33,582 nt of DNA from the NCBI RefSeq assembly GCF_001477055.1, contig NZ_LDRK01000005.1, positions 1 to 33,582 on the forward strand, in the 5' to 3' direction. This DNA is from Leucobacter chromiiresistens (lineage in GTDB: Bacteria > Actinomycetota > Actinomycetes > Actinomycetales > Microbacteriaceae). Position 1 is the stretch's first letter. Each line of letters opens with the position of its first letter. Below are positions 1 to 33,582 of this stretch, piece after piece. Below the pieces are notes generated by a model that saw nothing but the letters and a program-made list of their open reading frames with translations, was not told where the DNA came from and did not search any database. The position numbers and the translations under genes were made by a program.

Positions 1-2220
1 GCGGCGCGCGCGGTCGGCGTCGGCGTCGAGCACGTCACGGCCCGGCCCGTACCGCTCCTCGGTCATCGCCTCCGCGAGTGCGTCGGCGTCGGCGGCGGCC
101 GCATCGGGGAGTGCGCCCGTGCTCCGCCAGTGCTCGAGCAGCGCAACCGCGGTCTGCGCGCGCGGAGCGGTCGTGGACCCGGCGCCCGCGCCGAGCCCGA
201 GGTCGGTCACGGTGTCCCGCAGCTCGTCCCAGGCGGCCCCGGCGGGTGCCGGCCCCTGCACGATCGCCCGCAGACGGCGGCGGCGACGCAGCAGACGCCG
301 CGCAGCGGGCGCGCTCGCAGCCAGGATCAGCAGGGCGGCGATCCCGAGCGCGGCGACGGCGAGGGCGGCGACGGGGGTCGCGGTCTCCGCGGAGGTCGCG
401 GGATCCGCGCCGGCCGCCGGCCCGGTGGCGGGATCGTCGACGGGGGTCTCGCTCGGCTGCGCCGGATCCGCGGGCTCGGTCTCGGGCGCCTCGGCGGCAT
501 CGGGCGTCTCGCTCGGCTCCGCCCGCGGCGGGCGGTCGCCGTCGGCCTCCAGCCCGGCGCCGCCCGGCGTCGGTTCGAACGCGACCCACCCGACGTCGTC
601 GACGTAGATCTCGGGCCAGGCGTGCAGCTCCCTGCCCAGCACGACGGTGCGCTCGTCGCGTTCGGCACGCGTCGCGTAGCCGACCGCGACCCGGGTCGGC
701 ACGCCGAGATGCCGCGCCATCACCGCGAACGTCGCCGCGTAGTGCACGCAGAACCCGCGCCGCGTGTCGAGGAACTCGGTCATCACCGCGTACGGATCGT
801 CGGGGTCGGCACCCGGCTGGTACGGCGCGGCTTCGTCGTAGCCGAATGCGCCGCTGCGGAACCACTCCTGGAGCGCTCGGCCCACCGCGATCCTGCTCGT
901 GCGCCCCTCGGCGGCCTCCGCGGCCGCGGAGGAGACGGATTCTGGCAGCCCGTCGGGGAGCGCGAGGTACGCGGCGACCGGTGAGCCGGGATCGGGCTCC
1001 GTGAGAAGCTCTGTGGCCCGCTGCGGCAGGGAGGCGAGCCCGTCGGCCGGCAGCTGGCCGGCGTCGAGCGGCGCCGCCTCGGCGGTGTAGCGGTACCCCC
1101 GCCGGGTGATGTCGCGCTCGGTCTGCGCGGTGTTCGCCTCGGCCGACCAGATCCACCGCTCCGCCTGGAAGGCCTCGTCGGCGCCGCTCCGGAGCACGTG
1201 CGTGGTCGACTGCGGCAGCGGGAGCCAGGAGCTCAGGAGTCCGTCGATGGTGACGGTGACGGTGCGCGCGGGGGCCGGCGGCGCCGCCTCGGACGCCGTC
1301 GGCGGCGCGGTCGCGGCGGATCGGGCCCGGGTGACGTCGGCGCCGTCGGCCGCGAGCTCCTGCTGCGGCTGCCACTGCCCGCCCTCGAACTCGGCGAGCG
1401 TCGCGAGCGTGAACCGCAGCGGCCCGGGCGCCGAGCTCGTGAAGCTGAAGGCGGGCGCGCTGCTGCGCTCGCGGAGGTCTTCGGCGAGGGCGAGCGTGAC
1501 GTCGGGCACGGTGCGCGACACGGGCGACGGGAAGAGCGAATCGTTCCAGACGCGATCCTGCGTCGCGGGGGTGGCGCTCATCGCGCCGAGCGCGAGTGCG
1601 GCGGCGACGGCGCCCGACAGCGCCCCGTACCAGCGCGGGGTGCGGGCTCCCGCCGACGCGAGGAGCCCGAGGATCAGCAGCGCGCCGAGCCAGGCGGGGG
1701 CGCCAGCCGAGACCCCGGTGACGGCCGCCGGTACGAGCAGCACGAGGGAGACGAGCACTCCGGCGAGCAGCGGCAGTTCGGCGGCGACGAGCACCAGCGC
1801 CGTGGCCGCGGCGACGAGCAGCACCACCGCGAGCAGCAGGTCCGTGAGCGGCCCGGAGACGGTGAGCGGGGCGGAGCCGCCGATGATGCGCAGCTGCGCC
1901 TGCTCGAAGACGGCGGCGGGATCGACCCACCAGTCTCCGGCGCGCCCGCTCAGGAGCAGGAGCAGCGTCCATGCCGCGAAGCCGGCGGCGAACCCTCCGA
2001 GGCCGGCGCGGAGTCCGCGTCGCGGTGAGCGCGCGCGGAGGGCGCAGGCGGTCGCGATGGTGACGCCGACGATGGCGGCCGCCGACGGCCACCAGGCGCC
2101 CCATGCGAAGACCCGGGTCAGCGAGCCGAGGACGACGATCCACAGCAGCAGGAGCAGGCCCCCCGCGGGGAGGAGGCGGGCCGCGGGCAGGCGCTCCACC
2201 GCGTCGGGCGCGGCGCTCAC
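1..2220 (-). CDS. TgpA-like transglutaminase membrane protein (C-terminus cut by window edge)
   Basis: At least 740 codons are open from the GTG at 2220 to the left edge, so the C-terminus is missing. The N-terminal third is hydrophobic and multi-spanning. A transglutaminase-like core follows: Cys at about residue 491 in GFCVHYA, His at about 533 in LHAWPEIYV, and Asp at 541-542 in DDVGWVAFEPTPG, which is the order of the papain-like triad. A Pro/Glu/Thr-rich linker, another hydrophobic segment (about residues 605-635) and a basic cytoplasmic-looking tail come next. The layout matches the DUF3488/transglutaminase (TgpA) family. The GTG overlaps the stop of the DUF58 gene by 4 bases (GTGA), so the two are translationally coupled. 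MoxR-DUF58-transglutaminase operons are common in Actinobacteria; the substrate is unknown. Inference: processing or crosslinking of an envelope protein. Confidence 0.9.
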   Translation of the reverse strand, partial: MSAAPDAVERLPAARLLPAGGLLLLLWIVVLGSLTRVFAWGAWWPSAAAIVGVTIATACALRARSPRRGLRAGLGGFAAGFAAWTLLLLLSGRAGDWWVDPAAVFEQAQLRIIGGSAPLTVSGPLTDLLLAVVLLVAAATALVLVAAELPLLAGVLVSLVLLVPAAVTGVSAGAPAWLGALLILGLLASAGARTPRWYGALSGAVAAALALGAMSATPATQDRVWNDSLFPSPVSRTVPDVTLALAEDLRERSSAPAFSFTSSAPGPLRFTLATLAEFEGGQWQPQQELAADGADVTRARSAATAPPTASEAAPPAPARTVTVTIDGLLSSWLPLPQSTTHVLRSGADEAFQAERWIWSAEANTAQTERDITRRGYRYTAEAAPLDAGQLPADGLASLPQRATELLTEPDPGSPVAAYLALPDGLPESVSSAAAEAAEGRTSRIAVGRALQEWFRSGAFGYDEAAPYQPGADPDDPYAVMTEFLDTRRGFCVHYAATFAVMARHLGVPTRVAVGYATRAERDERTVVLGRELHAWPEIYVDDVGWVAFEPTPGGAGLEADGDRPPRAEPSETPDAAEAPETEPADPAQPSETPVDDPATGPAAGADPATSAETATPVAALAVAALGIAALLILAASAPAARRLLRRRRRLRAIVQGPAPAGAAWDELRDTVTDLGLGAGAGSTTAPRAQTAVALLEHWRSTGALPDAAAADADALAEAMTEERYGPGRDVLDADADRARR

Positions 2221-3455
2221 GGGGCCGCCTCCCGTCGAGCGGTCGGTTCGCGCGGCAGGTGGATCGACCGCCAGCCGGCGGGGAGGGGGTCATCGGGCGC
2301 GGCGCCGACGGTGAGGAGCACCCCGCCGACGGGGGAGTCCGCCAGGGCGCTGCGCAGCCGGGAGCCCGCCGTTCCCGTGACGACGACCGCGGGCAGCGGG
2401 CCGTCGACGTGCGCGGGATGCGGTGCGGCTTCGAACGCCGGACGCGGCCCACCCGCTCGATCGCCCCTCGTATCGCGGGCGAGCTGCGCGCGGGCGAGCT
2501 GCGCGCGGACGAGCTGCGCGCGGGCGAGCGCCCGCAGCAGCGGCTCGGCGGCGTCGCTCGCGACCGGCGGCTGCGGCGGCAGCTGCACCGTGACGAGGTG
2601 GCCGGAGCGCGTCCACTCATCGACGACCGCGGTCGCAGCCGACACGGCGATCTCGAACTCGGCCGCCGACCGGTACGCGTCGGCGGTGCAGTCGAGCCGC
2701 AGCGCGCGCTCACTGCGCGTGACCGGCTCGGGGAGGTTCACGAGCCACGAGCCCTGCCGTGCACTCTGCTTCCAGTTGATCTGGCGAGACGCGTCGCCTG
2801 TGCGGTACTCGCGGAGCGCTCCGCTGCCGACCGCCCCGTCGCCGGTGCCGGAGGCGGCGACGCCGGCGCCCTCGCCGAGCTGCTCGGAGGCTCCCGCATC
2901 GAGCAGCTCCGCCGCGCCGGGCAACGGGCGCGGCAGCACGAGCACGGACACCGCAGTGCGCACGAGCGACTCGACCCTGACGAGCCCCAGCGGATCGACG
3001 ACGCCGACGGCGGCGACCTCGACCTCGAGCGGCCCGCGCGCCGTCGCCGGCCAGGCGCTCGAGGCCACCGCGGGAGACCCGCGTTCGAACACGAGCGGAA
3101 GGGTCAGGCCCCGACCGCCGGCGACCCAGCGCACCCGCCCCCGGGCGGCCCAGGGGAGCCGGTGCGCGACGGCCGCGGTGCACTGCACGGTCGAGCCGGC
3201 CGGCGGAGCGGGCTCGTCGGCCCGCACCCGCACCTCGAATCGCGCGCGGCCGCCCACGGCCGCCGCGCTGACGAGCGACACCACGACGAGCGCGCCGAGC
3301 AGCCACGCGAGATACCACACGTCGCGCAGCCCGACCGCGTACCATCCGACGCCCAGCGCGAACGCGCCGAGCGCGCACGCCCACCCGCGCGGCGTCAAGG
3401 CGATCGACCACTCCGCAGTCCCGCGCCCCTCGCGGGCCCCGCTCGCCGACCCCAT
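2217..3455 (-). CDS. DUF58 domain protein, MoxR partner
   Basis: The product has 412 residues. Two hydrophobic segments near the N-terminus (about 26-43 and 46-67) suggest membrane anchoring. The DUF58 signature REYRTGDASRQINWK lies near residue 214, followed by a von Willebrand-A-like region. The ATG at 3455 shares one base with the TGA of the upstream moxR gene, and the stop overlaps the downstream transglutaminase start, so three genes form one coupled operon. DUF58 proteins are regular partners of MoxR ATPases; a chaperone-like or assembly role is proposed for the pair, but no function can be read from this sequence. Residues around 310-330 contain a pentapeptide repeat (AQLVR/AQLAR) made by a 15-bp DNA repeat, which may be a length-variable loop. 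Confidence 0.9.
   Translation of the reverse strand: MGSASGAREGRGTAEWSIALTPRGWACALGAFALGVGWYAVGLRDVWYLAWLLGALVVVSLVSAAAVGGRARFEVRVRADEPAPPAGSTVQCTAAVAHRLPWAARGRVRWVAGGRGLTLPLVFERGSPAVASSAWPATARGPLEVEVAAVGVVDPLGLVRVESLVRTAVSVLVLPRPLPGAAELLDAGASEQLGEGAGVAASGTGDGAVGSGALREYRTGDASRQINWKQSARQGSWLVNLPEPVTRSERALRLDCTADAYRSAAEFEIAVSAATAVVDEWTRSGHLVTVQLPPQPPVASDAAEPLLRALARAQLVRAQLARAQLARDTRGDRAGGPRPAFEAAPHPAHVDGPLPAVVVTGTAGSRLRSALADSPVGGVLLTVGAAPDDPLPAGWRSIHLPREPTARREAAP
2481..2525. repeat. 15-bp in-frame tandem repeat, three units
   Basis: Three adjacent 15-base units (2481-2495, 2496-2510, 2511-2525) read GAGCTGCGCGCGGGC with a single base change in the middle copy. They lie inside the DUF58 gene and encode repeated AQLxR pentapeptides. 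The length is a multiple of three, so gain or loss of units would keep the frame. Confidence 0.9.
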
Positions 3456-4447
3456 CACCGCAGCGGCGTTCGAGCGACGATCTCCTCGACGATCTCGGTC
3501 GCCGCCCGCGCCGACTCGTCGGCGCGGGCGAAGCGTCCCTGCGGCACGAGCCGATGCGAGAGCACGGTGGCGGCGAGCGACGCGACGTCGTCGGGGGAGA
3601 CGTAGTCGCGGCCGTGCACCGCCGCACGCGCACGGCTCATGCGGCTCACGTGCACCGAGGCGCGCGGACTCGCCCCGAGCGCGACCCCCGAGTGCGAGCG
3701 CGTCGCCCCGACGAGATCGACGATGTACCCGCCGACCTCCGGGGAGAGGTGCACGGCGGCGGCGGCGCGCTGCGCCGCGCGCACCTCGTCGACCGTGGCG
3801 ACGGCGGGGGCGGCGACGCGGGGATCCCGGTCCGAGGTCGAGAGCAGCATGCGCAGCTCGGACGCGGCATCGGGGTACCCGAGGGAGATGCGCGTCATGA
3901 AGCGATCGCGCTGCGCCTCGGGGAGGGCGAACGTGCCCTCCATGTCCTGCGGATTCTGGGTCGCGACCACGACGAAGAGCTCGGGCAGCCGGTGCGTGCT
4001 CCCGTCGACGGTGACCGCTCGCTCCTCCATGGCCTCGAGCAGCGCCGACTGCGTCTTCGGCGTGGCCCGGTTCACCTCGTCGCCGATCACGATGTTCGCG
4101 AAGATCGGGCCCGGGTGGAACTGGAACCGGCGGCTCTCCTGGTCGTACACGGAGAGGCCCGTCACGTCGGTCGGCAGCATGTCGGAGGTGAACTGGATCC
4201 GTCGCGCCTCCGCGCTGATGGAGCGCGCGAGCGCCGTCGCCAGGGTCGTCTTGCCGACCCCCGGGACATCCTCGAGCAGCAGGTGCCCGCCCGCGATCAC
4301 GGTGGTGATGACGGTTTCGATGACCTCCCGCTGCCCCTGGATGACGTGGGCGAGGGCATCGCCGATGCGCTGCGCGAGATCGCTCGGCGGCACGGCGCGG
4401 GGGCGGGCGGCGGGAACCGGGTCGTGCGAGAGTTCGGTCGTCGACAT
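3455..4447 (-). CDS. moxR: MoxR-family AAA+ ATPase
   Basis: This is a 330-residue AAA+ ATPase of the MoxR/RavA group. Walker A is GVGKTT at about residues 63-68, Walker B is IVIGDEVNRA with the acidic pair at 123-124, and the sensor-1 region VVVATQNPQDMEGT follows. The C-terminal lid has the usual MoxR features. The ATG at 4447 was chosen because it has an AAGG-type ribosome binding site about 10 bases upstream and removes a non-conserved upstream extension (an in-frame ATG exists at 4486). MoxR ATPases act as chaperones that mature protein complexes, usually with vWA-domain partners; the DUF58 partner follows directly. It is transcribed divergently from otsAB across a region filled with 17-bp repeats. 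Confidence 0.93.
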   Translation of the reverse strand: MSTTELSHDPVPAARPRAVPPSDLAQRIGDALAHVIQGQREVIETVITTVIAGGHLLLEDVPGVGKTTLATALARSISAEARRIQFTSDMLPTDVTGLSVYDQESRRFQFHPGPIFANIVIGDEVNRATPKTQSALLEAMEERAVTVDGSTHRLPELFVVVATQNPQDMEGTFALPEAQRDRFMTRISLGYPDAASELRMLLSTSDRDPRVAAPAVATVDEVRAAQRAAAAVHLSPEVGGYIVDLVGATRSHSGVALGASPRASVHVSRMSRARAAVHGRDYVSPDDVASLAATVLSHRLVPQGRFARADESARAATEIVEEIVARTPLR

Positions 4448-4502
4448 GCTGGCTGCCCTTCGTCGGTTCGCAGTCACCGGCAGCATGCCACACGAACCCG
4501 GA

Positions 4503-4587
4503 GATTGCTGGGTGGCGCCGATTGCCGGGTGGCGCCGATTGCCGGGTGGCGCCGATTGCCGGGTGGCGCCGATTGCCGAGTGGCGCC
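4503..4587. repeat. 17-bp tandem repeat (minisatellite), five units, between divergent genes
   Basis: Five head-to-tail copies of GATTGCCGGGTGGCGCC occupy 4503-4519, 4520-4536, 4537-4553, 4554-4570 and 4571-4587. The three inner copies are identical; the first has GCTGG for GCCGG and the last has CGAG for CGGG. Each copy carries the palindrome GGCGCC, so any two copies could pair as a 6-bp stem. The block lies between the moxR start (4447) and the candidate otsAB promoter (4595-4632), where copy-number change could alter promoter spacing or regulator binding. Confidence 0.95.
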
Positions 4588-4594
4588 GCGCTCG

Positions 4595-4632
4595 TCAAGG
4601 GGCAGCAACGGGTCTCGGGCGCTGAGTAGACT
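4595..4632 (+). promoter_or_regulatory. Candidate otsAB promoter: TCAA-N28-TAGACT
   Basis: TCAAGGGG starts at 4595 and a -10-like TAGACT lies at 4627-4632, 28 bases after TCAA. The same arrangement precedes the genes at 22176 and 23809 (28 bases) and 7169 (29 bases). The predicted transcript would start near 4639, leaving a short leader before the GGGAGG site (4648-4653). Experimental support is absent. Confidence 0.5.
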
Positions 4633-4657
4633 GCGAGGGAAGCCGCTGGGAGGTGCG

Positions 4658-6955
4658 ATGACCGGAATGCAGGATTTGACCGGAGGGCGCGAGCTCGTGA
4701 TGGTGTCGAACCGATTGCCCGTGGACCGGGTGATCGCGGCGGATGGGACGACCTCGTGGCGCACCTCGCCCGGGGGCCTCGTCACCGCGGTCGAGCCGAT
4801 CGTCGAGCAGCTCGGCTGCGTGTGGGTCGGGTGGGCCGGGAGCGCCGATGAGCACATCGAGCCCTTCGAGATCGGGCGCATGCGGCTCGAACCGGTCGAC
4901 CTGTCGCGCGACGACGTGGAGCGCTACTACGAGGGGTTCTCGAACGGAACCCTGTGGCCGCTGTACCACGACGTCATCGCCCCGCCCGAGTACCACCGGC
5001 ACTGGTGGGATCGGTACGTGAAGGTCAACCGCCGGTTCGCCGAGCGCGTCGCCGAGACGGCCGCGCAGGGCGCGGTCGCCTGGATCCACGACTACCAGCT
5101 GCAGCTGGTGCCGGCGATGCTGCGCGAGCTCCGCCCGGACCTCACGATCGGCTTCTTCCTGCACATCCCGTTCCCCCCGCGCGGCCTGTTCGAGCAGCTG
5201 CCGTGGCGGCGCAGCATCATCCAGGGGCTGCTGGGCGCCGACGTGATCGGCTTCCAGCGGGTTCCCGACGCGATCAGCTTCCGCACCATCGCCGAGCGGT
5301 ACACGCACACGCAGGCGCTCGGCAACACGATGGTGCTGCCCGCGACGGCCGACGCTCCGGGCCGCACCGTGCTGGCGCAGGAATTCCCCATCTCGATCGA
5401 TGCGGCGGCGTTCGCCGAGGTGGCGCGCCGCCCCGAGACGCAGCAGCGCGCCCGCGAGATCCGCGCCGAGCTCGGCGACCCGAAGACGGTGATGCTGGGC
5501 GTCGACCGCCTCGACTACACGAAGGGCATCCGCCACCGCCTCAAGGCGTTCGACGAGCTGCTCGCCGACGACGAGATCGATGCGTCGGAGATCGTGCTGG
5601 TGCAGGTCGCGAGCCCGAGCCGCGAGCAGGTGGATGCGTACCGTCAGCTGCGCAACGAGGTCGAGCTCACCGTCGGGCGCCTGAACGGCGAGCACGGCAC
5701 CATCGGCCACTCGCCGCTCGTCTACCTGCACCGCGGGTACTCCCGGGAGGAGATGGTCGCCCTGTACCTCGCCGCCGACGTGCTGCTCGTCACTCCGCTG
5801 CGGGACGGCATGAATCTGGTGGCGAAGGAGTACGTCGCGTGCCGCGAGGACGAGCAGGGCGTGCTCGTGCTGAGCGAGTTCGCGGGGGCCGCCGACGAGC
5901 TGAAGGATGCGCTGCTCGTGAACCCGCACGACATCGAGGGGCTGAAAGCGGCCTTCCTGCGGGCGACCCACATGCCGCAGGAGGAGCAGCGCCGCCGCAT
6001 GCAGGGGCTGCGGCGCGCCGTGCACGACAACGACGTGGAGCACTGGGCCTCGGGCTTCCTCGGATCGATGACGTCGATCTCGGAGACGCGGGCCGCCGCG
6101 CAGGCGAGCGGCACGCCGGAGGGCGCGACGGGCCCCGTGTCGCTGGTGCCCCAGGCGTTCGTGCCGCGCAGCGTGGGAGACCGGCTGCGGCGCATCGCCA
6201 CCGCGTCGTCGCTGCTCGTGGCCACCGACTTCGACGGCACCATCGCGCCGATCGTGCCCCGCCCGCAGGACGCCCGCATGCTGCCTCGGGCGCGGCAGGC
6301 GCTCGAGATGCTGAGCGCCGCTCCGGGGGTGCGCGTCGCGCTGCTGACGGGCCGCTCGCTCGGCGGGCTCGCCGACACCGGTACGGGCGGCGAGGGCTGG
6401 ATCGTCTCGGGATCGCACGGGTCGGAGCTCACCGGTTTCGACGTCTCGGGCATCACGGGAGGCGCCGGCGGCGAGCCCACGGACGAGGAGTCGGATCGCC
6501 TGGACCGCATCACGCGGCGATTCGAGCGGGTGCTCGGGTCGGAGCCGGGGGTGCGCCTCGAGCGCAAGCCCTTCGGCGTGGCGGTGCACACGCGGGAGGT
6601 CGCGGATCCCGAGTACGGTCGCGAGCTGCTGGCCGCCGCCGTCGAGTTCGGCGTCGCCGAGGGGCTGCACGTGCGCGAGGGCAAGCAGGTGCGCGAGTTC
6701 TCGGTGCGGGCCTCCGACAAGGGGACGGTGCTCCAGAGCATCCGCGACGCGCTGCCCGCGGGCCCCGTGCTCTTCCTCGGCGACGACGTCACCGATGAGG
6801 ACGCGTTCGCGGTGCTCGGGCCCGACGATCTCGGGATCAAGGTGGGCGAGGGCGAGACGGCCGCCGCAGAACGGATTCCGGATCCCGCCGCAGCGGCGGC
6901 GGTGCTCGCGCGTCTCGTGGAGCTGCGCACGGGCATCGTGATCGGATCCGACTGA
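4658..6955 (+). CDS. otsA-otsB: Fused trehalose-6-phosphate synthase / trehalose-6-phosphate phosphatase
   Basis: The 765-residue protein joins both steps of the OtsAB route: UDP-glucose plus glucose-6-phosphate to trehalose-6-phosphate, then dephosphorylation to trehalose. The GT20 synthase half (about 1-480) shows MVSNRLPVDR, HDYQLQLVP (about 143), VDRLDYTKGIRHR (about 281) and LVTPLRDGMNLVAKEY. The HAD phosphatase half (about 515-760) shows ATDFDGTIAP (first Asp near 523), LTGRS, SGSHGSEL and LFLGDDVTDEDAF. No stop or frameshift interrupts the linker. The ATG at 4658 follows GGGAGG by only four bases; an in-frame ATG at 4667 would have 13-base spacing and is the alternative. Trehalose protects against osmotic and desiccation stress, in keeping with the neighbouring genes. 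The last codons lie in a 31-bp tandem duplication. Confidence 0.95.
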   Translation: MTGMQDLTGGRELVMVSNRLPVDRVIAADGTTSWRTSPGGLVTAVEPIVEQLGCVWVGWAGSADEHIEPFEIGRMRLEPVDLSRDDVERYYEGFSNGTLWPLYHDVIAPPEYHRHWWDRYVKVNRRFAERVAETAAQGAVAWIHDYQLQLVPAMLRELRPDLTIGFFLHIPFPPRGLFEQLPWRRSIIQGLLGADVIGFQRVPDAISFRTIAERYTHTQALGNTMVLPATADAPGRTVLAQEFPISIDAAAFAEVARRPETQQRAREIRAELGDPKTVMLGVDRLDYTKGIRHRLKAFDELLADDEIDASEIVLVQVASPSREQVDAYRQLRNEVELTVGRLNGEHGTIGHSPLVYLHRGYSREEMVALYLAADVLLVTPLRDGMNLVAKEYVACREDEQGVLVLSEFAGAADELKDALLVNPHDIEGLKAAFLRATHMPQEEQRRRMQGLRRAVHDNDVEHWASGFLGSMTSISETRAAAQASGTPEGATGPVSLVPQAFVPRSVGDRLRRIATASSLLVATDFDGTIAPIVPRPQDARMLPRARQALEMLSAAPGVRVALLTGRSLGGLADTGTGGEGWIVSGSHGSELTGFDVSGITGGAGGEPTDEESDRLDRITRRFERVLGSEPGVRLERKPFGVAVHTREVADPEYGRELLAAAVEFGVAEGLHVREGKQVREFSVRASDKGTVLQSIRDALPAGPVLFLGDDVTDEDAFAVLGPDDLGIKVGEGETAAAERIPDPAAAAAVLARLVELRTGIVIGSD

Positions 6956-7001
6956 TCCGGCGGGCCGCGGGATCGGATCCGACTGATCCGGCGGGCCGCG
7001 G
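6940..7001. repeat. 31-bp perfect tandem duplication over the otsAB stop codon
   Basis: Positions 6940-6970 and 6971-7001 are identical. Each copy contains the inverted repeat CGGATC-CGACT-GATCCG followed by GGCGGGCCGCGG. The first copy holds the last codons and the TGA stop of otsAB (6953-6955); the second is untranslated. The small hairpin could be a weak terminator, now present twice, although no T-run follows either copy. The rest of the gap up to 7168 holds the candidate promoter at 7067-7105. Confidence 0.92.
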
Positions 7002-7066
7002 GAGCGGCGTCGGCGAGCCCGGACGGGTGCTGCGGGCCCCGCGGTTACTGATCGACGGCTCCGAAA

Positions 7067-7105
7067 TCAACCCCGCAGACAGCGGGGCGAGCGGAGCAAT
7101 ACGCT
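7067..7105 (+). promoter_or_regulatory. Candidate stress-type promoter: TCAA-N29-TACGCT, with inverted repeat
   Basis: TCAA at 7067-7070 and TACGCT at 7100-7105 are separated by 29 bases, echoing the 28-base arrangement at otsAB and two later genes. Directly after TCAA lies a perfect inverted repeat CCCCGC-AGACA-GCGGGG (7071-7087), a possible operator. It would drive the SRPBCC gene and those after it. Confidence 0.42.
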
Positions 7106-7168
7106 CGTGGGCGAATCGATGATCTCCCAGAATCGATTCTCCGACACGACGATGAGGAGTGACCCGAG

Positions 7169-7642
7169 ATGCACACTGTCAGCAGCGACATCGATATCGA
7201 CCTGCCCGTACGCACCGTCTACAACCAGTGGACGCAGTTCGAGGACTTCCCGGCATTCATGGGCGGCGTCGAAGAGGTGAAGCAGGTCGACGAGACCACG
7301 CTCAACTGGCGGGTCACCGTGGGCGGGGTCGAGCGCGACTTCCTCGCGAAGATCACCGAGCAGGTGCCCGACGAGCGCGTCGCCTGGAACAGCGTCTCCG
7401 GCCCGTCGCACGCGGGCGTCGTGACGTTCCACCGCCTCGACGAGAACAAGACCCGGGTGCGCCTCCAGCTCGACTGGGAGCCCGAGGGCTTCGTCGAGCA
7501 CGCCGGCGCCCTGCTGCAGCTCGACGACGCGCAGGTCGCGAAGGACCTCAAGGAATTCGCCCGGCTGCTCGAATCCAACGGGTTCGAGTCGGGCGCGTGG
7601 CGCGGATCGGTCGACCGGCCGAGCGACGGCACCGCCGTCTGA
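7169..7642 (+). CDS. SRPBCC (polyketide cyclase/dehydrase-like) family protein
   Basis: The 157-residue protein begins with a START/Bet v1-like strand-helix pattern: VSSDIDIDLPVRTVYNQWTQ, then FEDFPAFMGGVEEVKQV. It continues through the FAKITE/RVAWNS type strands and an amphipathic C-terminal helix (about 118-140). These proteins bind small hydrophobic ligands in a deep cavity; no catalytic residues can be assigned, so the ligand is unknown. A GAGGAG site 12 bases upstream supports the ATG. The gene is first of a four-gene plus-strand series (SRPBCC, acidic protein, GCS2 ligase, topoisomerase IB). Close homologues are commonly found near stress genes in Actinobacteria (recalled, not searched). 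Confidence 0.85.
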   Translation: MHTVSSDIDIDLPVRTVYNQWTQFEDFPAFMGGVEEVKQVDETTLNWRVTVGGVERDFLAKITEQVPDERVAWNSVSGPSHAGVVTFHRLDENKTRVRLQLDWEPEGFVEHAGALLQLDDAQVAKDLKEFARLLESNGFESGAWRGSVDRPSDGTAV

Positions 7643-7685
7643 CCGCGCCGCAGCAGCACCGAAGCACTGAAGAAAGGGGACGGCC

Positions 7686-7949
7686 ATGGCCGAGATGTGG
7701 GAGCCGACCGACGAGATCGACGGCGACGAGGACCTGACGGTCACCGATCACCGCGATGAGGATGGGCCGCTCGTGAGCGCCGACGACGAGCAGTCGATCG
7801 AGACGACGACCGACGACCCCCGTGAGGCGCTCGAGGAGCTCGGCGAGGACGTCGCGTCCTCCCCGGCCCGTCGGGCGGAGGACACCGAGGTCGATCCGGA
7901 GGCCGCCGTGCACGGCGCCGACGATCGCGAATCGGGAGAGGCGCTCTGA
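7686..7949 (+). CDS. Small, strongly acidic hypothetical protein
   Basis: The 87-residue product has no recognised domain. Asp and Glu dominate throughout, with Thr and Ser; there is no Cys, no hydrophobic segment and only two Trp/Met-rich turns near the start (MAEMWEP). Predicted behaviour is a soluble, largely disordered acidic protein. An AAAGGGGA site lies 7-14 bases before the ATG, and codon use matches its neighbours, so it looks genuinely translated. The next gene starts 2 bases after its stop, implying co-transcription with the GCS2 ligase. Acidic disordered proteins of this size occur among general stress proteins, but I cannot assign a function. Confidence 0.75.
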   Translation: MAEMWEPTDEIDGDEDLTVTDHRDEDGPLVSADDEQSIETTTDDPREALEELGEDVASSPARRAEDTEVDPEAAVHGADDRESGEAL

Positions 7950-7951
7950 GC

Positions 7952-9064
7952 GTGAGCCGCACCGATTCCGACACGCGCAGCTTCGGCGTCGAGGAGGAGT
8001 ACCTGCTCCTCGACGCCGAGAGCGGCGCCCCCATCGACCGGGCCGCGCAGATCGTGGCGCGCCGACCCGAGCTCCGACGCGAGGCCGACCGCGAGTTCTT
8101 CTCGAGCCAGTTGGAGACGGCCTCGCCCGTGTGCACCGAGGCGGCCGAAGCCGACGCGGCGCTCCGGAGCTTCCGCGACATCGCGGGGGCGGCGGCGCGC
8201 GAGGAGGGCGCGGTGCTCGCGGGCACGGGGCTGCCGCCGGTCGGCGGCGAGCAGGCGGGATCGGTGACGCCGAAGGCGCGCTACCGCGAGATCCGCTCGG
8301 AGCTGCGGGCGGCCGCGGCGCACCAGTACGTCACCGGTACGCACGTGCACGTCTCCGTGCCGTCGCGGGACGCCGGCACCACGGCCCTGCGCGGTCTCGC
8401 GCGCTGGGCGCCCGCGCTGCTCGCCATCACGGCGAACTCGCCGATCTGGTGCGGCGAGGAGACCGGGCTCGCGAGCTGGCGGCACATCAAGAGCATGTCG
8501 TGGCCGCTGGCCGGGTACCCGCCGGAGTTCACCTCGGGCGACGAGTACGAGCAGACGGTGGCCCGTCTCGTGGAGACGGGAGTGCTCATCGATCCGGGCA
8601 TCGTGACGTGGGTCGCACGGCTCTCGGAGCGGTTCCCGACGATCGAGCTGCGCATCGCCGACGCGCAGCTCGACCCCGAGTCGGCCGTGTCGTTCGCGCT
8701 GCTCGTGCGCGGCCTCGTCGACCGCGCGCTCGCCGACGCGGAGCGCGGCGTCGCGGAGCAGCGCGCCACGCCGGGGCTCGTGAACGGGGCGATCTGGATG
8801 GCGGCTCGGGACGGCCTCTCCACGTCGCTCATCGACCCCGTGCAGGGGACGGCGCAGCCCGCCGCCGCGATGCTCGACGAGATGCTCGCGTACGCCGAGC
8901 CCTCGCTGGAGGGCTTCGGCGATGCCGAGCGCGTGCAGCGCTACCTCGGCGACCTCCGCACGCACGGCGGGCCGGCGCAGCGCCAGCTCGCGAGCTTCCG
9001 CGAGAACGGCGTCGCCGGTCTGCTGGAGCTCTACCGCGCCGCCGGGGTGCAGGGGGCCCGATGA
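7952..9064 (+). CDS. GCS2-family carboxylate-amine ligase (YbdK-like glutamate-cysteine ligase homologue)
   Basis: The 370-residue protein has the GCS2 signature FGVEEEYLLLD at residues 11-21, then GTGLPP, THVHVSV and the later NSPIWCGEETG and WRHIK segments of the ATP-grasp-like ligase fold. YbdK-type proteins show weak gamma-glutamyl-cysteine ligase activity; the true substrate in most bacteria is unknown. In actinobacteria that use mycothiol, a glutathione role is doubtful, so "carboxylate-amine ligase" is the safer name. The GTG start at 7952 has GGGAGAGG about 10 bases upstream and follows the previous stop by two bases. Its stop overlaps the topoisomerase IB start (ATGA, 9061-9064). Confidence 0.92.
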   Translation: MSRTDSDTRSFGVEEEYLLLDAESGAPIDRAAQIVARRPELRREADREFFSSQLETASPVCTEAAEADAALRSFRDIAGAAAREEGAVLAGTGLPPVGGEQAGSVTPKARYREIRSELRAAAAHQYVTGTHVHVSVPSRDAGTTALRGLARWAPALLAITANSPIWCGEETGLASWRHIKSMSWPLAGYPPEFTSGDEYEQTVARLVETGVLIDPGIVTWVARLSERFPTIELRIADAQLDPESAVSFALLVRGLVDRALADAERGVAEQRATPGLVNGAIWMAARDGLSTSLIDPVQGTAQPAAAMLDEMLAYAEPSLEGFGDAERVQRYLGDLRTHGGPAQRQLASFRENGVAGLLELYRAAGVQGAR

Positions 9065-10074
9065 GCGGGTCGGGCCGCCGGCGCCGCGGCGGCCCGATCA
9101 CGCGGGAGGTCGACGGCGACGGCTTCGTCTACCGGCGCGACGGGCGCAGGCTGACGGCGGCGAAGGAGATCGCGCGGATCGAGGCGCTCGCGATCCCACC
9201 GGCGTGGACCGACGTGCGCATCGCCCGCGGCCCCTCGGCGAAGGTGCTCGCGCGGGGAATCGACGCGGCCGGCCGCACGCAGATGATCTACCACCCCCGC
9301 TTCCGGCAGCGGCGGGAGCGCGAGAAGTTCGCCCGCCTGGGCCGCTTCGGCGCCGCGCTCCCGAAGCTCCGAGCCCGCGTGGACCGGGACCTGCGTCGCA
9401 AGCGCCTCGGCAGGGAGCGCGTGGTGGCGTGCGTGATCCGCCTCATCGATCTCGAGTTCTTCCGCGTCGGCAACGCGGAGTACGCGGCCAAGCACGGCAG
9501 CTACGGCGTCACGACGCTCCGGGAGGAGCACATCGAGGCCACCGGGAGCTCCGTGCGATTCGACTTCGTCGGCAAGAGCGGGAAGCGGCACGCGCGCCGG
9601 GTGGCGGACCCCCGCATCGCCCGACTGATCGCGCGGCTCGAAGAGCTGCCCGGAGACGAGGTGTTCCGCTTCTTCGAGGACACGGGAGTGTCGCGGCAGG
9701 TGCGCAGCAAGCACGTGAACGCCTACGTCAAACGCGTGATGGGCGAGGAGTTCACCGCCAAGGACTTCCGCACCTGGGGAGGCAGCCGCATGGCGCTCTC
9801 CTCGCTGCTCGAGCACGACGAGGACGCGTTCCGCACGCAGAAGCGGGCGGCCGCCGCGACGCGGGAGGCGATCCGCTCGGCGGCGGAGCGGCTCGGCAAC
9901 ACGCCCGCCGTGACGAAGTCGTCGTACATCGACCCGCGGGTGCTCGCGCTCGCGGAGGACCGGGCGGCGCGGGAGCGGTTGCGCAAGGCGCGGAAGAAGA
10001 TGCGCCCCGGTGAGCACCTGAGCGTCGACGAGCAGTGCCTGCTCGCGCTGCTGGCCCGCCGAGCCCCGCGCTGA
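9061..10074 (+). CDS. DNA topoisomerase IB (eukaryote/poxvirus type)
   Basis: The 337-residue protein has the bacterial TopIB layout: a small N-terminal domain, then a tyrosine-recombinase-like catalytic domain. Visible active-site elements are Arg135 in LEFFRVGN, Lys172/Lys175 in FVGKSGKRH, Arg237 in DFRTWGGSR and the nucleophile Tyr289 in KSSYIDPRV. All expected catalytic positions seem intact. TopIB relaxes both positive and negative supercoils without ATP through a 3'-phosphotyrosyl intermediate. It is translationally coupled to the GCS2 ligase gene by an ATGA overlap. TopIB is scattered in bacteria such as Deinococcus and many Actinobacteria; its role in the cell is unclear, and the neighbouring trehalose and stress genes hint at damage or desiccation response (inference). 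Confidence 0.95.
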   Translation: MSGSGRRRRGGPITREVDGDGFVYRRDGRRLTAAKEIARIEALAIPPAWTDVRIARGPSAKVLARGIDAAGRTQMIYHPRFRQRREREKFARLGRFGAALPKLRARVDRDLRRKRLGRERVVACVIRLIDLEFFRVGNAEYAAKHGSYGVTTLREEHIEATGSSVRFDFVGKSGKRHARRVADPRIARLIARLEELPGDEVFRFFEDTGVSRQVRSKHVNAYVKRVMGEEFTAKDFRTWGGSRMALSSLLEHDEDAFRTQKRAAAATREAIRSAAERLGNTPAVTKSSYIDPRVLALAEDRAARERLRKARKKMRPGEHLSVDEQCLLALLARRAPR

Positions 10075-10080
10075 GCGCGG
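10066..10080. terminator. Short GC hairpin around the topoisomerase IB stop codon
   Basis: CCGCGC-TGA-GCGCGG forms a perfect 6-bp stem with the TGA stop in the loop. It lies between convergent genes, so it may weakly terminate transcription, but there is no T-run and a chance GC palindrome is possible. Confidence 0.3.
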
Positions 10081-10097
10081 AACCCGGCGGCCCGGCC

Positions 10098-10289
10098 TCA
10101 GCGGGCGAGCGCCTCGCTGACCGCGGTGGGGGAGTCGTACGACGTGTCGGCCAGCGCTTCGAGCGCCGACACCACGTCGTTCGGCGCCCCCGAGTCGCGA
10201 GCCGCGTCGACCAGCGCCGAGCGGTCGGCGGGGTAGTCGACGCCGCCGAGGTATCGCTGCACCTCGATGGGGTTCTGCGGTTCTGACAT
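10098..10289 (-). CDS. DUF2795 small protein
   Basis: The 63-residue protein starts MSEPQNPIEVQRYLGGVDYP and continues with two short helices (SALVDAARDSGA and DVVSALEALADTSYDSP), the pattern of DUF2795. This resembles a small helical domain in which the YLGGVDYPA segment and a "dvvxxLxxLpdxxY" helix are conserved. The ATG at 10289 has a textbook AAAGGAG site 5-6 bases upstream; an in-frame upstream ATG at 10370 lacks one. The function is unknown. It converges on topoisomerase IB. The 91 bases between it and the HldE-type gene at 10381 hold its leader and no clear promoter. Confidence 0.85.
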   Translation of the reverse strand: MSEPQNPIEVQRYLGGVDYPADRSALVDAARDSGAPNDVVSALEALADTSYDSPTAVSEALAR

Positions 10290-10380
10290 GGGATCTCCTT
10301 TCCTCTCGAGCCCGGATCGGGAGGGCCCCGAACCGGGTACAGGTCGCGGCCGCTGCGCCGCCGCCGTCATCGCGCCGGCG

Positions 10381-11841
10381 TCACGCCTCGGCGGTGGTGC
10401 GCAGGCGGTCGATGAGTTCGGTGGTGGAGTGATCGGGCACGTAGTCGAGGATCACCACCTCGCCGCCCGCACGTCGCACCTCCGCGGCCTCCTCCAGCAT
10501 CTCCGGCGTGTAGTCGCCGCCCTTCGCGTACACGTCGGGCCGCAGTTCACGGATCGTTGCGCACGCGGTGTCGTCGTCGAAGACGGTGACGTAGTCGACG
10601 CACGACAGCGCTGCCAGCACGTTCGCCCGGTCGCGCACCCCGTTCACGGGGCGCCCCGGGCCCTTCAGCCGTCGGGCGGAGTCGTCGCTGTTCAGCGCCA
10701 CGACGAGCACGTCGCCCAGTCTGCGGGCCTGCTTCAGCGATGCCGTATGCCCCCGGTGCAGCACGTCGAAGCAGCCGTTGGTGAACACGATGCGGTCGCC
10801 CGCGCGCCGGTGCACGTCGAGGCGCTCCGCGAGATCCGCCACGGAGACCTGGGGGTCCGGGGCCGCCGACGCCCGCAGCTCCAGCTCGTCCAGCGAGCAC
10901 CGGCACGTTCCGGTGCGCTCCACCGCGATGTCAGCCGCGAGCTGCGCGAGATCGACGGCCCGGGGGAGGGCGCACCCCGCGGCCCGGGCCACCGACAGCG
11001 CCGAGACGAACACATCGCCCGCCCCCGACGCCTGCTGCTCGGGAGCCGCATGCGCCCGAGTGCGATGCGGCGGGGCGTCAGGGGTGAGCAGCACGGTGCC
11101 CGTGCGGTCGAGCGTGACCACGACCGACTGCGCACCGCTGCGGCGCCGGAGCGCGTCGCCCGCGGCGATGGCGGCGTCCACGCGATCCTCACCCGAGCCG
11201 AGGCGCTCCCCGAGCAGCCGCTCCGTCTCGCCCGCGTTGGGCGTGATCACGTCGGGGCGGAGTGCGGCCCACCGCGCCGGGTCGTGCGCGTCGACGACGA
11301 TCAGGGCAGCGCGGGGCAGGGCCGCGAGCGCGGCGATCATCGTATCGTCGAGCAGCGCCGCGCCGTAGTCGCAGATCACGAGGGCGTCGCACTCGGCGAG
11401 CGCCTCGGCGAGGTCGTCGAGCAGCTGCTGCCGCACCCGATCGGGCCACGGCTCGCGCTGGGTGTCGTCGAGCCGGATGAGCACCTGGTCGGCGACCGAC
11501 ACGCGCGCCTTCGTCGTGGTGCGCGCGCCCGCGACGCGCTGCAGCGCCCGCACGTCGACGTCGGCCTCCGTCAGGCGCTCGCGCAGCCGATCGCCCGGCT
11601 CATCGGCCCCGATCGCGCCGAAGGCGCGCACGCGGGCGCCGAGCGCGGAGAGATTGCGGGCGGTGTTCGCCGCGCCGCCCGGCAGGTCGGAGGCGCCCGC
11701 GAGCTCCACCACGGGCGCCGGTGCCTCGCGCGCCACGCGATCGACCGTGCCGTGCCACCAGCGATCGAGCAGGAAGTCGCCGAGCACCGCGATGCGGGGC
11801 TGCTGCGCGCGAATGCGGGCGATGCTGTCGAGCGGAGTCAT
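10381..11841 (-). CDS. hldE: Bifunctional heptose-7-phosphate kinase / heptose-1-phosphate nucleotidyltransferase (HldE type), copy 1
   Basis: The 486-residue protein matches HldE in order and size. The N-terminal PfkB/ribokinase domain (about 1-320) has LPGGAANTARNLSALG with the substrate-contacting Asn, TPNAGETERLLG, and the catalytic SGAGD at about 272-275. The C-terminal nucleotidyltransferase (about 345-475) has NGCFDVLHRGH (HxGH near 359), LNSDDSARRLKGPGRP, YAKGGDYTPE and HSTTELI. HldE phosphorylates D-glycero-D-manno-heptose-7-phosphate at O1 and later adds AMP to heptose-1-phosphate, giving ADP-heptose. The ATG at 11841 has GAAAGGCGG upstream. It stands apart from the main heptose operon and is divergent from a GT9 gene. 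Nucleotide specificity (ADP versus another NDP) cannot be settled by eye. Confidence 0.9.
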   Translation of the reverse strand: MTPLDSIARIRAQQPRIAVLGDFLLDRWWHGTVDRVAREAPAPVVELAGASDLPGGAANTARNLSALGARVRAFGAIGADEPGDRLRERLTEADVDVRALQRVAGARTTTKARVSVADQVLIRLDDTQREPWPDRVRQQLLDDLAEALAECDALVICDYGAALLDDTMIAALAALPRAALIVVDAHDPARWAALRPDVITPNAGETERLLGERLGSGEDRVDAAIAAGDALRRRSGAQSVVVTLDRTGTVLLTPDAPPHRTRAHAAPEQQASGAGDVFVSALSVARAAGCALPRAVDLAQLAADIAVERTGTCRCSLDELELRASAAPDPQVSVADLAERLDVHRRAGDRIVFTNGCFDVLHRGHTASLKQARRLGDVLVVALNSDDSARRLKGPGRPVNGVRDRANVLAALSCVDYVTVFDDDTACATIRELRPDVYAKGGDYTPEMLEEAAEVRRAGGEVVILDYVPDHSTTELIDRLRTTAEA

Positions 11842-11912
11842 GATGACCGCCTTTCGGGGAGAGTGACGACCGGTCCGTTTGAGATCGGCCGGAAGCGGGC
11901 AGAAGAAGAGGA

Positions 11913-11927
11913 GGCGCGCTGCGCGCC
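11913..11927. promoter_or_regulatory. 15-bp palindrome in the divergent hldE/GT9 intergenic region
   Basis: GGCGCGC-T-GCGCGCC is a perfect 7-bp inverted repeat with one central base, sitting between the divergent starts at 11841 and 11964. It could be an operator for both genes. GC-only palindromes occur by chance in such DNA, so confidence is low. No convincing -10/-35 pair was seen in this 122-base gap. Confidence 0.3.
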
Positions 11928-11963
11928 GAACGCCGCACACGCACTGACGCACTGGAGGACCCC

Positions 11964-13136
11964 ATGCCGCACGACCCGCGACCCGCCCCCGAGACGATCC
12001 CGTCCGCCGAGGCGGCGGAACCGGTCGAGCGGCGGCCGATGGTGGCCCCTCCCGGCGAGCGGCTCGCCGACGTGCGCAGGATCGCGGTGCTGCGGGGCGG
12101 CGGCATCGGCGATCTGCTGTTCGCGCTGCCCGCGATCACGGCGCTCGCCGCGGCCTACCCCGACGCCGAGGTGACGCTCCTCGGTGCGCCCGCCGCGCGG
12201 CTGCTCGACGGGCGCGCCGGAGCCCCGCATCGCATCGTGGAGCTGCCCGTAGCGCCCGGAGTGCACGAACCGCGCGGAGCCGAGAGCGATCCGGCTGCGG
12301 TGGAGCGCTTCCTCGCGGAGCAGCGAGCGGAGGGGTACGACCTGGTCGCGCAGATGCACGGCGGCGGACGCTTCTCGAACCCCTTCGCCGCGGCGCTCGG
12401 GGCGCGCTGCACGATCGGCACGCGCACCGACGATGCGCTCGCGCTCGACCGCTCGCTGCCGTACGTCTACTTCCAGCACGAGGTGATGCGCTGGCTCGAG
12501 GTCGCGGGGCTCGTCGGGGCGCCGCCCGTCGACCTGGAGCCCCGCGTGCTCGTGACCCCCGAGGAGCTCGAGCACGGCCGCGAACGGCTCGGGGCGGCCC
12601 CGCGCACCGTCGTGGTGCATCCTGGAGCCACGGACCCGCGCAGGCGGTGGCCCGTCGAGCGATTCGCGGCCGTGGCCGCCGAGCTGACGCGGGCCGGGGC
12701 GCGGGTCGCGGTGATCGGCGACGACTCCGAGCGTGCGCTCGCCGACGCGTTCGCGGCGGGCGTGCTCGCCGCGGGCGCCGCCGAGCCGCTCAACCTCGCG
12801 GGTGAGCTGCCGTTCGGCGAACTGCCCGGTCTGCTCGCCGCCGCCGACCTCTGCATCGCGAACGACAGCGGCCCGCGCCATCTCGCGCAGGCGGTGGGCA
12901 CCGCCACCGCGTCCGTCTTCTGGTGCGGGAACCTGCTCAACGCCGGGCCCCTGGGCCGCGGGCGGCACCGCGCGCAGCTCTCGTGGACCACTCACTGCCC
13001 GGTGTGCGGGCGGAACAGCACACAGGTGGGGTGGACGGCTCCGAGGTGCGAGCACGACCTCTCGTTCGTCACCGATGTCGGCGTCGAAGCGGTGCTCGCG
13101 GATGCGCGAGCACTGCTCGAGGCGCACGCGGGCTGA
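11964..13136 (+). CDS. Glycosyltransferase family 9 (heptosyltransferase-like), copy 1
   Basis: The 390-residue GT-B enzyme opens, after a Pro/Glu-rich tail of about 35 residues, with RRIAVLRGGGIGDLLFALPA, the GT9 N-terminal signature. Later come VVHPGATDPRRRWPVERFA and the nucleotide-sugar motif IANDSGPRHLAQAVG. GT9 enzymes use ADP-heptose in lipopolysaccharide core synthesis; here the acceptor is unknown because this organism type has no LPS. Near the C-terminus lies a Cys cluster, HCPVCGRN then RCEHD, that resembles a zinc-binding knuckle. GGAGG sits 6 bases before the ATG. The gene is divergent from hldE copy 1 and convergent with the SDR gene, so it is a single-gene unit. Confidence 0.88.
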   Translation: MPHDPRPAPETIPSAEAAEPVERRPMVAPPGERLADVRRIAVLRGGGIGDLLFALPAITALAAAYPDAEVTLLGAPAARLLDGRAGAPHRIVELPVAPGVHEPRGAESDPAAVERFLAEQRAEGYDLVAQMHGGGRFSNPFAAALGARCTIGTRTDDALALDRSLPYVYFQHEVMRWLEVAGLVGAPPVDLEPRVLVTPEELEHGRERLGAAPRTVVVHPGATDPRRRWPVERFAAVAAELTRAGARVAVIGDDSERALADAFAAGVLAAGAAEPLNLAGELPFGELPGLLAAADLCIANDSGPRHLAQAVGTATASVFWCGNLLNAGPLGRGRHRAQLSWTTHCPVCGRNSTQVGWTAPRCEHDLSFVTDVGVEAVLADARALLEAHAG

Positions 13137-13165
13137 CGCGCGCGCGGGCGCCTCGATCCGGTCGG

Positions 13166-13876
13166 TCACGGCCATGACGGCTCGTCCTCGGGCGCGATGA
13201 CGAGTTCGCGCACCTCCGAGCGGGGCGGCTGCTGCAGGGCGAAGAGCACGGCGCGGGCGACGTTCGCGGGATCGTTGAGCTGCGCGTCGGCGGCGGGGCG
13301 GTACTGCTGGGGGCGGTCGTCGAAGAACGACGTCTGCATGCCCGCCGGAATGAGGGTCGTGACGCCGAGGCGCCCCGACGTCTCGGCCGCCAGCGCGCGT
13401 GAGAACCCGAGCACGCCGAACTTCGAGGCGCAGTACGCGGTGGCCTCGGGGAGGGCGCGCAGCGCCAGCGACGACGCGATCGTCACCACGCGCCCGTGCA
13501 CTCGCTCGAGGTGGGGCAGTGCGGCGCGCACCGTGGACACGGTGCCGAGCAGGTTCACGCCGATCACGCGCTCCCACTCGTCGGCTGCGACGTCCTCCAG
13601 CCGGCCGCACCGGTCGATGCCCGCCGCGGTGACGACCGCATCGATGCCGCCGAGCTCCTCGGCGACCGCTGCGACGGCGCGTTCGACCTGCGCTCGGTCG
13701 GAGACGTCGGCTTCCTGGGCGACCGCGCGATCGTGCCACGCGCTCACGTCGAGGTCGACGATCGCCGGGGTGCCCCCGGCCTCGAGCACGGCATGGGCGA
13801 CAGCGGCGCCGAGGCCGGAGCTGCCGCCCGTGATGAGGACGCGGCCGAGCGGAGTGGGAGTGGTCGAGAGGGTCAT
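13166..13876 (-). CDS. Short-chain dehydrogenase/reductase (classical SDR) in the heptose locus
   Basis: The 236-residue protein is a classical SDR: the NAD(P) motif is TGGSSGLGAAV near residue 17, the middle motif VTAAGI follows, and the catalytic Ser and YCASK (Tyr-x3-Lys) come later. An Asp after the second strand (VDLD) favours NAD over NADP. It is too short and lacks the extended-SDR layout expected of HldD, so it is unlikely to be the ADP-heptose 6-epimerase. It may oxidise or reduce a sugar or act on an unrelated substrate. The ATG has AAAGGA upstream. It follows hldE copy 2 on the same strand after a 107-base gap with an inverted repeat, so expression may be partly separate. Confidence 0.88.
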   Translation of the reverse strand: MTLSTTPTPLGRVLITGGSSGLGAAVAHAVLEAGGTPAIVDLDVSAWHDRAVAQEADVSDRAQVERAVAAVAEELGGIDAVVTAAGIDRCGRLEDVAADEWERVIGVNLLGTVSTVRAALPHLERVHGRVVTIASSLALRALPEATAYCASKFGVLGFSRALAAETSGRLGVTTLIPAGMQTSFFDDRPQQYRPAADAQLNDPANVARAVLFALQQPPRSEVRELVIAPEDEPSWP

Positions 13877-13939
13877 CGAGGGTCCTTTCTCAGGGGGATT
13901 CGCGAAGCTGCGGCGAGGTCCGCGCAGCGGGTCTTCGGG

Positions 13940-13976
13940 GGCCCGGCGAGCGTCGCGTGCGCGTGCCCGCCGGGCC
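13940..13976. terminator. Inverted repeat between hldE copy 2 and the SDR gene
   Basis: GGCCCGGCG (13940-13948) and CGCCGGGCC (13968-13976) form a perfect 9-bp stem with a 19-base loop, just downstream of the hldE copy 2 stop on the minus strand. No T-run follows, so it is at best an attenuator or an RNA-stability element that separates the SDR from the operon. Confidence 0.4.
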
Positions 13977-13983
13977 GGGGGCG

Positions 13984-15339
13984 TCAGCCGACGCGCGCGA
14001 TGGCCTCGGCGAGCGCCGTCGTCGACCTGCCGAGGTGGTACGGGAGCGTCAGCACCCGCCCGCCCCACGACTCGACGAGCGCGGCCTCCGGGAGCGACTG
14101 GGCGCTGTAGTCGCCGCCCTTCACCCAGATGTCGGGCCTCAGGCGGTCGAGCACGGCCTGCGGCCCGTCCTCCTCGAAGACCACGACGGCGTCGACGCAG
14201 GAGAGCGCCGTCAGCAGCTCGACGCGATCCCGCTCCGTGATGAGCGGCCGCTCTGCCCCCTTGAGACGGCGCACCGAATCGTCGGAGTTGAGGCAGACGA
14301 TGAGGCAGTCGCCGAGTCCGCGCGCGGCGGCGAGCGTGCGCACGTGGCCCGCGTGCAGCAGGTCGAAGCAGCCCCCCGTCGCGACGACGGTGCCGCCTGA
14401 AGCGCGGACCTGCTCCGCCACCGCGAACGCATCGGCGTCCGCTGCGTTCGCGCGCGGCAGTCGCGCGGCGCCGAGCGCCGCGACGCCCCCGGAGGCGAGG
14501 AAGTCTCCCGCAGCATCGACGCCTCGGCGCACCGCCTCCGGAAGCGGCTCGCCCTCCGCGAGCGCGATCAGCGCGGAGGAGGCGTACCGGTCGCCCGCGC
14601 CGCACGCGTCCGCCGCCTCGACGGGGCGCGCCGGGATGAGCGCAGGTGCATGGTCGGCGTCGAGCAGCAGGGCGCCCTGCGAGCCGAGGGTGACGGAGAT
14701 CGCGATGCACCCCCACCGTTCGCGCAGACGGGCTGCGGCCTCCGCCGCTGCGTCCGGCTCGGGCGCGGTGCCGGCGGCCTTCGCCGCCTCCGAGAGGTTC
14801 GGAGTGACGAGACGCGTCGACGGCACGGGGTCGGCGCCCCGCGGGTGCGGATCCCAGACGAGCGGCACTCGCGCTCCGCGGCGGTGCAGGGCGACGCGAA
14901 TCTCGGGGTGCTCGGTGAGCGCGCGGCCGTAGTCGGAGACGATGATCGCGTCGGCCTCCGAGATCGAGGCGATCATGTCGCGCGTGATGTGGGGGAGCAC
15001 GGGATCCCCGCATCCGTCGTCGATGCGGGCGACCGGCTGCCCGCCCGCCCGGAGACGGGTCTTGACGGGCGTGGGGGCGGGCAGCGCGCCGGCGACGACG
15101 CGGATGCCGTCGAGGTGCTCCCGCAGCCGCTCCGCCGGCGCATCCGCGGAGAGCGCCGTGACGAGGGTCACGTCGTGCCCGTCGTGCAGCAGCATGCGGG
15201 CCACGAGCCCCGCCCCGCCGGCGCGCGACTGCCGGGACTGCACATCCACGACCGGCACGGGGGCGTCGGGCTGGAAGCGCTCGGCCACCCCGTCGATGTC
15301 TTCATCGAGGAGGGTGTCGCCGACGACGACGATCTTCAT
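13984..15339 (-). CDS. Bifunctional PfkB-type kinase / nucleotidyltransferase (HldE type), copy 2
   Basis: The 451-residue protein has the HldE domain order: PfkB kinase (about 1-300) with TPNLSEAAKAAG and CGAGDRY (about 244-248), then a nucleotidyltransferase (about 310-450) with GGCFDLLHAGH (HxGH near 326), LNSDDSVRRLKGAERP, WVKGGDYS and RSTTALAEAI. The usual GGAAN substrate motif near the N-terminus is changed to GGAGLVA, losing the Asn that copy 1 keeps. This hints at altered kinase substrate. Its ATG overlaps the gmhA stop (ATGA), placing it as sixth gene of the coupled operon and supporting a heptose role. Whether both copies act on the same heptose, or one makes a different anomer or nucleotide form, is open. 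Confidence 0.88.
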   Translation of the reverse strand: MKIVVVGDTLLDEDIDGVAERFQPDAPVPVVDVQSRQSRAGGAGLVARMLLHDGHDVTLVTALSADAPAERLREHLDGIRVVAGALPAPTPVKTRLRAGGQPVARIDDGCGDPVLPHITRDMIASISEADAIIVSDYGRALTEHPEIRVALHRRGARVPLVWDPHPRGADPVPSTRLVTPNLSEAAKAAGTAPEPDAAAEAAARLRERWGCIAISVTLGSQGALLLDADHAPALIPARPVEAADACGAGDRYASSALIALAEGEPLPEAVRRGVDAAGDFLASGGVAALGAARLPRANAADADAFAVAEQVRASGGTVVATGGCFDLLHAGHVRTLAAARGLGDCLIVCLNSDDSVRRLKGAERPLITERDRVELLTALSCVDAVVVFEEDGPQAVLDRLRPDIWVKGGDYSAQSLPEAALVESWGGRVLTLPYHLGRSTTALAEAIARVG

Positions 15340-15956
15340 GATTGCGGCTCCTTTCCGACGCACGCGTCGAACACTTCGCACAGGCCGTGAATGGCCGCGA
15401 GCTGGCACTCCTGCACATGCGGGGACGCCCCGTCCAGGCAGATCGCGTCGTCGCAGAGACGGGCGAGCGGGTTCGGCCCCGGCCCGGTGAGCGCCCAGCT
15501 GGTCGCTCCGGACTCCTCTGCGGCGCGCGCCGCCTCGAGGAGGTTCGGGCTGCCCCCGCTGGTGGAGAGCAGCAGCACGATGTCGCCCGCCCGGGCGTGC
15601 GCGCGCACCTGGCGGGCGAACACCTGGTCGAAGCCGTAGTCGTTGCCGATCGCGGTGACGCTCGACGACTCGGCGTGCAGGGAGATCGCCGAGTAGGCGG
15701 CGCGATCCTCGCGGTAGCGCCCGACGAGCTCGGCGGTGAGGTGCTGCGCCTCGGCGGCCGATCCTCCGTTGCCGGCGACGAGCAGGCGGCGCCCGGCCTT
15801 CAGCCGGTTCGCGAGCTCGCGACCCCACGATTCGAGATGGTCGGCGTGCCGTCGCGCGTGGTCGAGTGCGCGGGCGAGCGCGTCGAAGTGGCTCGAGACG
15901 AGGGTGGCCGTCGGCGCCTCCGCCGCGATGGTCGGGGTGAGGGTGGGGGTGGTCAT
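15336..15956 (-). CDS. gmhA: Phosphoheptose isomerase (SIS domain, GmhA)
   Basis: The 206-residue protein has the GmhA core: GNGGSAAEAQHLTAELVGRY, with the SIS phosphate loop and the conserved Glu of AEL(V/T)GRY. GNDYGFDQVFARQV, LSTSGGSPNLLEA and a C-terminal VQECQLAAIHGLCE helix follow. It converts sedoheptulose-7-phosphate to D-glycero-D-manno-heptose-7-phosphate, the committed step of nucleotide-heptose synthesis. It overlaps the GT4 gene upstream (15953-15956) and hldE copy 2 downstream (15336-15339), both ATGA. The first 18 residues (Thr/Pro/Ala-rich) are an unconserved extension. Size and motifs are close to the E. coli enzyme of 192 residues. Confidence 0.94.
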   Translation of the reverse strand: MTTPTLTPTIAAEAPTATLVSSHFDALARALDHARRHADHLESWGRELANRLKAGRRLLVAGNGGSAAEAQHLTAELVGRYREDRAAYSAISLHAESSSVTAIGNDYGFDQVFARQVRAHARAGDIVLLLSTSGGSPNLLEAARAAEESGATSWALTGPGPNPLARLCDDAICLDGASPHVQECQLAAIHGLCEVFDACVGKEPQS

Positions 15957-17245
15957 AGTGCGGCCTCCGCGAGGTGGGCGCCCGTGGCGCTGTCGATGCG
16001 TGTGGTGATCTGCTGCGAGTGGTGCTGCGCTCGCTCGCGCAGGGTGCGCGCGTAGATGAGCTCGGTGCGAGCGGCGACGCGCTCCCAGCTGTAGCGGTGC
16101 TCGACGCGAGCGCGGCCCGCGGCTCCGAGCGCTGCGGCGAACGCCGGGTCCGCGCGCAGACGGGCGAAGGCCTGCGCGACCGCCTCCGGATCCTGGGGCG
16201 GTACGAGCAGCCCGGTGCCCTCGTGCACGACGGTGTCGCCGAGGCCGCCCACGTTCGCGGCGACGACGGGCGTGCCGCTCGCCATGCTCTCGAGCGGCAC
16301 GATCCCGAACGGCTCGTACCACGGGGTGCAGACGACGGCGTCGGCCGCTCGGATCAGGGCGGGAACATCTTCGCGGGGAACGCGGCCGAGGAATCGCACC
16401 TGCCCGGCCACGCCGAGCGCTTCCGCGAGGTCGGCGAGACGCCGGGTCTCGGCGTCGGGGCCGTCCGCGCCGGCCGGCGCGTCGCCGGTGCCGACGATGT
16501 GCAGCTCCACGTCCGCGACCCCCTGCTCGCGGAGCACGCCCAGGGCGCGGATCGCGATGTCGACGCCCTTGCGCGGAACGAGGCGGCCGAGGCTCAGCAC
16601 CCGGAAGGCGCCGGGCCGACGCGTCGGCCGATCGGCGTGCGCGAACATCTCGAGATCCACCCCGCACGGGGCGATGTCGATGCGCTCCGCCGGGATGCCG
16701 AGCGCGTGCAGCTCCTCCACCTCGTCCGGGCACGTCGCGATGACGGTGTCGACGCGTCGTCCCACCAGGGGCTCGAGCCGCTCGCGCTCGGGCGGGCTCG
16801 TGTCGGCCGCGCCCTGGAACCGACGCTTGACCGAGCCGAGCGCGTGGAAGGTGTGGAGCACCGGCGGGTGGCCGGTGCCGCGCTCGGCCGCGGCATCGAG
16901 CGCGGCGATGCCCGACATCCAGAAGTGGCTGTGCACGACGTCGGGCCGGTCGAACCGCCAGGCGGCGGCGAGCCCCTCGGCGAGCGCGGGGAGGTGCGGC
17001 AGCAGGTCGTCCTTCGGCACGTGCCGTTGTGGGCCGGCGGCGAGGTGCACGACTTCGACGCCCGGGCAGAGCGCCACCCGCGTGCGCGTCGACGGGTCGT
17101 CGCGCCGCGTGTACACCGTCACCCGATGGCCTCGCTCGGCCAGCGCGCGGGAGAGGGCGGCGACGTGCACGTTCTGCCCGCCCGCGTCGACGCTTCCCGG
17201 CGTCGCCAGGGGGTTGGCGTGCTCGGAGACCATGGCGATCTTCAT
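15953..17245 (-). CDS. Glycosyltransferase family 4
   Basis: The 430-residue GT-B protein starts MKIAMVSEHANPLATPG, followed by the SVDAGGQNVHV loop shared with sucrose-phosphate-synthase-like and MshA-like GT4 enzymes. The donor-binding region shows LSLGRLVPRKGVDIAI and the EX7E element FGIVPLESMASGTPVV. It is a retaining enzyme by family; donor and acceptor cannot be read from sequence. AAGGAG lies 8 bases before the ATG in addition to the ATGA overlap with the preceding gene. Inside a heptose operon it probably adds a further sugar to the same glycan. MshA itself (mycothiol) is an alternative by similarity, but the context argues against it. Confidence 0.9.
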   Translation of the reverse strand: MKIAMVSEHANPLATPGSVDAGGQNVHVAALSRALAERGHRVTVYTRRDDPSTRTRVALCPGVEVVHLAAGPQRHVPKDDLLPHLPALAEGLAAAWRFDRPDVVHSHFWMSGIAALDAAAERGTGHPPVLHTFHALGSVKRRFQGAADTSPPERERLEPLVGRRVDTVIATCPDEVEELHALGIPAERIDIAPCGVDLEMFAHADRPTRRPGAFRVLSLGRLVPRKGVDIAIRALGVLREQGVADVELHIVGTGDAPAGADGPDAETRRLADLAEALGVAGQVRFLGRVPREDVPALIRAADAVVCTPWYEPFGIVPLESMASGTPVVAANVGGLGDTVVHEGTGLLVPPQDPEAVAQAFARLRADPAFAAALGAAGRARVEHRYSWERVAARTELIYARTLRERAQHHSQQITTRIDSATGAHLAEAAL

Positions 17246-18249
17246 GATGCGACTCCTTCCGTCGTCAGCTGCGGCGCCCGGGTGCGGGATCGCGCCCGGC
17301 GCGCGTGCGCCTCGTGCGCGTCCGCGAGCACCGCGTCCCAGTCGTCGAGGAAGCGCGGGAGGCCGTAGCGGGCTGCAGCCGCCTCCCGCGCCACGGCGCC
17401 GCGGCGCCGCGCCTCGTCGGGGTCCCGGAGCAGGATGTCGGCGGTGGCGACGAGCTCGGCGGGGTCCGCCGACAGCGCGCCCGCCTCCGGCGGCACGGCC
17501 CGGCTCGCCTCCGTCGCGTCGAGCACGAGCACCGGCATGCCGAGGAACATCGCCTCGAGCAGCGACAGGCCGAGCGATGTCCAGCGCATCGGATGCACGT
17601 AGGCCCGACGGCGGGCCAGTTCGGCGTGCAGGTGCGCGGTCGGCAGGTCGCCGACCACCTGCAGGCGGTCCTCGCCGAGTCCGAGCGCCGCGGGCAGGCG
17701 GTCGCCCGCGATGCCGAAGCAGTCGAGCCGCCCCGCGCTCGCGAACGCCGGGAGCAGGTCGGTGCCCGTCACCCGACCGCGCCGCACCGGCTCGTTGATG
17801 ACCACGCCGAGCGCTTCGAGTTCGCCCGAGTACTGCTGACCGGGGTCGGGGATGCCGTGCTCGATGACGACGGTGGGCGCCGCTCCGCAGTCCCAGATGA
17901 GACGGTTGAAGTGGGTGACGTGCACGATGGGGATGTCGGTGCGCTCGCTGAGGAAGTGCCGCTCCGAGACGGGCGACTGCTTCGGCGTGTTGTGCTCCAC
18001 GAAGACGGTCGCGACGTCGCGGCCGAGTCGCCGCCCCAGCAGCGACTCCGCCCAGTCGAGCTCCTCCGTGCGCTGCAGCACCACGAGGTCGACGTCCGCC
18101 TCCGCGAGCTCGTCGGGTTCCACGCGCCGCGCGTGCGCGGGCAAGGGGGGCATGACGCGGCCGGTCTCGGCGGGCACGAGGTACTCGTGCGATCCGCTCA
18201 AGAAGGCCTGCATCCAGCCCCCGTGCAAGTACCACACCAGAATCTTCAT
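17242..18249 (-). CDS. GT-B fold glycosyltransferase, family uncertain (GT4-like)
   Basis: The 335-residue protein begins MKILVWYLHGGWMQAFLSGS, has VFVEHNTPKQSP and FNRLIWDCG in the acceptor half, and LGLSLLEAMFLGMPVLVLDA (an EX7E-like donor motif) in the C-terminal half. It looks like a divergent GT4-type retaining transferase. A GGAAGGA site precedes the ATG, and both ends overlap neighbours by ATGA (18246-18249 and 17242-17245). The linkage to GT9 and gmhA genes implies a step in building the heptose-containing glycan. It could also transfer a nonheptose hexose; no substrate residues can be assigned. HGGW near the start is unusual for GT4 proteins and may be a lineage marker. Confidence 0.82.
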   Translation of the reverse strand: MKILVWYLHGGWMQAFLSGSHEYLVPAETGRVMPPLPAHARRVEPDELAEADVDLVVLQRTEELDWAESLLGRRLGRDVATVFVEHNTPKQSPVSERHFLSERTDIPIVHVTHFNRLIWDCGAAPTVVIEHGIPDPGQQYSGELEALGVVINEPVRRGRVTGTDLLPAFASAGRLDCFGIAGDRLPAALGLGEDRLQVVGDLPTAHLHAELARRRAYVHPMRWTSLGLSLLEAMFLGMPVLVLDATEASRAVPPEAGALSADPAELVATADILLRDPDEARRRGAVAREAAAARYGLPRFLDDWDAVLADAHEAHARRARSRTRAPQLTTEGVAS

Positions 18250-19337
18250 CGTCGTCCTTCCTCTCCGACCCGCGGCGGCGGTGCCGCGCCCGCGGGCTGT
18301 GCGTGATGCGCGCGCGCCTGTGCCGGCGCCGCGAGATCGTCGACGGCGGCGAGCACCGTCTCGGGGGCGACCCCGGCGAGGCACGGGTGCCCCGCGATGG
18401 GGCACTCCCGGGCCCGCGAACCCGCGCACGGCGCGTGCTGGTCGCCGAGCAGTCGCACGGGTACGCCGTAGGGCGCCCACTTCACGGCGGGCACCACGGG
18501 CGAGAACAGGCTCACCACGGGCGTGCCGACTGCGGCTGCGAGATGCGCGGGCCCGCTGTTGCCGGAGACGAGCACGTCGGCGCCCGCGAGCACGCCGGCG
18601 AGCTCGAGGGTCGTGCACCGTCCGGCGAGGTCGATCGCCTCCGGGGCGTCGTCGCGGATGCGCGCGGTCAGCTCCGCCTCGCCGCGGCTCCCCGTGAGCA
18701 CCACGGTGCGCCCGGAGTCGGTCAGCATTCGCGCCAGGCGCGCGAAGTGCTGCACGGGCCAGCGCCGCGCGGGCACGGCGGCGCCCGCGTGCAGCGCCAC
18801 GTAGGGAGCGTCGCCCGTGAGCCCGCTGGTATCGGGCGTCGGTACGACTGCGAGGCGCCCGTCGTCGCCTCCGGGGAAGCCGGCCGCCTCGGCGATCGCG
18901 AGCGCGCGCTCGGGCTCGGGGAGCTCCTCGCTCAGATCCTCGCCGGGCCTGAGGCGCACGTCGAGGAGCGATCCGGGGTGGTCGACCGATGCCCCGCTGA
19001 TGCGCTCGATCCCCGCCAGCCGCAGCAGCAGCGCGAGGGGCAGGGGGGACTGGTGGAAGGAGGTGAGGATCACCGCCTCGCGAGCGCCCGATTCGCGCAC
19101 CCGGTCGATGAGCTGCTCGGTGTGCTCGCGGGTGACCTCCCGCCACGGCTCCGAGATCCAGGGCGCCTCCCAGACGATGGTGTCGCTGATCCCGGGCAGC
19201 AGCGCCGCCCCGCCCGCTCCCAGGGGGCCGCAGAGCATGATCACCTCGGCCTGACGCGCGACGGCGCGAACGGCGGGCCCGGAGACGAGCACGTCGCCCA
19301 TGCTGTCGAGCCGCGCCACGAGCACGGGGCCGCTCAT
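18246..19337 (-). CDS. Glycosyltransferase family 9 (heptosyltransferase-like), copy 2
   Basis: The 363-residue protein has the GT9 pattern: VLVARLDSMGDVLVSGPAVR at the start, SFHQSPLPLALLLRLAG, VALHAGAAVPARRWPVQHFA for donor binding, and VSGNSGPAHLAAAVGTPVVS. The late segment CAGSRARECPIAGHPCL resembles the Cys-containing loop seen in LPS heptosyltransferases. The last 25 residues are a Pro/Ala-rich tail without a conserved motif. The ATG at 19337 overlaps the stop of the gmhB-like gene (ATGA) and its stop overlaps the next transferase. This is the heptosyltransferase inside the biosynthetic operon and so the best candidate for adding the first heptose. Confidence 0.9.
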   Translation of the reverse strand: MSGPVLVARLDSMGDVLVSGPAVRAVARQAEVIMLCGPLGAGGAALLPGISDTIVWEAPWISEPWREVTREHTEQLIDRVRESGAREAVILTSFHQSPLPLALLLRLAGIERISGASVDHPGSLLDVRLRPGEDLSEELPEPERALAIAEAAGFPGGDDGRLAVVPTPDTSGLTGDAPYVALHAGAAVPARRWPVQHFARLARMLTDSGRTVVLTGSRGEAELTARIRDDAPEAIDLAGRCTTLELAGVLAGADVLVSGNSGPAHLAAAVGTPVVSLFSPVVPAVKWAPYGVPVRLLGDQHAPCAGSRARECPIAGHPCLAGVAPETVLAAVDDLAAPAQARAHHAQPAGAAPPPRVGEEGRR

Positions 19338-19897
19338 CGGTCGCCGCCCGCTTCATCGCCGCCCGCCTCGTCGCCGAGTGCGATCGCGACCGCCTCCGCG
19401 ATCGTGGCCGCGACCGTGGTCGCGTCGGCGCGCTCCTGAGCCAGCGTGAGTCGTGTCGGCACGAGGATCCCTCGCGCTCCGGCGGCCTCCGCCGCGTCGA
19501 CGTCGGCGCCGATGTCGCCGATCATCACGACGTTCGCCGGTGCGACGTCCAGTTCGCGTGCCGCCGAGAGGATCATGCCCGGCCGCGGCTTGCGGCACTC
19601 GCAGCCGTCGCGGGGCGCGTGCGGGCAGACGCGCCACAGGTCGAACGGGCCGAGCAGCTGCTCGACGCGCTCGTTCACGCGGCGCACCTGCTCATGCGTG
19701 AGCAGGCCGCGGGCGATGCCCGACTGGTTGCTGATCACTCCGATGGGAATGCCGGCCGCACGCACGCGGTCGACCGCCGCGCGCGCGTCGGGCATCGCCT
19801 CGACCGCGTCGGGGTCGCCGTTGTACGGAACGTCGACGATGAGGGTGTCATCGCGATCGAACAGCACGGCGTGCACGGGCGGGGAGGGTTCAGTCAT
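19334..19897 (-). CDS. gmhB: D-glycero-D-manno-heptose-1,7-bisphosphate phosphatase-like HAD protein (GmhB type)
   Basis: The 187-residue HAD protein has motif I LFDRDDTL (Asp14 and Asp16), motif II ISNQSGIARG, the GmhB zinc loop CPHAPRDGCECRKPRPGM (about 92-109; four Cys/His ligands), and motif IV MIGDIGADVDAAEAAG. The zinc loop separates GmhB and histidinol-phosphatase-type HADs from others; gmhA in the same operon favours GmhB. It removes the C7 phosphate from heptose-1,7-bisphosphate between the two HldE reactions. It is the first gene of the six-gene coupled chain. The ATG at 19897 has GGGAG only about four bases upstream; downstream in-frame GTG codons are alternative starts but would cut into the first strand. 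Confidence 0.88.
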   Translation of the reverse strand: MTEPSPPVHAVLFDRDDTLIVDVPYNGDPDAVEAMPDARAAVDRVRAAGIPIGVISNQSGIARGLLTHEQVRRVNERVEQLLGPFDLWRVCPHAPRDGCECRKPRPGMILSAARELDVAPANVVMIGDIGADVDAAEAAGARGILVPTRLTLAQERADATTVAATIAEAVAIALGDEAGGDEAGGDR

Positions 19898-19946
19898 ACC
19901 TCTCCCGTGCCCCGAAGCAGGAGAAGTAAACGGACTGCCCGACCCC

Positions 19947-19975
19947 TTGCGCCCCACCCGCTCCTGCGGTAGTCC
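19947..19975 (+). promoter_or_regulatory. Candidate promoter for the GT9 gene at 20040
   Basis: TTGCGC (19947-19952), a 17-base spacer and TAGTCC (19970-19975) match a sigma-70-like arrangement on the plus strand. It sits in the 142-base divergent gap between gmhB and GT9 copy 3. The same stretch has interleaved inverted repeats (GCAGGAG 19917-19923 with CTCCTGC 19961-19967; GGACT 19932-19936 with AGTCC 19971-19975). I found no clear promoter for the gmhB operon on the other strand. Confidence 0.4.
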
Positions 19976-20039
19976 AGTGGGTGACGCCCCGCTCGGTCGA
20001 CGCATGCTCGCGCGGGGTGCATGAGAGGGGAACCGACCT

Positions 20040-21026
20040 ATGACCCGACGGCACCGTCCCGTGCTGCTCGCGCTGCGCACGCTGAAGCTGGGGGACCTGC
20101 TGGTGGCGGTGCCGGCGCTGCGCGCGCTGCGCCGCGCCCATCGCGATCACCGGATCGTGCTCGCGGCGCCGGGCTGGCTCTCCCCGATCGTGCGACTCGT
20201 CGACGCCGTCGACGAGCTCCTGCCCACTCCCGGGCTCGACGATCCGCTGCCGATCGAGCCGGGCAGCGTCGACATCGCGGTCAACCTGCACGGCAACGGC
20301 CCCGAGAGCCGAGACATCATCGCAGCGCTCCGACCGCGCCGCCGGTACGCGCACCGGCTCCCCGACGACCCCGAGCCCGCAGGAGCCGAGGTCGAGCCGG
20401 GTCCGGAGTGGATCGACGGCATGCTCGAGCGCGAGCGGTGGGTGCGGCTGGTCTCGGCCTTCGGCGCCGACGGAGACCCCGACGAGGTGCGGATCGCGGT
20501 GCCCGAGGCGGTGCCGCCCGTGACGGGCGCGGTGGTCGTGCACGTGGGCGCGTTCTACGGGTCGCGCCAGTGGCCCGTCGAGCGGTTCGCCGAGGTGGCG
20601 CGCGCACTGCGGGCCGAGGGGCGCCGCGTGGTGGTGACCGGCGATGAGCGGGACGAGCCGCGAGCCGCCGCGGTCGCTGCGGCGGCGGGTCTGCCCGAGG
20701 AGGACGTGCTCGCGGGGCGGATCGGCCTCGCCGAGTTCGCCGCGGTCATCGCTCGAGCGCAGCTCGTCGTCACCGCCGATACGGGGGCCGGGCACCTCGC
20801 ATCGGCGTACGGCGTGCCGTCGGTCGTCATCTTCGGACCGGCGCCCCCCGAGGAGTGGGGGCCGCCGCCCGGCCCGCATGCGGTGCTCACGGACGCCTCG
20901 GTGCGGCGCGGAGACGCCTTCGCCGCGGACCCCGACCCGGCGCTGCTCGCGGTCACGGCGGCGGATGTGCTCGGGGCGGCTCGTGAGGTGATGCGCGCAC
21001 CGGCCGAGCTCGGGGGGACGCGGTGA
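20040..21026 (+). CDS. Glycosyltransferase family 9 (heptosyltransferase-like), copy 3
   Basis: The 328-residue protein is a compact GT9 member: LLALRTLKLGDLLVAVPALR at the N-terminus, VNLHGNGPESRDI, VVHVGAFYGSRQWPVERFA, and VTADTGAGHLASAYGVPSVV in the donor-binding domain. It lacks the Cys-rich loop of the other two GT9 proteins, so it likely uses another acceptor. The ATG at 20040 has GAGGGG about 11 bases upstream. The gene is divergent from the gmhB operon and convergent with the sigma factor gene. Three different GT9 genes in one 10-kb locus suggest several successive heptose additions (inference). Confidence 0.88.
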   Translation: MTRRHRPVLLALRTLKLGDLLVAVPALRALRRAHRDHRIVLAAPGWLSPIVRLVDAVDELLPTPGLDDPLPIEPGSVDIAVNLHGNGPESRDIIAALRPRRRYAHRLPDDPEPAGAEVEPGPEWIDGMLERERWVRLVSAFGADGDPDEVRIAVPEAVPPVTGAVVVHVGAFYGSRQWPVERFAEVARALRAEGRRVVVTGDERDEPRAAAVAAAAGLPEEDVLAGRIGLAEFAAVIARAQLVVTADTGAGHLASAYGVPSVVIFGPAPPEEWGPPPGPHAVLTDASVRRGDAFAADPDPALLAVTAADVLGAAREVMRAPAELGGTR

Positions 21027-21054
21027 CGCGCCCCCGCCGGCGCGCGGGTGCGCG
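21027..21054. terminator. Hairpin between convergent GT9 and sigma factor genes
   Basis: Bases 21027-21037 and 21044-21054 pair in 10 of 11 positions (one mismatch) around a 6-base loop, directly after the GT9 stop and before the sigma factor stop at 21063. A bidirectional terminator is plausible from position and stem strength, though there is no T-run. Confidence 0.45.
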
Positions 21055-21062
21055 AGCGGGGA

Positions 21063-21905
21063 CTACGCCCGCGCGGGATCGGCGCTCAGGGCGGCCCGCA
21101 GTCGCTGCAGAATGCTCGCCAGCAGGCGCGATACCTGCATCTGACTGACCCCGCACTCCCGCGCGATCTCGGACTGCGTCAGCTGCTCCTCGAAGCGCAG
21201 GCGCACGATGCGACGCTCCTCCTCGCTGAGGGTGCGCGTCGCGCGTTCGAGTGTCAGCGCCAGCTCGGTCCGGGTGAACTCCGTCTCCCGGTAGGGAAGC
21301 GAGTCTGCGAGCGTGAGGTCCTCGGAAGCGCCGGGGATGGGCGTGTGGAGCGAGATCGCATTGCGGGCCGAGTGGCACTGCACGGCCTCGGCCACCAGAG
21401 CGAGCGGGCGGCGCAGCACTGCGGCCAGTTCTGCGATGCGGGGCGCGCGGCCGAGCTCCTGCTCGAGCATCTCGCGCACCGCGGGAACCTCGATCGCGAG
21501 TTCCTGGAGCCTCCGCGGCGGTCGCACGAACCACGACGTGTCCCGCAGATACTGCTTGATCTCGCCCGAGATGGTGGGAACGGCGAACGAGACGAGGTCG
21601 TCGCCGACTTCGGGGTCGAAGCGCTCGACGGCTTTCGCGAGCCCGATGCAGGCGACCTGCAGCACGTCCGCGGCGTCCTGCTGGCGCACCCGGTATCGGC
21701 GGGCGATCGAGCGGGCGAGATCGAGGTACTCGACGACGACGCGCTGGTGCAGCCGCCGCCGCCCGGCCGCGTCCGCCCGCCGGGCGGCCGACAGCAGCGT
21801 CATCGCGAGCGCGTTGCGGGCCTCGTCGGCGGCGGCTCGGTCGCCGGGAGTGCCCGGGACAGCGGGTGCACGGGTTGCTGCGAACGCGGGATTCGGGGCG
21901 AGCAT
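21063..21905 (-). CDS. RNA polymerase sigma factor, SigB/SigF/SigG stress family
   Basis: The 280-residue protein has region 2 (about 60-130) with YLDLARSIARRYR, DVLQVACIGLAKAVERFDP and SFAVPTISGEIKQYLRD, then WFVRPPRRLQEL, the fingerprint of the SigB/F/G group. Region 3 and a region 4 helix-turn-helix (LTQSEIARECGVSQMQVSRLL, ending near 265) follow. Group members direct general stress or sporulation genes and are normally held by an RsbW-type anti-sigma kinase; none is encoded next to it here. The ATG has GGAGGAGG 6 bases upstream. The first 40 residues are a low-complexity extension. Candidate target promoters in this window do not match a promoter consensus I can name. Confidence 0.93.
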   Translation of the reverse strand: MLAPNPAFAATRAPAVPGTPGDRAAADEARNALAMTLLSAARRADAAGRRRLHQRVVVEYLDLARSIARRYRVRQQDAADVLQVACIGLAKAVERFDPEVGDDLVSFAVPTISGEIKQYLRDTSWFVRPPRRLQELAIEVPAVREMLEQELGRAPRIAELAAVLRRPLALVAEAVQCHSARNAISLHTPIPGASEDLTLADSLPYRETEFTRTELALTLERATRTLSEEERRIVRLRFEEQLTQSEIARECGVSQMQVSRLLASILQRLRAALSADPARA

Positions 21906-21961
21906 GAGCCTCCTCCAATGAGAGACAGCGGCCGAGGCCGACGCGACACCTCGGGCGCACC

Positions 21962-21988
21962 TGACGGCACCCGGGCGATGACGGCACC
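21962..21988. repeat. Pair of 10-bp direct repeats upstream of the sigma factor gene
   Basis: TGACGGCACC occurs at 21962-21971 and 21979-21988, a 17-base period, in the leader of the minus-strand sigma factor gene. Two same-face copies upstream of a start suggest regulator binding sites. The remainder of the 270-base gap to 22175 holds the short inverted repeat GGGGA-GGAGT-TCCCC (22031-22045) and the promoter at 22132-22169. Confidence 0.45.
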
Positions 21989-22131
21989 AGCATCCCGGTG
22001 CCCGTCCGGCCCGGGCAGCACCTTGCATCCGGGGAGGAGTTCCCCTACCATTTCCGGCCTGGACGCCGCGGTCGACACGAGCGACGGAGTGCGCGACGGA
22101 GCGAACGCCGTCGCGAGCGGCGCTCGCGCTG

Positions 22132-22169
22132 TCAAGGGGCTGCCCGCGGCGGCGGCGCCTCCGTAGCGT
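22132..22169 (+). promoter_or_regulatory. Candidate leaderless promoter: TCAA-N28-TAGCGT
   Basis: TCAA at 22132-22135 and TAGCGT at 22164-22169 are 28 bases apart. The -10-like element ends six bases before the ATG at 22176, so transcription should start at or next to the start codon, giving a leaderless mRNA. That spacing also decides the start over the in-frame GTG at 22170. It closely resembles the element at 23739-23776. Confidence 0.55.
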
Positions 22170-22175
22170 GTGCGC

Positions 22176-23720
22176 ATGACTGCACTGTGGCACCGCACCG
22201 GTTCGTCCGTTCCCGTCTCGCCCGCCCGCCCGTCGCCGATCGGCCGTCGTTTCGATACGGTCGTGGTCGGCGCCGGACTGACGGGGCTCGTCACCGCCGT
22301 GCTGCTCTCCCGAGCCGGGCAGCGCGTCGCGGTGCTCGAGGCGCGCACCGTCGGAGCGGTGACCACCGGGCATACGACCGGCAAGCTCAGCCTGCTGCAG
22401 GGGAGCGTGTACTCGCGCATCCGCGGGCACGCGGGGGACGAAGCGGTGCAGGCCTACGCCGAGGCGAACCGCGAGGGCCAGGCGTGGATGATCCGAGAAC
22501 TCGAACGCCTCGGCCTGCCGGTCGACCGGCGCACCGCCGTCACCTACGCGAACGACGATGCGAACGTCGGCGACCTCGAGCGCGAGCTCGACGCCTGCCG
22601 CGCAGCGGGAGTGGACGTCGAGTGGACCGACGACACCGGCCTGCCGTTCGCGACCGCCGGGGCGATCTCGCTCGGTCACCAGGTGCAGCTGCAGCCCATC
22701 GACGTGCTGGCCGCGCTCGCCGCCGAAGTGCTCGAGCGCGGCGGGGAGATCCACGAGCGCATGCGGGTGCACGGCGTGGAGGGGGAGGGCGACGGCCTCG
22801 ACGTGCAGACGGCTGACGGCGCAGTCGCCGCCGACGCGTGCGTGCTGGCGACCGGCGTGCCGATCCTCGACCGGGGGCTCTTCTTCGCCCGTCTCGAACC
22901 GTTCCGGTCGTTCGTCGCCGCCTACGACGTGCCGGAGGAGCGCATCCCGCGCGGCATGCACGTGTCGATCGACGCCCCGGATCGGTCGCTGCGCACCGCC
23001 CGGGGCGCGAAGGGGGAGACCCTGGTGCTCGTCGGCGGCGGCGGCCACACGACCGGGCGAGGGGGTGACACGGTGCGCACGCTCGCCGAGCTCGATGCGT
23101 GGGCGCAGCAGCACCTCGGGGCGGGCCCCCGCGTGAGCTGGTGGGCCGCGCAGGACTACCAGCGGCACGCGGCGCTCCCGTACGCCGGGCCGCTCGCCGG
23201 AGGGGGTGGGCGCATCTACACCGCGACGGGGTACGACAAGTGGGGTATGACGAACGCGGTCGCCGCGAGCCTCGCGATCGTGTCGCAGATGCTCGGCGGC
23301 AGGCTCGACTGGGCGGAGACCATGCGAGAGGCGGGCCCCGGGGTCGCGGGCGTCGCCGACGCCGTGCGGGTGAACGCGGAGGTCGCCGCCCACGTGGCGG
23401 GCGATTGGACGCGGGCCGTGCTGAGCGGCTCGGGCGCCGCCGACTTGGCCGAGGGGGAGGGCCGGGTGGTGCGCGAGGGCGCGCGCCCCGTCGCCGTCTC
23501 GCGCGTCGACGGCAAGCTGTGCCGCGTCTCCGCCATCTGCACGCATCTCGGCGGCATCGTGAACTGGAACCCGGCCGAGCGCAGCTGGGACTGCCCGCTC
23601 CACGCCTCCCGCTTCTCGGCGACCGGCGAGGTGCTCGAGGGCCCGGCGGTGCGGCGCCTCTCCGAGGTGGGCGGCGCGGCCGAGGGCGACGCGGACCGCG
23701 CCGCGGCCGCCGAAGGCTAG
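22176..23720 (+). CDS. FAD-dependent oxidoreductase with C-terminal Rieske [2Fe-2S] domain
   Basis: The 514-residue protein combines a DAO-type FAD fold (dinucleotide loop VVVGAGLTGLVTAVLL near residues 29-45; GHTTGKLSLLQG; late TGYDKWGMTNAVAAS flavin segment) with a Rieske cluster domain. The cluster ligands are Cys455-Thr-His457 and Cys473-Pro-Leu-His476. The layout matches YhfW-like proteins of Bacillus and other Gram-positives, whose substrate is unknown. The flavin probably oxidises an amine or similar substrate and passes electrons through the cluster (inference). It stands alone between the divergent sigma factor and the next stress cassette. The motif-bearing leaderless promoter puts it with the other stress-type genes of the window. 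Confidence 0.92.
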   Translation: MTALWHRTGSSVPVSPARPSPIGRRFDTVVVGAGLTGLVTAVLLSRAGQRVAVLEARTVGAVTTGHTTGKLSLLQGSVYSRIRGHAGDEAVQAYAEANREGQAWMIRELERLGLPVDRRTAVTYANDDANVGDLERELDACRAAGVDVEWTDDTGLPFATAGAISLGHQVQLQPIDVLAALAAEVLERGGEIHERMRVHGVEGEGDGLDVQTADGAVAADACVLATGVPILDRGLFFARLEPFRSFVAAYDVPEERIPRGMHVSIDAPDRSLRTARGAKGETLVLVGGGGHTTGRGGDTVRTLAELDAWAQQHLGAGPRVSWWAAQDYQRHAALPYAGPLAGGGGRIYTATGYDKWGMTNAVAASLAIVSQMLGGRLDWAETMREAGPGVAGVADAVRVNAEVAAHVAGDWTRAVLSGSGAADLAEGEGRVVREGARPVAVSRVDGKLCRVSAICTHLGGIVNWNPAERSWDCPLHASRFSATGEVLEGPAVRRLSEVGGAAEGDADRAAAAEG

Positions 23721-23738
23721 CGACCGCGCGCGCAGCTG

Positions 23739-23776
23739 TCGAGGCCCTGCCGCGGGGCGGAGCCTCGCCGTAGCGT
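23739..23776 (+). promoter_or_regulatory. Candidate stress-type promoter: TCGA-N28-TAGCGT
   Basis: GCTGTCGAGG (TCGA at 23739-23742) and TAGCGT (23771-23776) keep the 28-base spacing of the promoter at 22132-22169, and both have CTGCC and GCCTC blocks between them. A GAGGC...GCCTC inverted repeat lies inside this copy. It should drive the two-gene unit starting at 23809. Confidence 0.5.
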
Positions 23777-23808
23777 CGAGCGCACGACGTGAAGGGAGAG
23801 GATGGTCG

Positions 23809-24075
23809 ATGCCGAAATCGAAGACCCCGCAGCTGAAGGATCCCGAACTGTACGAGAAGCTCCGCGACGACGGCGCGTCGGCAGAGAAGGCGGCGCGCAT
23901 CTCGAACGCAGCCGCCCGCGACGGGCGATCGCGCGTGGGCGAGCGCGGCGGCCACGCGGAGGACTACGAGGAGCGCACCGTCGACGAGCTCAAGAATCGA
24001 GCCAAGGAGCTCGGTCTCTCGGGATACTCCCGCATGCGCAAGCAGGAGCTCATCGACCTCCTGCGCTCGCACTGA
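23809..24075 (+). CDS. Small protein with Rho N-terminal/SAP-like helix-extension-helix domain
   Basis: The 88-residue basic protein has a lysine-rich N-terminus (MPKSKTPQLKDPELYEKLRDD, with GASAEKAARISNAAA after it) and a C-terminal Rho-N/SAP-like module (about 55-88: TVDELKNRAKELGLSGYSRM then KQELIDLLRSH). Such modules bind nucleic acid, so DNA or RNA binding is likely. The start at 23809 is preceded by GGGAGAGG; an overlapping ATG at 23802 is in another frame. The SDR gene follows after 62 bases and is probably co-transcribed. Similar small proteins occur in many actinobacterial stress regions (recalled, not searched). Confidence 0.85.
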   Translation: MPKSKTPQLKDPELYEKLRDDGASAEKAARISNAAARDGRSRVGERGGHAEDYEERTVDELKNRAKELGLSGYSRMRKQELIDLLRSH

Positions 24076-24137
24076 CCGGCGCGCCGAACGCGGCGCAGCC
24101 ACCGCAGACCGAACGAACGCACGATCGAGGAGGACGC

Positions 24138-25019
24138 ATGACCCCCAACATGGACCCGCGCACCAAGTACCCGAAGGCGCCGCTGCCGCAGCAGGAGCAG
24201 TCGTCGCAGCCGGGCCTCACGGAGCCGATGCAGCCGGCGCCGGATCACGGCGAGGACACGTACACCGGCAACGGCCGGCTCGCAGGAATGCGGGCCCTCA
24301 TCACCGGCGGCGATTCGGGCATCGGACGAGCGGTGGCGATCGCGTTCGCGCGGGAGGGCGCCGACGTCGCGATCGCCTATCTGCCCGAGGAGCACGAGGA
24401 CGCCCAGGCGACGCTCGAGCAGATCGAGCAGGCCAATCGCAAGGGCGTGCTGCTGCCCGGCGATCTGCGGCACGAGACCGACTGCGTCGAGGCGGTGCGC
24501 CGCACCGTCGACGAGCTCGGCGGCCTCGACATCCTCGTGCTGAACGCCGCGACGCAGCGCGAGCGCGAGCCGAACGCCGAGATCACGCGGGATGCCGTGG
24601 AGAACGTGTTCTCGACCAATCTGGTCGCGCCGATCCTGCTCTTCCGCGAGGCGGCTCCGCACCTCCAGCCGGGATCGAGCGTCATCGTGTCGGCGTCGGT
24701 GCAGGCGTACAACCCGTCGCCCGACCTCCTCGATTACGCGATGACGAAGGCGGGGCTCGTCGCCTTCACGCAGGCGCTCGCCGAGCAGCAGGGGGAGCGG
24801 GGCGTCCGCGTCAACGCGGTCGCGCCCGGCCCGATCTGGACGCCCCTCATCCCGGCCACGGGATGGGACGAGAAGCAGGTGCACTTCGGCGAGGACACGC
24901 CGCTCGGCCGCCCGGGGCAGCCCGCGGAACTCGCCGGCGCGTACGTCTACCTCGCCTCGGAGGACGCCTCGTACGTGTCGGGGGCCGTGCTCCCGGTGAC
25001 CGGCGGAAAGCACCTCTGA
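24138..25019 (+). CDS. Stress-type SDR family oxidoreductase (GSP39/YghA-like)
   Basis: The 293-residue protein has the long Pro/Gln-rich N-terminus (about 45 residues: KYPKAPLPQQEQSSQPGL and so on) typical of the general-stress-protein-39/YghA group, followed by the classical SDR core. That core shows ITGGDSGIGRAVAIAFAREGA, NAATQ, Ser in IVSASVQAYNPS and the catalytic YAMTK. It ends SYVSGAVLPVTGGKHL, as the family does. The ATG has GAGGAGGA 5 bases upstream. These NAD(P)-dependent enzymes are induced by general stress in Bacillus; the physiological substrate is unknown. It shares a unit with the Rho-N-like gene and the candidate promoter at 23739. Confidence 0.93.
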   Translation: MTPNMDPRTKYPKAPLPQQEQSSQPGLTEPMQPAPDHGEDTYTGNGRLAGMRALITGGDSGIGRAVAIAFAREGADVAIAYLPEEHEDAQATLEQIEQANRKGVLLPGDLRHETDCVEAVRRTVDELGGLDILVLNAATQREREPNAEITRDAVENVFSTNLVAPILLFREAAPHLQPGSSVIVSASVQAYNPSPDLLDYAMTKAGLVAFTQALAEQQGERGVRVNAVAPGPIWTPLIPATGWDEKQVHFGEDTPLGRPGQPAELAGAYVYLASEDASYVSGAVLPVTGGKHL

Positions 25020-25082
25020 GCCGCGGGCCGGGGCGCGCCCCGCGGCTCGGGCCCGCGCCGCTCGCAGCCCCCGGGCGTTCGC

Positions 25083-25088
25083 TACAGT
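25083..25088 (+). promoter_or_regulatory. Candidate -10 element of a leaderless TetR gene
   Basis: TACAGT ends eight bases before the ATG at 25096, so the predicted transcript begins at or one base before the start codon. No ribosome binding site precedes that ATG, which fits leaderless expression. A matching -35 box is not evident. Confidence 0.4.
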
Positions 25089-25095
25089 GGTGAGC

Positions 25096-25665
25096 ATGTC
25101 TCCGAGCCGCGGGCGTCCGCACGCATCCTCCCGGGAGATGCTCGCGGACGCCGCGTGCGAGCTGTTCCTCGAGCGCGGCTACGAGGCGACGTCGGTGTCG
25201 GAGATCACCCGGCGCGCGGGGGTCAGCCGCTCCAGCTTCTTCAACTACTTCGCCTCGAAGTCGGAGATGCTCTGGTACGTCTTCGACGCCCGGATCGCGG
25301 CGCTGGAGGCAGCGCTGCGAACATCGGCCGAGGATGCGCCGGGTGCGCTGCGCGTGTTCGCCGCCGGCGAGGCCCCGGAGACCCTGGCCCTCGCGATCGC
25401 GGAGGCGCGCACCATGGGTGTCGAGGAGGAACTCGCGGCGGGTCGGGCCTCGCGTCAGCTGCGCATCGCGGCGGCGATCGAGAGCCGCCTGCGACGGGAG
25501 GGGCGCGACGCGCTGCAGGCCGAGGTCATCGCCGCCGGATACTCCGCCGCGTTGGTGGGCACGGTGTGGCGGTGGGCGGCGCTCGGCGCGGGCCGGCATC
25601 GATTGGACGAACTGCTGGAGCGCGCCCTCGGCGCCGCGGACGAGCTGCTCGCGCCGCCCCGCTAG
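25096..25665 (+). CDS. TetR-family transcriptional regulator
   Basis: The 189-residue protein has the TetR N-terminal DNA-binding domain: REMLADAACELFLERGYEAT, the helix-turn-helix VSEITRRAGVSRSSFFNYF (about 35-53) and SKSEMLW. The C-terminal ligand-binding half is a helical bundle without recognisable effector residues. It is probably translated from a leaderless mRNA. Its TAG stop overlaps the TAG stop of the convergent MFS gene through the palindrome CTAG (25662-25665). That tail-to-tail arrangement makes regulation of the MFS gene possible but not certain; no operator was seen near either start. Confidence 0.9.
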   Translation: MSPSRGRPHASSREMLADAACELFLERGYEATSVSEITRRAGVSRSSFFNYFASKSEMLWYVFDARIAALEAALRTSAEDAPGALRVFAAGEAPETLALAIAEARTMGVEEELAAGRASRQLRIAAAIESRLRREGRDALQAEVIAAGYSAALVGTVWRWAALGAGRHRLDELLERALGAADELLAPPR

Positions 25666-27149
25666 CGCCGCCCGCGCGGTCGCTCCCGTTCAACGCCGAC
25701 GGGGTCGCGGAACGCGTCCTCCGGCACCGCGAAGCGGAGCGCGACGGCGGCGACGAGCGCCGACCCGCCGCACACGCACCACACCACCACGTAGCCGGCG
25801 AACGATCCGGCCGTGCCGCCGGCCACGGCGCCGTCGGCAGCGCCGCCGACCCCGGCCGCCTCCGCGACGCCGTGCATGAGCGCGATGCCGAAGATCGCCG
25901 ACGCGACGGCGCCGCCGACGGTCTTCGTCGAGTTCGTGAGCCCGGTGGCGACGCCCGTGAGATGCGGCGGGGCGCCGGAGGCGGCGGCCGCCGGAAGCGC
26001 GGCGACCAGCGCCCCGGAGCCGAGCCCGGCGATCACCATGTTGGTCACCATGTGCGCGTAGGTCGTGTGGAACGGCAGGAACAGCAGGTACCCGAGTGCG
26101 ACGAGCAGCGCTGCGGCGGCGAGCGCGTTCCGCGGGGTGGAGACGCGCGCCGCGAGCGGATACGCGAGCGCCCCCGCCACCATGGCGATCAGGTAGGCGC
26201 CGATCACCAGGGAGGTGAGGAAGCCGCCGATGCCCAGCCCGTACCCCGCCGTCGAGGGGTCGGTGCGGATGAAGGTCGACAGCGGTGCCTGGGCGCCGAG
26301 CACGCTCATGCCGAAGAGGGCGGCGGTCGCGAAGACGGGGGCGAGCGCGGGGGAGCGGAAGAGCCGCACGTCGATCAGCGGGTCGGGGTGGCGCAGCTCC
26401 CACCTGGCGAACGGCACGAACAGCAGCAGGCCGAGCACGACGACGGCCCACGGCACGGGGTTCGCCACGCCCTGCACCCGCAGCAGGCCGAGCCCGCCGG
26501 TGAACGCGAGCAGGGCGACCGTCACGAGCGCGAGCCCGACGACGTCGATCCTGCCCCCGAGCTGCACGGGCGACTCGGCCACGCCGAACGCGATCACGGC
26601 GAGGCACACGAGCACCAGCAGGCCGGGGATCAGGAGCACACCGGTGATGGGCAGCGCGTCGATCAGCGCTCCGCCGATCAGCGCCCCCGAGATGGCCCCC
26701 GCCTCGAGCGCGGCGACGAGCGCGCCCGCGGCGCGAGCCGTGAGCAGTGAGCGGCCCTCCCGATCGCGCGTGCGCGACCAGATGAGCGCGATCTCGAGCG
26801 GCAGCCAGACGACGTACACCCCCTGCAGCGTCCAGGCGGCGAGGAAGAGCGGGAAGGTGGTGGCGAACGGCAGCGCGAGCGTCGCGAGGGCGGTCACCCC
26901 GGTCGACCAGAGCAGGATCCGCTTGTGCCCGACCATGTCGCCGAGTTTCGCGAGCACCGGCACGACGAGGGCCGACAGCATGAGCTGGGAGCCCTCCAGC
27001 CAGTTCACATCGGCGTCGGGCACCTCGAGATGCCGCGCGATGTCGGAGAGCATCGGGGTGTAGTAGCCCTGGAGGAACCCGCTCGTGAACTCGACGAACG
27101 CGAGGAAGCCGACGACTCCCGCGAGCGCGCCGAGCCGCACCCGGGTCAT
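25662..27149 (-). CDS. MFS transporter, DHA2-like multi-spanning permease
   Basis: The 495-residue protein is hydrophobic throughout with about 12-14 membrane spans. The first span (LGALAGVVGFLAFVEFTSGF) leads to the motif-A loop LGDMVGHKRILLWSTG, and a later loop TRDREGRSLLTARAAGALV precedes a motif-C-like Gly-rich segment ISGALIGGALID. It looks like a drug:proton antiporter-type permease; the substrate is unknown. The ATG overlaps the M20 peptidase stop (27146-27149), so it is last in a fadH-peptidase-MFS operon. Inference: it may export or import the compound that the peptidase and reductase act on. It is convergent with the TetR gene. Confidence 0.9.
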   Translation of the reverse strand: MTRVRLGALAGVVGFLAFVEFTSGFLQGYYTPMLSDIARHLEVPDADVNWLEGSQLMLSALVVPVLAKLGDMVGHKRILLWSTGVTALATLALPFATTFPLFLAAWTLQGVYVVWLPLEIALIWSRTRDREGRSLLTARAAGALVAALEAGAISGALIGGALIDALPITGVLLIPGLLVLVCLAVIAFGVAESPVQLGGRIDVVGLALVTVALLAFTGGLGLLRVQGVANPVPWAVVVLGLLLFVPFARWELRHPDPLIDVRLFRSPALAPVFATAALFGMSVLGAQAPLSTFIRTDPSTAGYGLGIGGFLTSLVIGAYLIAMVAGALAYPLAARVSTPRNALAAAALLVALGYLLFLPFHTTYAHMVTNMVIAGLGSGALVAALPAAAASGAPPHLTGVATGLTNSTKTVGGAVASAIFGIALMHGVAEAAGVGGAADGAVAGGTAGSFAGYVVVWCVCGGSALVAAVALRFAVPEDAFRDPVGVERERPRGRR

Positions 27150-28489
27150 GCGCCCGGCCGGGCGGGGAGCCGCTGGAGCAGCGCGCGGTGGAATCGGGTG
27201 CCGCGCTCGAGCTCCGCGATCGACACCCGCTCGTCGACGCCGTGGATCGTGGCCCGCAGCTCGGCCGACATGGCGAGCGGGGCGAATCGGTAGACGGCGG
27301 GGGCGAAGCGGTGGAAGTGCCGCGAGTCGGTGGCCGCCATCATGATGTAGGGCACGGTGCGGGCCTCCGGATGCGATGCGCCCACGGACTCGGCGATGAG
27401 CGCGAACTGCGCGTTGTCGGTCGACGACTCGGGCGAGGGCTCCTCGCCGTCCACGACCTCGATCAGCACGCGCCGGTCGGCGATGCGGCGGCGCACCCGC
27501 CGCACGGTCGAGGCGACCGTCTCCCCGAGCGCGATGCGCAGGTTCACGGTCGCGCTCGCGCGAGACGGCAGCACGTTCGGCGCGGTTCCCCCGGCGAGCA
27601 TGGTCGCCGCGACCGTGGTGCGCACCATAGCCGCGGGCTCGCCGCCGAGCCGGGCGAAGACGCGGGCGGTGAGTCGGGGGTGCGCGGCCAGCAACCGGTA
27701 GAGCCCGCGGGCGGGCCCCGCTGTGCTCGGGACGAAGCCCGCGAGCATGCGGCTCACGCCGACCGGGGTGCGCGCGGGGAACGTGCCGGGGTCCAGGCGG
27801 GTCACCGCCCGCGCGACCCGCCTGGCGGCGGTGAGCGACGGGGGCGCCGACGCGTGGCCGCCGTCGCCGCGGGCGCTCAGCCGCAGCGTCATCGGGCCCT
27901 TCTCGCCGACGCCCACCATCGCGGCCCGCCCGCGCACGAGCGGCAGCGGCGCGTCCACGACGGCGCCGCCCTCGTCGAGCACGAGCCACGGGGTGATGCC
28001 CCGCGCGGTGAACGTGTCGGCGATGGCGCGCGCCGCCGATCCGAAGGTCTCCTCGTTGCCGCCGAACGAGAGGTACACATCGCGGGCCGGCACGAAACCC
28101 TCTGTCAGGAGCGACTCGACGGCTTCGAGGATGACGAGCAGCGGGCCCTTGTCGTCGAGGGCGCCCCGGCCGTGCACGTATCCGTCGGCGATGCGCCCCT
28201 CGAACGGCGGGTGGGCCCAGTCGTCGCGCTCATCGACGGGCACGACGTCGTAGTGCGCCATCAGCACGACCGGGTCGAGCCCGGCATCGGCGCCCCGCCA
28301 GCGGAAGAGCAGACCGAACTCGGTGATGCGCTCCCGGTCGAGCGCGCGATGCACGTGCGGGTACAGCTCTGCGAGCACGGCGGCGAAGTCGTCGAACGGC
28401 GCCGGGCCGCGCTCGTCGAGCTCCGCGGAGACGGTGGGGATCCGGATCATGCGCGAGAGGCGCTCCGCGGCGTCCGAGTGGTGCATCAT
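27146..28489 (-). CDS. M20-family metallopeptidase/amidohydrolase
   Basis: The 447-residue protein has the M20 zinc motifs: LMAHYDVVPVD (His, Asp), GRGALDDKGP (bridging Asp), FGGNEETFGS (general-base Glu) and a late TIHGVDERVS His. The dimerisation lid lies between about 185 and 305. Length and the VVPVDERDDWAHPPFEG segment place it near the carboxypeptidase-S/PM20D1-like branch, which hydrolyses N-acyl amino acids or dipeptides; the exact substrate is open. ATG codons at 28489 and 28486 are tandem; no strong ribosome site is visible, so translation likely couples to fadH, whose stop lies 7 bases upstream. It overlaps the MFS start by ATGA. Confidence 0.9.
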   Translation of the reverse strand: MMHHSDAAERLSRMIRIPTVSAELDERGPAPFDDFAAVLAELYPHVHRALDRERITEFGLLFRWRGADAGLDPVVLMAHYDVVPVDERDDWAHPPFEGRIADGYVHGRGALDDKGPLLVILEAVESLLTEGFVPARDVYLSFGGNEETFGSAARAIADTFTARGITPWLVLDEGGAVVDAPLPLVRGRAAMVGVGEKGPMTLRLSARGDGGHASAPPSLTAARRVARAVTRLDPGTFPARTPVGVSRMLAGFVPSTAGPARGLYRLLAAHPRLTARVFARLGGEPAAMVRTTVAATMLAGGTAPNVLPSRASATVNLRIALGETVASTVRRVRRRIADRRVLIEVVDGEEPSPESSTDNAQFALIAESVGASHPEARTVPYIMMAATDSRHFHRFAPAVYRFAPLAMSAELRATIHGVDERVSIAELERGTRFHRALLQRLPARPGA

Positions 28490-28496
28490 GGTCGTC

Positions 28497-30524
28497 TCAC
28501 AATCTCGCGGCGAGGCGCGTGCCCTGGTCGATTGCCCGCTTCGCGTCGAGCTCCGCTGCGAGGTCTGCCCCGCCGATCAGATGCGCGCCGATGCCGAGCG
28601 CGGCGAGCTCGCCGTGCAGCTCGCGCGCGGGATCCTGCCCCGTGCACAGCACCACGGTGTCGACCGCGAGCGTCGTCGCCTCTCCGTCGAGCGTCAGGTG
28701 CAGGCCGTCGTCGTCGACGCGCCGGTACTCGGCTCCCGGCACCATGCGCACGCCGCGCCGGGCGAGCTCCGTGCGGTGGATCCAGCCGGTCGTCCTGCCG
28801 AGCCGACTCCCGAGCTTGCCGGCGCTCCGCTGCAGCATCACGACCGAGCGCTGCGGGGGCTCCTCGACGGCGACGGTGAGCCCGCCGCCGCGGCGGTACT
28901 CGGCGTCGACGCCCCAGTGGGCGAGGAAGCCCGGCACGTCGGCGGGATCCTCGTCGGCATCGGAGGTGAGGAACTCGGCGACGTCGAACCCGATGCCGCC
29001 GGCCCCGAGGATCGCGACGCGCCGACCCACCGGAACGCGATCGCGCAGCACATCGAGGTAGCCGACGACGCTCGGGTGGTCGAGTCCGTCGATCTCGGGC
29101 CGGCGGGGGAGCACCCCCGTCGCCAGCACGATCTCGTCGAACCCCTCGGCGGCGAGCGTCGCGGCGTCGACCCGCTCGCCGAGCCGCAGTGCGACGCCGG
29201 TCTCCGCGATGCGCACCCCGAAGTAGCGCAGCGTCTCGCGGAATTCGCTCTTGCCGGGCACCTGCAGTGCGACGTTGAGCTGACCGCCGATCCGGGTGTC
29301 GGCTTCGAAGAGGGTGACCTCGTGCCCGCGGGAGGCGGCCGTCGTGGCGCACGACAGGCCGGCGGGGCCCGAGCCGACGACGGCGATCCGGCGCCGGGCG
29401 GTCGTCGGTGCGATCACGAGGTCGGTCTCGTGGCCGGCGCGCGGGTTCACCAGGCACGACGCGATCCTGCCCGCGAACGTGTGGTCGAGGCAGGCCTGGT
29501 TGCACCCGATGCAGGTGTTGATGCGCTCGGGCGCGCCGGCGGCGGCTTTCGCCGCGAAGGCGGGATCGGCGAGGAAGGGCCGTGCGAGCGACACCAGGTC
29601 GGCGCTGCCCGAGGCGAGCACCGCCTCGGCGGTCTCCGGCGTGTTGATCCGGTTCGTGGCGATCAGCGGGATCGCGACCGCGCCCATGAGGCGCCGCGTG
29701 ACCCAGGTGAAGGCGCCCCGCGGCACCGAGCTCGCGATGGTGGGGATGCGCGCCTCGTGCCAGCCGATGCCGGTGTTGATGAGCGAGGCGCCGGCGGCTT
29801 CGACGCGCAGCGCGAGGTCGACGACCTCGTCGAGGGTCGAGCCGTCGGGCACGAGGTCGAGCATGGAGAGCCGGTAGATGAGGATGCCGGATTCGCCGAG
29901 CGCCGCCCGGACCCGGCGCACGATCTCGACGGGGAATCGGGTGCGCCGCTCGGCGTCGCCGCCCCAGTCGTCGGAGCGGCGGTTCGTGCACGGCGCGGTG
30001 AACTCGTTGATGAGGTAGCCCTCGGAGCCCATGATCTCGACGCCGTCGTACCCCGCCGCCACGGCGAGCGACGCGGTGCGCGCGAAGTCGTCGATGGTGC
30101 GCTCGATGCCGTCGGCGTCGAGCTCGCGCGGCGTGACCGGCGAGATGGGTGCGCGCAGGGCGCTCGGGGCCACGATGTCGCCGTGCGCGCCGTATCGCCC
30201 CGAGTGGAGGATCTGCAGCACGATGCGCCCGCCCGCATCGTGCACGGCGTCGGTGACGATGCGGTGGTCGGCGACGTCGGACTCCGTGGCGAGCATCGCC
30301 GCGCCCTCCGTGAGCCGCCCGTCGCGATTCGGCGACACGCCGCCGGTGACGATGAGCGCCGCGCCACCGACCGCCCGTTCGCGGTAGAACGCCGCGAGCC
30401 GCTCGAAGCCGCCGGGCGTCTCCTCGAGGCCGACGTGCATCGACCCCATGATGATGCGGTTCGGGAGCGTGATGGCCCCCAGCGCGAGCGGGGTGAAGAG
30501 GTGCGGGTACGTCAGCGTCGACAT
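28497..30524 (-). CDS. fadH: NADPH-dependent 2,4-dienoyl-CoA reductase (FadH-like old yellow enzyme)
   Basis: The 675-residue protein matches FadH in length and architecture. The FMN-binding TIM barrel (about 1-345) contains LQILHSGRYG, the catalytic Tyr in YDGVEIMGSEGYLINEF and His in GIGWHEARIPT. The [4Fe-4S] loop is CIGCNQACLDHTFAG then SCLVNP, with all four Cys. The FAD/NADPH domains have AVVGSGPAGLSCA and AILGAGGIGFDVAEF. It removes double bonds from unsaturated fatty acyl-CoAs during beta-oxidation; related enone reductases are an alternative. The ATG at 30524 has GGGAG 5 bases upstream. It starts the operon leading to the M20 peptidase and the MFS transporter, an uncommon partnership. 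Confidence 0.94.
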   Translation of the reverse strand: MSTLTYPHLFTPLALGAITLPNRIIMGSMHVGLEETPGGFERLAAFYRERAVGGAALIVTGGVSPNRDGRLTEGAAMLATESDVADHRIVTDAVHDAGGRIVLQILHSGRYGAHGDIVAPSALRAPISPVTPRELDADGIERTIDDFARTASLAVAAGYDGVEIMGSEGYLINEFTAPCTNRRSDDWGGDAERRTRFPVEIVRRVRAALGESGILIYRLSMLDLVPDGSTLDEVVDLALRVEAAGASLINTGIGWHEARIPTIASSVPRGAFTWVTRRLMGAVAIPLIATNRINTPETAEAVLASGSADLVSLARPFLADPAFAAKAAAGAPERINTCIGCNQACLDHTFAGRIASCLVNPRAGHETDLVIAPTTARRRIAVVGSGPAGLSCATTAASRGHEVTLFEADTRIGGQLNVALQVPGKSEFRETLRYFGVRIAETGVALRLGERVDAATLAAEGFDEIVLATGVLPRRPEIDGLDHPSVVGYLDVLRDRVPVGRRVAILGAGGIGFDVAEFLTSDADEDPADVPGFLAHWGVDAEYRRGGGLTVAVEEPPQRSVVMLQRSAGKLGSRLGRTTGWIHRTELARRGVRMVPGAEYRRVDDDGLHLTLDGEATTLAVDTVVLCTGQDPARELHGELAALGIGAHLIGGADLAAELDAKRAIDQGTRLAARL

Positions 30525-30556
30525 GCGGCTCCCGTGTCAGGGGTCAGGGTGATCCG

Positions 30557-30586
30557 AACGTAGCGACGTGCGGGCGGCCGCGTCGA
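30557..30586 (-). promoter_or_regulatory. Candidate fadH promoter
   Basis: On the minus strand TCGACG (30586-30581), an 18-base spacer and TACGTT (30562-30557) resemble a sigma-70 promoter; the leader to the fadH ATG at 30524 would be about 25 bases. It lies between the cspA terminator and fadH, where a promoter is expected. Confidence 0.4.
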
Positions 30587-30606
30587 GCGCGATGTGCGGA
30601 CCATAC

Positions 30607-30642
30607 AAAAACGAGGTGCAGGGCGAATGCCCTGCACCTCGT
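30607..30642 (-). terminator. Strong intrinsic terminator of cspA
   Basis: A perfect 14-bp stem (arms ACGAGGTGCAGGGC and its complement, 30611-30624 and 30629-30642) closes a 4-base loop and is followed on the minus strand by a T-run (30611-30607). It starts 14 bases after the cspA stop. This is the clearest Rho-independent terminator in the window. Confidence 0.95.
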
Positions 30643-30655
30643 CATCGTGCGCTGA

Positions 30656-30859
30656 TCAGAGAGCGCGGATGTTGCTCGCCTGCAGGCCCTTGGGGCCCTG
30701 CTCGACGTCGAACTCGACGCGCTGCTCTTCGAACAGGTCGCGACGGCCGCTGCCTGCGATCGCGCTGAAGTGCGCGAAGACGTCGGATGCTCCGTCGTCG
30801 GGGGTGATGAAGCCGAAGCCCTTCTCGGAGTTGAACCATTTCACGGTGCCGGTGGCCAT
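30656..30859 (-). CDS. cspA: Cold-shock protein (CspA family)
   Basis: The 67-residue protein is a complete cold-shock domain. It begins [20 protein letters not shown], which holds RNP1 (KGFGFI); VFAHFSAI is RNP2, and [12 protein letters not shown] ends the last strand. It binds single-stranded RNA and DNA and melts secondary structure, acting as an RNA chaperone. GAAGGAAAC lies before the ATG. The gene is monocistronic: its own long leader (30860 to about 31010) and a strong terminator flank it. No truncation or odd residue was seen. Confidence 0.97.
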
Positions 30860-31017
30860 ACTGTGTTTCCTTCGTGTGTTGCTGGCCGCAGGTGCGGCCG
30901 GGGTGCCACGGCGACGGCGCCGACGTGGAGACTGGTAGCTTGCTGCATTTCAGCGGCAAATAAAACGTGCTGGAGAATCCCTACGTTCGGCATTACTGGT
31001 CTTACCCGTTGAGCTTA
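30860..31017 (-). promoter_or_regulatory. cspA promoter and long, AT-richer 5' leader
   Basis: A -10-like TAAGCT lies at 31017-31012 on the minus strand, with no good -35 at the expected place. From there about 145 bases precede the ATG. Its first part (about 30945-31010) is distinctly AT-rich for this DNA, with runs such as ACGTTTTATTTGCC; the part nearer the gene has a GC-rich inverted repeat (GGCCGCACCTGCGGCC, near 30884-30899). Long structured leaders of cspA genes act as temperature-responsive elements in E. coli; a similar role here is inferred. The whole gene-free stretch 30860-31179 consists of this leader and the nrtR promoter/operator. Confidence 0.5.
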
Positions 31018-31088
31018 TCCCACGGTTCCGGGCGGCGCGAGACCCATCTGCGCAATCGTTACCTTGCGTGACCGAGCGGGCGCGCGTC

Positions 31089-31116
31089 TTGACACGCGCG
31101 CCGCTCGGCGTATGCT
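31089..31116 (+). promoter_or_regulatory. Near-consensus sigma-70 promoter of the nrtR-nadAB operon
   Basis: A perfect TTGACA (31089-31094), a 16-base spacer and TATGCT (31111-31116) make the best housekeeping promoter in the window. The expected transcript start near 31123 falls within the palindrome at 31119-31139, so a repressor bound there would block initiation. Confidence 0.75.
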
Positions 31117-31118
31117 GC

Positions 31119-31139
31119 TTAAGGTCAATCTGACTCGAA
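31119..31139 (+). promoter_or_regulatory. Candidate NrtR operator
   Basis: The sequence reads TT-N3-GTCA-ATC-TGAC-N3-AA, an inverted repeat with GTCA at 31124-31127 and TGAC at 31131-31134. It overlaps the predicted transcription start of an operon whose first gene encodes an NrtR-like regulator. NrtR proteins repress NAD synthesis genes from palindromic sites near the promoter and are released by NAD-derived ligands such as ADP-ribose; position and context support this call. Confidence 0.6.
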
Positions 31140-31179
31140 CTCGCGTTCGGGTGCGTACCGGGCCGAGAGGGAGGTCGAT

Positions 31180-32118
31180 GTGGGGTTCGCCGATGCCAGC
31201 GCGAGCGAGCGGCCGTACCTGCCGCCCGCCGTCGCCGTGTCCACGGTGGCATTCGCACTCCGGCCGCCGCCGGGCGCGTCGACCCTCGATGCGGACGCAG
31301 CCGCCGACGGCGAGGCGTCTGCCGCACCCGCGACGCTCTGGATCCCGTTGGTGCGACGCACCCGCGAACCGTTCCGCGGGCGCTGGGCGCTGCCCGGCGG
31401 GCCGACCCGGTGGAACGAGACGCTGACCGATACCGCGCTGCGGTCGATCCGCGCCGCCGCCGGATGCACTCCCGGCTACCTCGAGCAGCTGTACGCGTTC
31501 GGCGGCGTCGAGCGCTCGGCCGACGCCGCGCGGCTCGTGACCATCGCGTACTGGGCGATGCTCGGCGAGGGCGACCTCGACGCGGCGGTCGGGGCGGGCG
31601 CGGCGGCCGCCGCCGAGGATCGCCCGAGCGACTCCGGTGCAGGGTCGGCCGACGGGCCGTGGAACCGCGTGACGACCGCCCCGAGCACGAGCCGACGATG
31701 GGACGATCCGCGCGATCCGCCACCGCTCCAGCCGTTCGACGCCGCGAGCCCGGACTCCGAGGGCAACGTGGCGTGGTGCTCGGCCGACCGCCTCCCCGAA
31801 CTCGCCTTCGACCACGCCGGCATCATCGCCTACGCGCTCGCCCGGCTGCGCAGCAAGACCGAGTACGCGGCCGTCGCGCACCGCTTCCTGGGGCCGACCT
31901 TCACGATCGGCAGGCTCCGAGCCGTGCACGAAGCCGTGCTCGGCGCAGCGGTCGATCCGGCCAACTTCAGGCGGCAGATGCTCGCCCGGGGCGTGCTCGT
32001 CGACACCGGCGAGCGCGAGACCGGAGCCGCGCACCGCCCTGCACGGCTCTACCGATTCTCGAACGATGCAGCGCCGGAGCCCCCCGACGCGCGCCCGCAC
32101 CCACGGAGGTCCGCATGA
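31180..32118 (+). CDS. nrtR: NrtR-type transcriptional regulator of NAD biosynthesis (Nudix-like + winged helix)
   Basis: The 312-residue protein has a Nudix-fold N-terminal domain and a C-terminal winged helix (about 225-293) with FLGPTFTIGRLRAVHEAVLG, NFRRQMLARGVLVDTG and RPARLYRF, the NrtR hallmark. The Nudix box aligns as G74-x5-E80-x7-R88 and G95, but the catalytic glutamates are replaced by Ser89, Ala92 and Ala93, so hydrolysis should be lost while ligand binding may remain. An unusual Ala/Pro/Asp-rich insert (about 130-195) interrupts the Nudix domain. The GTG at 31180 has AGGGAGG 5 bases upstream; the ATG at 31178 is out of frame. The stop overlaps the nadA start (ATGA), so it is autoregulated with nadA-nadB (inference). 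Confidence 0.9.
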   Translation: MGFADASASERPYLPPAVAVSTVAFALRPPPGASTLDADAAADGEASAAPATLWIPLVRRTREPFRGRWALPGGPTRWNETLTDTALRSIRAAAGCTPGYLEQLYAFGGVERSADAARLVTIAYWAMLGEGDLDAAVGAGAAAAAEDRPSDSGAGSADGPWNRVTTAPSTSRRWDDPRDPPPLQPFDAASPDSEGNVAWCSADRLPELAFDHAGIIAYALARLRSKTEYAAVAHRFLGPTFTIGRLRAVHEAVLGAAVDPANFRRQMLARGVLVDTGERETGAAHRPARLYRFSNDAAPEPPDARPHPRRSA

Positions 32119-33515
32119 CCAGCGTCACCGAACTCATCACCGCTGCCGCAGCGCACGAGCGCGAGCGCGAAGCCGCCCTCGGCGGCGGTGACGGCGTCGG
32201 CGCCGCACCCGCACCGGGATCGGCATCGGCATCGGCATCGGCGTCCGCGCCCGAGCACCGCCGCGTCGCGGCGCGCCCGATCGCGCTGCGGGCGACGGGC
32301 CGCTCGACGTGCGACCCGTCGCTCCCGCAGGCTCCGTGGGCGATCGACCGGCAACCCGGGTACGGCCCGGGCGCCTCGACCATCGACCGCGCCCCCGTCG
32401 ACGCCCCGCGTCAGGGGCCGCTGCCCGAGCGCTACACCTCGGCGACCGACGCGGAGCTCGACTCCTGGATCTCCGCGGCACGCGAAACGCTCGGTCCGCG
32501 CGTGCGCATCCTCGGCCACTTCTACCAGCGCGACGAGATCGTGCGGTACGCCGATTTCGTCGGTGATTCGTTCATGCTCGCGCAGGCCGCGAAGGGAAGC
32601 CCCGAGGCCGAGGCGTTCGTCTTCTGCGGTGTGCACTTCATGGCCGAGACCGCCGACATCCTCTCGGGCGCCGATCAGGCGGTCATCCTCCCGAACCTCG
32701 CCGCGGGCTGCTCGATGGCCGACATGGCGACCATCGACCAGGTGGAGGCGTGCTGGCGCGAGCTCATGGCGGCGCTCGGCGAGACCGGGGCGGACGGCCG
32801 GCAGTCCGTGATCCCCGTCACCTACATGAACTCCTCTGCGGCGATCAAGGCGTTCTGCGGGCGCAACGGGGGCATCGTCTGCACCTCCTCGAACGCGCGC
32901 ACCGTGCTGGAGTGGGCCTTCGAGCGCGGACAGCGCGTCGTGTTCTTCCCGGATCAGCACCTCGGGCGCAACACCGCACGGGCGATGGGCGTCGACGAGC
33001 GGCAGATGCCGCTGTGGCGGCCGCACCTGCCGCTCGGGGGCAACACGGAGCAGCAGTTGCGCGATGCGCGCGTGATCCTGTGGAACGGCTTCTGCTCCGT
33101 GCACAAGCGCTTCACGGTGGCGCAGATCGAGCAGGCCCGCGCCGACCACCCCGGAGTGCGCGTCATCGTGCATCCCGAATGCCCCGCCGAGGTGGTCGAT
33201 GCCGCCGACGGGGCGGGCTCGACGGAGTACATCCGCCAAGAGGTCGAGCGGGCAGCGCCCGGCAGCGTGATCGCGGTCGGCACCGAGATCAATCTCGTGA
33301 ACCGACTCCAGCAGCAGCGGCCCGACGTGACGATCTTCTGCCTCGATCCCGTCGTGTGCCCGTGCTCGACGATGTACCGCATCCACCCGGCGTACCTCGC
33401 GTGGACGCTCGAGTCGCTGCTTGCCGGCGCGACGCCGAACCGCATCACCGTGCCCGCGGGAGTGGCCGACGCGTCGCGGGTCGCGCTCGAGCGCATGCTG
33501 GCCGCGAAGCCGTGA
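32115..33515 (+). CDS. nadA: Quinolinate synthase A (NadA)
   Basis: The 466-residue protein carries the NadA core from about residue 125: RILGHFYQRDEIVRYADFVG, GVHFMAETADIL, LAAGCSMADMA (Cys199), VTYMNSSAAIKAFCG and GIVCTSSNA (Cys256). It also has VIVHPECPAEVV and CLDPVVCPCSTMYRIHP, which contains the third cluster Cys. It condenses iminoaspartate with dihydroxyacetone phosphate to quinolinate using a [4Fe-4S] cluster. The first 120 residues form an Ala/Ser/Pro-rich extension (including GSASASASASAP) not needed in shorter homologues of about 350 residues. GGAGG lies 5 bases before the ATG. It is coupled to nrtR upstream and overlaps nadB downstream (GTGA). Confidence 0.95.
   Translation: MTSVTELITAAAAHEREREAALGGGDGVGAAPAPGSASASASASAPEHRRVAARPIALRATGRSTCDPSLPQAPWAIDRQPGYGPGASTIDRAPVDAPRQGPLPERYTSATDAELDSWISAARETLGPRVRILGHFYQRDEIVRYADFVGDSFMLAQAAKGSPEAEAFVFCGVHFMAETADILSGADQAVILPNLAAGCSMADMATIDQVEACWRELMAALGETGADGRQSVIPVTYMNSSAAIKAFCGRNGGIVCTSSNARTVLEWAFERGQRVVFFPDQHLGRNTARAMGVDERQMPLWRPHLPLGGNTEQQLRDARVILWNGFCSVHKRFTVAQIEQARADHPGVRVIVHPECPAEVVDAADGAGSTEYIRQEVERAAPGSVIAVGTEINLVNRLQQQRPDVTIFCLDPVVCPCSTMYRIHPAYLAWTLESLLAGATPNRITVPAGVADASRVALERMLAAKP
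32220..32243 (+). repeat. Hexanucleotide repeat in the nadA N-terminal extension
   Basis: Four TCGGCA-type units (the last TCGGCG) at 32220-32243 encode the alternating Ser-Ala run near residues 36-45 of NadA. The 6-base period keeps the frame on expansion or loss. Confidence 0.85.
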
Positions 33516-33582
33516 TCCTCGTCGTCGGTTCGGGGGTCGCGGGGCTCTCGGCAGCGCTCGCCGCGGTGGGGGACGGCGGCGA
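33512..33582 (+). CDS. nadB: L-aspartate oxidase (NadB), N-terminal fragment cut by window edge
   Basis: Only 23 codons are visible. They start with a GTG that overlaps the nadA stop (GTGA, 33512-33515) and read VILVVGSGVAGLSAALAAVG, an FAD-binding GxGxxG dinucleotide loop. Position after nadA makes NadB, which makes iminoaspartate for NadA, the expected identity. The fragment alone cannot exclude another flavoprotein. Confidence 0.8.
   Translation, partial: MILVVGSGVAGLSAALAAVGDGG

Follow-up and report, generated by a model that had tools for sequence, protein, structure and literature searches.

In the window, the whole stretch of 33,582 nucleotides of Leucobacter chromiiresistens DNA that we analysed, we found a compact heptose locus that we read, with a probability of about 0.6, as a sigma-controlled stress module for the synthesis of a D,D-heptose-containing envelope oligosaccharide. 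Judged by its genes, the locus type is already known from Streptomyces, where the cwg operon has this core. New here are the linked sigma gene, the paired promoters, an arginine difference between two HldE enzymes and related cassettes on Burkholderiales plasmids. The locus would be self-regulated within a small actinobacterial genome, and one sigma gene with two promoters is a simple switch, so the question is testable.

Genes of the locus and predicted nucleotide-heptose synthesis

The first-pass annotation had listed GmhA, a GmhB-like phosphatase, two HldE enzymes, three GT9 proteins, a GT4, a GT-B transferase and an SDR at 10381-21026, and the Pfam and NCBIfam searches bore out all of them. 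Five successive 4-base overlaps link six minus-strand genes in the order GmhB (19334..19897, heptose-1,7-bisphosphate 7-phosphatase type with zinc loop), GT9b (18246..19337, heptosyltransferase family), GTB (17242..18249, the signature GT4-fold transferase of the locus), GT4 (15953..17245, similar to MshA and sucrose-phosphate synthase), GmhA (15336..15956, sedoheptulose-7-phosphate isomerase family, TIGR00441) and HldE2 (13984..15339, the second bifunctional HldE). The overlaps thus stand as described, but the chain does not take in the whole locus. The classical SDR oxidoreductase (13166..13876, minus strand) starts ∼100 bp past it, and the heptosyltransferase-family genes GT9a (11964..13136) and GT9c (20040..21026, divergent from GmhB) are plus-strand units. 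HldE1 (10381..11841, minus strand; PfkB + CTP_transf_like) is a bifunctional heptose-7-P kinase and heptose-1-P nucleotidyltransferase by family. An SDR next to HldE2 recurs in Microbacteriaceae and mycobacterial loci. The Rfam and tRNA scans were empty.

The assignments are at family level. GmhA, GmhB and whole-length HldE score below the NCBIfam equivalog cut-offs (GmhA against TIGR00441: E 8e-43, under the model cut-off). Against TIGR02199 HldE1 reached 186 bits (cut-off 181.5) and HldE2 188 bits. In GmhB, CPH...CxC aligned in register with solved heptose-bisphosphatase-type proteins. For GT4 the nearest solved proteins were a sucrose-phosphate synthase and MshA-type entries, enzymes whose acceptors are small phosphorylated molecules. 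We rejected GT4 as the mycothiol synthase MshA itself: it scored 243 bits against TIGR03449 (cut-off 462.5), and another copy in the genome scored higher with 286 bits, likewise under the cut-off. The predicted structure of GTB (mean pLDDT 91) indicates a GT-B fold with GT4 neighbours; its ten best PDB matches (query TM 0.66-0.74) are GT4-type enzymes such as BshA, PimB' and SPS.

By family, isomerase, kinase, phosphatase and nucleotidyltransferase of NDP-D,D-manno-heptose biosynthesis are all present, which agrees with the complete pathway and dedicated transferases proposed earlier, and it is very probable that the locus makes NDP-heptose. Going by these families, GmhA would convert sedoheptulose-7-P to heptose-7-P, the HldE kinase domain would form the 1,7-bisphosphate, GmhB would strip the 7-phosphate, after which NDP-heptose would be formed by the transferase domain of HldE. 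GT9a, GT9b and GT9c would add the heptose, and GT4 and GTB other sugars. The weakest step is that of the SDR, which may act in sugar modification.

Tang (2022) reportedly described actinobacterial tridomain heptose synthetases, and Tang et al. (2024) are said to have described NTP-promiscuous heptose nucleotidyltransferases with an STTR5 motif. The first-pass annotation had passed over a difference between the two HldE enzymes at the equivalent C-terminal site: HldE1 shows YVPDHSTT, lacking the arginine, and HldE2 shows YHLGRSTT. The arginine is present in 24/25 Microbacteriaceae HldE2 versus 1/16 HldE1 with letters at that site, excluding fragments shorter than 300 aa and, within Microbacteriaceae, four HldE1 rows with gaps. 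Two Nocardia HldE1-like proteins also have it. In the excerpts of PMC11461863 and PMC11573728, (F/L)XXGRSTT marks NTP-promiscuous enzymes and the arginine is reported to broaden nucleotide use. HldE2 shares the GRSTT with these enzymes, but its first motif residue is Y instead of F/L and it is paired with an arginine-less HldE1. If the published rule holds, HldE1 would make mainly ADP-heptose and HldE2 CDP- or UDP-heptose as well, and the pair offers a natural test for the role of the latter two. Gram-positive heptose nucleotides also bear on ALPK1 sensing. The link to ALPK1 that had been drawn for this locus is sound in general but not distinctive here, as ALPK1 activity is already established for NDP-heptoses.

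The locus shares the GmhA, HldE, GmhB and GT9 families with the LPS inner-core ADP-heptose pathway (GmhA-HldE-GmhB-HldD-WaaC/F). It differs by its two HldE enzymes and by the lack of partners in the draft genome (2.79 Mb, about 94% complete), where neither LpxC, the sole lipid A gene sought, nor HldD (best 99.6 bits, cut-off 274.6) was found. All three GT9 proteins of the draft lie within the locus, each under the cut-off of every LPS heptosyltransferase model listed. As LpxC was not found, a non-LPS acceptor is needed, just as had been supposed, and as HldD was not found, the sugar would keep its D,D configuration.

Kinship with the cwg operon

The cwg operon was reportedly studied by Hong et al. 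(2002). In the excerpts of PMC6767563, PMC5839063 and PMC5882110 it comprises the 12 genes SCO6179-6190 of Streptomyces coelicolor, directs a putative cell wall glycan and is sigma-E regulated and vancomycin-inducible; these excerpts identify no product. A further excerpt states that cwgA in S. coelicolor is activated by salt supplementation, and another that a protein annotated 'ADP-heptose:LPS heptosyltransferase' is up under salt in a salt-tolerant Frankia, the match to the window being by annotation name.

The expectation that the locus type would be partly known was correct. The window core GmhB, GT9b, GTB, GT4, GmhA, HldE2 together with GT9c corresponds to cwgD-J with the order kept (GmhB, GT9b, GTB and GT9c at the cwgD, cwgE, cwgF and cwgJ positions), although GT9c is divergent; cwgD, listed as a dehydratase, was equated with GmhB by position only. 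Among the window genes we did not find cwgA (UXS-like), cwgB (carbamoyltransferase), cwgC, cwgK or cwgL (GT2s). Instead the window carries an SDR, GT9a and another HldE as extra genes, together with the linked gene for a SigB/F-type factor and the putative GTTT/GGGNA promoters. In the Streptomyces set of 59 loci, from which the S. coelicolor sequence itself is absent, 30 showed the full 12-gene run UXS-carbamoyltransferase-GT2-GmhB-GT9b-GTB-GT4-GmhA-HldE2-GT9c-GT2-GT2. This run fits the cwg operon in length and, by position, the products given for cwgB-E and G-J in the excerpts.

Comparing gene order, as the first-pass annotation had proposed, gave an unbroken six-gene run in 47/59 Streptomyces-set loci and 22/32 Microbacteriaceae loci, so the run is not due to chance. 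The order is kept across many actinobacterial genera, the reading frames of the window are intact, and GTB was found in 55/299 family genomes and 98/394 class genomes. The gene maps came from a simple codon-score gene caller made for this analysis, thus gene starts and small genes are uncertain. The loci share descent (the window and locus L143 are near-identical), therefore the counts are not independent. One locus sample consists of the best 80 of 122, and sequences very close to the genome of the window may be missing from it; the promoter and gene-order counts used 32 Microbacteriaceae loci and one gene map used 34 with duplicates.

A linked sigma factor gene and paired putative promoters

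The span first delimited ends just short of an adjacent minus-strand sigma factor gene (21063..21905), and the paired promoters had also been missed. The protein has sigma-70 regions 2, 3 and 4, and its best-scoring family is SigBFG (TIGR02980) with 222.8 bits, 11.5 bits short of the cut-off of 234.35. In these respects it resembles the SigB/SigF/SigG stress sigma factors. Close homologues (43-95% identity) occur in exactly those 9 of the 54 genus genomes examined that have GmhA, the window's own genome included, and are absent from the 45 without it (Fisher p 2e-10, relatedness ignored). This confinement to locus carriers within the genus is unlike a general stress factor. The neighbouring Rieske gene occurs in 19/54 genus genomes, ten of them without the locus.

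Putative SigB/F-type promoters lie at 11877..11901 on the plus strand (GTTT-N16-GGGCA, 87 bp upstream of the GT9a ATG) and at 19908..19931 on the minus strand (GTTT-N15-GGGCA, 34 nt upstream of the GmhB ATG). They resemble the SigB/F-family consensus, GTTT...GGGTA. Dropping genes with <100 bp upstream, we observed GTTT-N15/16-GGGNA within 150 bp upstream of gmhB in 21/23 loci, of GT9a in 19/24 and of other called genes in 5/567; two of these five are GT9b heading its run in L125 and L129. All 19 loci whose fetched stretch includes the sigma gene had the gmhB motif, as did 2/4 whose stretch does not include it (L141 and L151). In all 21 motif-bearing loci the distance from GTTT to the first in-frame gmhB start was 34-36 nt, that start being the called one in 17 and earlier than the called one in four, and a very short gmhB leader is predicted. 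Two matches in the window are not rare alone, as 4/100 shuffles reached this number. Genome-wide we counted 17 matches versus 3 for the reversed pattern; most are not at convincing gene starts, the window's two are the clear ones, and L166 and L161 may be weak additional ones. The promoter case thus rests on the position and conservation of the motif.

Similar motifs precede GTB in Mycobacterium (9/11) and GmhB in Nocardia (2/2), and none was found before Mycobacterium GmhB (0/8) or before any class of Streptomyces heptose genes (59 loci). As the latter lack it, GTTT/GGGNA control does not extend to every cwg-type core. A sigma-E-type AAC-N16/17-SGTC, a simple pattern drawn from the published cwg promoter, was absent from the 300 bp before gmhB and GT9a in the window and occurred within 150 bp before gmhB in 1/23 loci. 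Nor was there any enrichment of the pattern before cwgA homologues (5/61 versus 137/1293 other genes), which makes it a poor test, and sigma-E control in the Streptomyces relatives is neither supported nor excluded by it. A dyad search before cwgA yielded no convincing promoter, in part owing to cwgA starts that seemed to be called wrongly in some loci.

Motif, linkage and co-occurrence together suggest that the SigB/F-type factor would bring the polymerase to the promoters before gmhB and GT9a, and we regard dedicated sigma control of the locus as probable. The sigma family points to stress as the likely trigger. The motif might instead be read by a housekeeping or other sigma factor, with a cwg-like glycan as product and the linked gene controlling something else. 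Linkage could come from a shared island, and the two motif-bearing loci lacking a sigma gene in the stretch would fit; however, the fixed motif-to-start spacing, the lack of the motif before the remaining 562 other genes and the confinement of the sigma homologue, which the Rieske neighbour does not share, make this improbable.

The product and its acceptor

Kinship with the cwg operon suggests an envelope acceptor, and we put envelope linkage at even odds. The product may be a polymer and may be linked to wall or lipid, as considered earlier; no flippase, polymerase or initiating lipid transferase was recognised within the locus, and a wall polymer would have to rely on such enzymes encoded elsewhere. 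A heptose oligosaccharide or glycoside that is soluble or secreted (an osmolyte, protectant or small molecule) seems unlikely, though several observations lean that way. By a simple hydropathy scan, none of the locus products is clearly a membrane protein (three single marginal peaks), GT4 is nearest to types with small acceptors, the GTB model resembles, among others, GT4 enzymes such as BshA that use them, and a protectant fits stress-sigma control. On Burkholderiales plasmids we found a related transferase cassette with GmhA and HldE not nearby. PIG-L deacetylase genes, which belong to the mycothiol and bacillithiol pathways, lie near all three annotated cassettes (Pfam checked in two) and fit a small product; an ABC exporter gene, which counts against this reading, also lies near the same three (of five cassettes). 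Three GT9 and two GT4-fold enzymes, with further GT2s in Streptomyces, suggest a larger glycan, and the sigma-E and vancomycin control given in the cwg excerpts points to the envelope.

Heptose could also be placed on a protein, as in glycoprotein or autotransporter-like heptosylation, for which E. coli is reported to use NDP-heptose. We consider this quite improbable: in the annotated clusters we noticed no surface-protein gene that accompanies the locus throughout, and the usual targets of GT9 and GT4 folds are glycans, lipids and small molecules. LPS synthesis is the best-known setting of the GT9 and HldE families, which could suggest a relic LPS-core locus from a Gram-negative that has lost its function. 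We rejected this reading as highly improbable, given that LpxC and HldD were not found in the draft genome and given the intact frames, the conserved promoters and the wide conservation of gene order and GTB.

The envelope oligosaccharide may, more tentatively, be one instance of a widespread non-LPS heptose glycan system linking Actinobacteria and Burkholderiales; the literature searched held no recognition of it as a single system. A conserved transferase cassette would be fed by its own GmhA and HldE or by the host LPS pathway, and stress sigma factors would switch it on in several lineages. In Microbacteriaceae, pools of ADP-heptose (from HldE1) and CDP/UDP-heptose (from HldE2) would serve different transferases. 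If so, CDP/UDP-heptose would gain a physiological role and the class of the cwg operon product would be identified.

Gene content and genome setting

The best-supported reading of the locus is a sigma-controlled stress module of the cwg type, which is predicted to make a D,D-heptose-containing envelope oligosaccharide. All ten genes named in the first-pass annotation were recovered with Pfam and NCBIfam. The chain of six overlapping genes that it described is encoded on the minus strand, each gene sharing 4 bases with the next (five overlaps): GmhB (19334-19897), GT9b (18246-19337), GTB (17242-18249), GT4 (15953-17245), GmhA (15336-15956) and HldE2 (13984-15339). HldE1 (10381-11841) and an SDR (13166-13876) lie on the same strand, GT9a (11964-13136) and GT9c (20040-21026) on the plus strand. 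The three heptosyltransferase-family genes (GT9a, b and c) are all the GT9 genes found in the genome. GmhA aligned with solved phosphoheptose isomerases, and GmhB aligned with solved heptose-bisphosphate phosphatases and keeps CPH and CxC. GTB scored above no NCBIfam cut-off among those listed; its predicted structure places it among the GT4-type GT-B enzymes. Judged by these families, the locus very likely carries out nucleotide-sugar synthesis.

The window is the entire contig C140 of a 2.79 Mb draft genome (93.7% complete), in which LpxC had no match and HldD nothing over the cut-off, in line with the LPS-free host proposed earlier. Among the best 80 of 122 GTB relatives in named genomes, which were retained, the closest was that of Leucobacter sp. 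L43 (86% identical).

According to commentaries (PMC11461863, PMC11573728), Tang and colleagues reported the arginine in (F/L)XXGRSTT as the mark of enzymes able to accept CTP and UTP as well. The window motifs are YHLGRSTT in HldE2 and YVPDHSTT in HldE1. Counting rows with letters at the motif site, we found the arginine in 24/25 HldE2 and 1/16 HldE1 proteins of the Microbacteriaceae, in 49/50 HldE2 proteins of the Streptomyces-and-other set and in 2/2 HldE1-like proteins of Nocardia. Tyrosine occupied the site in all seven HldE2 proteins of Mycobacterium and Nocardia.

Beside the locus (7169-10074) a polyketide-cyclase-like protein, a glutamate-cysteine ligase of family 2 and a topoisomerase IB follow in a row; this trio is conserved in the closest relatives (L143, L144). 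One long gene at 4658-6955 encodes a fused OtsA-OtsB, in which a trehalose-phosphate synthase domain (GT20) is combined with a trehalose-phosphatase domain.

The linked sigma factor and its proposed promoter motif

A sigma factor gene (21063-21905, minus strand; nearest family SigB/SigF/SigG) has one further, weaker relative elsewhere in the genome. GmhA was present in 9/54 genomes of the genus, and all nine, our own included, carry a close homologue of the sigma factor (43-95% identity), always less than 6 kb from GmhA. None of the 45 genomes lacking GmhA has one: 41 hold only a paralogue of ~30% identity, and the four with no match are each less than 85% complete. The neighbouring Rieske oxidoreductase is less restricted (19/54 genomes, ten without the locus). 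Adjoining the sigma gene at 22170-25019 are genes for this FAD/Rieske oxidoreductase, for a small charged protein (88 aa) and for an SDR; the SDR has the look of a general stress protein.

We scanned up to 150 bp upstream of the called genes in 32 Microbacteriaceae loci for GTTT-N14..17-GGGNA. The motif preceded gmhB in 21/23 and GT9a in 19/24 cases (shuffle expectation ~0.2 each) and 5/567 other called genes, two of which are GT9b genes in first position of the run in loci lacking a called gmhB (L125, L129). For gmhB it was present in 19/19 loci with the sigma gene in the stretch and in 2/4 without it. The whole window has two matches, sited before gmhB and GT9a (chance mean 0.25; at least two in 4/100 shuffles). 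We infer that the linked sigma factor pairs with GTTT/GGGNA promoters, and its predicted control of the locus has good support from linkage and motif.

The distance from GTTT to the first in-frame start codon of gmhB is 34-36 nt in 21/21 cases. Given that this codon follows the last A of the motif by 10-11 nt, and that a ribosome-site-like word stands between the two in 7/21 (window included), the gmhB mRNA is likely to be leaderless or nearly so.

Outside the Microbacteriaceae the motif was found before GTB in 9/11 Mycobacterium loci and before GmhB in 2/2 Nocardia loci, before none of eight Mycobacterium GmhB genes and before no heptose gene of the 59 loci of the Streptomyces set. From lineage to lineage, the common core thus seems to be wired to different sigma factors. 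Nine mycobacterial loci (L094, L098, L106, L107, L111, L113, L115, L117, L119) show a SigF-type GTTT-N15-GGGTA before GTB and several neighbour genes; a link of this motif to mycobacterial GTB loci was not found in the literature searched.

Kinship with the cwg operon and distribution

Related heptose genes had been expected in other actinobacteria, and comparison of gene order bore this out. The core GmhB-GT9b-GTB-GT4-GmhA-HldE2 is unbroken in 47/59 Streptomyces-set loci (some ending at contig ends) and 22/32 Microbacteriaceae loci, and rearranged in Nocardia and Mycobacterium. Thirty of the 59 share a twelve-gene run: UXS, carbamoyltransferase, GT2, GmhB, GT9b, GTB, GT4, GmhA, HldE2, GT9c, GT2, GT2.

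Three papers (PMC6767563, PMC5839063, PMC5882110) describe the cwg operon of Streptomyces coelicolor as twelve genes, vancomycin-responsive and a target of sigma-E, and list cwgD as a dehydratase, cwgE as a putative heptosyl transferase, cwgH as phosphoheptose isomerase and cwgI as a bifunctional enzyme. Operon and run both comprise twelve genes and the listed products agree by position; the match rests on gene order and product list because S. coelicolor is absent from the loci compared. We equate cwgD with GmhB by position and presume that its dehydratase label reflects HisB-like naming. Salt activates cwgA in S. coelicolor and a heptosyltransferase in Frankia, and both agree indirectly with a stress module.

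The distribution of the locus is patchy and wide, with GTB in 55/299 genomes of the family and 98/394 of the class. Three Microbacteriaceae loci (L133, L142, L150) have a GTB homologue and no other heptose-core gene within the ~20 kb fetched.

Plasmid-borne relatives

GTB relatives on plasmids matched 14 records, ten of them from Burkholderiales (32-38% identity). All five Burkholderiales cassettes examined hold homologues of GmhB, GT9, carbamoyltransferase, GT2, GTB, GT4 and UXS, and none of GmhA or HldE at E 1e-6 in the ~25 kb fetched for each. Such Gram-negative hosts are expected to encode their LPS heptose enzymes elsewhere, which would fit a cassette that uses heptose nucleotide separately from LPS. 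Near all three annotated cassettes lies a gene for an ABC exporter that has a response-regulator receiver domain fused to its C-terminus (L197, 1655-4345; L202, 2210-4954; L203, 14018-16681). It is a possible export route, and the combination may gate export.

An Arthrobacter plasmid has the gene order of the window, sigma factor included, and shows the motif 53 bp upstream of its match to gmhB. A mobilizable stretch of the Clavibacter plasmid pCCa (L199) carries a SigBFG-like sigma gene, preceded at ~130 bp by a GTTT/GGGTA motif, together with GTB and GT9a homologues; the 14.8 kb covered contain no genes for heptose synthesis.
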